Of a DNA stretch of 64,000 nucleotides, positions 1 through 64,000 are shown piece after piece (position 1 is the first letter of the stretch; every line of letters starts with the position of its first letter). Source of the DNA: Sulfitobacter sp. S190 (lineage in GTDB: Bacteria > Pseudomonadota > Alphaproteobacteria > Rhodobacterales > Rhodobacteraceae). The notes beneath the pieces are model-generated. The model ran no database searches and was not told the DNA's origin. It saw only the letters and a program-made list of their open reading frames with translations. The stretch lies in contig NZ_CP081124.1 of the NCBI RefSeq assembly GCF_025141935.1, positions 1-64,000 on the forward strand. Reading direction: 5' to 3'. Made by a program: the position numbers and the translations under genes.

Positions 1-967
1 ACATCAGCGTCTCGGAAATGCCGACCGGAACAGCGGTGGCCCCCTCGTCCAGTGACGCACGCACAAAGCCCATCCACCGGTCGATCTGCACACCGTCCTG
101 TGCCAACGCCCCAACCAGAACCGCGGGCCGTCCATTGGCAATCGCCATCTCCTGCGCGGGCGTCCGCATGCCACGCGACAGGGTCGCGATGTCCGACAAT
201 CTTACCGTCGCGCCTTCGGCATTCTGGCGCAAGACCACATCGCCCAACCGGTCGAGCGCCTCGATGGCGCCCGAGATCGTGATGGTCAGATCCACGTCAC
301 TGCTTTGCAACCGGCCTGCCTGAACCTTGCCATCCGCGGCGGTGATACTGCGCGAAATATCCTGCGCGGTCAGGCCAAGCGCTGCCGCCGCCTTGGGGTC
401 GACTTCCACCAACACTTCGTCCTCGGGCTCCCCGAAAAGATCAACCGCACGGGTCGACGGGATCGCCCGCAACCGATCCGCCAGATCATCGGCATGGGCC
501 TGCACGATGGTCAGCGGAACGGTATCGTGGTCAGCCGTCACAGCGACCACAGCGGAATAGGCGGAAATGCCTTCTGCATTGAAATCGGGCGCCTGCACCC
601 CGGCGGGGAACGTCCGGCGCGCGGCCTCTACCGCGTCGCGGGCTTCGGACCAGACCTGTTCGATCGTCGCCGCATCCAACGTCTCCAGAAGCTCGATCGA
701 GACGACGGAAACGCCCGACCGCGACACCGACGTGATCAGATCGACTTCGGCGATGGTGCGCAGTTCTTCCTCGATCTCGGCGGTGACAAGCGTTTCAACC
801 CGCGCCGGATCGGCCCCGGGAAATTGCGTTGTGACCGTGGCGAACAGGTTGGTGATTGTCGGATCTTCCTGCCGCCCCAGCGACAGCATCGACGACAGGC
901 CAGCCGAAATCAGCACCAAGAGGATCAGGGCAACAAGGTGGGGCTGGCGAAAGGTGAGCGTGCGCAT
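1..967 (-). CDS. RND multidrug efflux transporter, N-terminal part (gene runs off the window)
   Basis: Inner-membrane pump subunit of a tripartite RND (AcrB/MexB-like) efflux system driven by proton exchange. Reverse translation from the ATG at 967 gives MRTLTFRQPHLVALILLVLI, a first membrane helix, followed by a periplasmic porter segment. That segment includes SLGRQEDPTITN, FPGADPARVETLVT and a VEVDPKAAAALGLTAQDIS stretch typical of the family. About 322 of roughly 1,000 residues are visible; the stop lies beyond position 1. The start is 2 bp after the stop of the upstream membrane fusion gene, so the two form one operon. No frameshift is seen in the visible part, unlike its operon partner. 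The family call is firm; the substrate is unknown. Confidence 0.9.
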   Translation of the reverse strand, partial: MRTLTFRQPHLVALILLVLISAGLSSMLSLGRQEDPTITNLFATVTTQFPGADPARVETLVTAEIEEELRTIAEVDLITSVSRSGVSVVSIELLETLDAATIEQVWSEARDAVEAARRTFPAGVQAPDFNAEGISAYSAVVAVTADHDTVPLTIVQAHADDLADRLRAIPSTRAVDLFGEPEDEVLVEVDPKAAAALGLTAQDISRSITAADGKVQAGRLQSSDVDLTITISGAIEALDRLGDVVLRQNAEGATVRLSDIATLSRGMRTPAQEMAIANGRPAVLVGALAQDGVQIDRWMGFVRASLDEGATAVPVGISETLM

Positions 968-969
968 CT

Positions 970-2096
970 TCACGCCCCCTCGGCCAGCATACGCACCTCT
1001 TGGCCGGGCACGACCCGGTGCGCGCCGGTGCGGATCAGCGCCGCGCCCTCGGCGAATGTGCCGCGCACATAGGCGCGGTCCGTTTGCGCATGCAGCACCT
1101 CGACATCCGCCGTGCGGACGATGCCATCCTCCACGACCAGCACGCTCCAGATGCTGCCCGAGCCCTGCTGCAACGCATCAACCGGCACCCAGGTCCCCCG
1201 CGCCGCCACCTCCGTTTGCAAAATCAGCGTGGCCGTCTGCCCGAACGTGGCCGCGGTCAGCGTGTCGATCTCGAAAAGCGCCGTCCGTGTCCGCGTGACC
1301 GGGTCAACATCCGGCCGGACCCGGCGCAGGGTCACGTCGTGCATCCGGCCGCCGATTTCGACCTGCGCCGCACCAAGCGCATCGACCGACACGTCCAGCG
1401 GCAACCCCACCCGCACCAACGGCTTGCGCGTCCACGAGCGTCAGCACCATCTGTCCGGGGCTGAGGGTTTCGGTAATTTCGACCGTTTGCGCCCCGACGC
1501 GCCCGTCAAACGGGGCCAGCATGACCGATTTTTCCAGATTAATGCGCACTGTGTTCAACGCGGCGTCGACTTCCGCGATGCGGCTTTGCAATTCGTCGCG
1601 GTTCGCGAGCGCCTGATCCAGCGTTTCCTGGCTGGAGAACCCTTCGTCGCGCAAGTCACGCGCGCGGATCAGACGCGTCTCGGCAAAGCCCAACTGCGCG
1701 AGGATCGCCGCGCGGCTCGCGCTCAGCCTGCCCTCCTCCGCTTCCAACAGCGCCGTATCCAGACGGGCAACAACCTGCCCTTCGTCGACACTGTCGCCTT
1801 CCTCCACGGCGAGATAGGCAAGCCGCCCGGACAGTTCGAAGGACAAGGCCGCCTGCGTGCCGGATTCGATCTGCCCGATGAAACGCCGCCCCGTGGTGTA
1901 TCCGTCCTCGAACGCCACCCGCTCTACCGCGACGGGCGTCTTTTCGGCGGCTTCCGGCGCGGGCTGGCCATCCGCACGCTGCGCCAGCATCGCCGCACCA
2001 AAGACAACGCAGGCCAGCGCGCCCGCCACGATCGAAAGCGTGCCGACGATCGTCATCCCCCGGCGCAGTAGGGTTGGCTTTTGCGTTCTGTGTCAT
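970..2096 (-). pseudogene. RND efflux membrane fusion protein, frameshifted
   Basis: Periplasmic adaptor (MFP, HlyD/AcrA family) of the adjacent RND pump. The reading frame is broken twice. The ATG at 2096 starts MTQNAK and leaves frame at a T4 run (A4 in the gene) at 2079-2082; dropping one base restores PTLLRRGMTIVGTLSIVAG, an N-terminal membrane anchor. The second break is near 1421-1430, where the frame ending LTLVDAQ must shift by one base to continue as KPLVRVGLPLDVS down to the stop at 970. Removing both extra bases leaves exactly 375 codons (374 residues), a normal MFP length. The lipoyl/hairpin part and beta-barrel part are both recognisable. It is either a recent pseudogene or a locally misread consensus. 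Confidence 0.85.
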
Positions 2097-2112
2097 GGTC
2101 CATCCTCTCGCG

Positions 2113-2150
2113 ATGTTAGAGGCTCTAACATATGTTAGATGCTCTTACTT
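2113..2150. promoter_or_regulatory. Tandem TetR-type operators between the efflux operon and its regulator
   Basis: Positions 2113-2131 read ATGTTAGAGGCTCTAACAT, a perfect 9-bp palindrome around one central base. It is followed directly (2132-2150) by an imperfect second copy beginning ATGTTAGA and keeping the CTCT core. The pair lies in the intergenic space between the divergent tetR-like gene and the efflux operon, where a TetR repressor of an RND pump normally binds. Binding by the adjacent regulator is inference. Confidence 0.75.
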
Positions 2151-2185
2151 TGACAAGAGTTACGATGTTTGAAAGAGATTGGATC

Positions 2186-2804
2186 ATGAAAAAATCCGAA
2201 GCACCCGTAAAAAGAAGCGGCTACCACCACGGTGATTTGCGCGCCCAGCTGATCGAGGCGACGCGTATTCTCGTCGAGGAAAAAGGACCCGATAACTTTC
2301 GGTATCGCAGGCCTGCAGGCTCGCGGGTGTATCGACCGCCGCACCCTACAAGCACTTCAAGGACAAGACAGAAATGCTGCGCGAAGTGGCGATGGCGGGC
2401 ATGACGCGCCAGTCGGAACAGATGTTCACCGCGCTGGCCCCCCTGCCCGAAGGCTCGCGCGCGCGCATCATCGCGCTGGGGCGTGTCTATATCAACTTTG
2501 CCACCACGGAACCCGGCGTGTTTCGGCTGATGTTCACTTGGCCCGGCGATACCGATGATGACGCCGAACTGCACAGTCTGGGCGATTCGAAGTATGAATT
2601 CGTGCAGATGGAAGTCGCCAAATGCCGCGGCAGCGACACCATCGAGGATCAGGACATCGAAAAGGCCCTTCTTGCTGTGGAGCTTCGTGCACGGGCTGTC
2701 ATTTCTGACAATCGACGGGGCCCTGGACCAATGATAAATTACCCGCTGATCTCGAAGCACTGCTCGACGTGATCGCAGAACGGATCGTGCCCGAAGCGAA
2801 CTGA
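2186..2804 (+). pseudogene. TetR/AcrR-family efflux regulator, triply frameshifted
   Basis: Divergent local repressor of the RND operon. From the ATG at 2186 the frame reads MKKSEAPVKRSGYHHGDLRA, then breaks at the TTT near 2297-2299. With one more T the frame becomes SVSQACRLAGVSTAAPYKHF, the helix-turn-helix and YKHF signature of TetR proteins. A second break near 2674 (one extra base) restores LWSFVHGLSFLTIDGAL, and a third near 2730 restores NDKLPADLEALLDVIAERI up to the TGA at 2802-2804. The corrected length is 206 codons (205 residues), normal for the family. As read, no complete repressor can be made. It is a decayed gene or clustered sequence errors. Confidence 0.85.
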
Positions 2805-2811
2805 CGCCGCT

Positions 2812-3111
2812 CTAGTCCGCGAGCAACGCCTGCCAATCCGTCCGGTTGTGCAATACCCGAATGATTTCCAGAACGTCCGCTTCATTGCGGTACAGGATCA
2901 GATGGCGGCGGTAGGGATGCAGGCGCAACGGCGGCGTGAATTCGACGCGCAGCCGCGCCATATCGGGATACTGGGCCAGCAGCGTAAACACCCCGTCCAG
3001 CCCGCCGAGATAGGAGACCGCCTGCGCCCTGCCCCATCTATCTTCGGTGAAGCTCCAGATTTCGTCAAGGTCGCCCAACGCACGTGGCCGTAGCGCAAGC
3101 CGCAGGCTCAC
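2812..3111 (-). CDS. parE: ParE/RelE-family toxin
   Basis: A 99-residue toxin of the ParE/RelE fold; ParE members poison DNA gyrase, RelE members cleave mRNA on ribosomes. It starts MSLRLALRPRALGDLDEIWS and holds the family's L-x-EI-W near the N-terminus and a YRRHLILYR strand near the C-terminus. The start codon is GTG, sharing GTGA with the stop of the upstream antitoxin gene, so the two are translationally coupled. Length is typical of ParE. The ParE rather than RelE call rests mainly on the ParD-type partner. Toxin-antitoxin pairs are common stabilisers of plasmids, which fits the replication module in this window. Confidence 0.85.
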   Translation of the reverse strand: MSLRLALRPRALGDLDEIWSFTEDRWGRAQAVSYLGGLDGVFTLLAQYPDMARLRVEFTPPLRLHPYRRHLILYRNEADVLEIIRVLHNRTDWQALLAD

Positions 3112-3341
3112 CCGTCGGTCTTTGTGCGCAAATAGGCCTGCATGTCGAACGGCACGGCAGCGCCGCTTTGCACCCCTTCGTCCGCGCGCGCCTGAAGGTT
3201 TTCAATCGCGTCCGTCCGCTCCTGATCCCGGCGGATCAGGTCGCGCACATAGTCGCTGACATTGCTGTAGCGCCCGTCGCGGGTGCGGTCCTCGACCCAT
3301 GATTTCATGGGATCCGGCAAAGAGACGTTCATCGTGGCCAT
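3108..3341 (-). CDS. parD: ParD-family antitoxin
   Basis: A 77-residue antitoxin starting MATMNVSLPDPMKSWVEDR. The N-terminal ribbon-helix-helix (strand MNVSLP, then SNVSDYVRDLIRR) is the DNA-binding part; the C-terminal half (DEGVQSGAAVPFDMQAYL) should wrap the toxin. I chose the ATG at 3341 because it aligns with the ParD N-terminus and because the palindromic operator begins exactly there. The gene overlaps the toxin start by 4 bp. It should neutralise the toxin and repress its own promoter. Confidence 0.88.
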   Translation of the reverse strand: MATMNVSLPDPMKSWVEDRTRDGRYSNVSDYVRDLIRRDQERTDAIENLQARADEGVQSGAAVPFDMQAYLRTKTDG

Positions 3342-3361
3342 GCACCCAACCTGGGGTGCAT
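3340..3361. promoter_or_regulatory. ParD autoregulatory operator
   Basis: Perfect inverted repeat ATGCACCC-N6-GGGTGCAT. One arm overlaps the parD start codon and the other lies just upstream. Ribbon-helix-helix antitoxins typically bind such palindromes at their own promoter, so this is the likely site of ParD or ParDE autorepression. The repeat is seen directly; binding is inferred. Confidence 0.8.
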
Positions 3362-3393
3362 GGCAAAGTTTGTCAATGTCGCCGCTCCGCAAA

Positions 3394-6300
3394 TCAGAAC
3401 TTCGCGATGAAGTTCACGAATACGCCCTCGTCGTCATAGGTCAAATCCGTCAGATCGTCGGAAAAAACGCCCCGAGTTATACCCGATCCCCAGCTTCACG
3501 TTCTGGCCGACATGGCGATAGACGGCGCCCAGCACACCGTATTCTTTCAACTCCGCATCCGTCGCCTCGAGGTAGCGCCCTTCGACCAGCAGATCCCATT
3601 TGTGCGTCAGGTGATAGCGCGCGTTCACGACCGCGAGATAGGCATCGTTGTCGGCCAGAGCGATATCCTCGTCCGGCGCGGATTCGCCCCAGCGGCCACC
3701 GATCTTGCCACCGATGGTCCAGGTCTCGTTCAGATCGTAATCCGCATCCAGCGACAGCACATGGCTTTTCTGGCGCGGTCCGCGTTCTGTCGTCCCGTCA
3801 AGCTCTTGGCCGATGCTGTCCCTCAGATACCGGTATTTGAACAGCACGTTCAGACGGTCGTTATCCACCGGCCGGAAGGCATAGCCCACCTGCGCATCGA
3901 CGTATTCGCCGGTCAGCAACGAGCTGTTGTCGGTGTCCGTATCGGCATAGTCCAGCGACAAAAGCACCCGCTGGCGTTCGTCGATCTTGTAGCGGGCCGA
4001 GGACACGAAAAGGAACGCGTCGCTGTCGCGGTTGGTGCCCGACGTCTCGCCCCGGTCGCGCCGGAATTCGGCACGGGCGCGGGCGGACAATCCGTTTTCG
4101 CTCTCGTAGCGCAGACCAAGCGACAGCGCCTTGCGGTCAAAATCCCCGTTGTCGAAGTCGCGGATTTCCCCGTACTCGAAGCTGCTCGACAGCGTCAGCG
4201 CCTCGGTGGTGCGGTATTCCACGCCGTAGGTGCTGGTCAGCGCCTTGTAGTTGCCAAACAGGTCATAGGTATTCTCGGCATAGACATCGACGTCCTCATG
4301 CAGACGGCGGCGCCCGCCCACCACGTATTGGCCGCGGTCCCGACCAACCAGATCGGCCCCGCTGAATTCACGGCCCGGGTCCAGCTTGTAGCCGAAGTAC
4401 GTGGAGTTGTTTTCGTCCTTTTCATACGTCAGCAACGCGGTGCCCGCAGACCCCAACGATCCTTCCGAGACTTCGCCCTCGAAGGTCCAGTGCTCGGCGA
4501 AGCGGTAGCGGACCCCGACGCCCGCGCGGTTGTTTTCTTCCAGTCCGCCGGACCGCTCGATCGTGCCCTGCCCATAGACATACCACGCAAAATCATCACT
4601 TTCGGTAAAGGTCGCACGCACTGCCACATCCGTGCGGCTGCCGTTTTCGTCGTCATCGCCCCCCGGTTCGTTACGGTCCAGATGCTCGGCCCCGAAATCA
4701 AGCCGCACCCGATCGCTCAGCAGATAGGTAAGCTCGGCACCGCCCTCGCGTTTGCGCGCGCCATCGTCATCCTCGAAACTGTCGAAATAGAGCCGGTAGG
4801 CCAGCCGTTCGGACGCCTCGATATCGACGGACACGCCCCACAGCTCCTCATCGACGCGGGTTTCGTAGTCAAGCGAGCTGAACCCCGCGTCGCGCCGCTC
4901 GAAATAGGCCGCGAAGGTGCCCGGCGTCTGCAACCCGACGTCCGCGAAATCCACCTGCACCCGCGCCGCATATGCCGATCCGGTGCCGTCCTCGACACCC
5001 GCCGACGGGTCGCTCTCAACAATAAGCCCGCCGTCCGCCGAAAATGTGCTGCCAAATCCCGGTCCCTCGGTTTCGGCGTATTCCAGTTCCAGAAAGCTGC
5101 GTTCGCTCAGCTCATACAGCAGATCGACCGACTGGGCCGTCTGGTCGGCGATATCGGTCTGCTCGACGATCCCGGTATAGCCCAGCCGCACCGTGTCGCT
5201 GACCCAGGCCTCCGCCCGCCCGCCATAGCTGTAGCCATCCACATCGCCCACCGCGGGCGTGTATTCGTAATTGGCCACCAGCAGCACGTCGTATTCGCCA
5301 CCCGGCTGAGTGACGACCGTTCCCGCCGCCGCCGATCCGCTGAGCGGTTCGGTCAGGACAATCGTGCCTTGCAGGTAATTGATCCGGTAATCGCGCCCCG
5401 CGACCAACGTCCGGCTGTCGACAACGCGCCCCGAATCGCGGTCGCGCAACTTGATGCTGAGCGTCTCGGTATCGACCGAAATATCCTGCCGTTGCAGAAA
5501 ATAGACCGATCCGCCGGTGCCCAGAAACGTATCGCGTCCGGGCAGGTTGTCGGGATTGGCCGCATAGGCTTCGACCGAAACCTGCGACTGACCACGCGTC
5601 GTGGTCTGGGGGCTGCGGTACACACCCTGCGCGCCATACAGCGTACGCTCGTTGCGCAGGTAATACCCGCCCGACACCGTCGCCTTGTAATTGCCCCACA
5701 TGATGTGGCTGCCGTTCTTTTCGGCCCGCAGGAAGAACTTGCCGTCGGTGGGCGCGCCTTCCTCAAAGGTGCTGTCATCGCCGTATTCGGGATAGGCATC
5801 CTCGCGCTGCAACCGCAGCAGCACGTTGTAGGGGTCTTTTTCATCCAGATCGCGGAACAGGTCCGACAGATCGTCCTCGCCGGTATCGACCGATCCGGTC
5901 AGGATCCAGCCGTTCTGCGTCTTGCCCTTGGCATAGCCCGCGATCCGGCCATAGGTGAAGGTTCTGTCATACTCTTCGCCGCCCGCGCCCTCGACACCAC
6001 CCTCCAGCCTGCGACCTGCCGTCAGATCAATAATGCCGGTATAGAACCACTCGGCGCGCGGAATGAAGATGTCGCGCTCGACATAGGTGTCCTCGCCCGC
6101 GCCATCGACCTGCACGATCACCGACTGGTCGCCGGCGGGCAAAATGCGCTGCAAGACAAAGGTACCGTCGGGATCGGGCCGTACCTCTTCGCCCAGCGTG
6201 TTGACCACCGCACCGCGCCGGACATCGCTGCCGCTGACAGTCACGGCACCGCCGTAAACAGGAATGCGCCGGATGCCGCCCGCGTCCTCGCCCAACTCGG

Positions 6301-6856
6301 GCGGCGGCGCATCAAGGTCGGTATCACCCACCACGTCGATGGGCCGGATCGGCAAGGGCCGTGTTTCGTCAAACCGGCCTTGCGCATCATAGACGCGGTA
6401 GACCATGACCAACCCGTTGTCCTCGCTCTGCGGCAGGCGGACGGACGCATCGCCATTGGCGTCGATCGGCGCGGTGGCAACCACACGCGGCCCCCCGCGT
6501 GCGGCCGTGTCGATCACACGGATTTCGCCGCGGGTGACATACGCGGGATAGTTCATCTGGCTGCGAACCTGCATCACGTCACCCGCACGCGGTGTGCGTT
6601 CGTTGGTGATGATCGCGTTCAGACGCGGCTCCACCTCCAGCCCGTCGAACTGGACCCGCAGTTTGGCGCGCTCCAGCACGCGGTCCTCGCGGGCCTTCGG
6701 CGTCGACAGGCGCGGATCACCCGCAACGGTCTGGCCATCGATGGAAATGCTGAAACCTGCACCGTCCTGCGCGTGGCCTTGGGCGGCGACACTGATTGCG
6801 ATAGCCGAAGCACCGGTCAGGGCCAACATGCGGGGTGATCTTGCTGTCATCCTCAT
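3394..6856 (-). CDS. Large outer-membrane beta-barrel protein partnered with the DUF11 giant (C-terminal frameshift)
   Basis: Signal peptide at residues 1 to about 29 (ALTGASAIAISVAAQGHAQ), then an Ig-like region to about residue 290. The rest, to the C-terminus, is a long beta-rich part with alternating polar and aromatic strands, typical of a large outer-membrane barrel. I prefer the ATG at 6856, which has GAGG 9 bases upstream; a GTG at 6871 overlaps the stop of the giant gene (GTGA). The uncorrected frame ends at 3434 as RFFRRSDGFDL. Removing one A from the A6 run at 3462-3467 gives FSDDLTDLTYDDEGVFVNF and a terminal KF at 3394, the aromatic end expected for Bam-inserted barrels. The length is then 1,153 residues. 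I cannot name a family; secretion or anchoring of the giant is inference from the gene pair. Confidence 0.7.
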
Positions 6857-6867
6857 TTTCTTGTCCC

Positions 6868-9800
6868 TCACCGTTTCTTCGTCACGGTTTTTTCAATCGT
6901 TAATTTGTAACTGCCCCGCCCGCGCCAGCGTTTGCGGATCGCTTTTTCCATGGCGCGCAGTCGGGCGCGGCCCAGCGTCGGGTCTTCTCCGGGATCGAGC
7001 AGATAGGTCAGATGCAGGATCGACGGTGTCTGCGCAATCTGGCCCACCAACCCGTCAATCGCGCCCGCCAGATTGGCCTGCGGTTCGGTGCCGCCATTGG
7101 CGAACGCACTGCGCGTCAGGTCGATGTCCACCACCCGGCCCAGCCGCGCACCGAAGTTCAGCTTGGCGAATTTACCGGCCGTCAGCCGGACCACACGGGG
7201 GTTTTCGGTCGTCACACGGTAGCCGGTGGGCAAGGTGCGCGTGTCCAGCTTGAGCATGAAGTTCGACCCGATGTTGCGCGGCAGCGCGGCACACGGCAGC
7301 GAATAGCGCCCGTGCTCGTCCGTGGTGATCAAGATGCCGTCCGGCGTTACCAGCCGCACGCCCGGTATGCCCGGCTCCGACTGGTCCTCGCGGGCGGGTG
7401 CGCGGTCCAGCTTGCCGAATTTGCCGCCGCCCACATAGCTGTCCTCGATGATCGGATCGCGCAAGGTGCCCGGCCCGTCCTGATAGCCGTTGCCGTTGCG
7501 GTCGTTGAACACGCGGCCAATCACGTCCGAGCAATCGAACACATGCTCGGGATCGATCCGCACGTCCGCCGTGGCCACGTTCGACACGACCCGGCCAAAG
7601 CTGTTTTCGGCAAAGGCGCGGTTGGTCCGCTTGCCGAATTCGCCGGTGCGCGCAACCCTTGCCGCAAAGGTGATCACCACCGTTTCGCCCGCCGCCAGAT
7701 CATCGCGCCACTCAAGGCGCCGAGCCTCGGACGCAGGCGCCGCCGCAATACCGTTCACACGCGCAGTGCCCGGTGTGAACAGCAATCCCGCGGGCAGGCG
7801 GTCGACAAACCGCGCGCCGTTGATGTCCAGTTCGGTATTATTGGTGAAGGACAGGATATAGTTGATCGTCTCGCCAAAGACAGCCGTGCTGCGGTCCGCG
7901 GTTTTGGTGGCGACCACATCCGCCAGACCGTCACAGGCACGGATCGGGATGTTGTTGCCGATGATGAACGGATCGCCCGCCGCGATTGTAAAGCTGGTGT
8001 AGAACGGATTGCCCGCCGCCGTCCCATCCGCAAGCAGCCCCGTCTCTCCTGCCGGACCCGATCCGATCACACCGGGATTAGACGGCAGCAGGCTGGTCAA
8101 GTCGAGGTTGCCAAGGCTCACCCGCGCGGTCGAGGCCACGGTATCTTCGGGATAGGTCAGCCCGAGCGTATAGGTTCCGGGTTCGGTCACGAAGAACTGG
8201 TAATTGCCCTCCCGGCCGTCCGCGATGATGGTGATCGGACCGCTCGATCCGACACCGCTCTGCGTTACGCCATTGCCACTGACGCTGATGCGTCCACCGG
8301 TCAGAAGCCGCCCGTCGTCCTCGCAATAGAAACTGCCCGTGGGGTCATAGTCGAACCGGTCGGCGATACCATCGTCGTCGCGGTCGCCCGTGGGCGATTC
8401 CAGCCGGTCGGGGATGCCGTCACCGTCCTGGTCCGTGGTCTCGACCACGACATCGCCTTGCGTGACCTCAAGCAACTGTTGCGACACGACGCCGGCGGTG
8501 TTGGGCGCGCCGGGCTGGCCGGTGGCCGTGTTGTAAACAACGCTCAGCGTGACAACCCCCGTCGCCCCGGGCGCGAGCGTGGCATCCCCGGCCAACAGGT
8601 TGATGTCACTCGATCCGTTGAACCCCGCATTGGGGCTGCCGCCGTCAAAGCCCGACAGGCTGATCTGGGGCGGATAGCTCTGGGCCAGCAACGTGGCCGG
8701 CGCAAGGAACGCCACCAGATCATCACTCACCTGAATGGCGTTCTGCGTGATGTTGCCGGTGTTCGTGACGGTGATGTCAAATGTGGTGCGCAGCACGGTG
8801 GGGAACAGGAACTCGATGTCACCCGCGACCGTCTTTTCGATGTCGAAACTCGGCAAGGGGACGACAGGCGTCACAGTCGGATCGTCGTCGCCTTCGCCAT
8901 CGTCATCCGACACATCCTGCAGGGTGCCACCGGTCGGCGTGGCCGCCGTGCCGGTGATGGTGTTGACCACGCCGCCCGCATCGATGTCGTCCTGCGTCAG
9001 CTCCAGCGTCGCGGCATAGCGCGCGGTTTCACCGGGCTGCAGCTGGCCCTCGGGGGACGGCACGTCGGCATTTTCGTTGCCCACGAACTCCAGCGCCAGC
9101 GCCCGCGCGTTCTCGCCCTCCAGATCGGTCAGACTGTCGGTCAGCGCCACGGCGCTCAGCGTGACGTTGCCGGTGTTGGTGGCCGTGATGTCATAGCGGA
9201 CACTGTCGCCCGCCCGCTCGCCCACTTCGGGCGCAGTCTTGACGATGCGCAAACCGGGTTCCAGCACGATCTGCAGCTCTGTCGGATCATCGGTCAGGTT
9301 GCCGTCGGTTTCGATCCCGTCGTTGGACACCCCGATAACCGCCGCCTGTCGCACGTCGAGCCCACGCACCAGCGCCGAGTTGGCCAGCCCTCCTGCGTCG
9401 ATATCGTCCTGCGCCAGCACATAGTTCACACGCCAGCGGGCCGTCTGCCCCGGTGACAGCGTGGCGGGCACGTCAAACGGCTCTGCCGTGGCAGGAACGC
9501 TCGTGCCGTCCGCCCGCGTCATGCTGTCGTCCGCCCTCAGCCCGTTGATGTCCTGATTTCCGGTGTTGAGTGCTGTGATCTCGAAAACCACCGTGTCGCC
9601 GACCATGTTGCCCGTCTGCAGCACGGTCTTTTCAACGTAAAGGCCCGCCTCGGTTGCCACGGTAAATTCGGTCACGTCCGATTGGGTCTCCCCGTCCGTG
9701 TCGATGCCATCGTCCGACACATCGGTGACCGGCGCGTTCTCTGGGTCGATCGCGCTGACCTGCACCTGATTGCGCAGCCCGCCCGCGTTGAGGTCCTGCT

Positions 9801-12800
9801 GCGTCAGCGTGCGCGTGGCGGTGTAAACCCATGTCTCGCCCACATCCAGAACGCCGTTTCCATCCGTGTCGCTCGCCGGACGCAACGCGAACGGCGCATC
9901 GAGCGCGATGGCGGTATTGTCGAAATCCGTCATCGTATCGACGACCGACAGATTGCGCAGGCTGACGTTGCCGGTGTTTTCCACCCGAAGGGTAAACACA
10001 ACCGGCGCACCGGCGATCGACGCGGCAGGGGCCACCGTCTTGGTCGCCTCGAGACTGCCATCGCGGTCCGGCCCGTCCGTGGTCAGCGTATCTTCGGCGC
10101 GCGCGGTCGTATCGCCCGGCCCCGTGCCGGTCACAACGGCCCTGTTGTCGATAGATCCCGCATCGATATCGGCCTGCGTAATCACGCGGGCGAGGCTACA
10201 GGTGGTGTTCGTCGCACCCGGTGCCAGCGTCGCAATCGCACAGGTATAATCGGGGTCCATCACGTCTGTCAGCGCAAGATCGGTCAGCGTGACATTGCCG
10301 GTGTTCTCCACCGCAAAGAGATAGGTCAGCGTGCTGCCCGCATCGCCGAAAGGCGTCGGTGTCGCGGTTTTCGTCAGCCGCAGCCCTGGTGCTGCGGCAG
10401 GCATGTCAACGGTCAGGATACGGGTGTCGCCAACGCTGCCACCCTGCGGCGTGATGCCTGTCGCAGTGGCCGTGTTGACAAGGCTGCCCGCGTCCACATC
10501 CGCCTGTGTCACCGTATAGCTGCCGGTACATTCCAGCACCGCGCCCCGGATCAGCGCATCCTGCTGACAGCTGAACCCGCGCAGCATCGGATCGCGCACC
10601 ACAACATTGCGCAGCGTCTGGTTGCCGGTGTTCGTCGCACGCAAGGTATAGGTCAGGACCTGATCGGCCCCCGTCACCGGCAGCGTGGCCGCGGATTTGG
10701 ACAGCGCCAGCGCCGGTGCCACCTGAGCGGTCACGCTGACCGCGCTCGGGGGCGATGTGACCGGCGTATCGTCAATGCCGAACAGGGTCTGTGCAAAGGC
10801 TTCGTTGAGAATTTCACCGCGGTCGAGGTCTTCCTGCGTCACGGTATAGGGCGCCGAGCAGGTGACCGTTTCACCGGCGCGGAAGTCCGGATCGGCCGCC
10901 GTGGGGGTATAACACAGCAGATCACCGGTCAGCCCGTCACGAATTGTAACCTCCGACGCAAACGCCCGCGTACCGGTATTCGTCACCGCAAAGTCATAGG
11001 TGATCGCATCGCCGACCTCGTCGAAGGTGGTCCCGTCTGCCACGCTCTTGACCACTTGCAGCGCGGGCACACCCTGATCCGGCACCGTCTCGGATGTCAG
11101 GGGCGATGTTGTCGTGCCGTCGGTGGCACTCGCCAGATTGGTCACGCTGCCCAGATCGACATCCGTCGATGTCACCGTGTAGGGCGCGGTACAGACATAG
11201 GTGGCACCGGGGGCCAGCCCGTCCGCGGGGAACGCAGGACAGTTGATCGCCGTGGCGGGTACCAGATTGTCGCTGATCGTCACCGGATCGGTGATCGTGA
11301 CGTTGCCGCTGTTGGTCGCGGTGTAGGTATAGGTGACAATCGCACCGGTCACGAAATCCACCGCTGAAATGCTGGCGGCGGTCTTGTCCAGCGTCAGCGC
11401 GGGCGTCTGCTGGGCCAAAATCGTGTCGGTCGATGGTTCCGACACCGTGGTGCCGCTGGTCGCGGTCGCGCTGTTGTCGATCCGGCCCGCGTCGATGTCC
11501 TCCTGCGTGACGGCATAGGTGCCGGTACATGTCAGCGAGGCCTGCGGCGCGAGCCCTTCCGCGGGAAGCGCGGGACAGCTCAGCGTGCCGCCCCCGTCGG
11601 TCAGCCGCGCGTCGGTGATGCCCACCGGATCGGTCAGCGTCACGTTGCCGGTGTTGGTCACCTCGAAGAGATACCCGATGGATTGCTGGACCGTGTCAAA
11701 GGTCGCCGGGCTGTCGGCCGCGCGCGATTTTACAAGGCTCAGCGCAGGCGCCGCCGGCACCTCGAGCGTGGTGGGATCATCCGCATCGTTGCCGTCGGTG
11801 TCATCGCCGTTGTCGGTCACATCGGTGATCGGGCTGCCCACGGGCGGCGTCCCCGTCACCCGCGCGGTGTTGCGAATGCCGCCCGCGTCGATATCGGCCT
11901 GCGTCAGGGTATAGAACGCGCGATAGGTCGCGGTTTCACCGGGCACCAGCGTCCCTACCGGCGACGCCGCATCGGCACCCGCAAACGTCGGGTCCGCGTC
12001 CAGCGCCAGCTCCGTGCCATCCGCCCGTGTCAGCGTGTCCGACGCAATCGCCACATCGCGCAGCGTCACATTCCCGGTGTTGGTGACCGCAATGGCAAAG
12101 CCGATCGTGCTGCCGACGTCGGGCGTGCCCTGGGCAATCGTCTTGGTCCCCTCGATGCCCGGTTGCGCGGGGATCTGGGTCAGCGTGGGGTTATCGGCCC
12201 CGTTGTCAGTGATGCCGTCATCGGATGCGTCTTGAACAAGACTGTCATTGGGCGACAGGGCCCGCGCGGTGACCTGATTGGTGATGCCACCCGCGTCCAG
12301 ATCTTCCTGCGTCAGCGTGTAGCGGGCCGTGTAGGTCCATATCTCGTCAACCTCCAGCACATCCGCCACACCTGCGTCGCCATCCACGAAAACGGGCTGT
12401 GGGGCGGGAATGACCGTGGTGCCATCGGTCCGGCGCAACGTGTCGATCAGGGTCACCGACCGCAGCGTCTGGTTGCCGGTGTTTTCGACCGTGATGGTAT
12501 AGGGCAGCACATCGCCCACTTCGGGGGGATCGGCCACATCGGTCAGATCGACGCGCTTGATGACCTCCAGCAGCGGCGTCTGGTCCTGCGGTTCGATCTC
12601 GAGCGTGGTCTGCACGTCGGTCGGTGTGCCATCGGGGGCGCGGGCACTGGCGGTCGCCGTGTTGGACAGGGTCGTCTGGGTGTCGACATCGTCCTGCGTC
12701 ACTTCGTACGTGGCGGTGAATGTCACCACATCACCGGGGGCCAGCGTGCTCCACACGCCATCGGCATCGGTGGCATCCGTGCTGTCATCCGCCGGGGCCG

Positions 12801-15800
12801 CATCCTGCGACAGGGCCTCGCCCCCGACATCCAGCGCCACCGTGCCCGCGGCACCGGTATGCTCGTCCGCCACGCCCACACCGCTGAGCGTGACATTGCC
12901 CGCGTTGGTGACGGTATAGGTATAGGTGACGGTTTCTCCCGCGGCGACACCATCGGCGGCGTCGGCGGTCTTGACGATCTGCAAACCGGGGGCCGGGGCC
13001 AGCGGGGTCAGCGTCGGATCCTGCGCACCCGGCAGCGCACTGTCATCATCCGACAGATCACTTGTCGGCACGCCCGCGGCACTCACACCGGAGGCTGTCG
13101 CCTGATTGCTGAGGCTGCCCGCATCCAGATCATCCTGCTCCAGCACGTAGGTCGCGGTAAATACCACCGCATCCGCCCCGACCGGCAGGTCCAGAACGCC
13201 CGCATCGCCGCCCAACGCGGCACCGCCACTTGCGTATTCCGGCGACGGGGCATCGCCCACACCGCCAAAGGCCGTTTCCGCAACAGCCACATCCAGCACA
13301 TCGACCTGACCGGTGTTGGTGACGGTATAGGTATAGGTGACGGTATCGCCCGCATTCAGGACATCGTCATCGCCATCGTCGATCTCTGCCGTCTTGATCA
13401 CCGCAATCGTGGGCTGCCCGTTGAGCACGATCGGCCCTGTGCCGCCCGTCCCCACAACCGGCTGATCCTGCGGATCGCGGGTGGTCACATCGACCGTATT
13501 CTCGATCCCGGCCGCATCAATCGCCGTCTGGGTCAGATCGAAGCGCGCGGTATAGACAAACGTCTCGCCCACATCGAGCAGACCATTGCGGTTGTCATCG
13601 CTCGCCGGAACCAGCGTCGGCCCCGCGTTGAGCGTTTGCACCCCACCGTCGAGATCGACCAGACGGTCGGTCAGAACCGGCGCATCCAGCGTCACGTTGC
13701 CGGTATTCTCCACCTCGATGCGGAACGGCACCGACTGGTTCGGCTGCGCAGGTGTGGTGATGTTGGATTGATCGGCGGTCTTGGTCACCTGCAGACTGGC
13801 GGCTTTCACGCGGGGCGCCACCGACGCATTGGCCTGCGCGGGCGATACCGGATCACCGTTGGGGTCATCCGCCGTCACCGTGGCGATATTGGTCAACGCG
13901 GTCTGCGCGTCCACATCGGCCTGCGTCACGCTGTAGGTCGCGGTAAAGCTGACGACATCGCCCGGTCCGAGCGTGCTCCAGATGCCCGGTCCGGCCGTGT
14001 CGGGCGACCCTCCCGTCTCGTTGATATCGCTGGTCAACCGGTCGGCACCGACGCTCAGCGCGGCCGTGCCGGACGCAGAGGTGTGCTGATCGGTGACCGT
14101 CACATCCGACAAGGTCACGTTGCCGGTGTTGGTCACGGCATAGGTATAGGTGATGTCCTGACCCGCTATCACATCACTGCTGGCATCGGGGGTCTTCGAC
14201 ACGCTCAGCGACGGGGACTGGCCCGCGTCAATGGTAAGTGTCGCACTGTGAGTGGCGCTCGGGACCACCTGCGACGAGGTAACGGTGGCAACATTTGTCA
14301 CCCCGCCATTGTCCAGATCGGCCTGCGTGACGCGGTAATCCGCGCTACAGCTATAGGTCTCGAACGGGCCCAGCCCGCCTGCGGGGAAAGGGGCGCAATC
14401 GAAAGGCGTGTTGCCCAGCTTGTCGTCGGTCACCTGCGGTGTTTCGGTCAGGGTCACGTTGCCGGTGTTGGCAACAGTATAGGTATAGGTGATCAGCTGG
14501 TTCAGGGTGGTGATTTCAGTGGTGTCCGACGTTTTGGCCAGGCGGAAATCGGGCTCGCGGTCGGGGCCGCGGACAAAGACGTCACCGGACCGCGTGATGG
14601 GGTCCAGCGCCGTGTTGCGCGGTGTCGCCGTCACATTCGCCGTGTTGGTAAACCCGCCAAAGGTGGCACCCGCATCGGTGTTGATGACGTCAATGTCATC
14701 TTGGGTGACGGTATAGACAAAGATGCAGCTGCTGTCGGTATCGCCGGGCGCAATCGGCCCCACGCTACAGCTTGTCGGGCTGACCAGACGCGTATCGGTG
14801 ATGACGGCGCTTTCCAGTGTCTGGTTGCCCGTGTTCTCCACATCCACGCGGAACTCGATCTGCTGACCCGCGATCGAGAAATCCGTATCCGGTCCGGGCG
14901 GGCGCAGCGCGCTCTTGGTGACGATCATCTCAACCGTCGGCGCCACGATCGTGGTGGTCCGCTGGGCGGTATCAGACACGGTCACACCCTGCGGATCGCT
15001 GGCCGTGCCGGTGGCGGTATTGACCAGCGTCTGCGCGTCCACATCGGCCTGCGTCACCACATAGTCGCCGGTACATACCAGCGCACCACCGGGGGCAAGG
15101 GTCACATTGGCCGTGGCCGCCGCATTGCCCGGCGTCGTCGTACAGCTCAGCGTCGGGATCAACGGATCGCTCAGCGTCACACCAAACAGCGTCTGGTTGC
15201 CGGTGTTGGTCGCTGTGATCTCATAGCTCAGCGTCTGGTTCAGCGCCGCACCGTTCGGCACCGCCGTCGTCAGCGTCTTGGCCACATCCAGCGCGGCCCC
15301 TTCGGAAATGGTGACCGTGGCGTCGGCATTGGGCGACACCACCGACGTGGGCGAGCTTCCCGACGCGGCATAGGTCGTTTGCGCGGTGGCGTTGTTTGTC
15401 ACGAAACCCCGGTCAACGTCGTCCTGCGTCAGCGTATAGGGGAAATCACAAGTGATCGTCTGGCCGGTGGCAAGCGCGGGTGCCCCGTTCGCCACGGACG
15501 CCTTGCACACCAGCGGGCCCGCGATCGTGTCGTCGACAATCCGGATCTCCTCGATCAGACCCACGTTGCCGGTGTTCTGCACCGTGTAGCGATAGGTCAC
15601 CACATCCTGTGGGCTGTCGAATGCCGCGGTGCCATCGGCGGGGCTGCCGCTCGCGGGCAAGGCGACCTTGGTCAGGCTCAACGCCGGGGCCGCATCGACC
15701 GGATACACCGCGTCATCGCTTGGCGATACGATCGAGCCGCCGTCAAAGCTGCCGACCGCCGACACCACATTGGTCGACGATCCCAGATCCAGATCGTTCT

Positions 15801-18800
15801 GGCTGACACTATAGGTCGCGGTACAGGTATAGGTCTCGCCGGGGTTCAGCACATTTCCGGCCAGCGTCCCGCAGGTGAAATCCGCCGGATTGGTCACGAG
15901 GTTGTCGTTCAGCGTGATTGGCCCGTCGATGGTCACGTTGCCATCGTTGCGCACCACGTAGGAATAGCTCAGCTGGTCATTGAGGTTGAACACACCGGGG
16001 TTGTTCGTGCCGGTGAACGTCTTGACGATTGCCAGTGACGGGTTCTGCACTGCATTGATCGTGACGCTGTCTGCCGGGGATTGCACCGGGGCGCTGTCGA
16101 AAACGGTATCGGCAGTCGCGATGTTCGTGACCTGCCCGTCGTTGAGCGCGGTCTGGTCGGCGCGGTACACCTGCTCGCACGTCACACTGTCGCCCGGAGA
16201 AAGCGGCGCGGTGGTGCAGGTCAGGGTCCCCGCGATCTTGTCATCGTCGACTGTGATCGGCGCGGTGGTGGTCACGTTGCCCGAATTGGTCACGACATAC
16301 TCGAACGTCACCAGATCGTTGACCGCACCATAGCTTGCCGCCGACCCGCTCTTGACCCGCTTGAGCAGGCTCAGCGCCGGACGCTGGGTCGCCTCGATCG
16401 TGACATCATCGGGCAGCGACGTGGCGGTGACAGTCGTCGGATCACCGGGGTTCTGCGGGATCACCGGTTGCGTGACACTCGCCGTGGCAACATTCGTGAT
16501 CTGCCCGTCGTCGAGCATCCGCTGCGTCACCGTCGTTGACGCGGTACAATCGATAAAGGCACCCGGCGCAATACCGGCCGCCGGCGTGATCGGGCAATTG
16601 ACCTGCGCAATGCTGTCGTCGGCCACCGAAATGCGCCCCGTCAGCGTGATGTTGCCCGTGTTCGTCACCCGGTAGGCATAGTCGAGCTGCTGGCCCAACG
16701 TGTCGAACCTGCCGGTAAAACTGCTGGATTTCACGAGGCCGACCGCGGGCACTTGCGGCGGACCGGTCACGGTCACGCTATCGGCATCGCTGACCGCGGT
16801 GCCCTGTTCGCGCGACTGTCCCGTCACCTCGACCCGGTTGGTATAGCTGCCGCGGTCCACATCCCCCTGCCCGAAGGATTTCGTCTCGGCCAGCGCCGGT
16901 GCCCCGCCCGCACAGGTGGTGGTGAACGCACCGGGAAGCAGATCGTCCAACGCACAGTTGAAATTCAGATCATCATCGCGCAGTTGCAGGTTCGACAGGG
17001 TCACATTGCCGGTGTTGGTGACCCGGAAAGTATAGTCTTCCGTGTCAGTGGCCGAGGCATAGCTGCCATCGGTGCTGAATTTCTCAACGCGCACGGATGC
17101 GGCTTCTGCAGGGCCGGTCACCACGGCCACATCGCTCTGCCCGCCGGGGTTGGTCACACCGCCGGGCACATCCACGGTCACATTTGCGGTGTTCGTCACC
17201 TCGCCCGCATCGATGTCTTCCTGATCAGTCAGATAGCTGGCGGTACAGCTGCGGTCCGTCGCACCGGGCAACAGGCTGGGGATGATGCAACTCACCGGGT
17301 TGCCGAAAAACGGATCGGTGATGGTGACATTGGTCAGGGTGACATTGCCGGTGTTGCGCACGCTCAGCACATAGTCGATCGTCTGGTTCGCGGCGGTGAA
17401 CCCCGAAGGGGCCGTTTTCTCGAACACGTAACTGGCGGTCCGCGCGGGGCCGTTCACAGATGCCGTGCTGTTGTCTGCCGTGATCTCGGGGCTGTCGACG
17501 GTGGCGGTGTTGGGCACCGATCCGCGGTCGATGTCATCCTGATCGACCGTGTACTGGAACCGGCAGGTCCGGTCGGTGACACCGGGGGCAAGCCGCGCAA
17601 TCGCACAGCTGTAGCCCGCATCAAGACTGTCGGTCACCGTCAGATTGCTCAGCGTCTGCGTGCCGTTGTTGGTCACCGCAAACACATAAGTCAGCTGATC
17701 GCCCACATTGGCAAACGTCGTCTGGTCCGCCGTCTTCGCGATCACCGCCGATTTGGTTCCCGCCCCGGACTGCAGGTTGGCCGTGTGCGTGTCATTCGCC
17801 GTTTGCTGGGGCCCGCGGGCGGGCTCGGCCTGCACATCGGCGCGGTTGGTGAATGTCTCGTCGTCGATGTTGGCCTGGCTTACGGCATACTGGCCGGTAC
17901 AGGTATCGCTGGTGCCCGGCGCAATATCGCGCAACACACAGTCCAGATCCGGGATCAGCGGGTCCGTAACCGTCGCCCGCGTCAGGGTCACGTTGCCATC
18001 GTTGAACACTTCAAATCTGTAGTTCAGCGTTTGGTTCACGGCGTTATAGGTGGCCGGACCCGTCTTTTCCAAACGCACGACAGGATTGGCCGTGGCCGGA
18101 ACGGTCGCCGTGCTTGCATCGGAGGTGATCGTCGAGGTGGTGCCACCCGCTGGGGTGAACGGAAAACTGGCCGTGGCCGTGTTCAGAACGCTGCCCGCAT
18201 CCAGTTCGGCCTGCGTGACGCCACTGCGCTGACCGGTACAGGTAAAGCTGCTGCCTGCCCCGCTCTGGGTCAGGGTGGCGGGCTGGCTGCACACCGCCGC
18301 CGCGCTCAGCGCGGGGTCATTGATGGTGATCGGATTGTCGGCCAGCGTCAGATCACGGTCGCCGGTATTGGTGACGGTAAAGACATAGTCGATCGTGTCG
18401 GTGGTGGTCGCGACGCTTGCTGTGGTCGAGGTTTTGACAACCGACACCGACGGCATGAAATCCGGCGCGATCTGGGCGCTGACCTGATCGGAGCGCGTGC
18501 TGCCCGCGAATGCGGTCGCCGTGTTCACGACCAGTCCCGCCGAAATATCTGCCGGCGTCAGCTCGTATTCCCGGGTACAGGTCTGGGTCTGGTTGCGGTT
18601 CAGGGGCGTGGCGAAACACGTGAAATCACCGATCTTGTCGTCGGTGATGGTGATTTCGCTGACCCCGATGTTGGACGCGATGCGCACGTTGCCGGTATTG
18701 CGGACCGCAAAGGTATAGGTCACGCGGTTGCCGGCAACGAATTGCGCCGCCGTCACCGTGGGTGCGGTCTTGGTCAGTTCGATCGCGGGGTTCTGGTCCG

Positions 18801-20841
18801 CCGGGACGGTCACGCTGTCGCTGTTGGATGTGACGGTGCCGCCGTCGGGGCCCGCAATCGTCGCCGTGGCCGTCGCGGTATTGGTCACGCCGCCGCTGTT
18901 CACGTTGCCCTGAACCGTGCTGTACACCGCCGACTGACAGGTGACCGACGCCCCCGGCGCGATGGTCGTGTCGCTACAGGTGACCGCCACGCGGTTGTCC
19001 GTCACCGTCGGGTTGAGCAGTGCGACATTGCCGGTGTTGGTCAGGACATAGTCATACTCCAGCCCGATACCCGGCGCGTCGAAACTGCTTGGCGATGCCG
19101 CGTCCAGCTGTTTGTCCAGCGTCAGACCGATCCGGCGATCCGCGTTGACGGTCGCGCTGTCGGTGTCGGTATCCGACGATCCGCCCACGGTGATGCTGGC
19201 CGTGGCGGTGTTTATGAACGAGCCGCGGTCGATGTCATCCTGATCCACGGTATAGCTCGCGGTACAGGTCACCGAATTGCCCGGCGCCACCGGCCCCGCA
19301 GGACATGTGACAGCACCCGCATCCGGATCCGTCACCGTGGGGGCCGCAGGGAAGGTCACGTTCGAATTGTTGCGCACCACCAGTTGGTAGCTCAGCACAT
19401 CGCCCACGCTGTCATAGCTGTCGGTCAGTGCCGTCTTGGTCAGCTCCAGCGACACGTTGGACGCAGGGCCGGGCAAGTCAACGGTATCCGTCTGCGTCAG
19501 ACGGCCATCGCGCGGCGTGTCCGCCGACACGGTGACCGTATTGCTCAGCTCGTTGGCCGGATTGGCGGTAAAGCGGTCCACATCGGCCTGCCGCACGGTA
19601 TAGCTGCCGGTGCAGGTAAAGCTGTCGTCGGGCGCCAGATCGGGCACATTACAGCTCAGCTGCGGGATCAGGCTGTCGCTGACGGTGAAATTGCGCAGCG
19701 TCACATCACCGTCGTTGCGGATCAGAAAGCTGTAGGGCACCGATGTGCCCGCTTCACCAAAAGCGCTCAGGCTCGATGATTTCTCCACGAACAGATCGGG
19801 CGATGCCGCAGGCCCCGTCACCGTCACCGTATCGGTCAGCGTGTCGATCGAGCCAAAGTCCGGCACCCCCGTCACACTGGCGATGTTCGTCACGCTCTGG
19901 TTGTCGAAATCTTCCTGCGTGATCTGGTAGGTCGCCGTGCAGGTCGCGAAATCCGCGGTGCCTCCGCGCACGGTATCCTGCACCACACGCTTGTCACAGG
20001 TGGCGGTGATGTTGCCGATCTTGTCGTCGATCAGCGTCAGTTGCCGGATCGGCACCGACCCGATGTTCGTGATCCGGTAATCGTAAGTGATCGTCTGGCC
20101 AACCTGGGTAAAGGTGCTGGTGCGCGCGGTCTTTTCCATCTCCAGACCGGGCGCCACGGTGACGATGTCGTTGTTGTTGAGGCTCCGGCCCCGCGTGAAA
20201 TCCCAATAGTTGTCATTCGGGCTGTCATCGAAAACCTGTGTGGTCGTCTGGCCGGTGGCAAGAATATTGGCCAGCAACGCAGGGTTGGTCGATGAAAACC
20301 AGCCGGTGTTGAAGGTGTTGTTGCCGAACCCCTGCACAAACCCGAACCCGCGGTTGCCGTTGGTATTGGTGATCTCGGTCCTGACGTCCGACCAGTTGCC
20401 GACGTTGAACCCGTTCAGGCGCAGCGTGATCTCGTCCTCATCGAACCCGCCGGTCTGCGTGTCCCCGTCGTAGGCCGAGAAGCGGATAAAGATATTCGAC
20501 AGCGCCCCGCCAAAATAGGTGGCGCATTCCGAAAACCCGCAATCGAGCGTCAGCGGATCGTTGATGGTGAACGGATTGCCGCGGAACCGCGTGGGCTGGC
20601 CGCGGAACTGGAACCCGACAAACGCGCCCGCGGGGTTGGAGAACTGGTAATAGACATTGCCATTCACACCAACCAGAACAAAGGCGACCCCACCGGCTTC
20701 GGGATAATCATCGGGCAAAGTGAAATTGGTACCGGGCGGTGTCTGGGTAAACTGTGTCGCCTGCGCCAGCGATGCCGCGAACAAGGCCCCCATAAACACG
20801 ACGCACCGCACCAGCAGTCCGAAAACCGAAAACTTGTCCAT
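6868..20841 (-). CDS. Giant DUF11-repeat surface protein (4,657 residues)
   Basis: A secreted protein with a signal peptide ([20 protein letters not shown], residues 7-26). A unique N-terminal domain runs to about residue 235. It is followed by about 33 repeats of 110-130 residues of the DUF11/TIGR01451 type; each starts near a KT motif, passes VTNTGNVTL and ends near [14 protein letters not shown]. Around residues 4134-4170 lie Asp-rich [13 protein letters not shown] and [15 protein letters not shown] segments like thrombospondin type-3 calcium sites. One last repeat (about 4308) and an SdrD-like B segment ([18 protein letters not shown], about 4435) precede a basic C-terminal tail ending TVTKKR. 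The start ATG has GGTGAG upstream. The downstream barrel gene overlaps its stop. It is probably an extended surface adhesin or stalk; no catalytic domain is seen. Confidence 0.85.
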
Positions 20842-21053
20842 ATTGCACTCACCCGCCTGCCGATGCCGGCAACATCACGCCGGCACGGTCGTCCTTTTCG
20901 GACGTTCATTCATTGCATGCTATTTGGTGCAAAGACGGAATCTGCGACAAGGGGAAATAATCGCGATACGCACCCGCGGATTCATGTTGCAATCAACCTG
21001 TTGCCCATTTTCCACCATTACGGGCATTTGCGCGCGAACTGGCCGTTTTTCGC

Positions 21054-22253
21054 CTATAGACCGTCTGGTGACATCGCGTCCCAGAACGCCCAGATCGCAT
21101 CGGCGTTCAGGGCCGACATCCAGCCGTGGCGCTCGAAATCATCACGCGCGGCCGGATCGGCGATACGGCTGGCAAAGGCGCGGCGGTCGGCATCGCGCTG
21201 GGTGGGCGTGCGTGCCGCAACCAGATCACGTATCCGCGCCAGCCGCGCGGCCCGCGCCGTCTGCCCCGCACTCAGGTCCGGCGCCGCGTCTACCGGCGCC
21301 TCGAAATCATCGCGCAGCGCCGCCGTCAGATAGCCGACCGGATTTTGCACATCCCCCTGCCCCGCTACATACGAAAGCTTGCGCGCGACATATGTCTCGC
21401 CGTGCTCGGCCAGCCATTGCCGCGCCAGCCTGTCCGTCACCCCCAACGCCCGCAACCGCGCATAGACAGGGCTGTTGCGCACCCCTGCCCCGTCGTCGAT
21501 GTTCAGGATCGCCAGTTGCGGATTTTCCTCGATCAGAAAACGGATGTCCGTCACCGACCGGCCGCGCTTGCGGATCTCGGGGCGGATCACGATGTTCGAC
21601 GTCTTGTTCACCTCGGCCACCGCCGGTTTGATGATCTTGGCGTTGAGGTGCTTGTAGACCTCGTAATAGCTGCTGTCCGCCACCCCCATGAGCCGCCGGA
21701 ACAGATCGAGGCTCCACCAACCGGTGCTCCCCGTGCGCACGAACCGGTAACAGTTTTCGTAAAGCGCCAGCGCATGGCCACTGGTAAACGCCCGCTGGAT
21801 GTTGAGGTTGATCAGGGCAAACACCTTGGGGTCGCTCAGCTTGGCAGCCAGGGCAGGCGAATAGGCATATTCGCACACGCCCCCCTTCAGCTTGGCGTAG
21901 CTCAGCAAACTCGACACACCCCATTCCTGTTCGCCTTTCGCATCCAGCATGTCCCATTCGGCGACCGTCTCCGCCAGCCCGCGCAGCGATTGCTTGAGCG
22001 TGTCCATGTCATTGGAATTATACCCCACCATCAGGCACAGCGTGCGCGCGTCGATGGCGTGGGTCTGTTGGCTGGTCAGCGTGTCATAGGCATTCAGCAG
22101 CAGCACGTTCGACAGTTTGCGTTGCAGCAGGGTCAGCTTGCCCGAAACATGGATCGCCGCGACATGTTTCTTCACCGCATCGCGGCGCAACGATCCGGTC
22201 AGCGTGCTGCGGTCAATCTCCGGCCCCTTGGGCCTGCGGTCCACTTTGGTCAT
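21054..22253 (-). CDS. repB: Plasmid replication initiator, Rep_3 superfamily (RepB type)
   Basis: A 399-residue initiator that binds iterons and opens the origin. The N-terminal part reads HVSGKLTLLQRKLSNVLLLN and YEVYKHLNAKIIKPAVAEVN, characteristic of the two winged-helix domains of Rep_3 proteins. I start it at the ATG at 22253 (MTKVDRRPKG) with GGGGCAG upstream; the frame is open further upstream, but that part is not protein-like. The upstream 500 bp carry four iterons and TCCCGTA half-sites. The divergent parAB and downstream location match the RepB-type replicons of Roseobacter-group plasmids. The assignment to Rep_3 is by motif recognition. Confidence 0.88.
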   Translation of the reverse strand: MTKVDRRPKGPEIDRSTLTGSLRRDAVKKHVAAIHVSGKLTLLQRKLSNVLLLNAYDTLTSQQTHAIDARTLCLMVGYNSNDMDTLKQSLRGLAETVAEWDMLDAKGEQEWGVSSLLSYAKLKGGVCEYAYSPALAAKLSDPKVFALINLNIQRAFTSGHALALYENCYRFVRTGSTGWWSLDLFRRLMGVADSSYYEVYKHLNAKIIKPAVAEVNKTSNIVIRPEIRKRGRSVTDIRFLIEENPQLAILNIDDGAGVRNSPVYARLRALGVTDRLARQWLAEHGETYVARKLSYVAGQGDVQNPVGYLTAALRDDFEAPVDAAPDLSAGQTARAARLARIRDLVAARTPTQRDADRRAFASRIADPAARDDFERHGWMSALNADAIWAFWDAMSPDGL

Positions 22254-22320
22254 ATCTGCCCCTGCTCGGCGCGCCCCGGATTCGGGGCTTTTATTTTTGC
22301 CATAGTATCGGCACAAAGGT

Positions 22321-22405
22321 TCCCGTAGGCAAGCACTCTTGAGGTACCTGAATACGGGACCGGGTGTCGCGTACTGCGGCACCGGAAAGGAACCAATTTA
22401 CGGGA
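22321..22405. promoter_or_regulatory. Half-iteron-like sites upstream of repB (possible autorepression operator)
   Basis: TCCCGTA at 22321-22327 faces TACGGGA at 22353-22359, and a further TACGGGA lies at 22399-22405. These match the TCCCG(T/C)(G/A) core of the downstream iterons, in opposite orientations. Rep_3 initiators often repress their own gene by binding inverted half-iterons as dimers, so this is a plausible operator for repB, whose ATG is 68 bp away. Confidence 0.5.
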
Positions 22406-22471
22406 TCGGCCCGCTGCCCCCCGACTCAGAAACCCCGAAAACAGGCTCTAACACGACATGAACCGCAGTAT

Positions 22472-22558
22472 GGGCCCCTTCCTCACGCGAATCGGGCCCC
22501 TTTATCCCGCAAACAGGTCCCTTTCGTCCCGTGATTGGTGCCCCTTCGTCCCGCGTAC
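22472..22558. repeat. Four tandem iterons of about 22 bp: likely replication origin (oriV)
   Basis: Four direct repeats start at 22472, 22494, 22516 and 22537, in order: GGGCCCCTTCCTCACGCGAA, GGGCCCCTTTATCCCGCAAA, GGTCCCTTTCGTCCCGTGAT and GGTGCCCCTTCGTCCCGCGT. The shared pattern is GG-(1-2 nt)-CCC-TT-N2-TCCCG. Spacing of 21-22 bp (two helical turns) is what Rep_3 initiators use. They sit between divergent repB and parA. Confidence 0.85.
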
Positions 22559-22573
22559 GGGCACCCCGAAACA

Positions 22574-22700
22574 TCTAACCCTCTGATTATGAGTAGGATT
22601 TATAACCCAAAGCTTCTAAAGCTGATAAAGATCTTACAACTATATGTCGTCGTTTGATCAATATTAGACTATGATGGGCGTATAGATTGCAGGTTCTCAA
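22574..22700. other. AT-rich segment beside the iterons (candidate DNA unwinding element)
   Basis: Directly after the iterons the composition turns strongly AT-rich (stretches such as TTATGAGTAGGATTTATAAC and GATCAATATTAGACTATGAT) in an otherwise very GC-rich window. AT-rich DNA next to iterons is the usual melting site of an origin; it may also contain the parAB promoter. No clear DnaA box was recognised. Together with the iterons and half-sites this accounts for the roughly 520-bp gap between repB and parA. Confidence 0.55.
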
Positions 22701-22771
22701 TTCACATGCGCGAACCGATGTGCGAAAGATTACCGAACATCGCAATAAAAAACGAACATCACAGAGGTAAT

Positions 22772-24163
22772 ATGGCAAGCACAGGCAAGAGCGACACCCC
22801 GGCGTATTTCAACATTGACCCCGCCAAGGCCGCAGAAACACTTTCCGATCCTATAGACACCGCACGTTTTGCCAAGGCCGCAGCATTTGCTGCCCGAGGT
22901 CGGGACGATCTGGCCAAACGGGGCTATGCGCCGGACGGGCGCAAACGCCTGCGCAAATTCTCGACGTGGGAAGTCTGCCGCTACCTGCTGAACGTAGCCC
23001 CCGCCCATCTGCGCCGCGTGCTCAAGGGTCACCCCGATCTGCCGCAGGGAACGGGCGAAGGCAATTCGCGCTGGTTCACCCTCGATGACGTTTTGGTGCT
23101 GCGCGACCACTTCGCGACTGAAGGGGCCGCCAACCGCGAATACAAGTCGTGGCGCCCCGAAGGCTTGCCGGCCAAGGTCATCTCGGTCGCGAACTTCAAG
23201 GGCGGCGTGGGGAAGACCTCGACCGCCGCGCATCTGGCCATGTCCGCGGCACTCGACGGCTACAAGGTGCTGGTCATTGATCTCGACAGCCAAGGGTCCA
23301 TGACATCCATCATGGGCGGCGACGTGCCCGATGAATGGTCCACCGCCTTCCCCCTTCTGGCCAAGGATTACGCGCGCCACGTGCAGGCCGAAAACGAGGT
23401 GCGGCGCGCCGCAGGGCACAACGAACTGCCGCTTGACGAAACATTAACCGAAAGCCTCGGGGTTTCGCCGCGAAACCTGATCCAGCCGACACATTGGCCC
23501 AACATCGATCTGATCGGTGCGCAACTGAACCTCTACTGGGCCGAATTTCAGGTGCCCGTCTGGCGTATGCAGGCCCGCAACTGGCCGCTCTGGGATGCGC
23601 TCACAAACGCGCTGGAGGACGAGAAGATCCTCGATGAATACGACATCATCCTGCTCGATACGCCCCCTGCCCTCGGCTACCTCACGATCAACGCACTGGC
23701 CGCGGCCGACATCCTCGTGGTGCCGCTGGGAGCCTCGTTTCTCGAGTTCGATTCAACGGGGCGTTTTTTCGATATGCTCTATTCCACCTTCGCCAGCATC
23801 GAGGATGGCGAGAATTCCGTCAGGCGGCGCGATGGTCTGCCGGAAATGAAGTTCGAATGGGACGCCGTGCGCGCGCTCATCACCCGCTTCGATGCCGGTC
23901 AGCAGACCGATTTGGCCAACGTGATTCAGGCCTATTTCGGGGATTTCATGGCCACCTACCGCCAAGAGATGACGGCGATGGTCGGGCAGGCTGGCGAACA
24001 GGTCAATGGTATCTATGAAGCCGACTACCGCGCTTTCAACCGTGATACCTACGTCCGTGGACGCGAGACGTTCGATCAGACATGGGCCGAAATCAAAACG
24101 GTTCTGCTGGGCACTTGGTGGCGCGATCAACAGATGGCGCAAGCCACGCAAGAGGAGGTTTAG
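22772..24163 (+). CDS. parA: ParA-family plasmid partition ATPase
   Basis: A 463-residue ATPase that moves plasmid copies apart by nucleoid-bound ATP cycling. The N-terminal ~130 residues (KFSTWEVCRYLLNVAPAHLR) form an extended DNA-binding region of the larger ParA type. The deviant Walker A motif is FKGGVGKTSTAAHLAM, the A' motif is VLVIDLDSQGS, and IILLDTPPALGY is the Walker B region. The ATG at 22772 has AGAGG at the right spacing; an upstream in-frame ATG lacks one. It is followed 3 bp later by parB. A 15-bp palindrome identical to two other copies lies inside the gene at 23462-23476. Confidence 0.95.
   Translation: MASTGKSDTPAYFNIDPAKAAETLSDPIDTARFAKAAAFAARGRDDLAKRGYAPDGRKRLRKFSTWEVCRYLLNVAPAHLRRVLKGHPDLPQGTGEGNSRWFTLDDVLVLRDHFATEGAANREYKSWRPEGLPAKVISVANFKGGVGKTSTAAHLAMSAALDGYKVLVIDLDSQGSMTSIMGGDVPDEWSTAFPLLAKDYARHVQAENEVRRAAGHNELPLDETLTESLGVSPRNLIQPTHWPNIDLIGAQLNLYWAEFQVPVWRMQARNWPLWDALTNALEDEKILDEYDIILLDTPPALGYLTINALAAADILVVPLGASFLEFDSTGRFFDMLYSTFASIEDGENSVRRRDGLPEMKFEWDAVRALITRFDAGQQTDLANVIQAYFGDFMATYRQEMTAMVGQAGEQVNGIYEADYRAFNRDTYVRGRETFDQTWAEIKTVLLGTWWRDQQMAQATQEEV
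23462..23476. other. parS-like centromere site 1, inside parA
   Basis: GTTTCGCCGCGAAAC, a perfect palindrome around one base. Here it is read in the frame V-S-P-R-N, whereas the identical copy in parB is read in a different frame, so the conservation is at DNA level. Confidence 0.75.
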
Positions 24164-24166
24164 ATC

Positions 24167-25270
24167 ATGGCAAAACGCAGAAAGCTCGAAGCTCCGAACG
24201 CCGATGATCTGGCGCGTATCGAAGAGGAGTTTCGCCGCGAAACCCCGGTGCGCGGCATGGGTGCACCCATAAGTCAGGTGGCCGCCGAAACGGCACAAGC
24301 GCTGACCCGCGAAGATCCCGCCATCCGCGCGAAACGGGCCCGCGACAGTGCGGACGCACAAAGCCTCAGAGCTGCCGAGGCGGAAGGCCGGTTGCTCATG
24401 GATCTCGCGCTCGAGGACATCGATACCGATGCGATGGTACGTGACCGGACGGTGCTTGAACCCGGTGCGATGGCCGAACTTCAGGCATCGATCGCGGCCA
24501 CGGGGCTGCGCCTGCCGATCGAGGTTTTCGAGCTTTCGGGGCAGGGGGGTGATGGCCCCAAATACGGTCTTCTGTCAGGCTATCGCAGGCTGCGGGCGAT
24601 GCAGGCGCTGCGGATCGAGCGGGGCGAAGGCTATGGGCGGATCAAGGCGATCTTGCGCAGCCCCGACGTGATGGGCGGTGCCTTTGCCGCGATGGTCGAA
24701 GAGAACGAGGTCCGCGCCAACCTGAGCCATTTCGAGCGGGGCCGCATCGCGGTCATCGCGGCGCAGCAAGGGGCTTTTGACAGCGTGGAGGGCGCCGTGA
24801 ACGGGCTGTTTCCGGTGGCGTCCAAGGCCAAGCGGAGCAAGATCAGATCCTTCGCCGTCATCTTTGAGGAACTGGGTGATTTGCTGAGCTTCCCCGAGGC
24901 CCTGAAAGAGCGGGAAGGCCTGCGCATTGCGGCGGCCCTGCGGCAGGGTGCAGAACGTGATCTGCGCGCCGCGCTGGAGAGCGGGGCAGGGGGAGATCCC
25001 GCGTCTGAGTGGGCGGCGATGGAGCCGGTATTGGCCCGGTGCGAGGCACTGCCAAAAGACGGGGCAGGGAAGGGCGGGAGGCCCCGGACAAAGGCCCCGC
25101 AGCCGGGTTGGAAAGACGCGGAAACGCTGGTTCTTTCGAGTGGTATCACCCTGCGCAAAGCGCACGATTCAACCGGCTATACCATCCGTTTCGAAGGCAA
25201 GGGGCTGGACAGTGATCTGATGGATTCGGTCATGGCGGAGCTTCAATTCCTGCTCGAAAAGCCGGAGTGA
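24167..25270 (+). CDS. parB: ParB-family partition protein
   Basis: A 367-residue centromere-binding protein. The ParB/Sulfiredoxin-like N-domain is visible: VRDRTVLEPGAMAELQASIA, then the GLLSGYRRLRAMQAL box and MVEENEVRANLSHFERG. A helix-turn-helix-like middle follows, and the C-terminal part probably dimerises. Start ATG at 24167 with AGGAGG upstream and 3 bp after parA, so the two are one operon. A parS-like palindrome lies near its 5' end and another begins at the last base of its stop codon. It should load on these sites and stimulate ParA. Confidence 0.94.
   Translation: MAKRRKLEAPNADDLARIEEEFRRETPVRGMGAPISQVAAETAQALTREDPAIRAKRARDSADAQSLRAAEAEGRLLMDLALEDIDTDAMVRDRTVLEPGAMAELQASIAATGLRLPIEVFELSGQGGDGPKYGLLSGYRRLRAMQALRIERGEGYGRIKAILRSPDVMGGAFAAMVEENEVRANLSHFERGRIAVIAAQQGAFDSVEGAVNGLFPVASKAKRSKIRSFAVIFEELGDLLSFPEALKEREGLRIAAALRQGAERDLRAALESGAGGDPASEWAAMEPVLARCEALPKDGAGKGGRPRTKAPQPGWKDAETLVLSSGITLRKAHDSTGYTIRFEGKGLDSDLMDSVMAELQFLLEKPE
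24229..24243. other. parS-like centromere site 2, inside parB
   Basis: Identical 15-mer GTTTCGCCGCGAAAC, read here across the codons for F-R-R-E-T, a different frame from the copy in parA. This supports selection for the DNA site rather than the protein sequence. Confidence 0.75.
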
Positions 25271-25288
25271 GGTTTCGCCGCGAAACCT
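25270..25288. other. parS-like centromere site 3, after parB
   Basis: The longest copy: AGGTTTCGCCGCGAAACCT, 19 bp and perfectly palindromic around the central C, with GTTTCGCCGCGAAAC at 25272-25286. It begins at the last base of the parB stop. Placement at the end of parAB is typical of partition centromeres. Confidence 0.8.
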
Positions 25289-25290
25289 CG

Positions 25291-25318
25291 ACTGATAAAA
25301 AAATCGTTTATTATCAGT
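25291..25318. repeat. AT-rich inverted repeat downstream of parB
   Basis: ACTGATAA and TTATCAGT form perfect 8-bp arms separated by 12 AT-rich bases. It lies just after parS site 3. It could act as a weak transcription terminator for parAB or as a protein site; there is no GC-rich stem, so terminator function is uncertain. Confidence 0.45.
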
Positions 25319-25451
25319 AACTTAAAATATGAGTAGTCTCGGCGTCGCAAAAAGATGCGCCGCTGGCCGCCACAGTATTGCCCTTTCGGTTCATTGCTCG
25401 TGCCATAGTTGGACTGTCTCAAGGTGGGGATGAAGCCGGTGGTGGACCCCT

Positions 25452-26741
25452 ATGAGCCGCGATGCATTTGAACAACGACTAAAGCGCCTGAAGGCGGCGG
25501 ATGAGGCGCAGGAGACTGCGCAGGCAAAAGCGCCGACACCGCAGACAGGCCCGATCAGAAGCGCCAGAGCGCCGCGCAAGAAGCGGTCTTTGAGTGTGAC
25601 GCATTTGAAGGTGCTGTTCGGCGCCATCGTGCTGGGGTTTACGGGATTGGTGATGGGGGGTGGCCTGTCGCCGGACGGGTTCAGCGTGGCGGAGCTGCGC
25701 CAAGAATTGATCGGTCCGGACACGGGCAAATCGCGCGAGAACCGCGAGGCCGTCGAGGCGGAACCGCGCTATCTCACGCTGCAGGGGTGGGCTTTCAACT
25801 CGCCGGGCGTGGCGAGCGCGGGGTTGCCGCCGCTGATGCTGGCCGACATCGCCACGGGGTTCGAAGATGCAACAGCGCAGACCCATCCGGCCAAGCTGAC
25901 GCCGTTTACGCCCAACAGGGCCTGCACCCTGCGCCGCCCCCAGCCGGAAGAAGTGGTGCACAACGTCCGTCTGGAAACCGGAAATCTGCATACCCCGGTC
26001 CATGCCTTTTCGAATGCGGAATTGTCCGAGGCGCTGATTGATCAGGTCGAGGGCCTGATGTCGCGGACGAAGCGGCACTACAAGCTGGGCAGAATGGTCG
26101 ACAGCCAGATGGCAATGGTCGACGTTTTCGTGACCGACACCAGCGCGCCCGTGTATCTGGTGTTGCAGGGTTTTCGGGCGCATACGATCTGGAACGTGCA
26201 TGCGGCTCCGGGCGTGCAGATCGCGCATGTGGCAATGATCGGTGCACAATCGGCGGTGGCGGGGCTGACCGCGCCTGCGACGTTCGAAGCGATCCGGATT
26301 TCCGATTTCGTCACCGACTTTGAATATGGCGTCAACGAAGAGCCGCGCCCCTGTATGGTCGCACCGTATCTGCCGCCGCAAGCGGAGTGGACCACGATCG
26401 ACGAGGCCCGCAGCGGCAACAAGCTGATGGAGAATTATCTGTATTCCCAGACCAACGGGGCGGAGGCCTACCGCCGCTGGTATCTGTCTGCGGTCGGGAT
26501 TGAGCCGTCGACAAATATGGTGGCGGTCAAACACGCGGCCCACGTTCTGGTGGGGCCGCGGCCGACGGCGCCGCTGGCCTATGCCCCGCTGACCGGGCGG
26601 ACCGCCTATATCACCAATGCCGACCGTTTTGCCGTGGGCGACACCCAGTTGCAGGCGATCCATCAATCGGTGCTGACCGCGGCGGCGGGCGGGGATTTGA
26701 CCCGTCTGGTGCCCCCGCCGGTGCAAGGAGACCGGCCATGA
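25452..26741 (+). CDS. Membrane-anchored protein of unknown function
   Basis: A 429-residue protein I do not recognise. The N-terminus is polar and Lys/Arg/Ala-rich (EQRLKRLKAADEAQETAQAK). One membrane helix follows at about residues 53-72 (LKVLFGAIVLGFTGLVMGGG). The remaining ~350 residues should lie in the periplasm. It shares an ATGA overlap with the next gene, so the two are expressed together. Position right after parAB suggests a plasmid-borne operon, possibly envelope-related, but no domain or catalytic motif supports a function. Confidence 0.75.
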   Translation: MSRDAFEQRLKRLKAADEAQETAQAKAPTPQTGPIRSARAPRKKRSLSVTHLKVLFGAIVLGFTGLVMGGGLSPDGFSVAELRQELIGPDTGKSRENREAVEAEPRYLTLQGWAFNSPGVASAGLPPLMLADIATGFEDATAQTHPAKLTPFTPNRACTLRRPQPEEVVHNVRLETGNLHTPVHAFSNAELSEALIDQVEGLMSRTKRHYKLGRMVDSQMAMVDVFVTDTSAPVYLVLQGFRAHTIWNVHAAPGVQIAHVAMIGAQSAVAGLTAPATFEAIRISDFVTDFEYGVNEEPRPCMVAPYLPPQAEWTTIDEARSGNKLMENYLYSQTNGAEAYRRWYLSAVGIEPSTNMVAVKHAAHVLVGPRPTAPLAYAPLTGRTAYITNADRFAVGDTQLQAIHQSVLTAAAGGDLTRLVPPPVQGDRP

Positions 26742-27619
26742 AGTATCTCTATCCCCTGGTCGTTGCGGTGATCGTCGGATTGTCGGCCCTGTGGTACGTG
26801 CCCTCGATGATATGGGGGTATCAGGTGAGCATGGCCACGACCCGGGGATCAGACGTAAGCCCGGAGAGGTTTGCCGAACTGATAAAGGGGCCTGCGCCGG
26901 TGCGTTGGATCAGGGGCCGCAAGGAAATGCGGGCCTACTATGACATGGCGCAATTCAGCAAACGCCGCACAGTGCGGGTGCAATTCGAGCGCCGTTTCGA
27001 CAGCCTGCTGGCCGAGGGCGAGGCCGCGCCTGACCCTGCGCTGCATCTGTTGTATGCCAAGGCGCGGGCCCCGCAGCTGCTGACGACGTTTTGTGCCGAA
27101 CTGCTGGTGGGATATGCGTCAAGCTGTCTGGTGGGGGAGGCGGATGCACGGCTGCGCGACGGCGGGCGTGTCGATCTGTCCGGCAGTTTGCAGATCGTGC
27201 CCCGTTTTCACCCCGGCGCGGTGGCGGATGTCGAGAATGGCGAATTCATCAAGGTGTATGCCGATCTTGCGCTGAATGCTGCGCGGGAATTCACCCCCGA
27301 GACACGCGCGTTGATGTCGCGCCGCGCGGTGGCCCTGTGTGCCGCATTGCGCGCGGAGTTCGGCAATTGCGTGGTGGGCAACCTGCAACTGCGCACGCAG
27401 GGCAGGGGGCCGGATGCGGCGCGGACCTATACCATGCAAGCGTCGGCGCAATTGGTTGTATATGCCGATCGGATCCGTGTGGGGAAAGATGACGTGACCC
27501 AGGTTGTCGAGGACGGGCGGCGCATATTGGTCAGCTGGGCGCAGGCCCGTGGGCGGATGGCACATTTTGCAGATCTTGCAGCCCGCATTGCGCCATGGCG
27601 ATCGACAGCTCACTTTTGA
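26738..27619 (+). CDS. Membrane-anchored protein of unknown function
   Basis: A 293-residue protein with an N-terminal helix (MKYLYPLVVAVIVGLSALWY) followed by a soluble, probably periplasmic domain with four Cys (FCAELLVGYASSC and two further). It has no recognised family. The ATG overlaps the stop of the preceding gene (ATGA), marking a two-gene operon. Its 3' end overlaps the convergent hydroxyacid dehydrogenase gene by 89 bp. That gene's C-terminus matches its family, so the overlap is probably real or this stop has been extended. Confidence 0.72.
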   Translation: MKYLYPLVVAVIVGLSALWYVPSMIWGYQVSMATTRGSDVSPERFAELIKGPAPVRWIRGRKEMRAYYDMAQFSKRRTVRVQFERRFDSLLAEGEAAPDPALHLLYAKARAPQLLTTFCAELLVGYASSCLVGEADARLRDGGRVDLSGSLQIVPRFHPGAVADVENGEFIKVYADLALNAAREFTPETRALMSRRAVALCAALRAEFGNCVVGNLQLRTQGRGPDAARTYTMQASAQLVVYADRIRVGKDDVTQVVEDGRRILVSWAQARGRMAHFADLAARIAPWRSTAHF

Positions 27620-28655
27620 AGACCGACCAAAGCTGGTTCAGGCCCGCTTCGCCGCCCGCGGCCATGGCGAATTGCAACGACCGTCCGAAGAAGGTGAAAT
27701 CGGCCCCCCGTGTGAGCGCACGCAGCACGTCTTCGCCCGAGCGCAGGCCGCTGTCATAGAAGAGCGGGAAATCGGGGCCGACGGCGGCGCGGATGTCGGG
27801 CAGCACGTCGATGGGGGCAGGGGCGCTTTCGAGCTGGCGTGCGCCGTGGCTGGAGACCTGAATGGCATCGACGCCGGCGCGCTGCAGCGCCTGTGCATCG
27901 CGCGCGTCCAGCACGCCCTTGACCACGAGATTGCCCGGCCACATATCGCGCAGCCGCGCCAGCGTGTCCCACGTGGCGCGTGCGCGGCTTTCGGTGCGGT
28001 CAAAGCTGTAGCCCGGCATGTCGAAGTTGGCCATTTGCGGTTTGCCCGCGGCCAGTGACGTCAGTGACCAGCGCGGGTGCAGGGCGAAGTCGATGAACTG
28101 GCGCGGTCCGATGCGGAAGGGCATCTTGAACCCGTGACGCAATTCGCGGGGCCGCCGGCCCACCTCAGGCACATCGACCGTGAGCACCAGCGTTTTGTAC
28201 CCCGCGGAGCGGGCCCGTTCGACCAGCTTGAAGGTGCCGGTCCCGTCGCCCGAAAAATAGAGCTGGAACCACGCGTGGCCCTGCGCCACCTCGATGATCT
28301 TTTCCAGCGGGGTGGAGGCGACGGTGGAGACGCCGTGCGGGATGCTGTGACGGGCCGCAAGGCGCGCCAGCATGAGGTCCGCGCCGGGGGCCGAGAGATT
28401 GCACATGCCCATGGGCGCGATGCCGAACGGCATGTCGGCCGGTGCCCCGAAAAGGGTGGTGGCGAGGGACCGTTGGCTGACATCACGCAGGACGCGTGGC
28501 CGCAGCGTGATTGCGTCAAGCGCCGCCCGGGTGCGCGCGGCCCCGGTTTCCGCGCCCGCGGCCCCGTCGATGTAGTCGAATATCATCCACGGCAAGCGCC
28601 GTTTGGCCAGCCGCCGCGCGTCCATTGCGGAATGGATATGCGCAGCGGCGGCCAT
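27531..28655 (-). CDS. slcD: FMN-dependent 2-hydroxyacid dehydrogenase, candidate sulfolactate dehydrogenase SlcD
   Basis: A 374-residue member of the lactate/glycolate/mandelate oxidase family (TIM barrel with FMN). Visible signatures are WMIFDYIDGAAGAE near the N-terminus, the PFGIAPMGMCNL FMN region, catalytic HGARQLE (the family SNHGGRQLD motif), and YDSGLRSGEDVLRALTRGAD with FFGRS for FMN phosphate. It is the last gene of the sulfonate operon, 3 bp after the sulfopyruvate decarboxylase beta gene. Oxidation of 3-sulfolactate to sulfopyruvate, as described for SlcD of Roseovarius, would supply exactly that enzyme's substrate. The family is certain; the substrate is inferred from context. 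Confidence 0.82.
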   Translation of the reverse strand: MAAAAHIHSAMDARRLAKRRLPWMIFDYIDGAAGAETGAARTRAALDAITLRPRVLRDVSQRSLATTLFGAPADMPFGIAPMGMCNLSAPGADLMLARLAARHSIPHGVSTVASTPLEKIIEVAQGHAWFQLYFSGDGTGTFKLVERARSAGYKTLVLTVDVPEVGRRPRELRHGFKMPFRIGPRQFIDFALHPRWSLTSLAAGKPQMANFDMPGYSFDRTESRARATWDTLARLRDMWPGNLVVKGVLDARDAQALQRAGVDAIQVSSHGARQLESAPAPIDVLPDIRAAVGPDFPLFYDSGLRSGEDVLRALTRGADFTFFGRSLQFAMAAGGEAGLNQLWSVFKSELSIAMAQCGLQDLQNVPSAHGPAPS

Positions 28656-28658
28656 GGG

Positions 28659-29213
28659 TCAGGCCTGAACCGCTTTCATGAAGCGATCCTTGATGATGAC
28701 CGGATCCATCGTGATCACCGGCATCTTGGCGTTGCCGCTGTCGCATTTGACGACCATCACGGTGGCCTTGCCGCCGTCGATCGCCTCTTGCAGGGCTTTG
28801 CCGGTGTCGACGTCCTGCACCTCGACCACGTTGTCGCAGCCCGCGGCACGGGCCATGGCCGCCAGATCGGTCTTCTTGCCCGTATAGGTGGGCTGATCGC
28901 CGGTGGAGCCGTAGGAGCCGTTGTCGATGATCATCAGGATGTAGTTGCCGGGGGCGTTGTTGCCGATGGTCGGCAGGGTGCCGAGGTTGGTCAGCACAGA
29001 GCCGTCACCGTCGATGGAGATGACCGTCTTGGGCTGCGCCAGCGCGAGGCCCAGACCGATGGAGGACGACAGACCCATGGTGCCCAGCATGTAGAAATTG
29101 GTGGGCTGGTCATCGATGGCGTGCAGTTCCTGGCTGGGGATGCCGATGTTGCAGACGATCAGCTGATCGCGCAGGATCGGGGCGATTTCTTTGAGAATTT
29201 CGGAACGGATCAT
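28659..29213 (-). CDS. comE: Sulfopyruvate decarboxylase, beta subunit
   Basis: A 184-residue thiamine-diphosphate subunit. The TPP motif is SIDGDGSVLTNLGTL followed by IIDNGSYGS, and the N-terminal half contains GTMGLSSSIGLGLALAQPKT. With ComD it decarboxylates 3-sulfopyruvate to sulfoacetaldehyde. ATGATC overlaps the stop of comD, giving translational coupling and equal dosage. It belongs to the DHPS/sulfolactate operon. In archaea ComDE acts in coenzyme M synthesis; in Roseobacter-type bacteria the pair is catabolic. Confidence 0.9.
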   Translation of the reverse strand: MIRSEILKEIAPILRDQLIVCNIGIPSQELHAIDDQPTNFYMLGTMGLSSSIGLGLALAQPKTVISIDGDGSVLTNLGTLPTIGNNAPGNYILMIIDNGSYGSTGDQPTYTGKKTDLAAMARAAGCDNVVEVQDVDTGKALQEAIDGGKATVMVVKCDSGNAKMPVITMDPVIIKDRFMKAVQA

Positions 29214-29716
29214 TGGTCGCCGTAGCCTCCCCAGAAGTTGGCGTCGGTCAGGATGGCGACCGGCTTGTTGCACATGAAGGTGTATTTGAGGATGTTGTCG
29301 AATTCCTCGACATCGCTTTGCCAGTGGAAGTGGTAGGTGGGGATGTTCAGCTGCGCCAGAAGCGCCTTGGTGTGAACGGCCATTTCGACCTGGCAGGCGA
29401 CGGGTTCGCGCAGTTCGCCGCGGTAGGAGATGATCATCGGCAGCGGCATGCGGTAGTACTGTGTCAGCGTCGCCAGCGTGTTGATGGTCACGCCGATGGC
29501 GGTGTTCTGCATGATGATCGCGGGACGTTTGCCGCCCATGAACGCGCCCGCGCACAGGCCCATGCCTTCGTCTTCCTTGTTGGACGGGATGTGGAAGATC
29601 TCTTCCCGTGCGTCGATTTCATCGATCACACCGGCCAGCTGTTTGCAGGGCACGGTGGTCACAAAGGAAACGTCGTTCGCAACAAGATCATCCGTGATCT
29701 TCTTGTCGATATTCAT
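29210..29716 (-). CDS. comD: Sulfopyruvate decarboxylase, alpha subunit
   Basis: A 168-residue subunit carrying the pyrimidine-binding half of the thiamine-diphosphate fold: TVPCKQLAGVIDEIDARE, IPSNKEDEGMGLCAGAFMGG and MQNTAIGVTINTLATLTQYY. The Glu in the EDEGMG region is the expected cofactor-activating residue. It pairs with the overlapping comE gene. Its placement downstream of HpsN-type and other dehydrogenases indicates a catabolic role: sulfolactate to sulfopyruvate to sulfoacetaldehyde. Confidence 0.9.
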   Translation of the reverse strand: MNIDKKITDDLVANDVSFVTTVPCKQLAGVIDEIDAREEIFHIPSNKEDEGMGLCAGAFMGGKRPAIIMQNTAIGVTINTLATLTQYYRMPLPMIISYRGELREPVACQVEMAVHTKALLAQLNIPTYHFHWQSDVEEFDNILKYTFMCNKPVAILTDANFWGGYGDQ

Positions 29717-29766
29717 GTCTTTTCTGCCTTTCGGGTTGGTGCGCGCGGACGCGCGGATGCGGGAAT

Positions 29767-30177
29767 TCAGCTGCTTCGGTAGACGTGCACCGCGCAGGGC
29801 GCGTGGCGCACGACGCGGGCGGCCGTGGAACCCAGCAGATAGTCGCTGAGCCCGGGTTTATGGGAACCGATCACGATACAGTCGATACCGTGGTCCGTCG
29901 CATGGTCGATGATGGTGCGGTAGGTGTGGCCCTTGACGATAAGCGCCGACAACTGCGGATGTGCGGCGGTTTTTTCGTGCAGGCGTTCCTTGGCGCGTTT
30001 GAAGCCTTCCTCGATCATTTCGTCGTCGAGATACGCACGCACGGAGCCTTGTGGGGCCTCGTAGACGTGCAGCGCCGTGATCTGCCCGCCGTCACCGGCG
30101 AGTGCGGTTGCCACGGCAAGCGTGTGCTCCGACAGATCATGATCGAGTGCCATGGGTACGAGAATTCTGCTGTACAT
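29767..30177 (-). CDS. UspA-family universal stress protein
   Basis: A 136-residue Usp-domain protein, MYSRILVPMALDHDLSEHTL at the start and the nucleotide-binding signature GSHKPGLSDYLLGSTAARVV near the end (G-2x-G-9x-G-S/T pattern). It probably binds ATP. Single Usp genes occur inside many TRAP transporter operons of this clade. It lies between the MDR dehydrogenase and comD, with a GGAAAGGA site before the ATG. The specific role in sulfonate use is unknown. Confidence 0.9.
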   Translation of the reverse strand: MYSRILVPMALDHDLSEHTLAVATALAGDGGQITALHVYEAPQGSVRAYLDDEMIEEGFKRAKERLHEKTAAHPQLSALIVKGHTYRTIIDHATDHGIDCIVIGSHKPGLSDYLLGSTAARVVRHAPCAVHVYRSS

Positions 30178-30189
30178 TGCGCTGTCCTT

Positions 30190-31170
30190 TCAGGCCCAGG
30201 GGTCCAGAATGATTTTCGGTGCCGCCACCCGTCCTGCCCGCAGGTCCTGAAAGGCGGCGAAGCCGTCGGACAGGGGGCGCGTTTCGGTCCAGTCCAGCGG
30301 ACCCAGACGGCCATCGAAGATGGCGGCGGCGGTATCGCGGAAGTCCTGCGCGGTGTAGGTGTAGGTGCCGATGAAGGTGATTTCTTGCAGGGTCATGCGC
30401 CGTATGTCCAGCCCGCCGGTATCCTCGCCCAATCCGACATGCGCGATGACGCCGCCGGGCAGGGCCTGTGCCGATGCGGTCGCGCGGGTTGCGCCGTATC
30501 CGACCGCGTCGATGATCAGCGGGTAGCTGTCGGCGACCTCGGCGGTGGTCCGCTGGCCGCAGCGGTCGGTGAGGAACGCGCGGCGGGCATCGTTGGGCTC
30601 CGCGATGGTGACGTCCTCGATGCCCATTGCGCGCAACGCCAGTGCGGCGGCAAGCCCGATGGCCCCGCCGCCGATGACCAGCGCGCGTTTTTCCATCGAC
30701 GGGTGAAGGGCCTCGAGCGCCAGACGCGCGGCGTGCCAGCTGACCGCCAGCGGTTCGGCCAGCGATGCCTTTGCCGCGCTGACACCATCGGGGACGGTGA
30801 CCAGATTGCTGTCGGGCATGGTGATGAACTGCGCAAACGCCCCTTCGCGCGGCGGCATGGAGATGATTTGACGGGTCGGGCAGAGGTTTTCCCGCCCCGA
30901 CCTGCAGGCCGCACAGGTGCCGCAGGTGACAAGCGGGTTGACGGTGACGCGGGTGCCGTCGCGCGGCCCGCCCTGGATCGTGCCTGCCGCTTCGTGGCCG
31001 AGGATCAGCGGGGCAGGGCGGCGTGCGTCGTGGCCCAGATAGGCGTGCATGTCCGACCCGCAGATGCCCACCGCATCGACCCGGATCAGGTGGTCGTCGG
31101 TGCCTGCCACGGCATCCGCCACATCGCGGAAGCCCAAAGTTTCGACGCCGTCGTAAACGAGGGCTTTCAT
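30190..31170 (-). CDS. hpsP: Zinc-dependent alcohol dehydrogenase (MDR), HpsP-like
   Basis: A 326-residue medium-chain dehydrogenase. Catalytic zinc ligands sit in VGICGSDMH and LILGHEAAG; four structural-zinc Cys are in CGTCAACRSGRENLC; the NAD site is VIGGGAIGLAAALAL. The start ATG at 31170 overlaps the SDR stop (ATGA). In DHPS-degrading bacteria the HpsO and HpsP dehydrogenases act at carbon 2 and interconvert DHPS enantiomers, so that HpsN can oxidise the R form. Position beside an HpsN-type gene supports this, although a related sugar-alcohol substrate is possible. Confidence 0.8.
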   Translation of the reverse strand: MKALVYDGVETLGFRDVADAVAGTDDHLIRVDAVGICGSDMHAYLGHDARRPAPLILGHEAAGTIQGGPRDGTRVTVNPLVTCGTCAACRSGRENLCPTRQIISMPPREGAFAQFITMPDSNLVTVPDGVSAAKASLAEPLAVSWHAARLALEALHPSMEKRALVIGGGAIGLAAALALRAMGIEDVTIAEPNDARRAFLTDRCGQRTTAEVADSYPLIIDAVGYGATRATASAQALPGGVIAHVGLGEDTGGLDIRRMTLQEITFIGTYTYTAQDFRDTAAAIFDGRLGPLDWTETRPLSDGFAAFQDLRAGRVAAPKIILDPWA

Positions 31171-31931
31171 TTCGCGGTAAACCCCCCGTCGACCATCAGG
31201 ACCTGCCCCGTCACATAGGATGATGCGTCCGAGCACAGGAACAGGATCGGCCCGTCCATATCGCCAAGCGTGCCGTTGCGCCCCATGCAAGTTTGTGCCG
31301 CATTGCGTGCGGCGCGGTCGGCATCGTCGAAGACGGCCGCCGTCAGTTCGGTGGGAAAGAACCCCGGCCCGATGGCATTGGCGGTGATCCCGTGGGGCGA
31401 CCATGCTTCGGCCATCGCGCGGGTCAGCTGGGCGATGCCTGCCTTTGTCGCGCCGTATGCGATGCCGCCGGGAAAGGCGCGCGTGGTTTGCAGCGACGCG
31501 AAGTTCACGATGCGGCCCCAGCCCTTGGCCTTCATGGCGGGCACGAGGGTCTGGCTGAGGAAAAAGGGGGCCGTGAGGTTGAGCGCCAGCGTCTGGTCCC
31601 AGCCCTCGGGCGTGACGTCATCGGCGGGTTCGCGGGTGTTGATGCCCGCGGCGTGGACCACGATGTCGGGCGCCCCGAAGGGCGCGGCAAGCGCCTGCGC
31701 CAGATCGGCGGTGGCGCTGCGGTCCGCCACGTCAGCGGTGACGGCGGCGGCGGTATCCGCGCCGATGTCGGAGACGAGCGCCTCCAGCGCGTCGGCGCGG
31801 CGCGCCACGCCCACCACGCGCGCCCCGGCGCCCGCAAGCGCCAGTGCCGCCTGGCGGCCCAGACCGGAACTGGCACCGGTGACACAGGCCACCTTGCCAC
31901 TCAGGTCAAACAGGGCAGCCGGATGTGCCAT
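31167..31931 (-). CDS. hpsO: Short-chain dehydrogenase (SDR), HpsO-like
   Basis: A 254-residue classical SDR. The cofactor site is TGASSGLGRQAALALAGAGA, the active site Ser/Tyr/Lys are in NFASLQTTRAFPGGIAYGATK, and the C-terminus is YVTGQVLMVDGGF. It overlaps both neighbours by 4 bp (ATGA with HpsN, ATGA with the MDR). By position and partners it is the HpsO-type DHPS 2-dehydrogenase that handles one DHPS enantiomer together with the MDR enzyme. Confidence 0.82.
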   Translation of the reverse strand: MAHPAALFDLSGKVACVTGASSGLGRQAALALAGAGARVVGVARRADALEALVSDIGADTAAAVTADVADRSATADLAQALAAPFGAPDIVVHAAGINTREPADDVTPEGWDQTLALNLTAPFFLSQTLVPAMKAKGWGRIVNFASLQTTRAFPGGIAYGATKAGIAQLTRAMAEAWSPHGITANAIGPGFFPTELTAAVFDDADRAARNAAQTCMGRNGTLGDMDGPILFLCSDASSYVTGQVLMVDGGFTAK

Positions 31932-33238
31932 CAGCCTTCGGCCGACAGATCGAAGTTTTCGCCGGGGAAGTATTTCGCCAGCCGCACGTCGGCCGCGCGC
32001 GCGTGGCCTTCCATGCCTTCGAGCCGCGAAATGCGGGCCGTCGCCTCGGCCACGGCCTTGGAGCCGTCGCGGGTGGCGCGCTGCCACGTGACGATTTTCA
32101 TGTATTTGTGCACCGACAGCCCGCCGGTATAGCTGGCCGCACCGGAGGTGGGCAGCACGTGGTTGGTGCCTGTTGCCTTGTCCCCGTAGGACACGGTGGT
32201 TTCTTCGCCCAGAAACAGCGAGCCGTAGCAGGTGAGCCGGTTGAGCCACCAGTCGAGGTCTTCGGCCTGTACGGTGAGGTGTTCGGGTGCGTATTCGTCC
32301 GAACAGGCGGCCATGTCTTCGCGGTCCTTGCACACGATCACTTCGGCGTAGTCACGCCATGCGGCGAAGGCGTTGTCGCGGTTGAGCTGGGGCAGATCCT
32401 CGATCATGCCGGGCACCAGTTCCATGACCTTTTCGGCGAGTGCCCGGTCGTCGGTGACCAGCCAGACCGGCGAATTGTAGCCGTGTTCGGCCTGGCTGAC
32501 CAAATCGGTGGCCACGATATGCGCGTCGGCGTCCTTGTCGGCGAGCACGAGGCTGTCGGTGGGCCCCGCGATCATGTCGATGCCCACGCGGCCGAAGAGG
32601 ATGCGTTTGGCTTCGGCGACGAACTGGTTGCCCGGGCCCACGAGGATGTTGGCCTTGGGCAGACCGAAAAGTCCGAAGGTCATCGCGGCCACGCCCTGCA
32701 CGCCGCCCATCGCCATGATCTTGTCCGCGCCGCAGATGTGCGCGGCATAGACGATCGCGGGATTGACGCCTTCGTCGGGGCGGGGGGGCGAGCAGGCGGT
32801 GATGTGTTCGCAGCCCGCCACCTTGGCGGTTGTCACGGTCATGATTGCGCTGGCGATGTGGCTATAGCGTCCGCCGGGCACATAGCAGCCCGCGGCATCC
32901 ACCGGAATCGCCTTTTGACCCGCCACGAACCCCGGCGCGATTTCCATCTCGACGTCTTCCACGGTGCTTTTTTGCAATTCGGCAAAGCGTTTGACGTTGT
33001 CGTGGGCGAAGCGGATATCGGCCTTGAGCTTTTCGGGCACGCGGGCGATTGCGGCGTCGATTTCATCCTGCGTGAGCAAGACATTGCCCTCGTAGCGGTC
33101 GAATTTCTTGGCGTATTCCATCGCCTTGGCATCGCCGCCCGCTTCGATGTCCGACAGGATGTTCTTGACGGTCTCGTGGGTTTCGGAGGCATCCGACTTG
33201 GCGGTCAGGGTGGCTTTTTTCAGGTAGTCGCGGGTCAT
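31931..33238 (-). CDS. hpsN: Sulfopropanediol 3-dehydrogenase, HpsN (histidinol dehydrogenase family)
   Basis: A 435-residue NAD- and zinc-dependent enzyme that oxidises (R)-2,3-dihydroxypropane-1-sulfonate to (R)-sulfolactate in two steps. It has the HisD fold: GCYVPGGRYSHIASAIMT, CSPPRPDEGVNPAIVYAA, the zinc ligand region LVSQAEHGYNSPVWL and EYAPEHLTVQ. It is not the biosynthetic HisD: it is sandwiched between a TRAP transporter and two dehydrogenases, and its next genes are sulfopyruvate decarboxylase. This combination is the hallmark of DHPS catabolism in Rhodobacterales. Confidence 0.9.
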   Translation of the reverse strand: MTRDYLKKATLTAKSDASETHETVKNILSDIEAGGDAKAMEYAKKFDRYEGNVLLTQDEIDAAIARVPEKLKADIRFAHDNVKRFAELQKSTVEDVEMEIAPGFVAGQKAIPVDAAGCYVPGGRYSHIASAIMTVTTAKVAGCEHITACSPPRPDEGVNPAIVYAAHICGADKIMAMGGVQGVAAMTFGLFGLPKANILVGPGNQFVAEAKRILFGRVGIDMIAGPTDSLVLADKDADAHIVATDLVSQAEHGYNSPVWLVTDDRALAEKVMELVPGMIEDLPQLNRDNAFAAWRDYAEVIVCKDREDMAACSDEYAPEHLTVQAEDLDWWLNRLTCYGSLFLGEETTVSYGDKATGTNHVLPTSGAASYTGGLSVHKYMKIVTWQRATRDGSKAVAEATARISRLEGMEGHARAADVRLAKYFPGENFDLSAEG

Positions 33239-33249
33239 GGAGGATAATC

Positions 33250-34578
33250 CTACTTGTAGATGTCCGGCAGGAGAGTTGTTGAAATGGCGGGCACGTAAGC
33301 GATCAGAAGAACGACGATGAACATGCAGAGTACGAAGGGCACCGCACGCGCGGCAATCTTCAGAATGGACTCACCTGTAATGCCAGATACGACAAAGAGG
33401 TTGAGACCGAGCGGTGGCGTGATGAAGCCGACCCCCAATGCGGTGATCATCATGATGCAGAACTGGATTTCGTTCATGCCGATGTTGTCAGCCAGAGGTT
33501 TGAGGATGGGCGCGAGGATGACGATGTTGGGCGTGGTTTCCATCACACAGCCCGCCGCGATCAGGATGCCGATCATCAGCAGGATCAGCAGCCACGGCTC
33601 GTCCGTCATGGCGGTGACCGAGGTCACGAAGCCTTGCGGCACACCCATGATGGCCAAGGCTTCGGCCAGTGGCGCGGAAAAGGCGATGATGGGCAGGATG
33701 ACCCCGTTGACCTTGGCCGAGCTGAGCAACATCGCGGGGAAGTCCGCAAAGCTGAGCGTGCGCAGGATAAAGCCCATGATGATGGTGACGACAACGGCGG
33801 TGGCACCCGCTTCGGTGGGCGTGAGCCGGCCCGAGAAGATACCGTAGAAAATGATGCCGGGCACGATGAATGCGTACCAGCCCGATTTGAGCGCCTTGGC
33901 GAGGTTTGCTCCCCATTCGCCCAGTGTCATCTGGCCACCGCCTTCGTAGACGTAGATGCGGTTGACGATCAGGTTGGTGATCAGGATGGCCAGCAGGATC
34001 GCCAGACCGGGGATCAGGGCGGCCAAAAACAGCGTCGAGGCGGATATGCCCAGCACGAGGCCGATGATGATATAGGCGATCGACGGCGGGATCAGGATGC
34101 CGGTACAGGCCCCCGCGGCCACCAGCGCACAGGCATAGGGTCGCGGGTAGCCCGATTCCACCAGCCGGGCGATGGTCATGCGCCCCACGGCGGCAGCGCC
34201 CGCCGCATCAGAGCCGGAAATCGCCGCGAACATGCCGCAGACCAGGACCGTGGCAGACCCGAAGCCGCCCTTGGTAAAGCAGGTCAGCGCCTCGGCCACG
34301 TCGAGGAATTTTCGACTGAGCCCGGTGCGCACCAGCACGTCGCCCGTCAGGATGAACAGCGGCACAGCGGTAAGGGCGAAGGCGTCGATGCCCGCAAACA
34401 GGCTTTCGCCCACGAGGCTCAGTGGCAGATCGCCCGACATGAACAACATCACGATTGCGGAGACACCGATGGCGGCCCAGACCGGCACGGCCAGACCGAT
34501 GAGTGCGACGAACATGATCACCGGCAGGTAAAAGTCCCAGCCCAGCTCGACCGTTTGACTGACTTGGTTCCAAAGCAT
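33250..34578 (-). CDS. TRAP transporter large permease (DctM family), probable DHPS uptake
   Basis: A 442-residue integral membrane protein with about 12 predicted helices. It contains the DctM-type GSDAAGAAAVGRMTIARLVE and GACTGILIPPSIAYIIIGLV segments and the C-terminal LGVGFITPPLGLNLFVVSGI. It uses a sodium gradient to import substrate delivered by the binding protein. The start ATG has GAGGGG upstream and follows the small permease by 11 bp; the HpsN gene follows directly. DHPS specificity is inferred from the operon. Confidence 0.92.
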   Translation of the reverse strand: MLWNQVSQTVELGWDFYLPVIMFVALIGLAVPVWAAIGVSAIVMLFMSGDLPLSLVGESLFAGIDAFALTAVPLFILTGDVLVRTGLSRKFLDVAEALTCFTKGGFGSATVLVCGMFAAISGSDAAGAAAVGRMTIARLVESGYPRPYACALVAAGACTGILIPPSIAYIIIGLVLGISASTLFLAALIPGLAILLAILITNLIVNRIYVYEGGGQMTLGEWGANLAKALKSGWYAFIVPGIIFYGIFSGRLTPTEAGATAVVVTIIMGFILRTLSFADFPAMLLSSAKVNGVILPIIAFSAPLAEALAIMGVPQGFVTSVTAMTDEPWLLILLMIGILIAAGCVMETTPNIVILAPILKPLADNIGMNEIQFCIMMITALGVGFITPPLGLNLFVVSGITGESILKIAARAVPFVLCMFIVVLLIAYVPAISTTLLPDIYK

Positions 34579-34589
34579 CTGTCAGCCCC

Positions 34590-35114
34590 TCAATCGAACA
34601 ATGTATCGCCTTCGTAGACGGGTTGTCCCGTCCGAAGGCTGTGAAAATCGCGGCGCAGCGATTGCAGCAGGCGCCAGATGATAAGTGCGAAACCCGTCGG
34701 GACGGCCATCAGGAACCAGACCTTCGAGATGCGCAGCCCGTCGGTGACGGAGCCGAATTTTGCGGAGACATGAACCGCCTCGTAGGACCAGTAGAGGGCG
34801 ATGACGGCGACGAACATCATCACCAGATCGCCGAAGATATAGAGCAGCGCCTTGGGGCGCGGTCCGAGGTAGTGCATGATCACGTCGATGCGGATGTGGG
34901 CGCGTTCCTTGACCGCGGCGGCGGCCCCGATCCACGCGAGGTAGATGAAGGAGTAGCGCACGATCTCTTCGCCCCAGATCGACGAGTAGGAAAAGATTTC
35001 ACGCCTGAGCACTTCGACGGCCATCGTGATCACGAGCATCACGTAGAATGTCAAAAGCAGCCAGCGTTCGGCATCGCGGTCAAGGCGGCGCAGCATCTTC
35101 ATCATGTTCCTCAT
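34590..35114 (-). CDS. TRAP transporter small permease (DctQ family)
   Basis: A 174-residue protein with four membrane helices (LLLTFYVMLVITMAVEVL, EEIVRYSFIYLAWIGAAAAV, LVMMFVAVIALYWSYEAVHV and WFLMAVPTGFALIIWRLLQ). It contains the DctQ feature of a charged loop after helix 2 (KERAHIRIDVIM). Several ATGs are clustered at the start; the ATG at 35102 has GAGG at the best spacing, so the true N-terminus may be four residues shorter. It partners the large permease downstream. Confidence 0.9.
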   Translation of the reverse strand: MRNMMKMLRRLDRDAERWLLLTFYVMLVITMAVEVLRREIFSYSSIWGEEIVRYSFIYLAWIGAAAAVKERAHIRIDVIMHYLGPRPKALLYIFGDLVMMFVAVIALYWSYEAVHVSAKFGSVTDGLRISKVWFLMAVPTGFALIIWRLLQSLRRDFHSLRTGQPVYEGDTLFD

Positions 35115-35219
35115 CTGTTGGCCATAGCCGTACCGGCACGCCGGGGCGTGGAGGTATCAGGCGGGGCTGTCGGAAACGGGGGGTGACGGGCGCCCGTGCG
35201 GGGGCACCCGTCTGTTGGT

Positions 35220-36368
35220 TCAGGCGTCGTGCACGAAGTATTTGCCTTGCGTGCCGGCGGCTTCTTCCATCTTGGCGAAGGCGTCCATTGAGCCTGCCAG
35301 TTCGGTTTTGAAGCTGTCCCATTCGGAGCGCTGGTAGCCGCCTGCCTCTTTCCATTCGCCCAGCTGGTCATCGCTGAGGCTGTGGAATTCGACGCCTGCC
35401 TTGGCCAGTTCCGCCATCGCGTAGGCCCGCGCGGAGGGCACTTTGCTCAGGTTCTGGTGGGCGGTCATTTCAGAGCCCCACATGATGCCTTCCTGAATGT
35501 CGGCGGGCATCGAGTTGAACCATTCGAGGTTGCACGAATAGACTTGGCTGTCCGGCACCGCTTGCGTGAAGGTCACGTGGCTGAGGATGTCCTTGAAGCC
35601 GAAGACATAGAGCGCGCCCACGGAGGGGTCGAGCGCGTCGGCCACGCCCTGTTTGATCGCGGAGGGTGTTTCGCCCCAGGCCACCGGTGTCGGGTTTGCG
35701 CCGACCATGCGGTAGTACTGCTGCAGCATCTTGGAGCCCGGCACGCGGAACTTGACCCCGCCCAGATCGGAGGGCGAGAGCACCGCACCGGCACCGCCTT
35801 TGCGCACGGCAACGACGCGGGGGTCGATGTTGACGTAGAACAGCGCCTTAAACCCGTTTTCCTCGACCTTGGGCTCTACGTTGCCTTTCCAGAAATCGGA
35901 ATTCACGAGGTTGGTGAAGCGTTGGTTCGAACCGCACAGATACGGCATGTTGATCAGGTCAACCGTGGACGCGAAGGGTGCGAAGTTCGACAGGGAGTGT
36001 TGTGCCGCCTGAATGGTGCCGCCCTGAACCTTCTGCACGAGGTTGCCGCCGGATCCCAGCTGGCCACCGGGGGCCAGTTTCACATAGACCTTGCCGTTGG
36101 TGGCGTTCTGGATGTTTTCCTTCAGGTCCAGCTGCATGATGGGATAGCTGCGCGAGGCACCCAGCACGTAGGCGGTGCCGATGGTCATCACGTGCTCGGC
36201 CGCTTTTTCGCGGTCGCGCTCTTCGTTGGCGGTTTGTGCGGCCGCTTCGCTGGACCACAAGAGCCCGCTGGCCCCGGCGACCATCGCGGCGGTAAACCCG
36301 CCCGTGCCCATCAGTTTGAGAAAATTCCGGCGCTCGGCCGACGCAATGTCCTTGCGATCTTGATCCAT
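35220..36368 (-). CDS. TRAP transporter substrate-binding protein (DctP family), Tat-exported
   Basis: A 382-residue periplasmic binding protein. The N-terminus carries a twin-arginine signal (ERRNFLKLMGTGGFTAAMVA), so it is probably exported folded. The mature part has the DctP arrangement: MQLDLKENIQNATNGKVYVK, GGTIQAAQHSLSNFAPFAS and the substrate-contact region GVKFRVPGSKMLQQYY. GGGAGGA precedes the ATG. It should capture DHPS or a related C3 sulfonate and deliver it to the permeases. Confidence 0.92.
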   Translation of the reverse strand: MDQDRKDIASAERRNFLKLMGTGGFTAAMVAGASGLLWSSEAAAQTANEERDREKAAEHVMTIGTAYVLGASRSYPIMQLDLKENIQNATNGKVYVKLAPGGQLGSGGNLVQKVQGGTIQAAQHSLSNFAPFASTVDLINMPYLCGSNQRFTNLVNSDFWKGNVEPKVEENGFKALFYVNIDPRVVAVRKGGAGAVLSPSDLGGVKFRVPGSKMLQQYYRMVGANPTPVAWGETPSAIKQGVADALDPSVGALYVFGFKDILSHVTFTQAVPDSQVYSCNLEWFNSMPADIQEGIMWGSEMTAHQNLSKVPSARAYAMAELAKAGVEFHSLSDDQLGEWKEAGGYQRSEWDSFKTELAGSMDAFAKMEEAAGTQGKYFVHDA

Positions 36369-36389
36369 CTTGGTTCCTCCCGTTGAGAC

Positions 36390-36575
36390 TTAGCTGCCGT
36401 TCTTGTTTTTTCGGTCAGCTTCTTTTTGCAATATCGCGACGACAAAAAGGATCGACGCGGCAAAGAGAACCAGCATTTCGCCGACATCACCCAGAAATGC
36501 GTTCCTGAAAAATGCACCCAACGCGACATTCGTAAAATACACGATGAAGACGATCAAAGAGGCATAAAGAAACAT
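36390..36575 (-). CDS. Small membrane protein at the head of the sulfonate operon
   Basis: A 61-residue protein with two hydrophobic helices (FLYASLIVFIVYFTNVALGA and MLVLFAASILFVVAILQ) and a short basic tail. It is the first gene after the LacI-controlled promoter and precedes the TRAP binding protein by 21 bp. Small proteins of this sort at the head of TRAP operons have no assigned function that I know. It may stabilise the transporter; its topology suggests both ends on the same side. Confidence 0.7.
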   Translation of the reverse strand: MFLYASLIVFIVYFTNVALGAFFRNAFLGDVGEMLVLFAASILFVVAILQKEADRKNKNGS

Positions 36576-36606
36576 CGCGGGCCTTTCAGCAGCTGATTCT
36601 TCGATT

Positions 36607-36636
36607 ACTGTAAGCGCTTGCATTGCGTTCGTGCAA
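36607..36636 (-). promoter_or_regulatory. Predicted sigma-70 promoter of the sulfonate operon
   Basis: On the minus strand, TTGCAC (36636-36631) and TACAGT (36612-36607) form -35 and -10 boxes with an 18-bp spacer. Each box is embedded in one of the two LacI-type operators, so repressor binding would block polymerase directly. The transcript would start about 25 bp upstream of the small membrane protein gene. Confidence 0.5.
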
Positions 36637-36645
36637 GCGCTTACA
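36609..36645. promoter_or_regulatory. Pair of LacI-type operators, mirror images
   Basis: TGTAAGCGCTTGCA (36609-36622) and its exact reverse complement TGCAAGCGCTTACA (36632-36645), centres 23 bp apart. Each contains the AAGCGCTT centre typical of LacI-family operators with a central CpG. They lie between the divergent lacI-family gene and the sulfonate operon and overlap the predicted operon promoter. Confidence 0.88.
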
Positions 36646-36695
36646 TTTTCCCACGCGCCTTTTTTATTTTGCTGAATTGAGATATTGCAAAACCG

Positions 36696-37751
36696 ATGGA
36701 TCAGACCCCGCAGAAAATACTGGCGACGCCTGCCGTGCCCACGCTCGATGATGTGGCGCGCAAGGCCGGTGTGTCGACGGCGACTGTGTCGCGGTGCCTG
36801 AACACCGCCGACAAGGTGTCCCAGAAGACGCGGTCGCGGGTCATGGCGGCGGTGGAGGCGTTGGGCTACACGCCCAATTTCGGGGCCCGCGCGATGGCCG
36901 CACGCCGCACCTTCACCATCGGTGCGATCATTCCGACGATGGAGAACGCGATTTTTGCGCGCGGTTTGCAGGCCTTTCAGGAAGAGCTGCACACAAAGGG
37001 GTATACGCTTCTGGTGTCGAGTACGTCCTACCGGCCCGATATCGAGGCGGAGCAGATCCGCTCGCTCGTGTCGCGCGGGGCGGACGGGTTGTTGTTGATC
37101 GGCTATGACAGGGATGCGGCGATTTTCGATTACCTGCAGCGCCGTGCCGTGCCGACGCTGGTGGCGTGGGCGTTCGATCCCGACAATCCGCAACCGTCCA
37201 TCGGCTTTGATAACCGTGCCTCCATGCAGGAGCTGACGGCGACGGTTCTGGGCATGGGTCACCGCGATGTCGCCGTGATTTCGGGCATTGTCGAAGGCAA
37301 CGACCGTGCGCGCCAGCGTTTGGCAGGCATACGGGCGGGCCTGCGGGCAGGGGGGATCGACCCCGATCAGGTGCCGGTCATCGAGACCCCCTACGAGATC
37401 GAAAACGGCGCGAATGCCTTTGGCCAGTTGATGGCTGCGCCGCACCGCCCCACGGTGGTGATGTGCGGCAATGACGTGCTGGCCGTGGGCGCGATCCAGC
37501 GCGCGCATGAGATGGGACTACGGGTGCCGCAGGACGTGTCGATCACCGGTTTCGATGACATAGAGCTGGCGCGGATCGTGTCGCCGCAATTGACCACCGT
37601 GCACGTGCCGCACCGCACGATGGGCACGCGCGCCGCGCAGGAGCTGATCCGCATGGTCGAGAAGGAAAGCACCGGCACATCGGTGCAGCTGGACAGTGCG
37701 CTGCGGATGCGCGGGTCTTTGCGGGCGCTGGATGCGGGTGCGTCAGGCTAG
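36696..37751 (+). CDS. LacI-family transcriptional regulator of the sulfonate operon
   Basis: A 351-residue repressor. The helix-turn-helix is TLDDVARKAGVSTATVSRCL (residues 16-35) with the minor-groove hinge VEALGYTPNFGARAMA. A periplasmic-binding-protein-like effector domain follows (FTIGAIIPTMENAIFARGLQ and the C-terminal ISITGFDDIELARIVSPQLT type region). Two matching operators lie 51-87 bp upstream of its ATG, so it probably represses both the operon and itself until a sulfonate intermediate binds. Its 3' end overlaps the convergent hydrolase gene by 9 bp. Confidence 0.92.
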   Translation: MDQTPQKILATPAVPTLDDVARKAGVSTATVSRCLNTADKVSQKTRSRVMAAVEALGYTPNFGARAMAARRTFTIGAIIPTMENAIFARGLQAFQEELHTKGYTLLVSSTSYRPDIEAEQIRSLVSRGADGLLLIGYDRDAAIFDYLQRRAVPTLVAWAFDPDNPQPSIGFDNRASMQELTATVLGMGHRDVAVISGIVEGNDRARQRLAGIRAGLRAGGIDPDQVPVIETPYEIENGANAFGQLMAAPHRPTVVMCGNDVLAVGAIQRAHEMGLRVPQDVSITGFDDIELARIVSPQLTTVHVPHRTMGTRAAQELIRMVEKESTGTSVQLDSALRMRGSLRALDAGASG

Positions 37752-38612
37752 GATCGCGTCCCACGTGGATTGGCGGCTGGCGGAGAACACCTCGATATGG
37801 CCGATGGCGTCGAGCCCGAAGGCGGAAGGCTTCAGGGTCAGTTGTTGGCGCGGCGTGTCGCCGTAGTGCGTCATCAGGCGCCACACGGCCGCAGGCGGAA
37901 CCAGCGCGTCATCGGCGATGGCCACGAATTTGACCCGGCAGCCCAGTGGTTCCGCGTTGGGTGGGGGCAGGGTTTTGCCGATGTCGATTGCGTAGGATCC
38001 ACGTGTGGTGCACCACCGCCGCCATTGCCTGTACACGCCGGCGGGCAAATCCGCACCCAGCCCCATCAACCGACCCGGCACCATGCCTTTCGCCGCAACG
38101 ATGCCGCGCACCGGCCATGACCAGAACGTGCGCGCCAGCGCCTGATAGGGCCACGGGTGGTCGGCCGCGTGGACCGCACCGCTGCCCACGGTGATGACCC
38201 GCGCGACGCGTGACAGACCGGTTTGCAGCGGCAGGCACATGCCGCCCAGCGAGTGACCGATGATCCATTGGGGCAATTCCCCGAACTGCGCCTGCGCGAA
38301 GGCCCGTGCCGATTGGCCATCCGTCACTGCCCAGTCACCGAGCGTCGCGTCGGACCGGTGCGTCGGGCCCGCCGAAGATGCGCCGAAGTCGCGGTAATCA
38401 TAGGTCAGGCACGCGACGGTGTGCTTGCGCACCAACCAGTCTGCGAAGGCGGAGTAGTACCGCGCCCGCACACCGACGGCAGGGCTGAGCACGACAATCG
38501 CGCGGGGGGTGGTGCGTGGTTCGAATACTGTGCCGGTCAGGGTCCGGTCGACCGACGCAAAGGTGACGGGGCGCTGTTGGACATCGGCATCGGCTGTGGT
38601 GGCGGAGGGCAT
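37743..38612 (-). CDS. Alpha/beta hydrolase (esterase/lipase-like)
   Basis: A 289-residue alpha/beta-hydrolase. The nucleophile elbow is GHSLGG, followed by the LTYDYRDFGAS strand characteristic of serine aminopeptidase/lysophospholipase-like proteins; a late Asp (VAIADDALVPP) and His (IGHIEVFS) complete the triad. No signal peptide, so cytosolic. It is divergent from a TetR regulator with shared operators, which probably controls it. Its substrate is unknown. Confidence 0.85.
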   Translation of the reverse strand: MPSATTADADVQQRPVTFASVDRTLTGTVFEPRTTPRAIVVLSPAVGVRARYYSAFADWLVRKHTVACLTYDYRDFGASSAGPTHRSDATLGDWAVTDGQSARAFAQAQFGELPQWIIGHSLGGMCLPLQTGLSRVARVITVGSGAVHAADHPWPYQALARTFWSWPVRGIVAAKGMVPGRLMGLGADLPAGVYRQWRRWCTTRGSYAIDIGKTLPPPNAEPLGCRVKFVAIADDALVPPAAVWRLMTHYGDTPRQQLTLKPSAFGLDAIGHIEVFSASRQSTWDAILA

Positions 38613-38624
38613 GGCGTTCCTGAC

Positions 38625-38666
38625 TAGACTGATTGGTCTAGCCTTTTGACTAGACCAGTCAGTCCA
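38625..38666. promoter_or_regulatory. Paired TetR (LmrA/YxaF/NemR-like) operators and divergent promoter
   Basis: TAGACTGATTGGTCTA (38625-38640) and TAGACCAGTCAGTCCA (38651-38666) both match TAGACC-N4-GGTCTA with few differences and are 26 bp apart. A minus-strand -35 TTGACA (38676-38671) with -10 TCTAGT (38654-38649) drives the hydrolase and overlaps the second operator. The TetR gene starts 19 bp after it. Confidence 0.7.
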
Positions 38667-38685
38667 ATCCTGTCAAACCTTATTT

Positions 38686-39243
38686 ATGGCTTCCTCGACC
38701 AAAGACCGGCTGACTGTGACTGCCGCCCGCTTGTTTCAGGAAAAGGGGTTCAACGGCGTGGGTTTGACCGAAATCCTCACGGCCACCGGGGTGCCGAAGG
38801 GATCGCTTTACCATCATTTTCCGGGCGGCAAACCCGATCTCGCACTTGAGGCGGCCGAGCTTGCCCACCGCGAAACCCTGCGCATCATCGATGACGCATT
38901 CGGGTCGGCGGCGGACTTCGAGGCGGGGGCGGCGACGCTGTTTTACAAGCTGGCAAAGCTGTTTGATCTGATGGGCAAGACCGCCGGGTGTCCGATCTCG
39001 CAAATTCTGTTCGACGGGGCTGAGGATGCGACGTTTCGCACCGCGACAGCGCGGTATTTCGAGACGTGGATGGCGACGATCGCGGCGCATGCGGAGCGGT
39101 TGGGCGTGGACGGCGCGGTTGCCGATGCGCAGGCGAAGCGGCTGTTTCTGACGCTGCAGGGGGCGTGGACCCTCGCGCGGGCCACGGGCCGGTCGGATAC
39201 GTTGCGCGAGGTGCCGGCGCTGTTGTTTGCGGCGCCGCGGTAG
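38686..39243 (+). CDS. TetR-family regulator, LmrA/YxaF-like
   Basis: A 185-residue repressor. The N-terminal helix-turn-helix is TEILTATGVPKGSLYHHFPG, the LmrA/YxaF version of the TetR signature; the C-terminal ligand domain has the FDLMGKTAGCPISQILFDG region of that subgroup. There is no obvious Shine-Dalgarno sequence before the ATG. The matching operators between it and the hydrolase suggest that it controls both genes in response to a hydrophobic or electrophilic compound. Confidence 0.9.
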   Translation: MASSTKDRLTVTAARLFQEKGFNGVGLTEILTATGVPKGSLYHHFPGGKPDLALEAAELAHRETLRIIDDAFGSAADFEAGAATLFYKLAKLFDLMGKTAGCPISQILFDGAEDATFRTATARYFETWMATIAAHAERLGVDGAVADAQAKRLFLTLQGAWTLARATGRSDTLREVPALLFAAPR

Positions 39244-39463
39244 CCCCCTGCGCGCCATTGCGCCTATTGGCTTTGCCCGTGCGGCGGGGCGCGTGCGATT
39301 CCTTGAAATCAATCGGTTCGTGCAAATGCAATGATGGTCCCGGTGCCCAAATCACAGGCGCTTTTCGCTTAATGGGGCAGGTGAGTCATGTGCCGCATTG
39401 TAGAACGTCAGGGCCGGTGCCAAGGTGGTGCGGCCTTAACCCAGATTTCGAAGGATTATTGAC

Positions 39464-40099
39464 ATGATGAGACTTTCGACCACTGCATTATTTCTGATCA
39501 CCGCGACGCACCTGGCCGCCGAGGACGCGCGCCAGCTGGACGCGCATGAACACGGGGTCGGGCAATTGAATATCGCCTTCGACGACGGGCAAATCGCGAT
39601 GGAGCTGCAGGCGCCGGGCGCCGATATCGTTGGGTTCGAATATGCCGCCCAATCCGCGGATGATCGTGCCAAGGTGGATGCGGCGGTTGCCGCGCTGGCC
39701 CGCCCTCTGGATCTGTTTGTCCTGCCTCGGGCCGCAGGATGCAGCGTGGTACAGGCGGCGGCGTCGCTCAACAGCGAGGACCTGCATGATGAACATGACG
39801 AGGAAGATCACGCCGGGCACGATCACGCCCATGACCACGAAGAAGAGAAGCACGCAGAGCACGCCGAGGAGGAACATGACCACGAGGCGCACGCCGAGGC
39901 CGCCGGTCATACGGAGTTTCATGCGGAATATCTGTTGGCCTGTGCCGATCCTGCGCAGGCGACCTTGATCGAATTTGCCTATTTCGACCGGTTCGCCGGG
40001 GCGCAGGAGCTCGAGGTGCAGATCATTTCGGATCAGGGGGCCACGGCCTTCGAGGTGATGCGCACGGCGCCAACGCTCGATCTGCGCGATATGTTCTGA
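39464..40099 (+). CDS. zrgA: Periplasmic His-rich metal-binding protein (DUF2796, ZrgA-like)
   Basis: A 211-residue exported protein: signal peptide LSTTALFLITATHLAAE, an N-terminal domain beginning QLDAHEHGVGQLNIAF, and a very His/Glu/Asp-rich linker at about residues 104-150 (repeated HD, HE and HA). The C-domain ends VMRTAPTLDLRDMF. This is the DUF2796 architecture of ZrgA, the metal-binding component of the zinc-linked zrg locus of Vibrio. It is first in an operon with an ABC ATPase, a permease and DUF3299 proteins. Zinc as the ligand is inferred; no clear Zur box was found in the 220 bp upstream. Confidence 0.82.
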   Translation: MMRLSTTALFLITATHLAAEDARQLDAHEHGVGQLNIAFDDGQIAMELQAPGADIVGFEYAAQSADDRAKVDAAVAALARPLDLFVLPRAAGCSVVQAAASLNSEDLHDEHDEEDHAGHDHAHDHEEEKHAEHAEEEHDHEAHAEAAGHTEFHAEYLLACADPAQATLIEFAYFDRFAGAQELEVQIISDQGATAFEVMRTAPTLDLRDMF

Positions 40100-40101
40100 T
40101 T

Positions 40102-40800
40102 GTGCAGACGGACCCCGCGATCCTGAAGCTGAAGCACGTCCGCTACCGGTGGCCGGGGCGGTCGTCGTTCGCGCTGGAGGTGCCGGATTTCGGTGTGGCG
40201 CCGTCCGAGAGCGTACTGCTTCTGGGCGAAAGCGGGTCGGGCAAGTCGACGCTGCTGTCGCTCGTGTGCGGGACCATTGCGCCCGATGCGGGGTCGGTCG
40301 CGGTGGCGGGCACGGATATCGCGACGCTGTCGGCGGGCGCGCGCGACAGGTTTCGTGCGGAACGGATCGGGCTGATTTTCCAGCAGTTCAACCTGCTGCC
40401 CTATGCCAGTGTGCGCGACAATATCCTGCTGCCGCTGCGCTTTGCGCCAAAGCGGCGGGCGCGGGTTGCCGATCCTCAGGATGCGGTGCGCGCGCTGTGC
40501 CGTGATCTGGGGCTGCCGGCCGATACGGTCACGGCCCCTGCGGGCACATTGAGTGTCGGGCAACAGCAGCGGGTCGCCGCGGCGCGCGCGTTGATCGGGG
40601 GGCCGCCGCTGATCATCGCGGACGAACCGACATCGGCGCTGGATGCCGCGACGCAGGCGACGTTTCTCAAACTGCTGTTCGATCAGGCCGCAACCTGTGG
40701 CAGCACCCTGTTGATGGTGAGCCACGACGCCCGGCTGGCACCGCATTTTGACCGGGTGGTGCAGATGTCCGACATTGCGCGGGCAGGGCAGGTGGCATGA
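40102..40800 (+). CDS. ABC transporter ATP-binding protein (MacB/LolD-like), zrg-type
   Basis: A 232-residue ATPase: Walker A GESGSGKST, Q-loop FQQFNLLPYASVRDNILLPL, signature LSVGQQQRVAAARAL, Walker B LIIADEPTSALD, and H-loop VSHDARL. It starts with GTG two bases after zrgA and ends overlapping the permease ATG. The MacB/LolD type works with FtsX-like permeases, which extract or push periplasmic substrates rather than importing across the membrane by a classic channel. It probably supports metal handling together with ZrgA. Confidence 0.92.
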   Translation: MQTDPAILKLKHVRYRWPGRSSFALEVPDFGVAPSESVLLLGESGSGKSTLLSLVCGTIAPDAGSVAVAGTDIATLSAGARDRFRAERIGLIFQQFNLLPYASVRDNILLPLRFAPKRRARVADPQDAVRALCRDLGLPADTVTAPAGTLSVGQQQRVAAARALIGGPPLIIADEPTSALDAATQATFLKLLFDQAATCGSTLLMVSHDARLAPHFDRVVQMSDIARAGQVA

Positions 40801-42047
40801 TCTTTCGACTGGCCTGGGGATCGTTGATGGCGCGGGCGCTGACGGTGGCGATGACGACGCTGGCAATCGCGCTGTCCGTTGCGTTGTTTCTGGGGGTCGA
40901 AAAGGTCCGCACGGGCGCAAAGGCGAGCTTTGCCGACACGATTTCGGGGACCGATCTGATCGTGGGCGCGCGCTCCGGGTCTGTGCAACTGCTGCTCTAT
41001 TCCGTGTTTCGCATCGGCAATGCCACCAACAATCTGACATGGGAAAGCTACGGCGATATTGCCGCGCGGCCCGAAGTCGACTGGATCGTGCCGATTTCGC
41101 TGGGCGACAGCCACCGACAGTTTCGGGTCATGGGCACCACCGCGGCGTTTTTCGAACGCTACAAATACCGCGCCGGACAGTCGCTGGCAGTGGCGGAAGG
41201 CGCGGTGCTGGACGATCTGTTCGATGCGGTCATCGGGGCCGATGTGGCGGCGACGCTGGGCTATGAGGTCGATGATCCGATTGTGGTGTCCCACGGGCTC
41301 GCGTCTTTTGTCGCCCATGAGAACCAGCCCTTTCGCGTGGCTGGCGTGCTGGAGAAAACCGGTACGCCCGTCGACCGTACGGTGATCGTGAGCCTTGAAG
41401 CGATCGAGGCGATCCACGTCGATTGGCAAAGTGGCGCGCAAATCCCCGGGCAGGTGACGTCGCCCGAGGACATCCGCAAAATGGCGCTGGAGCCGCAGGC
41501 CGTCACGGCAGCACTGGTCGGGGTGAAAAGCCGCTTGCAGGTCTTTGCGTTGCAACGCGCCATCAACGAATATCCCGCAGAGCCCTTGCTGGCGATCCTG
41601 CCGGGCGTGGCGCTTCAGGAGCTTTGGCAGATCGTGGGCATTGCGGAAACCGCGCTGATCGCGGTGTCGGGGATGGTCGTGGTGACCGCATTGATCGGCA
41701 TGATGGCGACGATATTTTCCAGCCTCAGTGAAAGACGCCGCGAAATGGCGATTTTCCGTGCCATGGGGGCCCGCCCGCGTGTGATCGTGAGCCTGCTGGT
41801 GCTGGAGGCCGTGATGATGGCGGCGATTGGTGCGGTGGTCGGACTGGTCCTGCTGTATCTTGGCCTGTGGGTGGCGCAGCCGATGATCGATGCGGCGTTC
41901 GGGCTATGGTTGCCGATCGAGCCGCCGACCCTGCGCGAGGTCTGGGTGCTGGCAGGCGTGGTGGCCGCTGGCGCGATTGTGAGTCTTGTGCCCGCACTCC
42001 GTGCCTACCGGATGTCGCTTGCAGATGGTATGATGGTGAGGATTTGA
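40797..42047 (+). CDS. FtsX-like permease of the zrg-type ABC system
   Basis: A 416-residue membrane protein: a first helix at residues 13-33, a large periplasmic domain (MacB_PCD type, starting around TGAKASFADTISGTDLIVGA), then three C-terminal helices (ALIAVSGMVVVTALIGMMAT onward) with the FtsX pattern. The ATG overlaps the ATPase stop. With the ATPase it forms a mechanotransmission-type ABC unit, not an ordinary importer. Confidence 0.9.
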   Translation: MIFRLAWGSLMARALTVAMTTLAIALSVALFLGVEKVRTGAKASFADTISGTDLIVGARSGSVQLLLYSVFRIGNATNNLTWESYGDIAARPEVDWIVPISLGDSHRQFRVMGTTAAFFERYKYRAGQSLAVAEGAVLDDLFDAVIGADVAATLGYEVDDPIVVSHGLASFVAHENQPFRVAGVLEKTGTPVDRTVIVSLEAIEAIHVDWQSGAQIPGQVTSPEDIRKMALEPQAVTAALVGVKSRLQVFALQRAINEYPAEPLLAILPGVALQELWQIVGIAETALIAVSGMVVVTALIGMMATIFSSLSERRREMAIFRAMGARPRVIVSLLVLEAVMMAAIGAVVGLVLLYLGLWVAQPMIDAAFGLWLPIEPPTLREVWVLAGVVAAGAIVSLVPALRAYRMSLADGMMVRI

Positions 42048-42066
42048 ACATGATGGGAGAAGCCGC

Positions 42067-42570
42067 ATGAACATGTCACGCAGAATGATGGTGTCGAGCG
42101 CCTTTGCCGGTGCGGTGATGCCCCGCACGGCGTTTGCCGCGGCACCGCGCCAGATCGGGTGGGAAGATCTGATCCCCAAGGGCGTGCCCTACGGTGAAAT
42201 CATCGGACCCGGAGAGATCGACGAGGCCAACGACAGGTGGTTGCCCGAATTCGATGCAAACGCCAAGAAGCTCAACAAGGCGCTGCATGGCGCCTATATC
42301 AAGATGCCCGGCTATGTGCTGCCGCTCGATATGTCGAGCGGGGGTGTGACCAGCTTTATCATGGTGCCCTATGTGGGTGCCTGCATTCACACGCCACCGC
42401 CCCCGGCCAATCAACTGGTGTTCGTCGATACAAAGGCGCCGTGGCCGAGCGACCAGATGTGGGATCCGGTATGGGTCACCGGCATCATGCGCCACGAGAT
42501 GCAATCGACCAGCATCGCCGAAATCGGATACGCGATGACGGCCGAGAAAATAGAGGTGTACGAGTGGTAA
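42067..42570 (+). CDS. DUF3299 periplasmic protein, copy 1
   Basis: A 167-residue exported protein with an N-terminal signal (MNMSRRMMVSSAFAGAVMPR; the Arg-Arg pair hints at Tat). The DUF3299 core is IKMPGYVLPLDMSSGGVTSF, FIMVPYVGACIHTPPPPANQ and the C-terminal AMTAEKIEVYEW. DUF3299 proteins are the standard last component of zrg-type loci. The conserved Cys and His of GACIH suggest a metal site. It is 19 bp after the permease and overlaps copy 2. Confidence 0.85.
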   Translation: MNMSRRMMVSSAFAGAVMPRTAFAAAPRQIGWEDLIPKGVPYGEIIGPGEIDEANDRWLPEFDANAKKLNKALHGAYIKMPGYVLPLDMSSGGVTSFIMVPYVGACIHTPPPPANQLVFVDTKAPWPSDQMWDPVWVTGIMRHEMQSTSIAEIGYAMTAEKIEVYEW

Positions 42571-43067
42571 AGCGCGGACCCGGCAGGCGCGCGGTTCTGG
42601 CCGGTCTGGGCGCGCTTTCGCTTGCGCCCCGTGCGGCGGTGGCCAAGGAATACATTGATCTGAACTGGACGGATCTGCTGCCCGAAGGGCAGCCCGCGAT
42701 GCCCCCTGCCTTGCAGGAACTGTTGCAGCATGACGGCCCCGGCCTGTCGAGCCAGCAGCCCCCGTCGCAGGGCGTGCGGGTCGATTGGAACGGCGAAATC
42801 GTGCGCCTTCCGGGATACATCGTGCCGATAGATTATTCCGGATCGGGCGTTACCGCGTTCATCCTTGTGCCGTTTGTGGGGGCCTGTGTGCATGTGCCCC
42901 CGCCCCCCGCCAACCAGCTGGTGTTTGTCACCACTTCGGAGCCATACGAGAGTTCGGGTCTGTTTGAGGCAATCAACGTGATCGGCATGTTTGGCACGTC
43001 TTCCATGTCGACGCAGTTGGCCGATATCGCCTATGCCCTGTCGGCAGACCGGATTGAGCCGTTCTAG
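42564..43067 (+). CDS. DUF3299 periplasmic protein, copy 2
   Basis: A 167-residue paralogue of the preceding gene, starting at GTG 42564 with GAGG upstream inside the end of copy 1 (7-bp overlap). The signal is GRRAVLAGLGALSLAPRAA (twin-arginine type). The core has VRLPGYIVPIDYSGSGVTAF and PFVGACVHVPPPPANQLVF. It keeps the same Cys/His region but has diverged strongly elsewhere, so the duplication is old. Two DUF3299 genes in tandem suggest a heterodimer or separate redox partners. Confidence 0.82.
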   Translation: MVKRGPGRRAVLAGLGALSLAPRAAVAKEYIDLNWTDLLPEGQPAMPPALQELLQHDGPGLSSQQPPSQGVRVDWNGEIVRLPGYIVPIDYSGSGVTAFILVPFVGACVHVPPPPANQLVFVTTSEPYESSGLFEAINVIGMFGTSSMSTQLADIAYALSADRIEPF

Positions 43068-43116
43068 GCCGATCCGTCAAAGTCCGCTGGCGCGATCCCT
43101 GGTGGTTTGCTAGCCC

Positions 43117-43488
43117 ATGACCATGATCCGGACCGCCGCCCAAGTCTGCCAGAAACTCATGATCGCTGTGGCGGTGATGGCTGTTGTGCTGCTTGGCTTT
43201 GCCCACCGTTCCGGTAAGCAGACCCTGTCGCCCGAGCTTGCCGATTATGTGGCGGCGGGTGGCGCGATTTCCGATATTTGCGGATTGACCGGTGGCGATG
43301 GCATGGCGGTTCCGGTGGACTGCGAAGCCTGCCGCATCGGTGACGCGGCGCATCTGGTCGGGGTCTGTTACGCATCACCGCCCCGGCTGGCAGCACAGAC
43401 CTTTGTGTTGCGCAGCATCGGCAAACGTATCGCCCACAGCCGCGCGCTCGATCCTGCGCGGCTGGTGCGCGCACCGCCCCGAGCCTGA
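43117..43488 (+). CDS. Small exported protein, DUF2946-like
   Basis: A 123-residue protein with an N-terminal helix (LMIAVAVMAVVLLGFA) and a Cys-containing middle (ISDICGLTGG, then DCEACRIGDAAHL and VGVCYA). The CxxC with a nearby Cys recalls DUF2946 proteins, which sit near TonB-receptor and PepSY genes in metal loci. It comes just before a PepSY remnant, which fits. The family call is tentative. Confidence 0.6.
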   Translation: MTMIRTAAQVCQKLMIAVAVMAVVLLGFAHRSGKQTLSPELADYVAAGGAISDICGLTGGDGMAVPVDCEACRIGDAAHLVGVCYASPPRLAAQTFVLRSIGKRIAHSRALDPARLVRAPPRA

Positions 43489-43529
43489 TTGCACAAAGAA
43501 TCCCTTTTTGCATTCGTCCGCCCCGTGCT

Positions 43530-44246
43530 GTGGCGGACCTTCAGGCTTGGAGCCAGTTTCCGGCGGAGAAATGGGATGCGGTGCCGCTGTCGGACGATAC
43601 GCACGCCAGCATGAACCACGACCGCCGCGAGGTGCCCTGGGCGCTGGAGCAGACCCCGATGCCCGCGTCCGGCAGTGACGCTGGCGTGGTCGGTGTGACC
43701 GGGCCGGTGACATTGGGTAGTGTCGATGCTCTGGCTAGAACCATCGGGTTCGACGCCCGGTACCAGCTGAACCTGCCGTTGGGGCCCACGGGTGTCTGGA
43801 CGCTGAGCCGCGATTCGATGAGCACCGACAGCACGGCGCCGACCACCGACCGGACCGTCCATGTTGATCAGTACACCGGCAAGATACTCGCCGATGTGCG
43901 CCATACGGATTATTCGCTGGCGGGCAAGGCGATGGCAGTGGGGATCGCGCTGCATATGGGTACGCTGGGACTTTGGAGCGTGCTTGCCAACACGGTGATG
44001 TGCCTTGCTGTCCTGTTTCTTTGCGCCAGTTCGCTGGTTCTGTGGTGGAAGCGGCGACCGAGCAAGGCGGGCCGTTTGGTGGCGCCCCCCATGCCCCGCG
44101 AACTGCCGTTGTGGCAAGGCGCGGTGCTGGTCGGTCTGGGCGTGTCGATGGCCTTTCCCATGGCAGGGATCGCGTTGCTGGTCGTTCTCGCACTCGACAC
44201 GCTTGTCCTGTCACGCCTGCCCAAAGTGCGGCAAAGCCTGACGTAA
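43530..44246 (+). pseudogene. PepSY-associated membrane protein, N-terminally truncated remnant
   Basis: The 238 residues from a GTG at 43530 match only the C-terminal half of a PepSY/iron-regulated membrane protein: a PepSY-like segment VHVDQYTGKILADVR, then helices GKAMAVGIALHMGTLGLWSV and VMCLAVLFLCASSLVLWWKR. Two more follow, around PLWQGAVLVGLGVSMAFPM and LLVVLALDTLVL. Full-length relatives are about 450 residues with an N-terminal helix and first PepSY domain, which are missing; only 41 bp separate it from the previous gene. A 5' deletion is the simplest explanation. Confidence 0.7.
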
Positions 44247-44252
44247 AGCGCG

Positions 44253-44285
44253 CAGTGGCGTGGCGGCATGATCGCCACGCCACTG
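44253..44285 (+). terminator. Strong hairpin after the PepSY remnant
   Basis: CAGTGGCGTGGCG and CGCCACGCCACTG form a perfect 13-bp stem with a 7-base loop, 6 bp after the stop of the PepSY remnant. The T-tract after it is weak (TATTT). It probably terminates the zrg-region transcript. Confidence 0.65.
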
Positions 44286-44522
44286 TATTTGACGAACGCG
44301 GTCCGGTGTGATGGCGGGTCCGGGTTTGTCCGACAAGACCGACAAGCCGGTGCGACTGGTAGTGGTCAGCCCGCTCTATCGCGCGCGTATCCGCCTTGAT
44401 GCTGCTCTCTATCTGGCGGCTACAGAGCGCTCACATTGACACCTTCTGCCGGATGATTGATCCTTCATGTGGTACTAGCCCCTTTGTTGTGAGCTTCCTG
44501 TTTGGAATTGTTCAGTGAGGAT

Positions 44523-44741
44523 ATGGCCATCAATCTAACCGGTCCGATCATCTGCATCCTGATTGGGTTTGTGATATTTGCCGTTGCGTGGCTTTCGGGT
44601 CATGGACCGCCGGATCACAACATCGGGCGCGGTATTGCCAATAGCATCATGCGGCAGGGTTTTGCGATTGTCGGTGGCTTTATCTCGATTTGCGGCGTCG
44701 CGTGGCTCTTGATCCGCTGGTTGGACCGATCATCAGAATAA
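44523..44741 (+). CDS. Small two-helix membrane protein
   Basis: A 72-residue protein: MAINLTGPIICILIGFVIFA, a short loop with GHGPPDHNIGRGIANS, then AIVGGFISICGVAWLLIRWL. The ATG at 44523 with GTGAGG upstream is preferred over an in-frame TTG at 44502. It stands alone between two hairpin/intergenic segments. No family was recognised; the loop's GHGPPDHN could be functional. Confidence 0.5.
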   Translation: MAINLTGPIICILIGFVIFAVAWLSGHGPPDHNIGRGIANSIMRQGFAIVGGFISICGVAWLLIRWLDRSSE

Positions 44742-44841
44742 GCACCTGTCGATCTGGGCTTTTCCAAACTGGCTGACGCGCGCGCGCACCTAAGCTTATG
44801 TGTTCAACGTGCCACTTGGGTTGCGTGCTTTCCGCCGCTCA

Positions 44842-45483
44842 TCACACCGACCACGTAATGGTCCGACCGACCGATTGATCGGGTCGGAGCAAAACCAGTT
44901 TCAGAGCATACTCCCCTTGGCGGAGTGAAATCTGCCTGAAGGGTGCCAACAGATGTTCGGCTGCACCGGGATCAGGCAAGGAAACCTCGCAATGTGAAAG
45001 TGTTGCAAGTTCCGGTGCTTGGCGGCGTCCGACAAGCCCGTCCGTACGGTCAATCGGGGGTGTTCCACCCGGCGTGCGAAAGACAAATGGCAGCATAGGA
45101 TCGAGGCTCGCTGCGGCGACGGGGATGCTCATGCCTTTCGGCAAGAATGGTGCGTTATAGGGTTCTGTGCCTTCCGCCGTGTCCTCGAACGGGGACATCC
45201 CCCGCCATGAAATCCCGATAGGACACCCTTCTCCTCTTATCCTCGCGCCGAGCGTGATCGCCTCGCTCTCCGCGCTGACTGTGGTTTTGTCATGCCACAA
45301 CAGTTCGAGGAATACGTTGTCGAGACACGCGCAGATGTTGCGTGTTCCCTGACCGGGATGATCCCGCGTATAATTCACGCGAAGGTCGGCGTCCTTCATC
45401 GTGGACCGCGCGGTTCGCTCGTCTGCGACGACGAGAAAGATATGATCTAGTTCGGCAAAAGCCGCGCACGTGATGGTTTTCAT
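44842..45483 (-). CDS. Glyoxalase-like (VOC superfamily) protein
   Basis: A 213-residue VOC-fold protein of the Glyoxalase_3-like kind: it starts MKTITCAAFAELDHIFLVVA (the LDH-FLVV strand with the first metal His) and later has ICACLDNVFLELLWHD with the Glu of the fold. The substrate is unknown. It stands alone, with unrelated genes on both sides. Confidence 0.72.
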   Translation of the reverse strand: MKTITCAAFAELDHIFLVVADERTARSTMKDADLRVNYTRDHPGQGTRNICACLDNVFLELLWHDKTTVSAESEAITLGARIRGEGCPIGISWRGMSPFEDTAEGTEPYNAPFLPKGMSIPVAAASLDPMLPFVFRTPGGTPPIDRTDGLVGRRQAPELATLSHCEVSLPDPGAAEHLLAPFRQISLRQGEYALKLVLLRPDQSVGRTITWSV

Positions 45484-45796
45484 TTCGGATCAAAGCCTAT
45501 GTGTGTCACAGCCTCTCCTGTCTGACATAGCAGACGCCTTTCGGCTGGCAACAGACGGCAACCCTGTGCGGGCCGAAGGTATCGGGCGCCTTTTGGATTC
45601 TTGAGAGCAGAGTGACGTTTGCGCTTTGCGGAAAAACGCACGGCCTGCTTAGAATAATCATTATGTAAAAATTTGATGCACAGACCGCATGGCAAGCTGT
45701 TGGCATCGGCAACTGCGTGGAATACGCGCAAACGGTCATGGTTAGGGTCGGTTAAGTATTGCGGCCTGTGCCGCGTTTTGATGAGAGACCGGTCTC
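45484..45796. other. Intergenic region between the glyoxalase-like gene and the EmrB-type exporter
   Basis: About 313 bp between divergent genes. It includes an AT-richer stretch around 45650-45675 (AGAATAATCATTATGTAAAA), which could hold a promoter, and ends with the palindrome at 45785-45796. I see no convincing gene in it. Confidence 0.5.
45785..45796. promoter_or_regulatory. Perfect palindrome directly before the exporter start codon
   Basis: GAGACCGGTCTC, a 12-bp perfect palindrome ending at the base before the GTG start of the MFS gene. It could be an operator that also covers the ribosome-binding site. No regulator gene lies next to it, so the ligand is unknown. Confidence 0.45.
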
Positions 45797-47374
45797 GTGA
45801 CGGATGCAGCGCCATCACCTCCAGCCCTTCCACCGCTCGGATTGCGCGTGTCGATGGTGGCGATTGCGGCGTGCGGCTGTGTGGCCGCGATCGTGTCGGG
45901 CCAGCTGGGCGTGCTTGCCTTGCCGGATGTTGCGGGGGCGATTGGCCGGTCTGCGTTCGACGCATCGTGGCTGACGACCGTGTATCTGGCGGCGCAACCG
46001 CTGAGCGTTCCGCTCGCGCCCGTCTGTGTTGCGGCGTTTGGCCCGCGGCGGGTGCTTTTGTGGGCCGCGGCGGGGTTGGCGGTGTCTTCACTGGGCGAGT
46101 TGCTGACGAACAGCCTGTGGCCCCTGACGGTCTTGCGGGCGGTTCAGGGGGCCTCCTCGGGGATGTTCCCGATCATGACGATGCTGCTGGTGATGCGGTC
46201 TTTCCCGCCCGCGAAAGGCCAGAAAGAGGGGCTGCTGCTGTTTGCGGCGGCCACGAGCGTCGGCATCGGTTTGGCGGCAAGCCTGTGTGGCTGGCTGCTG
46301 GAAGTGTTTGGCTGGCAGGGACCGGCCGTGTTCCAACTGGTCTGGGCCACCGGCATCGGCATTGCCGTCTGGATGCGGTTTGCCCCCTCGCCCTTCGCCC
46401 GCGGGCCTGTCGCTTCGGCAGACTGGCGCAGCTATGTCCTGTTGGCTTCGGGCTGTGCGTGCATGGTTGCGGGATTGTCGCAGGCCGAACGGCGGTTCTG
46501 GTTCGAAAGCGATCTTGTCGTGACGCTGCTGGCGATGGGGGCCGGTTTGCTGCTGCTGGCCTGCGTGTCGTTGTTGCGGGCGCCGGCGCCGTTCATACAG
46601 TTGCGGCTGTTGGCGATACCGACATTCGGCTGGGCCATCTTCATGGCGCTGACCCTGCGCTTTGCGCTGTTGGTCGTGGCGTTCGTGATCCCGCAATACC
46701 TTGTGCGGTTGCAAGGGTACCGGCCCGAGAACCTTGGCGATGTGACGATCTGGTTGCTGCCGGTGCATCTGGTGGCGTTCCCGCTGGCCTATGCCGTGAG
46801 CAGATGGGCGGACCCGCGTGTCGTGTTGATGATCGGGTTGGCGGCGTTTGCGGCCGCGGCGTTCGTAAACATCGATCTTGATCCGCTTTGGGCCGCCGAC
46901 CAGTTCAGGATGTCGCTTGTGCTTCTCGGGGTCGGGCAGGCGTTTTTCGTATTTGCGCTTTTGCTGTTTGCGACCCACGGGCTTGGCCCGCCGCAGGGGC
47001 CAACCGCTGGCACGCTGTTCAATCTGACGCGGATCGTCGGGCAGGCGGCGGGTGCCGGGTTCATCGCGACGCTGGTAACGGAACGTGAGAAACACCATTC
47101 GCACGTTCTTGTAGACCAGATCACCGCCTATTCGGATGTCGCAGCAGAGCGGACGTTGATGCTTGCCCGAACCTTTTCCGCCGTCGGGTCGGATCCGGAG
47201 CTTAGCCGCACGCAGGCCACAGCGACCCTTGGCAGACAGGTCAGCGATCAGGCGTTCGTGCTGGCCTACGGCGATGGATTCACCGTTCTTGCCGCGCTGC
47301 TGGCAGGTGCGGCCCTGCTGGTGTGGGTCCTGCCCGGCATTCGCACTCCGCCCGAAAAAGGAGAAGACATATGA
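45797..47374 (+). CDS. emrB: EmrB-type MFS drug exporter (DHA2, 14 helices)
   Basis: A 525-residue transporter with about 14 hydrophobic helices. Its N-terminal pattern (SGQLGVLALPDVAGAIG, then ASWLTTVYLAAQPLSVPLAP) and motif C-like region (GASSGMFPIMTMLLVM) match the DHA2/EmrB family. It starts at GTG and overlaps the EmrA-type partner (ATGA). Together with the periplasmic adaptor it should export hydrophobic toxins or siderophore-like compounds directly across both membranes with a TolC-type channel. Confidence 0.88.
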   Translation: MTDAAPSPPALPPLGLRVSMVAIAACGCVAAIVSGQLGVLALPDVAGAIGRSAFDASWLTTVYLAAQPLSVPLAPVCVAAFGPRRVLLWAAAGLAVSSLGELLTNSLWPLTVLRAVQGASSGMFPIMTMLLVMRSFPPAKGQKEGLLLFAAATSVGIGLAASLCGWLLEVFGWQGPAVFQLVWATGIGIAVWMRFAPSPFARGPVASADWRSYVLLASGCACMVAGLSQAERRFWFESDLVVTLLAMGAGLLLLACVSLLRAPAPFIQLRLLAIPTFGWAIFMALTLRFALLVVAFVIPQYLVRLQGYRPENLGDVTIWLLPVHLVAFPLAYAVSRWADPRVVLMIGLAAFAAAAFVNIDLDPLWAADQFRMSLVLLGVGQAFFVFALLLFATHGLGPPQGPTAGTLFNLTRIVGQAAGAGFIATLVTEREKHHSHVLVDQITAYSDVAAERTLMLARTFSAVGSDPELSRTQATATLGRQVSDQAFVLAYGDGFTVLAALLAGAALLVWVLPGIRTPPEKGEDI

Positions 47375-48540
47375 GTGCTGCAACCCGGTTTCTGGCCGCG
47401 ATCGGCGGGAGCGTGCTTTTGGCCGCCGCTGCATGGGGCGCGGTGTCCTTCTGGGACGGTCAGCGCCGGTTTGTCAGCACGAAGAACGCCTATGTGAAGG
47501 GTGAAATCACGACGATTGCGGCGCGGGTGCCGGGCTATGCGGTCGAGATTTTCGTCGATGACAATCAGCGGGTCGCGGCGAAGCAACCGCTGTTCCGTAT
47601 CGATCCGCGCGATTATCGGGCGGCCCTGCAGGAGGCCGACGCGCAGATCGCGATCCAGCAGGCCGCGCTGTCCAACCTCGCGGCGCGCCGGGTGTTGCAG
47701 GACGCGCGTATCGCCGCCGCCCGGTCCACGCTGGAGGCGCGACAGGCCGAAGCGACCTTTGCGCAGAACGAATTTGACCGCGCCAGCCGGCTTGTCGACA
47801 GCGGCACAGGCACCCGCCAGCGGTTGGACGACACCGCCGCCGCCGACATCGTGGCGCGCGCGCGTGTCACCGAAGCGCAGGCCGATCTGGGTCTGGAGGC
47901 GGCCCAGACCGATGTGCTGGATGCAGAGCAGCTGTCCATCGAAGCGGCGCTGAGTGCGGCGCAAGCCACGCGCGACACCGCCCGGATCACGCTCGAGGAT
48001 ACGCAGGTCTGGGCTCCCGCGGCGGGGGTCATCTCGAACCGCCGCACGCGGGTGGGCGAATATCTGGCCGCAGGGGTGGCAACCATGGCACTGGTGCCCG
48101 ATGGCGCGATTTGGGTCGAAGCGAACATCCGTGAAACGGAACTGGCGCGGCTGGTGCCGGGAGACCGGGCAGAAGTGGCGATCGACGTGCTGGGCGGGGC
48201 CGTTGCCTGTGCCACCGTCGAGAGCATCGCGCCCGCCGCAGGCAGCGAATTTGCCCTGATCCCTGCTGACAATGCCACTGGAAACTTCACCAAGATCGTG
48301 CGCCGGTTCGCGGTCCGATTGCGCTTTGATGCGACGGACGCGCTGCTGCCGCAGATCGCGCCGGGCATGTCCGTGGTGCCGCGCATCGCCATCGGATCCC
48401 ATCGCACGGGGGCCGCGGATGCGGGGGGGCTTCCGTGGACTGCGGGAACCGGTTTTGCCTGTGGTGCCGATGGACCCGTACGCGCACCGGCCCCTGCCGC
48501 GCGGCAGTTGCCCGATCATCCGGGCTTGCGGTCGGAGTGA
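47371..48540 (+). CDS. emrA: EmrA-type periplasmic adaptor (HlyD family)
   Basis: A 389-residue membrane fusion protein: N-terminal helix RFLAAIGGSVLLAAAAWGAV, a biotinyl-lipoyl segment (YVKGEITTIAARVPGYAVEI and DDNQRVAAKQPLFRIDPRDY), a long coiled-coil of Ala/Glu/Arg-rich helices at about 90-200, and the second lipoyl half (TQVWAPAAGVISNRRTRVGE). The ATG at 47371 overlaps the stop of emrB. The C-terminal ~40 residues are Pro/Ala-rich and unusual. Confidence 0.9.
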   Translation: MSAATRFLAAIGGSVLLAAAAWGAVSFWDGQRRFVSTKNAYVKGEITTIAARVPGYAVEIFVDDNQRVAAKQPLFRIDPRDYRAALQEADAQIAIQQAALSNLAARRVLQDARIAAARSTLEARQAEATFAQNEFDRASRLVDSGTGTRQRLDDTAAADIVARARVTEAQADLGLEAAQTDVLDAEQLSIEAALSAAQATRDTARITLEDTQVWAPAAGVISNRRTRVGEYLAAGVATMALVPDGAIWVEANIRETELARLVPGDRAEVAIDVLGGAVACATVESIAPAAGSEFALIPADNATGNFTKIVRRFAVRLRFDATDALLPQIAPGMSVVPRIAIGSHRTGAADAGGLPWTAGTGFACGADGPVRAPAPAARQLPDHPGLRSE

Positions 48541-48718
48541 CCGGATCATGAAAAAGACGGTCTGCTGAAATACCGAAAAGCACTTCACACGGTACGCTGG
48601 CTGTGTGGTGCGGATCAAAAGCGCACCAACCTACCCTGTCGGGGCGCTTGTGTTTTCCTCCCGTGCGCGCGTTCCGGCAGGTAATCCGCCCCCGACGCGG
48701 GCAAGAAGGAGAGCTGAT

Positions 48719-49471
48719 TTGGCAACGTCTCGCGTGCTTTTGGTCTGGACCACGGAAACCAATTCCACCCGCAAAATGGCCGATGCCGTCAGGAAGGGCG
48801 TGCAAAGCGTGCCGCATGTTTCGTGTACTGACGTGGTGCTGGAAACCGGAACCGAAATGACGTTCGAAGAGGTCGCCGCGCATGACGCGCTGATCCTTGG
48901 CACGCCCGTGCGCCACCGCAACATGCACCACAGGATCAAGCGGTTCATCGAAGAAACGCTGGAAACCGCGTGGCTTGACGACAGGATGGTGGGCATGGTG
49001 GGCGGTACGTTTTCCATCGGTGGAGGGCATGGTGATGCCGGTGCGGGCGCGGAGATGTGCCAGTTGGGGATGCTGGCGGCGATGGCGGCCAACGGGATGA
49101 TCCTGACGCCGTTGCCGAAATGCACGCCCGGTGCGGATCACGCGGGCCTGCATTGGGGTCCCGCAGGGCGCAGCGGTGGCGCGCGGATGGAGCCTTATTG
49201 GCCGTCCGAACCCATGGTGCAGGCGGCCTTCCATCACGGCGCAAACATCGCGCGTCTGACCCATGCGCTGCACGGACGGCGCAACGATATTTTCGTGCGG
49301 GGCAATGAGGCACCCGCCGCCGATCTGGTCGCCGCGTTTCGTGCAGGCGCTGCGCAGGATCGCCCTGCGGTGCCGGATGCGGATGCAAATCCGGCCTACC
49401 GTCGCACGGCACCCGACGGGTTTGTGTCTGGCGTCACGAAATCCGACGACGATCAGTTCGACACACCATAG
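48719..49471 (+). CDS. Flavodoxin-family reductase, WrbA-like
   Basis: A 250-residue flavodoxin-fold protein. I chose a TTG start at 48719 (LATSRVLLVWTTETNS), with AAGGAG seven bases upstream; the longer frame to 48605 has a basic, low-complexity extension. Visible are the flavin loop TTETNSTRKMADAV, the second loop LGTPVRHRNMH and the third loop GGTFSIGGGHGDAGAG. It is closest in pattern to WrbA-type NAD(P)H:quinone reductases, but the third loop differs. A role in reducing quinones fits the tyrosinase that follows. Confidence 0.68.
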   Translation: MATSRVLLVWTTETNSTRKMADAVRKGVQSVPHVSCTDVVLETGTEMTFEEVAAHDALILGTPVRHRNMHHRIKRFIEETLETAWLDDRMVGMVGGTFSIGGGHGDAGAGAEMCQLGMLAAMAANGMILTPLPKCTPGADHAGLHWGPAGRSGGARMEPYWPSEPMVQAAFHHGANIARLTHALHGRRNDIFVRGNEAPAADLVAAFRAGAAQDRPAVPDADANPAYRRTAPDGFVSGVTKSDDDQFDTP

Positions 49472-49780
49472 ATTTGCGCAAGGGATCGGACCGTTTTCTG
49501 ATCGCTCCACGCAGGTTCAGGCGCCGGGGCTGCTGCCGCCGGACGCCAGTGGAGGGACGACCGCGGCGGGGTTCATGCAGGGTCCACCGAAAGCGATGTA
49601 AGCGGCAAAACCTTGAAATAACCGATGTCTCCGCTGGCGTAGTCTTGACCACAGACCCCGGATAATTCTGCTATCCCGCGGGGCTGTGGCAGTTGCCCCG
49701 CGCCGCACCCGATACCGCAAATCCGCCAAATTCCGCCAGATCCATGCGCAGAGCTTTCGCGCGTGAACAGGAGAGCGATC
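49472..49780. other. Intergenic region before the tyrosinase gene
   Basis: About 309 bp without a convincing gene. It holds one predicted promoter at 49645-49674. The tyrosinase ribosome-binding site, CAGGAG, lies just before 49781. Confidence 0.5.
49645..49674 (+). promoter_or_regulatory. Predicted sigma-70 promoter for the tyrosinase operon
   Basis: TTGACC at 49645-49650 and TGCTAT at 49669-49674 with an 18-bp spacer, about 100 bp upstream of the tyrosinase start. The boxes are close to consensus in a GC-rich background. Confidence 0.45.
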
Positions 49781-51133
49781 ATGCGCAAACACGCCAAGGC
49801 CCATCTGACACGTCGCGCGGCGCTTGCTGCCGGAGCCGCGGGCGCGGGACTGTTAATTGCGGGGGGCGGCCGGATGGGCCGTGCCGCCGCGCCGGACGGA
49901 TCGATGCGCACCGGCATATTCGGCATGGGCGTGCGCAAGGAGGCCAACAGCCTGACCGCCGACAGCGACGATGTGCGCATGTACCGCGAGGCGGTCGCCT
50001 GGATGAAAGACCGCTCGAAGGTCAATCCGCTCGACCCGCTGGGCTGGCGGCAACATTGGGCGCATCATTCGCTGTTCTGCTCGTCCAACAGTTTCCAGTA
50101 CCAGGTGCACTACGGGTGGTATTTTCTGCCGTGGCACCGCGCCTATCTGGCCAATATCGAACAACGGGTGCGCCGCATTCTCAATGAGCCGTCGTTCGGG
50201 CTGCCCTATTGGGACTGGACCCGCAATCCGCAATTGCCCGCGTGGTATTTCGGCGAGGACAATCCGCTCAACAACCCCAGCCGCTATCAGGAAGCAGGCG
50301 ACCGCGTAGAGCCCGATTTTGTCGAACTGGGGCCAGTGTTGCGGGCCACGAAGTGGGAACATTTTGGCGGCCGTCGCCGCGATCCGGGCGAGATACAGGT
50401 CGAAGGCACGCTGGAGCAATCGGTGCATAATTGCATCCACAACTGGATCGGGGGGCAGATGGCCTCCTTTGATGGTGCCGGTAACGATCCGATTTTCCAA
50501 AGCCACCACGGCCAGATCGACCGTCTGTGGGCCATCTGGCTGGCGCAGGGGGGTGGCCGGGCCAATCCAACTGACGCAGATTGGCTGGATGAGCGGTTCT
50601 GGTTTGCGGGCCCGAGTGGTCTGCTCGAGGATGTGACGGTGCGCGACGTGCTGGAGACCGAACCGCTCGGCTACAGATTTGACGATCTGGACTATGCCCT
50701 GACCCTGACGCCGGAAACGACCCCGGTCTACGATGGTTGGGGGCTCGATTTCGGCGCGATCGACCCAGACGGTACCGACCTTGCGGCGATTTCGGTTGTT
50801 GCGCGCGGGGACGGGCCGGGGCGCGTGTCGCTCAACTACGAACGGATGAGCCTGCCGATCCAGCCGTTCCAGCACCGGCTCTTCTTTGTCGACGACAGCC
50901 CCGGGGGTGCGGCCACCTACATCGGTACCTTCACGATCCTGCCGATCCCCGATCTCAACCGCGGGCTGGAGCATTCCGTCACCAGTCAGGTCGAGGTTCC
51001 TCCGCGGGCTCTGGACCAATTGTTGCAGAACCGTCGCATTCGGGTTGTGGGTGTTCCTGTGCCGCTCAAGGGGCGCGACATTCCTGAGGCTCCGGTGCCG
51101 TTTCAGGGCGTCTCGATCACCGTCGATGCGTAG
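49781..51133 (+). CDS. Tyrosinase-family copper oxidase, Tat-exported
   Basis: A 450-residue type-3 copper protein that should oxidise phenols or catechols to o-quinones. A twin-arginine signal (LTRRAALAAGAAGAGLLIAG) sends it folded to the periplasm. The CuA region is HYGWYFLPWHRAYLANIE, and CuB is QSVHNCIHNWIGGQMASF followed by DPIFQSHHGQIDRLWAIW, so the H-x3-H and HH ligands are present. The ATG at 49781 is preferred over a GTG at 49763 because CAGGAG precedes it. The downstream porin gene overlaps its end by 8 bp, so the two are one operon. Confidence 0.92.
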   Translation: MRKHAKAHLTRRAALAAGAAGAGLLIAGGGRMGRAAAPDGSMRTGIFGMGVRKEANSLTADSDDVRMYREAVAWMKDRSKVNPLDPLGWRQHWAHHSLFCSSNSFQYQVHYGWYFLPWHRAYLANIEQRVRRILNEPSFGLPYWDWTRNPQLPAWYFGEDNPLNNPSRYQEAGDRVEPDFVELGPVLRATKWEHFGGRRRDPGEIQVEGTLEQSVHNCIHNWIGGQMASFDGAGNDPIFQSHHGQIDRLWAIWLAQGGGRANPTDADWLDERFWFAGPSGLLEDVTVRDVLETEPLGYRFDDLDYALTLTPETTPVYDGWGLDFGAIDPDGTDLAAISVVARGDGPGRVSLNYERMSLPIQPFQHRLFFVDDSPGGAATYIGTFTILPIPDLNRGLEHSVTSQVEVPPRALDQLLQNRRIRVVGVPVPLKGRDIPEAPVPFQGVSITVDA

Positions 51134-52376
51134 GTTCTGGTACATTGCGATGGTGGCGGGCTGGTGCTGGTCTGTCTGCGCTGCGGCCGCGCAGGAAGGT
51201 CCGCGCCTGAGCTTTTCGGGCGAGATACGCGAGCGCGCGACGTATCTGTCGGGGAATGGTTTTGATGACGCGAACCCCGATCGGGGTTGGTCGCTGACCC
51301 AGCGGCTCCGGTTTCAGATTGACGCGGAAGTGGCCCCTGCCCTGCGCGGCAGGATCAATTTGCTCAGCGCGGTGCAGACCGGTTTCAGCGACAGTCCGGT
51401 GGACCGCAACGTGCTCGACCTGCACGAAGCATATGTGGAGGTCGGCAGCGAAGACCGCTTTGTGAGGCTGGGCCGTCAGGAAATGCGCCTGGGATCGCAG
51501 CGGTTGGTCGGATGGCGCGACGGGACAAATGTGCGCCGAGTCTGGGACGGCGTGCGCGGCGTCTTTGCGCTGGGTGACGCGACGCTCGATGCTTTTGCGC
51601 TGCAGCTTGTCGACGTTGAAACCACCGGCGCGTTCAACGACACCTCCGACGATGACCGTGTGCTGGCGGGGCTTTACTGGTCGGGCGCTGCCCCGGTCGG
51701 TAACCTCCATCTTTACTATCTGTTTGCGGGGTTCGACGACCGCGAAAATATCGAAGGTACGGCCGATGAGCGGCGTCAAACGCTGGGGCTGCGCAGTTTT
51801 GGCGAGAATGGCCCATGGGCTTGGAACGCCGAAGCGGCCTACCAGTTCGGGCGCGCGGGACGGGATGATATCCGCGCGTGGACCATCGCCGCCGACATCA
51901 GCCACCAATGGCGGGACCGTCCGCTCAAGCCGCGTCTGGGACTGTCGGCAAATGTCGCGTCCGGCGACAGCGACCGGGGCGACGGGCGGCTCGAAACCTT
52001 CAACGCGCTCTATCCCCGTGGCAGCTATTTCTCCGATATCGCGCTGCTGGGGCCGAGCAATTTCATCAACCTGCGTCCATCGTTGCAGATGTTCCCGCGG
52101 GACGATCTGCTGGTCTATGTCGATATGAATTTCTTTTGGCGGCTCGACCGTAACGACGGCATCTATTCCCCGTCGGGCAGTTTGCTGCGGGGGCCAGAAG
52201 GGTCCGATGCCCGCTATGTCAACACGTCCTTATCCGCGGGCGTCGAATGGCAGGCCCGTGACGATGTTCTGTTCAGCGCGATCTACGCCCGATCCCACCC
52301 CGGCGATTTCATTCGCGAAACCGGACCGTCAGATCCCATCGACTTTATCGAACTCACGATCAAATTCACCTTTTGA
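51126..52376 (+). CDS. Outer-membrane porin of the alginate-export type
   Basis: A 416-residue barrel protein: signal peptide YIAMVAGWCWSVCAAAAQ, then strands beginning GPRLSFSGEIRERATYLSG and a DLHEAYVEVG-VRLGRQEMRLG segment characteristic of Alginate_exp (PF13372) porins. The C-terminus ends in aromatic IDFIELTIKFTF, suited to Bam. It starts inside the tyrosinase gene end and precedes the amidohydrolase by 12 bp. A channel for the substrate or product of the exported enzymes is likely. Confidence 0.85.
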   Translation: MRRFWYIAMVAGWCWSVCAAAAQEGPRLSFSGEIRERATYLSGNGFDDANPDRGWSLTQRLRFQIDAEVAPALRGRINLLSAVQTGFSDSPVDRNVLDLHEAYVEVGSEDRFVRLGRQEMRLGSQRLVGWRDGTNVRRVWDGVRGVFALGDATLDAFALQLVDVETTGAFNDTSDDDRVLAGLYWSGAAPVGNLHLYYLFAGFDDRENIEGTADERRQTLGLRSFGENGPWAWNAEAAYQFGRAGRDDIRAWTIAADISHQWRDRPLKPRLGLSANVASGDSDRGDGRLETFNALYPRGSYFSDIALLGPSNFINLRPSLQMFPRDDLLVYVDMNFFWRLDRNDGIYSPSGSLLRGPEGSDARYVNTSLSAGVEWQARDDVLFSAIYARSHPGDFIRETGPSDPIDFIELTIKFTF

Positions 52377-52388
52377 AAGGAAGACTTC

Positions 52389-54227
52389 ATGCTTGGAAAA
52401 AACATCAAAGGACTTTCGCGACGGCAGATGATGGCCCTTTCGGGGGGGACCGGTCTTGCCGCCAGTCTCGGCGTCGGCACCGGATGGGCGCAGTCGACCG
52501 CGCCTGCCGACATGATTGTGCGGGGCGCCAACATCATCACGCAGGATCCCACCATGCCGCGGGCGACCGCCCTCGCCGTGCGCGACGGGCTGGTGCTCGC
52601 GGTCGGATCTGAGGCGGATGTCGCAGCACATGCGGGCCCCGACACACAGGATATCGACGCGGGCGGCCGCACCATGATCCCGGGTCTGAACGACAGCCAC
52701 CACCATGCGACACGCGCGGGCCGGTTCTATGCGGCGGAGTTGCGGTGGGACGGGGTCAAATCGCTGGCCCGCGGATTGCAGATGATCCGCGAAGCGGCGG
52801 CAAAGACACCCGAAGGCGAATGGGTGCGGGTCGTGGGCAGCTGGTCGCCCTACCAGTTCGAAGAGCGCCGCCTGCCCACCCCTGCCGAGCTGACCGAAGC
52901 AGCACCGGACACGCCGGTCTATGTGTTGTTCCTGTACTCGCAGGGATTTCTCAATCGCAAGGCCGTCGAAGTGCGCGGCATCACGGCCGATACACAGGCG
53001 CCTCCGGGAACGCGCTACGAAATCACCGAAGACGGCGGTTGCATCCTGCACGCCACGCCCAACCCCGATCTGCTGTACGCCAGCATCGGCGCGCTGCCGG
53101 CCCTGACCGAGGAACAGCAGGTGCTGTCCACCCGGCACTATTACCGCGAGCTGAACCGCTTTGGCCTGACGTCGGTCATTGATGCGGGGGGCGGCGGTCA
53201 CACTTTTCCCGAAGACTACAGCGGCTCGGCGGCGCTGGCCGCGGACGACGCGCTCACGGTGCGTATCTCCAACTACCTTTTCCCCCAGAACAAGGGCGCG
53301 GAGCTGGCCGAATTCGAACGCTGGACGCAGGACTGGCAGGTGGGGCTGAACCTCGCGGACAAGCTGATGCACGCCTATGTCATTCGGGGCGGCGGAGAGT
53401 TTCTCGTCTGGTCGGCGGGCGACTATGAAAACTTCATGGCCGATCGCCCCGACATCACCACCCGCGACCAGTGGCGGCCACAGCTGTTGAACGTGACGCG
53501 GCATTTGCTGAAAAATGGCTGGCCGCTGCGCATTCACGCCACCTATGACCAGTCGATCAACCGCATCCTGAACGTCTTTGAAGAGGCGCATGCCCTCGAA
53601 GTGGCCGAGGGCCGGCTGGGCTTTGCCGGGATCCGCTGGGCCATCGACCACGGCGAAACGGTGCAGATGCCAACGCTGCGACGGATCAAGGCCCTTGGCG
53701 GCGGGATGGCGATGCAGGCGCGCATGGCCTACGCGGGCGAATTTTTCATGGATCGCTACGGCGAGGAAATGACCCGCAATGCGCCCCCTTTACGCGATGT
53801 CATTGACGCGGGCATCCCGCTCGGTCTGGGCACGGATGCCACGCGGGTTGCGGGGTTCAACCCCTGGCTCGCGCTTTATTGGGCGACGACCGGCAAATCG
53901 CTGGGCGGGACCCAGTTGCACGGGCCGCGCCACCAGTTGACCCGCGAAGAGGCGCTGTTTCACTACACCGTCGGGTCCGCGTGGTTCAGCCAGGAAGAGC
54001 TGCTCAAGGGCAGGCTGAAACCGGGGCAATTCGCGGACTTCGCCCTGTTGAACGCACCGTTCCTCGACGTATCGGACGAGGACATCAAGGACATTCAGGC
54101 CGATATGACCGTGATGAACGGCTCGGTCGTGCATGGGGCGGCGGAGTATGCGGGGATGGTGCCCGACCTTGAGCCGATCCAACCCGAGTGGAGCCCCGTA
54201 CGCAGTTTTGGCGGGTATCAGGGCTAG
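52389..54227 (+). CDS. YtcJ-like amidohydrolase, Tat-exported
   Basis: A 612-residue Amidohydro_3 enzyme with a twin-arginine signal (LSRRQMMALSGGTGLAASLG). The metal motif is MIPGLNDSHHHATRAGRF. Further family blocks are RELNRFGLTSVIDAGGGGHT, RIHATYDQSINRIL, WAIDHGETVQM and LGLGTDATRVAGFNPWLAL. It hydrolyses C-N bonds in an unknown amide or cyclic imide in the periplasm. It is in one operon with the tyrosinase and porin and has a cytosolic paralogue at 58171. A terminator follows. Confidence 0.88.
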   Translation: MLGKNIKGLSRRQMMALSGGTGLAASLGVGTGWAQSTAPADMIVRGANIITQDPTMPRATALAVRDGLVLAVGSEADVAAHAGPDTQDIDAGGRTMIPGLNDSHHHATRAGRFYAAELRWDGVKSLARGLQMIREAAAKTPEGEWVRVVGSWSPYQFEERRLPTPAELTEAAPDTPVYVLFLYSQGFLNRKAVEVRGITADTQAPPGTRYEITEDGGCILHATPNPDLLYASIGALPALTEEQQVLSTRHYYRELNRFGLTSVIDAGGGGHTFPEDYSGSAALAADDALTVRISNYLFPQNKGAELAEFERWTQDWQVGLNLADKLMHAYVIRGGGEFLVWSAGDYENFMADRPDITTRDQWRPQLLNVTRHLLKNGWPLRIHATYDQSINRILNVFEEAHALEVAEGRLGFAGIRWAIDHGETVQMPTLRRIKALGGGMAMQARMAYAGEFFMDRYGEEMTRNAPPLRDVIDAGIPLGLGTDATRVAGFNPWLALYWATTGKSLGGTQLHGPRHQLTREEALFHYTVGSAWFSQEELLKGRLKPGQFADFALLNAPFLDVSDEDIKDIQADMTVMNGSVVHGAAEYAGMVPDLEPIQPEWSPVRSFGGYQG

Positions 54228-54249
54228 AATATCCGAAGCATGTGACAAG

Positions 54250-54279
54250 ACCCGGCGCCGACAGAGGTGCCGGGTTTTT
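54250..54279 (+). terminator. Rho-independent terminator of the tyrosinase-porin-amidohydrolase operon
   Basis: ACCCGGCGCC and GGTGCCGGGT form a 10-bp stem with one G-T wobble and a 6-base loop, followed by a T5 run, 22 bp after the amidohydrolase stop. Confidence 0.85.
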
Positions 54280-54281
54280 GG

Positions 54282-54833
54282 CTACGGGACGCGGGCCGTG
54301 TCATAGGCCAGCCGCAGCAACGCCAGCACAACCGCCAGTTCAGCGCGGTTGCGCGGGCAATAAAGAAGCATTTCGCGGTCGCCGCTGGGGTTGAGACCCG
54401 TGTCCGGGTGCGGCTCGCCCCAACGCTTTTCCATCACGATCCTGCGCGCCTCCACCGGCAACGCCAGATGCAGGCTGCCATCGGGTCGGGGATGCAGGTG
54501 CGAGAATTCATCATTCGCCAACACCATGTCCGGATTTGTCATGCCCACGCTGGACGCAAGGAAAAATCCGACCGTGCCATTGGGTGCCCTGCGCACAGGG
54601 CCGAGAAGGACGTGCCGGTATTTGCTCACCGTGTTGAGGATCAGATCGTTGAAGAACAGCATGGGGCGCTGGTTGATCTGGCGGTGGGTCGGCTCGGGTG
54701 CGGTACGCGGTCTCGGCCCGATGCGGGCGGGCAGCAAGCGCAGGGTTTTCAAGCGGTCGCGGTTGACCATGACGAGACCTATACGTGTTACGATGTGGCC
54801 AGTGTGAAGCAGATCGGCTGCTTCGTATTCCAC
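54282..54833 (-). CDS. Luciferase-like DUF5519 protein
   Basis: A 183-residue protein whose C-terminal half matches DUF5519 (luciferase-like domain): EFSHLHPRPDGSLHLALPVE, then VMEKRWGEPHPDTGLNPSGD and YCPRNRAELAVVLALLRLAY. An internal ATG at 54770 (MVNRDRLKTL) could be the real start, leaving 162 residues; I see no clear ribosome-binding site for either. It is divergent from the first AraC regulator and probably controlled by it. Its activity is unknown, and the domain does not imply light emission. Confidence 0.75.
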   Translation of the reverse strand: MEYEAADLLHTGHIVTRIGLVMVNRDRLKTLRLLPARIGPRPRTAPEPTHRQINQRPMLFFNDLILNTVSKYRHVLLGPVRRAPNGTVGFFLASSVGMTNPDMVLANDEFSHLHPRPDGSLHLALPVEARRIVMEKRWGEPHPDTGLNPSGDREMLLYCPRNRAELAVVLALLRLAYDTARVP

Positions 54834-54996
54834 ACGTTGAAGTGTATCATATAATTTTGCTCACATTCTAAAGATGTATTGCCTGCCCCCCTATCCATAA
54901 GGCACGAAAAGCGGAAACCGGCTGCCAGAACGTGAAATATTGCACGGTAAAAATCCCTTAGGTTCGGTGAAACAGCCACCTAACCGGGTCGAGGCC

Positions 54997-55884
54997 ATGT
55001 CACGAAACGAAGAGCATTCCGCAACACCTGCGGACGAATTGAAGGCCCTTGTCGGGCAGCGGCCCGCGATTATTGCATCGTCGGCCCATGCCAGTGTTGC
55101 CCGGTTCGAGGGGACGGGCAGCGTGTTGCTGCACCGGGCGGCCAATGATCTGCTGCTCATCCCCATCGATCCTTGTGTTTTGACCGTCAGCGTCGGCGCG
55201 GGGGCGCCGCAGCGGATGCAGGCATGCCCCTACACGGCCTTTATCCTGCGCGCGGGGAACCGGATTGGCATCGACTATGACGACTGCCGCCGGATCATCG
55301 CCCTCGCCATTGATCCCGCGTGGTTCAACGACATCGCAGCGCGCTGTGAGCCCGGCACGGATAACGCCCAGCTCCGCACGCTGCTGCACCCCGACATGCC
55401 GCCCATCGTCAATGCGCTGCGCCGCCACCTGTCGTTTCCGCAAAGCGCGCATGACCGTTTCATCGCGCTGAATGCCGAACTGATCGTGTCCTACTGTTTC
55501 TGGTACGGCAGCCCCGCGCGGACCAGCCATCCTCCCAAGGCGGGTTTGCTGACGAAAAGCCTGCAGCGGGTGTTGCGACAGGTCGAAGACAACATAGACG
55601 CGCGCATTCCCATCACCGAGCTTGCCGGATCAGTGGGCATGTCGCCGTCGAAGTTCTCGCGGCATTTCAAGGCAGTGCTTGGCCTGTCGCCGCAGGCCTA
55701 CATCATCGAGCGGAGGGTTCTGAAAGTGCAGGATCTGCTTGAGGATACGGGATCGACACTTGCCGAAGTCGCACTGGATGCGGGGTTTTCGAGCCAGGCC
55801 CATATGACATCGAGCTTTACCAGACATTTCGGCATCACGCCGGGTGAGTACCGCAAGCATTTCCTCAGTCAGATGAATGCCTGA
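54997..55884 (+). CDS. AraC-family regulator 1
   Basis: A 295-residue activator with an N-terminal sensing domain that resembles the AraC-binding-like type (SVLLHRAANDLLLIPIDPCV) and a C-terminal double helix-turn-helix: ITELAGSVGMSPSKFSRHFK and LAEVALDAGFSSQAHMTSSF. I start it at the ATG at 54997 (GAGG upstream), not the in-frame TTG at 54940. It is divergent from the DUF5519 gene and faces a paralogue tail to tail, with 9 bp between the stops. Confidence 0.88.
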   Translation: MSRNEEHSATPADELKALVGQRPAIIASSAHASVARFEGTGSVLLHRAANDLLLIPIDPCVLTVSVGAGAPQRMQACPYTAFILRAGNRIGIDYDDCRRIIALAIDPAWFNDIAARCEPGTDNAQLRTLLHPDMPPIVNALRRHLSFPQSAHDRFIALNAELIVSYCFWYGSPARTSHPPKAGLLTKSLQRVLRQVEDNIDARIPITELAGSVGMSPSKFSRHFKAVLGLSPQAYIIERRVLKVQDLLEDTGSTLAEVALDAGFSSQAHMTSSFTRHFGITPGEYRKHFLSQMNA

Positions 55885-55893
55885 CCTGCGGGT

Positions 55894-56889
55894 CTAGTGC
55901 AGCGTGGTGTTGGCCCATGGCTGAACCATCCCTTTGGACTGCACCACCGACAGGGCAGCATCCGTGAGATCGGGCGCCGGACGGGACGACACCGTCGAGC
56001 GGTACCCGAACAACTTGCGGAACTGGCCCGGTGCGAGGCCGAAGTGCTTTGTGAAACTGGACGTCATGTGCGCCTGGCTCGAGAACCCTGCATCCAGTGC
56101 CACTTCGACCAGCGGGCGTGTTTCGTCCTTCAGCAGATCCTGGGCGACCTGAAGCCGCCTGCGCAGCACGTATTTCTGCGGGGGAAGCCCCAACGCCGAC
56201 TTGAACGCCCGCGAGAATTGCGAGGGGGACATCGTCGCCATTTCGGCCAATTCGTTGATGAGAATACGCTCGGATATGTCCGTATCGATCTGATCGGTGA
56301 TCGCCTCGACAAGCGCGGGCGACAGGCCTTCGCAATTATGAAGCGCAGATTCGCCGTGCTCTGCCCCCATGAAGCAATAGCTCAGCAGCAGCTCCACCGT
56401 AAGCGCGGCAACCCGCGGTGACAGCAGCATGTTGCGCGACAGACTTTGCGCAAGCGTTCTGACCAGCGGCGGTGCATCGGGGTGGGACATGGCGATTGCC
56501 GAGCCTGCGCTGCGTGTCGGGTCGTCCATCACGCATTGCGCAATCAGGGCGTCGACCCGTTCGGCATCAACGGCGACAACCAGCATTTCCGCGCGGGTCA
56601 GGGTTTCGATATCGTGGTGGTGGCCTGCGCGCAGCAGCAACATCGTGAACGGCGCAAGCCGCAGCGTTTGTTCGGGAAACGCGCCGTGCTGGAGCTTGAG
56701 TTTGCAATTCTCCACCGGGATCAGAACCAGATCGCTATCGGTCGTCCGGTCGAACACGAATGAGCGGGTCACCCGTGCCACGCAGGCATCGCCAAGTCGG
56801 TAGGCCGCCGCGCGCGGACCGATCCCGGCCGCTTGCATGTCCGCGCCCCAGACGGGGCCGTCAAAATCATTGGGAAAAACAGCATTCAT
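55894..56889 (-). CDS. AraC-family regulator 2
   Basis: A 331-residue paralogue of regulator 1 with the same DNA-binding pattern: LINELAEMATMSPSQFSRAF and LVEVALDAGFSSQAHMTSSF. I prefer the ATG at 56889 (MNAVFPNDFDG), since GAGG lies six bases upstream of it within the 56901 extension. It is divergent from the XapX-isochorismatase-amidohydrolase-MFS operon, which it probably activates. The C-terminus has a tail of about 30 residues that regulator 1 lacks. Confidence 0.88.
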   Translation of the reverse strand: MNAVFPNDFDGPVWGADMQAAGIGPRAAAYRLGDACVARVTRSFVFDRTTDSDLVLIPVENCKLKLQHGAFPEQTLRLAPFTMLLLRAGHHHDIETLTRAEMLVVAVDAERVDALIAQCVMDDPTRSAGSAIAMSHPDAPPLVRTLAQSLSRNMLLSPRVAALTVELLLSYCFMGAEHGESALHNCEGLSPALVEAITDQIDTDISERILINELAEMATMSPSQFSRAFKSALGLPPQKYVLRRRLQVAQDLLKDETRPLVEVALDAGFSSQAHMTSSFTKHFGLAPGQFRKLFGYRSTVSSRPAPDLTDAALSVVQSKGMVQPWANTTLH

Positions 56890-56914
56890 GTCCGACCTCA
56901 TATGGCTAGTTAAG

Positions 56915-57001
56915 TTTACACCTCGTTTCTAAAGGCCAAAGAAACGTGGGTATTTCATAAATACTCTCCGCATAGTTGACTGTCATCCTAAATTTACACC
57001 T
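56915..57001. promoter_or_regulatory. Direct repeats in the AraC2/XapX divergent promoter region
   Basis: TTTACACCT occurs twice, at 56915-56923 and 56993-57001, 78 bp apart (about seven helical turns), between the regulator and the XapX operon. A TTGACT (56976-56981) lies between them. They may be AraC binding half-sites. Confidence 0.4.
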
Positions 57002-57146
57002 GCGGTGGTTTACGGCCGGTCCCCCAAGCGGTGTGGAACACAATCCTTGATAAGCGCAGCACGTGAAATACCGCGATGCGGGCACCGTTCTAGGGTGGAC
57101 GTAGCCAAGGCGCCCTGCCGCCTGATCCACCAGCGAAGGAAATCCC

Positions 57147-57389
57147 ATGTCCTGGACCCCTTTTATCATTTCGACCGCCATTGGTGTGCTTGTCGGCCTA
57201 TTTTACGGGCTCTTGACTGTGCGGTCGCCTGCGCCGCCGGCAATCGCCCTTCTGGGTCTGCTGGGGATGCTTGCCGGCGAAAGCGCGGTCACCTGGTTGC
57301 GTGGCCACACCGATCTTCTCGGCACCGTGCTGCATAGCAAGAGTTTCCACGTGGCCAAAACCCACGATCAAGACAAACCCACCCTTTGA
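57147..57389 (+). CDS. XapX-domain (DUF1427) membrane protein
   Basis: An 80-residue protein with two helices; the XapX signature is IGVLVGLFYGLLTVRSPAPP and AIALLGLLGMLAGE. XapX proteins are usually found next to amidohydrolase, isochorismatase-like or other small-molecule catabolic genes, as here. Function is unknown; it could be a small transporter or a membrane anchor. It opens the operon: the next gene starts 20 bp on and the rest follow without another likely promoter. Confidence 0.82.
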   Translation: MSWTPFIISTAIGVLVGLFYGLLTVRSPAPPAIALLGLLGMLAGESAVTWLRGHTDLLGTVLHSKSFHVAKTHDQDKPTL

Positions 57390-57409
57390 ACAACCAAGGA
57401 GCAATCAAC

Positions 57410-58105
57410 ATGAGTGGCAAACTAGAGGTACTTACCCCGCAAAACAGTCAGGTGATTTTCATCGACCATCAGCCGCAGATGGCTTTCGGGGTGCAGTCGC
57501 TCGACCGGCAAGTGCTCAAGAACAACACTGTGGCTCTCGCCAAATCGGCGAAAGTCTTTGACGTTCCCGCAACGATCACCACCGTGGAGACAACGTCATT
57601 TTCGGGCCATACCTACCCCGAACTGCTCGATGTATTCCCCGATCACGATATTCTCGAGCGGACCTCGATGAACTCGTGGGATGACCAGAAAGTCCGCGAC
57701 GCATTGGCCAAGCATGCCGCAGACGGTCGCAAGAAGGTTGTCGTGTCAGGCCTGTGGACAGAGGTGTGCAACACGACCTTTTCGCTGTCGTGCATGCATG
57801 ACACCGATTACGAAATCTACATGGTCGCCGATGCATCCGGAGGCACGACCGCCGAAGCGCACGAACGCGCGATGGACCGGATGGTTCAGGCCGGCGTCGT
57901 GCCGGTTACATGGCAACAGGTGATGCTTGAATGGCAACGCGATTGGGCCCGTCGCGAGACGTATGATCCTGTCATGGACATCGCGCGCGAACATTCGGGC
58001 GCGTACGGCATGGGCGTCGATTACGCCTATACGATGGTGCACGGGGCCGAGGATCGCACGCATCACACCGGCAAGACGCTGGACCCGGTGCCCGCCGAAA
58101 GTTGA
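57410..58105 (+). CDS. Isochorismatase-family (YcaC-like) hydrolase
   Basis: A 231-residue cysteine hydrolase: catalytic Asp in VIFIDHQPQMAFG, and the nucleophile Cys in GLWTEVCNTTFSLSCMHDTD, with the AHERAMDRMVQAG helix that follows in the family. The third (Lys) residue was not located with confidence. The ATG at 57410 has AAGGAG upstream; an in-frame upstream start would overlap the XapX gene. It probably hydrolyses an amide or a C-N bond in the same pathway as the amidohydrolases. Confidence 0.87.
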   Translation: MSGKLEVLTPQNSQVIFIDHQPQMAFGVQSLDRQVLKNNTVALAKSAKVFDVPATITTVETTSFSGHTYPELLDVFPDHDILERTSMNSWDDQKVRDALAKHAADGRKKVVVSGLWTEVCNTTFSLSCMHDTDYEIYMVADASGGTTAEAHERAMDRMVQAGVVPVTWQQVMLEWQRDWARRETYDPVMDIAREHSGAYGMGVDYAYTMVHGAEDRTHHTGKTLDPVPAES

Positions 58106-58115
58106 TCCATCCCGC

Positions 58116-58141
58116 CCGCACCGGACATCCATCCGGTGCGG
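58116..58141 (+). terminator. Intercistronic hairpin before the second amidohydrolase
   Basis: CCGCACCGGA and TCCGGTGCGG are perfect 10-bp arms with a 6-base loop, between the isochorismatase stop and the amidohydrolase ATG. There is no T-tract, so an attenuator or mRNA-stabilising hairpin is more likely than a full terminator. Confidence 0.6.
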
Positions 58142-58170
58142 ACCTTCCAATCCGGCATCAAGGAACTGCA

Positions 58171-60030
58171 ATGGTCGATACAATTCTGCACAACGGACGT
58201 TTCACGACACTTGATCCTGAAACCCCCGATGCAACCGCCGTCGCGATTGCGGCAGGCAGGATCACGCAGGTCGGTCACGACCGCGATATTATGCCTTTGG
58301 CCCAGGACGATACCGATGTCATCGATCTGGGCGGGCGGCGTGTCATTCCGGGCCTCAACGACAGCCATACCCACCTTATCCGCGGCGGGCTCTACTATAA
58401 TATGGAGTTGCGGTGGGAGAACGTACCATCGGTATCGGATGCCCTTGCCATGCTGAAACGGCAGGCGGCAAACACTCCTGCGCCACAGTGGGTGCGCGTG
58501 GTCGGCGGCTGGTCTGAATTCCAGTTCGCCGAACGCCGGATGCCGACACTCGAAGAGATCAACCACGCGGCACCCGACACACCGGTGTTCATTCTGCACC
58601 TTTACGGCTCTGCGATGCTGAACCGTGCGGCGCTCAGGGTTCTGGGCATCACCAAGGAAACAAAAGATCCGCCCGGCGGCGTGATCGAACGGGACGCGCG
58701 CGGTCATCCCACGGGTATGTTGATCGCAAAGCCCTCTGCGCTGATCCTCTATAGCACCTTGGCAAAGGGGCCTTCCCTGTCACCAGAGGATCAACGCAAT
58801 TCGACCCTTCATTTCATGCGTGAGCTGAACCGCCTGGGCGTGACATCGGTGATCGATGCGGGCGGCGGCGGCCAGAACTATCCCGATGACTATGACGTGG
58901 TGAGCGATCTCAACGCCGAGGGAAAACTGACGCTGCGCATCGCCTACAACCTGTTTGCCCAAACCCCCGGGGCCGAGCTGTCCGACTACGAACGCTGGAC
59001 ACAGATGACCGAACCGGGCGCCGGTGACGCGATGTTGCGGATGAACGGCGCGGGCGAGAACCTGACCTGGTCGGCGGCGGATTTCGAGAACTTTCTGGAG
59101 CCGCGGCCCGATCTGGCCCCCACGATGGAGGCGGACCTCGAAAAAATCGTCAGCCTTCTGGCAGAGAACGAATGGCCGTTTCGTATCCACGCCACGTATG
59201 ACGAGACCATCGATCGTTTCCTCAGCGTATTCGAGCGGGTCAACGGGCATACACCTTTCAAGACGCGCTTTATCATCGACCACGCCGAAACGATCACACC
59301 GCGCAACATCGAACGGATCAAGGCGCTCGGCGGCGGGATCGCGTCGCAGCACCGAATGGCGTTTCAGGGGGAATACTTCATCGATCGCTACGGTGCCGAG
59401 CAGACAAAACAGACCCCGCCGCTGCGCAGCATTCTGGATACCGGCACACCGCTTGGGGGCGGCACCGATGCCACCCGCGTGGCCAGCTATGATCCTTGGG
59501 TCGCGATCAAATGGCTGTGCACCGGGCAAACGGTCGGGGGCACGCCGCTCTATGACGACGGCAACCTGCTGAGCCGCGAAGAGGCGGTGGCCATCTGGAC
59601 GACAGGATCTGCGTGGTTCTCGGGCGAGCAGGACCGCAAGGGGCGCATCGCGCCTGACATGTACGCCGATCTGGCGGTCCTGTCCGACGATCTGATGTCC
59701 GTGCAGGACGACGCCATCCGCCGCATCACATCGGTGCTGACGTTGGTGAACGGCGCGGTTGTCTGGGCGGATGCAGAATTTGCACCGCGCTGTCCGCCGA
59801 TGCCACCTGTCAGCCCCGAATGGGGACCGCCTGCACACTTCGCCAGCCCCGCCGAACGACAGCCCGCCCTTTCGCCCGCGCTTGCAGGCATGCGGGCCTG
59901 CGCGGACGGCTGTGCATCGGGGTGCGGCCTGCATGGCCACAATCACCAGATCGCATGGGCCAATCCCCTGCCCGTCCATGACCGCAAAAGCTTTTGGGGT
60001 GCCCTGGGGTGTTCGTGCTTCATGGCATGA
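58171..60030 (+). CDS. YtcJ-like amidohydrolase, cytosolic paralogue with Cys-rich tail
   Basis: A 619-residue Amidohydro_3 enzyme closely related to that at 52389 (shared PGLNDSH-H, RELNRLGVTSVIDAGGGG, RIHATYDETIDRFL and GGGTDATRVASYDPW), but without a signal peptide. The C-terminal ~50 residues are an addition: MRACADGCASGCGLHGHNHQ, ending FWGALGCSCFMA. They hold five Cys and two His and look like a metal site. Start ATG at 58171 with AAGGA. It follows the isochorismatase-type hydrolase after a hairpin; the MFS exporter comes 30 bp later. Confidence 0.88.
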   Translation: MVDTILHNGRFTTLDPETPDATAVAIAAGRITQVGHDRDIMPLAQDDTDVIDLGGRRVIPGLNDSHTHLIRGGLYYNMELRWENVPSVSDALAMLKRQAANTPAPQWVRVVGGWSEFQFAERRMPTLEEINHAAPDTPVFILHLYGSAMLNRAALRVLGITKETKDPPGGVIERDARGHPTGMLIAKPSALILYSTLAKGPSLSPEDQRNSTLHFMRELNRLGVTSVIDAGGGGQNYPDDYDVVSDLNAEGKLTLRIAYNLFAQTPGAELSDYERWTQMTEPGAGDAMLRMNGAGENLTWSAADFENFLEPRPDLAPTMEADLEKIVSLLAENEWPFRIHATYDETIDRFLSVFERVNGHTPFKTRFIIDHAETITPRNIERIKALGGGIASQHRMAFQGEYFIDRYGAEQTKQTPPLRSILDTGTPLGGGTDATRVASYDPWVAIKWLCTGQTVGGTPLYDDGNLLSREEAVAIWTTGSAWFSGEQDRKGRIAPDMYADLAVLSDDLMSVQDDAIRRITSVLTLVNGAVVWADAEFAPRCPPMPPVSPEWGPPAHFASPAERQPALSPALAGMRACADGCASGCGLHGHNHQIAWANPLPVHDRKSFWGALGCSCFMA

Positions 60031-60060
60031 ACCGCCCTCTTTACCAGATCGGAGCCTATC

Positions 60061-61650
60061 ATGGCTGACACCCCTACCGCGACCGTCTCTGCATGGACAC
60101 CCTTCCGGTATCGCGCTTTCAGCCTGTTATGGGCCGCGACGCTCATCTCGAACGTCGGCACATGGATGCACGAGGTGGGCGCGGGCTGGTTGATGACAAC
60201 GCTCAGCCCCTCGCCCGCGGTCGTATCGCTCGTTCAGGCGGCCACCACGCTGCCCGTCTTTCTGTTCGCCCTGCTTGCAGGAACGCTGGCCGACCGGCTG
60301 GACAAGCGCAAGATGCTGATCGTGATCAACCTGATGCTGATGGTCGTGGTCAGCACGCTGACGGTGATTGTGCATTTCGGCCTGATGACCCCGACCCTGC
60401 TCATTCTGTTTACGCTGGTGATCGGCACCGGATCGGCGTTCATGGCCCCGGCCTGGCAGTCGATCGTGCCGGGGCTCGTCCCGCGAGAGGCGCTGCAGCC
60501 GGCGATTGCGCTCAATTCGATGGGGGTCAACATCAGCCGTGCCATCGGTCCTGCGCTTGCCGGGCTTTTGATCGCGGTCGCGGGTCTGGCCTCTCCTTTC
60601 GCGATCAATGCGCTGAGCTTTGTGGCGATCCTGGTCAGCCTGTTCTTGTGGAAGAACGAAGAGACCCCGACCGTCACGCACCAGCCCATCTGGGGCGCGA
60701 TGCTGACAGGGGTGCGCCATGTCCGGCACAACGATGCGCTCAAGGCGACGTTGATCCGCGCGGTGGCGTTCTTCCTTTTTGCATCGGCCTATTGGGCGCT
60801 GCTGCCGATTGTTGCGCGCAATACGCGCGGTGGCGGAGCGGAGCTTTACGGGTTCCTGCTGACCCTGATCGGGGCGGGTGCGGTCACCGGCGCGCTGGTC
60901 CTGTCACGGATACGCGCGATGTTCGATAGTAACAGGATGGCACAGATCGGCACGGTTGGCACCGCGGGGGCGCTGGCGCTCATGGCGCTGGCTGCCGATC
61001 CGGTCAGCGCAAGCGTCGCCGCGTTCATTGGCGGTTTCAGCTGGATTTCGGTGCTGACCACCTTCAACGTGTCGGCCCAGACGGCACTGCCCAACTGGAT
61101 CCGCGCCCGCGGATTGTCGGTTTATCTGATGGTGTTTTTCGGATCGATGGCATTGGGGTCGCTCATCTGGGGACAGGTGGCCACCTATACGTCGCCCGCG
61201 GTCGCGCTGATCACGGCCGCCGTGGGAAGCCTTGTGTGTATTCCGCTGACGCGCCGCTTTCACCTTGGCCAGGGCGAGGGCCGCGATCTCACCCCTTCGA
61301 TGCACTGGCCTGCACCGCCTCTCGCGATTGACAGCGACGACATCAATGACCGCGGCCCGGTGCTCATCACCGTCACGTATCAGGTGACCGAAGAGAATGT
61401 CGCGGATTTTCGCGCCCTGATGCAGGAGTGGTCGAAAGAGCGGATGCGCGACGGTGCGTTCGAATGGAACCTCTACCAAAGCGCGGAGTCACCGGAGCTC
61501 TGGATCGAGGCGTTCCGCGTGCCGAGTTGGGAGGAACATCTGGCCCACCACGGTCGCGTGTCGCACGAGGATGCCGTGATGCAGGACAAGGTGCACGCCC
61601 TCGATACGACCGAAGGAGGCCCCGTTGTCCGCCACTACATCGCGCCCTAG
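60061..61650 (+). CDS. MFS_3-family exporter (EntS-like)
   Basis: A 529-residue transporter with about 12 helices: FSLLWAATLISNVGTWMHEV at the start, the loop motif GTLADRLDKRKMLIVINLML and MGVNISRAIGPALAGLLIAV. The last ~100 residues form a ferredoxin-like ABM-type extension (VLITVTYQVTEENVADFRAL) that is normal for MFS_3 (PF05977). It probably exports a product or inducer of the amidohydrolase pathway. It is the last gene of the XapX operon. Confidence 0.88.
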   Translation: MADTPTATVSAWTPFRYRAFSLLWAATLISNVGTWMHEVGAGWLMTTLSPSPAVVSLVQAATTLPVFLFALLAGTLADRLDKRKMLIVINLMLMVVVSTLTVIVHFGLMTPTLLILFTLVIGTGSAFMAPAWQSIVPGLVPREALQPAIALNSMGVNISRAIGPALAGLLIAVAGLASPFAINALSFVAILVSLFLWKNEETPTVTHQPIWGAMLTGVRHVRHNDALKATLIRAVAFFLFASAYWALLPIVARNTRGGGAELYGFLLTLIGAGAVTGALVLSRIRAMFDSNRMAQIGTVGTAGALALMALAADPVSASVAAFIGGFSWISVLTTFNVSAQTALPNWIRARGLSVYLMVFFGSMALGSLIWGQVATYTSPAVALITAAVGSLVCIPLTRRFHLGQGEGRDLTPSMHWPAPPLAIDSDDINDRGPVLITVTYQVTEENVADFRALMQEWSKERMRDGAFEWNLYQSAESPELWIEAFRVPSWEEHLAHHGRVSHEDAVMQDKVHALDTTEGGPVVRHYIAP

Positions 61651-62057
61651 GGGCGACGGCTGAGGATCGCGGCGAGAATGAGGCCCCCGATCAAACCCAT
61701 ATGTTCCATGAAGACCGCAAACTGGCGCATCACCATGTCCGGCGGTGACGACCAGAACGCATGCGCGATCAAGGTCGCCAAAAAGGTAAAGACGCCCAGC
61801 ATGCCCGCCCCCAGCCACACCGCCCGCCCCACAATGACCAGAAGCGATCCGCCCAGTTGCACAAGTATCGTCAAACCGGCAAGTACCGCAGGCGCGGGCA
61901 GACCAAATGCCTGTTGCTCGGCGACGGCGGCGCCGAAATCGAACGCCTTGAGCAGTCCGCTGCTCCAGAAGGGTGAGGTCAGGATGATACGGGCGAGAAG
62001 CGCAAAAGTGTGTGACTCGAGCAGGGCCGCGATCGGGCGGGGGACGGTGCTGTCCAT
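61647..62057 (-). CDS. DoxX-family membrane protein
   Basis: A 136-residue protein with four helices, containing LLARIILTSPFWSSGLLKAF, a DoxX signature, and a central Gly-rich helix LGGSLLVIVGRAVWLGAG. DoxX proteins are tied to quinone redox chemistry and thiol stress. Its ATG overlaps the stop of a 15-codon leader (TGATG). Its stop overlaps the end of the MFS gene by 4 bp on the opposite strand. Confidence 0.8.
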   Translation of the reverse strand: MDSTVPRPIAALLESHTFALLARIILTSPFWSSGLLKAFDFGAAVAEQQAFGLPAPAVLAGLTILVQLGGSLLVIVGRAVWLGAGMLGVFTFLATLIAHAFWSSPPDMVMRQFAVFMEHMGLIGGLILAAILSRRP

Positions 62058-62104
62058 CACGGTGCGCCGCTGCAAATTGACTGTGGGGTTTGAAGCACGG
62101 ACAT
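62057..62104 (-). CDS. Possible 15-residue leader peptide upstream of DoxX
   Basis: ATG at 62104 after a strong AGGAG (spacing six) encodes MSVLQTPQSICSGAP, and its stop shares TGATG with the DoxX start. DoxX has no ribosome-binding site of its own visible. So either this is a translated leader coupled to DoxX, or one frameshift has separated the true N-terminus from the DoxX body. The second reading is possible given other frameshifts in this window. Confidence 0.5.
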   Translation of the reverse strand: MSVLQTPQSICSGAP

Positions 62105-62237
62105 GGCACTCTCCTGCGAATGAAACATTTGTCCGTGCATCCTGCGTGCGCGGGCCGCGCCGGTATTCCACCGCTCTGACCCTTTCAGTATTCGGCGCAC
62201 CCGCCGCGCTTTCCAGCAACCGCAATCCGAGTATGTC

Positions 62238-62546
62238 ATGATCCTGCTGATCAACCCTTTCACCGTTTTCGACGGCCAGACCGACCGGTTTCTCGCGCTT
62301 TGGGACCAGACAAACGCGATCTTCCGCGCGTCCGACGGGTTTATCTCGGCGCGCCTGTGCAGTGCGCTGAGCGAGCAGGCACCGGGCCAACGCGCGCCCT
62401 ACACCCACATCAACGTCGCAGAGTGGCAAAGCCGCGACAGCTATGCCACGGCCTTGCGTCATCCCGATCTGAAACGTCTGGGCGGCCAGTACATGAAGGT
62501 CTGTACCTTCAATCCCGCGCTCTATGACATTCTGCGCGACACCTGA
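62238..62546 (+). CDS. ABM-domain (antibiotic biosynthesis monooxygenase-like) protein
   Basis: A 102-residue ferredoxin-like protein: MILLINPFTVFDGQTDRFLA, then FISARLCSALSEQAPGQRAP and HINVAEWQSRDSYATALRHP, typical of ABM-domain monooxygenases that act on quinols without cofactor. It lies divergent from DoxX. Its stop (TGA, 62544-62546) touches the stop of the convergent haemoglobin gene with no gap. Confidence 0.82.
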   Translation: MILLINPFTVFDGQTDRFLALWDQTNAIFRASDGFISARLCSALSEQAPGQRAPYTHINVAEWQSRDSYATALRHPDLKRLGGQYMKVCTFNPALYDILRDT

Positions 62547-62981
62547 CTACCGGCGCAGCATCTGGGCGAGTTCGTCCGGCGGCATGTGGGAATGTTCCTG
62601 CACGCTGCGGCTGATTTGGTCGATAAAGCGGTCAAAGGGCCCCATAAATCGGGCGTCGATGTCGACCTCTGCCGCTGCATCCCGCATCAACGTCACCCAC
62701 CGTGCCCGCTGGGCATCCGTGATTTTCATCGACACGTGTTTCCAGATGACAAAGGCCAGATCGCCGCGTTCGCTGAGATAATCCTGCGGCCCGCCGAAGA
62801 CGACCGAAAACCAGCCCGCGAGATACTTCGCGTGCTTGTCGTCCCCCGCCGTAAACAAGGGCTCGAGCAAAGGGTCGCGCAGCGCCTTGTCATAGAACGC
62901 TTCCGTCATCGCGCGGATACGGTCCTGACCACCCGCCACATCGAAGAGGGTCTGCGGCGCTTTTGTCCGGGTCTGTTCCAT
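62547..62981 (-). CDS. Truncated haemoglobin (group II-like)
   Basis: A 144-residue globin-fold protein: FDVAGGQDRIRAMTEAFYDK, DPLLEPLFTAGDDKHAKYLA with the proximal His, GWFSVVFGGPQDYLSERGDL, and DAQRARWVTLM with the Trp of group II. It should bind O2 or NO and support redox protection. It is convergent with the ABM gene and downstream of the esterase gene, with AAAGGA before the ATG. Confidence 0.85.
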   Translation of the reverse strand: MEQTRTKAPQTLFDVAGGQDRIRAMTEAFYDKALRDPLLEPLFTAGDDKHAKYLAGWFSVVFGGPQDYLSERGDLAFVIWKHVSMKITDAQRARWVTLMRDAAAEVDIDARFMGPFDRFIDQISRSVQEHSHMPPDELAQMLRR

Positions 62982-62996
62982 TGTCCGTTCCTTTCG

Positions 62997-63605
62997 TTAT
63001 TGCCCTTTCACCGTGCCTGCAAAGGCTGCGATGGCCTCGATTTCGGAGCGGGCGATTTCATGTCCGCCGGGATGCCACACCGTTTCGACCCGCGCGCCCT
63101 GCCCCTCGAAATAAGACACCAGCGCCGTTGTTTGCGGCGCGGGGCAGATCGGATCGTTGCGCCCCGCCGTGAGCAAGATACGCTTGCCCGACAACGCCGG
63201 TTGCGGCGCAGGCTGCCAGGGGATCAGCGGATGCATAAGCACCATCTCATCGAACAGGTCTGGCCGTTCAAAAGAAAGCGCGGCCAGAATATTGGCCCCG
63301 TTCGAATATCCCAGCCCGATCACCCGTGCGGGCGCCACATCGGTGTGCTGGTCTTCGACAAAAGCTGCCAGCGCGTCACGCCGTGCCGCGAGGTCGTCCA
63401 TGTCGTAAACCCCCTCGCCCGTGCGGCGAAAGAACCGGTTTGCGCCATGTTCGGACACGTCGCCCCGTGGAGAGATCACCGTGGCGTCGGGATAAAGTTG
63501 GCGGGCAAAGCCGTGAAACTGGGTCTCGTCCCCGCCCGTGCCGTGGAAGGTAAAGACAAGCGGCGCACCAACTGCGCCGCCGTCTTTTTCATAATGATAG
63601 GTCAT
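62997..63605 (-). CDS. Phospholipase/carboxylesterase family hydrolase (MhqD-like)
   Basis: A 202-residue alpha/beta hydrolase: VFTFHGTGGDETQFHGFARQ, nucleophile elbow GLGYSNGANILAAL, TAGRNDPICP with the Asp, and HPGGHE with the His. MhqD-type esterases occur beside ring-cleaving dioxygenases in quinone-responsive operons, and the gene here follows such an enzyme. It sits 15 bp upstream of the haemoglobin gene. Confidence 0.82.
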   Translation of the reverse strand: MTYHYEKDGGAVGAPLVFTFHGTGGDETQFHGFARQLYPDATVISPRGDVSEHGANRFFRRTGEGVYDMDDLAARRDALAAFVEDQHTDVAPARVIGLGYSNGANILAALSFERPDLFDEMVLMHPLIPWQPAPQPALSGKRILLTAGRNDPICPAPQTTALVSYFEGQGARVETVWHPGGHEIARSEIEAIAAFAGTVKGQ

Positions 63606-63621
63606 TGCGATGTCCTTTCTT

Positions 63622-64000
63622 CTAGTCCAGCGGCGGCAGGATCGCCTCGATCTGGTCGCGCAGCCCTGCGTGCTGGTCTGGCAGCTTGAGCGCCTCACCG
63701 AGGTGCGCGGTGTCTTCGTCGCGGTCGAAACCGGGCTCGTTGGTGGCCACTTCGAACAACACGCCGCCCGGCGTGCGGAAGTAGATCGCCCAGAAATAAT
63801 CGCGGTCAATCACCGGCGTCACCTGATAGCCGGTATCCACCAACGCGCGGCGCACCTCGAGCTGTTTTGCACGGTCCTCGACGGCGAACGCGATGTGGTG
63901 GACCGATCCCGCGCCCTGCCCCGCAAACCCGGTGGTCGGCAGATGCTCCAGATCAATTACGTTGGCCTCATTGCCGCCGGGCACGGCGAACCGGATGATG
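63622..64000 (-). CDS. VOC ring-cleaving dioxygenase (MhqO-like), C-terminal part (runs off the window)
   Basis: The visible 125 residues are the C-terminal half of a glyoxalase-fold dioxygenase: HHIAFAVEDRAKQLEVRRAL with a metal His, DRDYFWAIYFRTPGGVLFEV with the Glu, and EPGFDRDEDTAHLGEALKLP, typical of MhqO/MhqE-type enzymes. The frame is open through 64000, so the start lies beyond. It is followed by the MhqD-like esterase, giving a pair known from quinone/hydroquinone detoxification in Bacillus. Confidence 0.8.
   Translation of the reverse strand, partial: IIRFAVPGGNEANVIDLEHLPTTGFAGQGAGSVHHIAFAVEDRAKQLEVRRALVDTGYQVTPVIDRDYFWAIYFRTPGGVLFEVATNEPGFDRDEDTAHLGEALKLPDQHAGLRDQIEAILPPLD

Follow-up and report, generated by a model that had tools for sequence, protein, structure and literature searches.

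Few routes are known for the export of very long surface proteins from Gram-negative cells. The first 64,000 nucleotides of a contig from Sulfitobacter sp. S190 (the whole stretch analysed here, hereafter the window) raise the question of how a giant repeat protein and the outer-membrane barrel encoded beside it are related in function. The first-pass annotation, made from the sequence alone, had proposed a two-gene surface system consisting of a 4,657-residue DUF11 giant and a dedicated barrel, and the giant is confirmed as a minus-strand open reading frame of that length with DUF7507/DUF11 repeats. Its features are as follows.

6868..20841, minus strand: giant protein, 4657 aa (ORF list and translation, Pfam)
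20758..20841, minus strand: Sec-type signal peptide of the giant, judged by eye from the sequence
8635..20160, minus strand: array of 32 DUF7507/DUF11 repeats, residues 228-4069 (Pfam and own-repeat profile)
7597..7923, minus strand: last DUF11 repeat, apart from the array, residues 4307-4415 (Pfam and own-repeat profile)
7144..7548, minus strand: first part of the C2 module, an SdrD_B-like domain with two cysteines invariant across 30 sequences (C2 alignment, Pfam)
6871..7152, minus strand: C2 tail of about 90 aa, OmpA-like by eye, a candidate docking tail (C2 alignment, Pfam, tail profile)

A profile made from the giant's own repeats finds 33 DUF11/DUF7507 repeats in total, and the C-terminal end of the protein is a conserved module, which we name C2. 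The window C2 was aligned with 29 other C2 ORFs (A2); 19 of these 30 sequences have an SdrD_B match with E <= 0.1, and that of the window C2 has E 0.0071 (Pfam). OmpA is absent from the Pfam families listed for these 30 members, and a tail-only profile gives no match to the Croceibacterium giant, whose end is OmpA. Among the 15 C2 ORFs that do not run off the 5' edge of their locus the shortest has 949 aa (one 190-aa contig-edge piece aside), and an annotated plasmid gene encodes about 6,458 aa. The barrel gene follows the giant at once.

3434..6871, minus strand: barrel frame, 1145 codons from a GTG at 6871, with an ATG at 6856 or 6850 as the likelier start (ORF list, start-site reading)
6062..6754, minus strand: N-region of the barrel protein with a pair of Ig-like folds, limits approximate (mapped from a relative's model)
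5306..5518, minus strand: small beta-rich insert after the eighth predicted strand, a plug candidate, limits approximate (mapped from a relative)
3437..6061, minus strand: barrel domain as encoded in the window, without its last strand (alignment and models)
3394..3462, minus strand: frame slip and conserved barrel end in another frame (frame comparison)

The barrel frame matches the outer-membrane-barrel family PF13505 (E 1.4e-5, 25.8 bits), just under the Pfam cut-off of 28.7. Close coupling of the two genes is likely, but the overlapping codons reported in the first-pass annotation depend on the GTG start and are not certain, because a GAGGGA site that overlaps the giant's stop by two bases, with the ATG at 6856 seven bases further on, offers an alternative. 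The unit had also been taken to end at 3394, a position that belongs to a different frame: after a slip near 3457..3462, in a T run, the barrel frame stops at 3434, and the frame encoding the last strand runs on to 3394. All 32 relatives aligned with the window barrel (A1, drawn from the best 120 of 1,216 proteins) are intact at this site, so the slip is either a sequencing error or the mark of a damaged copy.

The association of the giant with the barrel is well supported. Of 209 confirmed relatives of the barrel, the top 80 are represented by 79 loci; a C2 protein lies directly upstream of the barrel in 72 and downstream in 2, and 5 begin at a contig end. The two genes are side by side in 74 of 74 informative loci (72 with C2 first, 2 with the barrel first). 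Start gaps between C2 and barrel were measured to whichever start codon came first after a point 40 nt upstream of the C2 stop, a rule that favours small values; alignment A3 comprises 55 loci and 12 proteins. In the family survey a barrel place is found beside 33 of 37 C2 places, where 'beside' means the same strand and a gap < 1,500 nt. This survey took 39 of 59 barrel rows and 37 of 52 C2 rows. One-chain rows were removed from both sets (open frames of 1735-2079 aa among the barrel rows); the barrel set also lost the weak row of G100 and the second pieces of G081 and G000, and the C2 set those of G253 and G081. Barrels without a partner occur in G080 and G224, in each case where the contig begins, and in G213, with fragments in G178, G173 and G307, and C2 places without a partner are two in G178 (contig edges), G113:C62 and G256:C212; these absences are soft because the scoring for A1 stopped at the two top candidates of each genome. 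The first-pass annotation had named DUF11 giants without the barrel, or the barrel among unrelated neighbours, as counter-evidence, and on this point the result is mixed: among the matches listed 16 of the 56 genomes with a DUF7507 match lack either barrel form, but C2 itself goes with the barrel at 33 of 37 places, as given above. Across the class (240 genomes) the two-gene-type barrel is found in 7, beside C2 in 5 of them. Adjacency is not universal, since G444 and G548, of one family, carry near-full barrels and C2 proteins on separate contigs; G439 shows a C2-like match but no barrel, and G546 only a 31-residue barrel fragment. The two-gene unit thus described occurs across many marine and soil bacteria.

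Related proteins fuse both parts in one chain, which suggests that giant and barrel work as one surface structure. Natural fusions are of two types: a single 4548-aa giant-barrel chain and a widespread DUF11-SdrD_B-barrel family of ~1912 aa (hhalign E 3e-55). The barrels of the split window pair and the one-chain family are homologous, and in both cases DUF11 and SdrD_B precede the barrel in the same order. In the tree the two-gene barrels fall on one side and the one-chain barrels on the other. Alignment A4 holds L009 and 61 of 111 proteins. Together with the 74 paired loci, these fusions strongly support the proposed two-gene system. The one-chain family has further Ig-like domains between SdrD_B and the barrel; homology of this linker to the C2 tail or the barrel N-region was rejected (hhalign probability only 0.5% and 1.5%).

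The Ig-like N-terminal region of the barrel, which the first-pass annotation suggested could receive the giant, is absent where giant and barrel are fused, as a receiving domain might be. On the other hand, the Vibrio campbellii giant stops after SdrD_B, without a tail, and its barrel keeps the N-region; the tail is therefore not obligatory. The C2 tail co-varies with the barrel itself too (partial r 0.25), a correlation between linked genes that cannot show contact; the distance tests used 71 of 73 pairs, window included, with L060 and L063 dropped because their C2 ORF is truncated. Some relatives carry OmpA domains at the junction, in the barrel or the giant, which places this junction in the periplasm.

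AlphaFold models of the split and one-chain forms, with pLDDT 82-84, point to about 36-40 strands in the membrane for both and to a domain inserted after strand 8. Strands were counted from DSSP strings, with those < 7 residues left out and some short ones stretched to 8, and each set includes two strands of the insert. A Foldseek search with the one-chain model gave low TM-scores of 0.07-0.18 by query length among the 50 matches listed; that no other family is listed in the structure searches is no proof of a new fold. By sequence, relatives among solved structures were sought and rejected: none was found for the barrel, and C2 has one weak, unrelated match. The one-chain profile finds B domains of SdrD and of UafA, an entry with an OmpA-like name that covers the DUF11 stretch, and other weak matches.

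We consider the chances about even that the pair forms one outer-membrane display unit, with the barrel as the giant's own usher-like pore and anchor, C2 in the periplasm and the stalk outside. Signal-like N-termini suggest that both proteins reach the periplasm via Sec. The barrel of about 36-40 predicted strands, with its plug-like insert and N-terminal Ig-like domains, would act as a very large one-client usher, through which the giant's repeats would exit with the N-terminus leading and then form a long Ig-like stalk outside the cell. The SdrD_B-like domain and the tail would remain at the periplasmic mouth and bind the N-terminal region of the barrel, and this docking would halt transit and anchor the stalk. 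The analysis shows the conserved pairing, the homology to one-chain forms and the modules at the junction; the large barrel is a prediction, and pore passage, surface location and docking partners are what we infer. Against this reading stand the unlinked genes of G444 and G548, the tailless Vibrio campbellii giant, the lack of an OmpA call for the C2 tail, the extra Ig-like domains of the one-chain family, the co-variation of the tail with the barrel itself and the low TM-scores. More tentatively, and somewhat doubtfully, the pair may represent a new export route: a single-chain barrel of ~38 strands, at least the size of the 36-stranded SprA/Sov, serving as usher to a single client, a giant that can reach about 6,500 residues and is stopped and held by its own periplasmic C-terminal module, in a one- or two-gene system fused and split in evolution.

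It is unlikely that the barrel is an anchor only, with the giant crossing the outer membrane elsewhere and then being held, as SprB is by SprF in Bacteroidota. The layout of a repetitive adhesin, an adjacent barrel and, in related loci, an OmpA-like partner is the published one for SprB/SprF and PorP/PorE; SprB/SprF and the type B CTD proteins with PorP-like barrels share with our pair a giant repeat surface protein, a conserved C-terminal module, a dedicated adjoining barrel and, in some loci, an OmpA-domain partner (available text of PMC9143113). One split relative locus has a DUF11-SdrD_B gene, the barrel and an OmpA-type gene (OmpA by eye) consecutively. However, PorP-like barrels have 14 strands in the same text, compared with about 36-40 predicted here. 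The phylum is another one, no family in Pfam or NCBIfam is common to the two systems, and neither a T9SS C-terminal sorting domain nor a PorP/SprF barrel is listed for giant or barrel in these databases. The S190 genome also lacks a SprA_N match, in a search that was equally silent in 14 control genomes.

A distinctly less probable reading makes the giant a connector within the envelope or a scaffold in the periplasm, held to peptidoglycan by OmpA-type modules and to the outer membrane by the barrel, with no repeats on the surface. The OmpA domains of relatives fit it, and Deinococcus SlpA is a known large-barrel connector of outer membrane and cell wall (available text of PMC9388160), but giant lengths vary widely (949 aa to about 6,458 aa) and a rod of > 30 Ig-like domains would be too long for the periplasm. 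That the genes are mere neighbours with no link in function, one for a repeat protein and the other for a porin or TonB-dependent receptor, is very improbable and largely refuted: 7 of 22 plasmid matches bear the name 'TonB-dependent receptor' and the genes lie apart in two genomes, but the consistent pairing and the natural fusions contradict it, and TonB-receptor barrel and plug families are absent from the window barrel in Pfam and NCBIfam, so the name was rejected.

The display unit that we favour resembles several known systems in part. As in type Va autotransporters, the one-chain relatives and an ORF of G548 place the passenger N-terminally and the barrel C-terminally, whereas the window pair is two genes; the split form has a passenger gene and a pore gene, like two-partner secretion (Vb). 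The first-pass annotation had seen no autotransporter, RTX or TPS motifs, and rightly: at E <= 0.1, Pfam lists no autotransporter barrel family for either protein, no TPS domain in the giant and no POTRA in the barrel, and it lists no RTX calcium-binding repeats in the pair. Barrels of type Va and Vb systems have 12 or 16 strands, in contrast to the about 36-40 predicted here. The chaperone-usher usher is a 24-stranded barrel with a plug and N- and C-terminal periplasmic domains; FimD takes pilins as clients, whereas one giant chain is the proposed client here, and no usher family is found for giant or barrel (Pfam, E <= 0.1).

SprA/Sov is a very large single-chain barrel of 36 strands (available text of PMC9143113). 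It is among the weak Foldseek matches listed, with TM-scores of 0.13-0.16 by query length and no sequence relation shown. Three 38-stranded barrels are predicted in Deinococcus radiodurans, and its SlpA is also a large single-chain barrel but has 30 strands, a coiled coil and SLH domains (available text of PMC9388160). Type 11 secretion (Slam-like) also places a dedicated outer-membrane protein near its cargo and occurs in the same bacterial families, according to the available text of PMC12282271. Pfam lists no Slam/DUF560 family for the window pair, and we rejected a link, the DUF11 mentions in that text being nearly all DUF1194.

The literature searched holds no description of the giant-barrel pair, so the route is likely undescribed, as the first-pass annotation had thought possible, with export and surface display on the inferential footing set out above. 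The pair, annotated as hypothetical protein or TonB-dependent receptor, would add a mega-barrel family and supply a defined partner and a testable cell location for the DUF11 giants found in marine Rhodobacterales, in rhizobia and in Vibrio. Such a family would bring its own test, since the machine exists in nature both as one chain and as two.

The surroundings of the pair were searched for further components. A third conserved gene was rejected, as none exceeds 7 of 74 loci, and the nearby plasmid cargo (TRAP transporter, ZrgA, FtsX/MacB-type permease, amidohydrolases) offered no clue to function. The pair sits on a 78,481-base contig of an assembly of 6 contigs, and two features next to it bear out the plasmid-type replicon seen at first pass.

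21054..22382, minus strand: Rep3-family replication initiator (Pfam)
22706..25270, plus strand: ParA and a weak ParB-like match (Pfam)

Close relatives of the pair are carried on named Sulfitobacter plasmids.

The giant protein, built of DUF11/DUF7507 repeats, and the outer-membrane-barrel protein of the neighbouring gene have the following features.

6868..20841, minus strand: giant, open reading frame (ORF) of 4657 codons
Residues 228 to 4069 of the giant: tandem array of 32 repeats (own-repeat profile)
Residues 4307-4415 of the giant: separate single repeat (own-repeat profile)
3434..6871, minus strand: barrel, ORF of 1145 codons, next after the giant

The first-pass annotation described a giant DUF11-type protein of 4,657 residues, and both the ORF length and the Pfam matches agree with it (DUF7507, 1864.8 bits over 32 stretches; DUF11 also matched). 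A profile built from the giant's own repeats recovers 33 copies, with exactly two cysteines in 22 and none in 11. The barrel ORF has only weak Pfam matches, the best being an outer-membrane-barrel family below the cut-off, and a signal-like N-terminal stretch is visible by eye in giant and barrel protein alike. The giant's stop overlaps by two bases a GAGGGA site that lies seven bases ahead of an ATG at 6856, so translation of the barrel gene is probably coupled to that of the giant, with or without codon overlap; of the overlapping codons noted initially, close coupling is likely and the overlap itself is less certain.

Barrel relatives were confirmed in 209 cases in a collection of one genome per species, and the best 80 of the 209 represent 79 loci. 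A two-gene surface system had been proposed from the window, and the co-occurrence check strongly supports the pairing of the two genes: a protein with C2, the giant's C-terminal module (an SdrD_B-like part and then a tail), adjoins the barrel in 74 of the 79 loci, directly upstream on the same strand in 72 and, with the order reversed, directly downstream in two (L061 and L066, Roseicyclus). Five of the 79 loci start at a contig end or at most 90 bases from one. Genes downstream of the barrel served as a control: within 6.5 kb, no family is shared by more than 7 of the 74 loci compared. The 295 genomes sampled from the window's family contain 39 two-gene-type barrel places, of which 33 adjoin a C2 place, and 37 C2 places, of which 33 adjoin a barrel place; in a class sample of 240 genomes the two-gene-type barrel occurs in seven, with C2 adjacent in five and not in two. 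Giant and barrel are very probably one unit. At three loci (L030, L031 and L034) the upstream ORF ends in C2 without a DUF11-type repeat by profile, so C2, rather than the DUF11 repeats, is the constant element of the pair and the stalk is exchangeable.

Two weak matches of the first survey (L009, L011) are single proteins that combine DUF11 with SdrD_B-like and Ig-like domains and end in a barrel. Of 8,000 candidates scored in a protein search, 111 proved to be such one-chain relatives; most have about 1912 aa, and they come from Rhodobacterales, but also from Pseudomonas and Coraliomargarita; the one-chain profile is matched (E <= 0.001) in 60 of 249 phylum genomes, many matches being partial. 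In profile comparisons, two-gene and one-chain barrels align over 768 columns (100%, E 3e-55), and C2 aligns with the one-chain DUF11-SdrD_B stretch ahead of the barrel (99.5%, E 2e-22). The two types form two sides of a tree of 55 barrels, with support of 100 each. In genome G548, a 4548-aa ORF (L099 1-14600, G548:C38) naturally unites a giant with a two-gene-type barrel, a glycine-rich stretch joining the SdrD_B part of C2 directly to the first barrel strand; this genome also has one barrel and C2 proteins that are unlinked. The fusion falls on the two-gene side, on a long branch that makes its exact place uncertain, and L109, where the split pair is accompanied by a third gene, is nested in the one-chain side (forks 88-98), so the chain was split or fused on more than one occasion.

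Plasmid records matching the barrel number 22, with at least 80% of it covered in 19, including plasmids of Sulfitobacter, Roseivivax, Sinorhizobium, Phyllobacterium and Eleftheria and a 2-Mb Vibrio campbellii replicon. The gene immediately upstream in five annotated records encodes a large DUF11, SdrD B-like, OmpA-family or hypothetical protein; the V. campbellii record is unannotated there, but a 3771-aa ORF lies ahead of the barrel. On a Sulfitobacter sp. S223 plasmid (L118) the giant is annotated at about 6,458 aa, and the barrel is followed, a few kb on, by a type VI secretion cluster. A cyanobacterial version on Kovacikia minuta plasmid pA (L116) has a DUF11-SdrD_B-type ORF directly ahead of the barrel ORF, and additional surrounding ORFs match the one-chain profile.

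The G548 fusion has neither the tail of C2 (about 90 aa) nor the N-region (about 240 aa), the Ig-like part before the barrel proper in two-gene-type proteins, and profile comparison found neither in the one-chain family. Because both are missing in these joined chains, the simplest reading is that tail and N-region would hold the split chains together. Tail divergence tracks N-region divergence with barrel and SdrD_B accounted for (partial r 0.37, 71 pairs; equalled in 0 of 2000 permutations), a correlation to be taken with caution given that the genes are linked and the tail also co-varies with the barrel itself (0.25). SdrD_B divergence does not follow that of the N-region (-0.22, 71 pairs). 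In V. campbellii the giant stops after SdrD_B, without the tail, beside a barrel with the N-region, so a pair can do without the tail, and docking at the N-region may fall to SdrD_B itself. One further barrel protein (L102 1446-5756, minus strand) has part of the N-region in two consecutive copies.

OmpA domains lie close to the N-terminus of the barrel proteins of L101 and of the Eleftheria plasmid, the Croceibacterium giant has a C-terminal OmpA domain after a stretch matching C2 to position 236 of 244, and the third gene of L109 encodes an OmpA-type protein by eye. The C2 tail is OmpA-like by eye only; OmpA is not among the Pfam families listed for 30 C2 members, and a tail-only profile did not recover the Croceibacterium giant. 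OmpA-type domains in known proteins bind peptidoglycan and, since they occur at the junction in relatives, the giant/barrel junction is most likely periplasmic. On that view the giant's C-terminus would be inside and, because 33 Ig-like repeats could not span the periplasm, we infer that its repeats are outside.

Our preferred reading, at roughly even chances, is that the barrel is a dedicated pore and anchor: the stalk would leave through it, N-terminus leading, and C2 would halt transit. Next in rank, the barrel would be an anchor only, by analogy with the SprB/SprF model; that arrangement has been published for Bacteroidota (PMC9143113) and has a similar gene map. No description of the pair or the one-chain family was found in the open-access journal literature searched.

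The window barrel diverges from 32 relatives at its extreme end. A conserved last strand terminates all 32 aligned relatives; in the window it is present in another frame, to 3394, and a frame slip at a run of T, within 3394..3462, removes it from the barrel frame. The window barrel is thus either a damaged copy or the product of a sequencing error. Position 3394, first taken as the end of the pair, holds as the end of the conserved strand, but in a frame other than that of the barrel ORF. Structure models were built on relatives, not on the window's own barrel frame. Elsewhere, a barrel split over two frames (L008/L010, G054:C77) is possibly a second case of frame slip. Beyond the pair, this contig of 78,481 bases has Pfam matches to Rep3 and ParA, and a weak one that is ParB-like. 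Plasmid cargo at 33250..61650 includes TRAP transporter genes, ZrgA, an FtsX/MacB-type permease, two amidohydrolases, an MFS protein and an AraC-type regulator.
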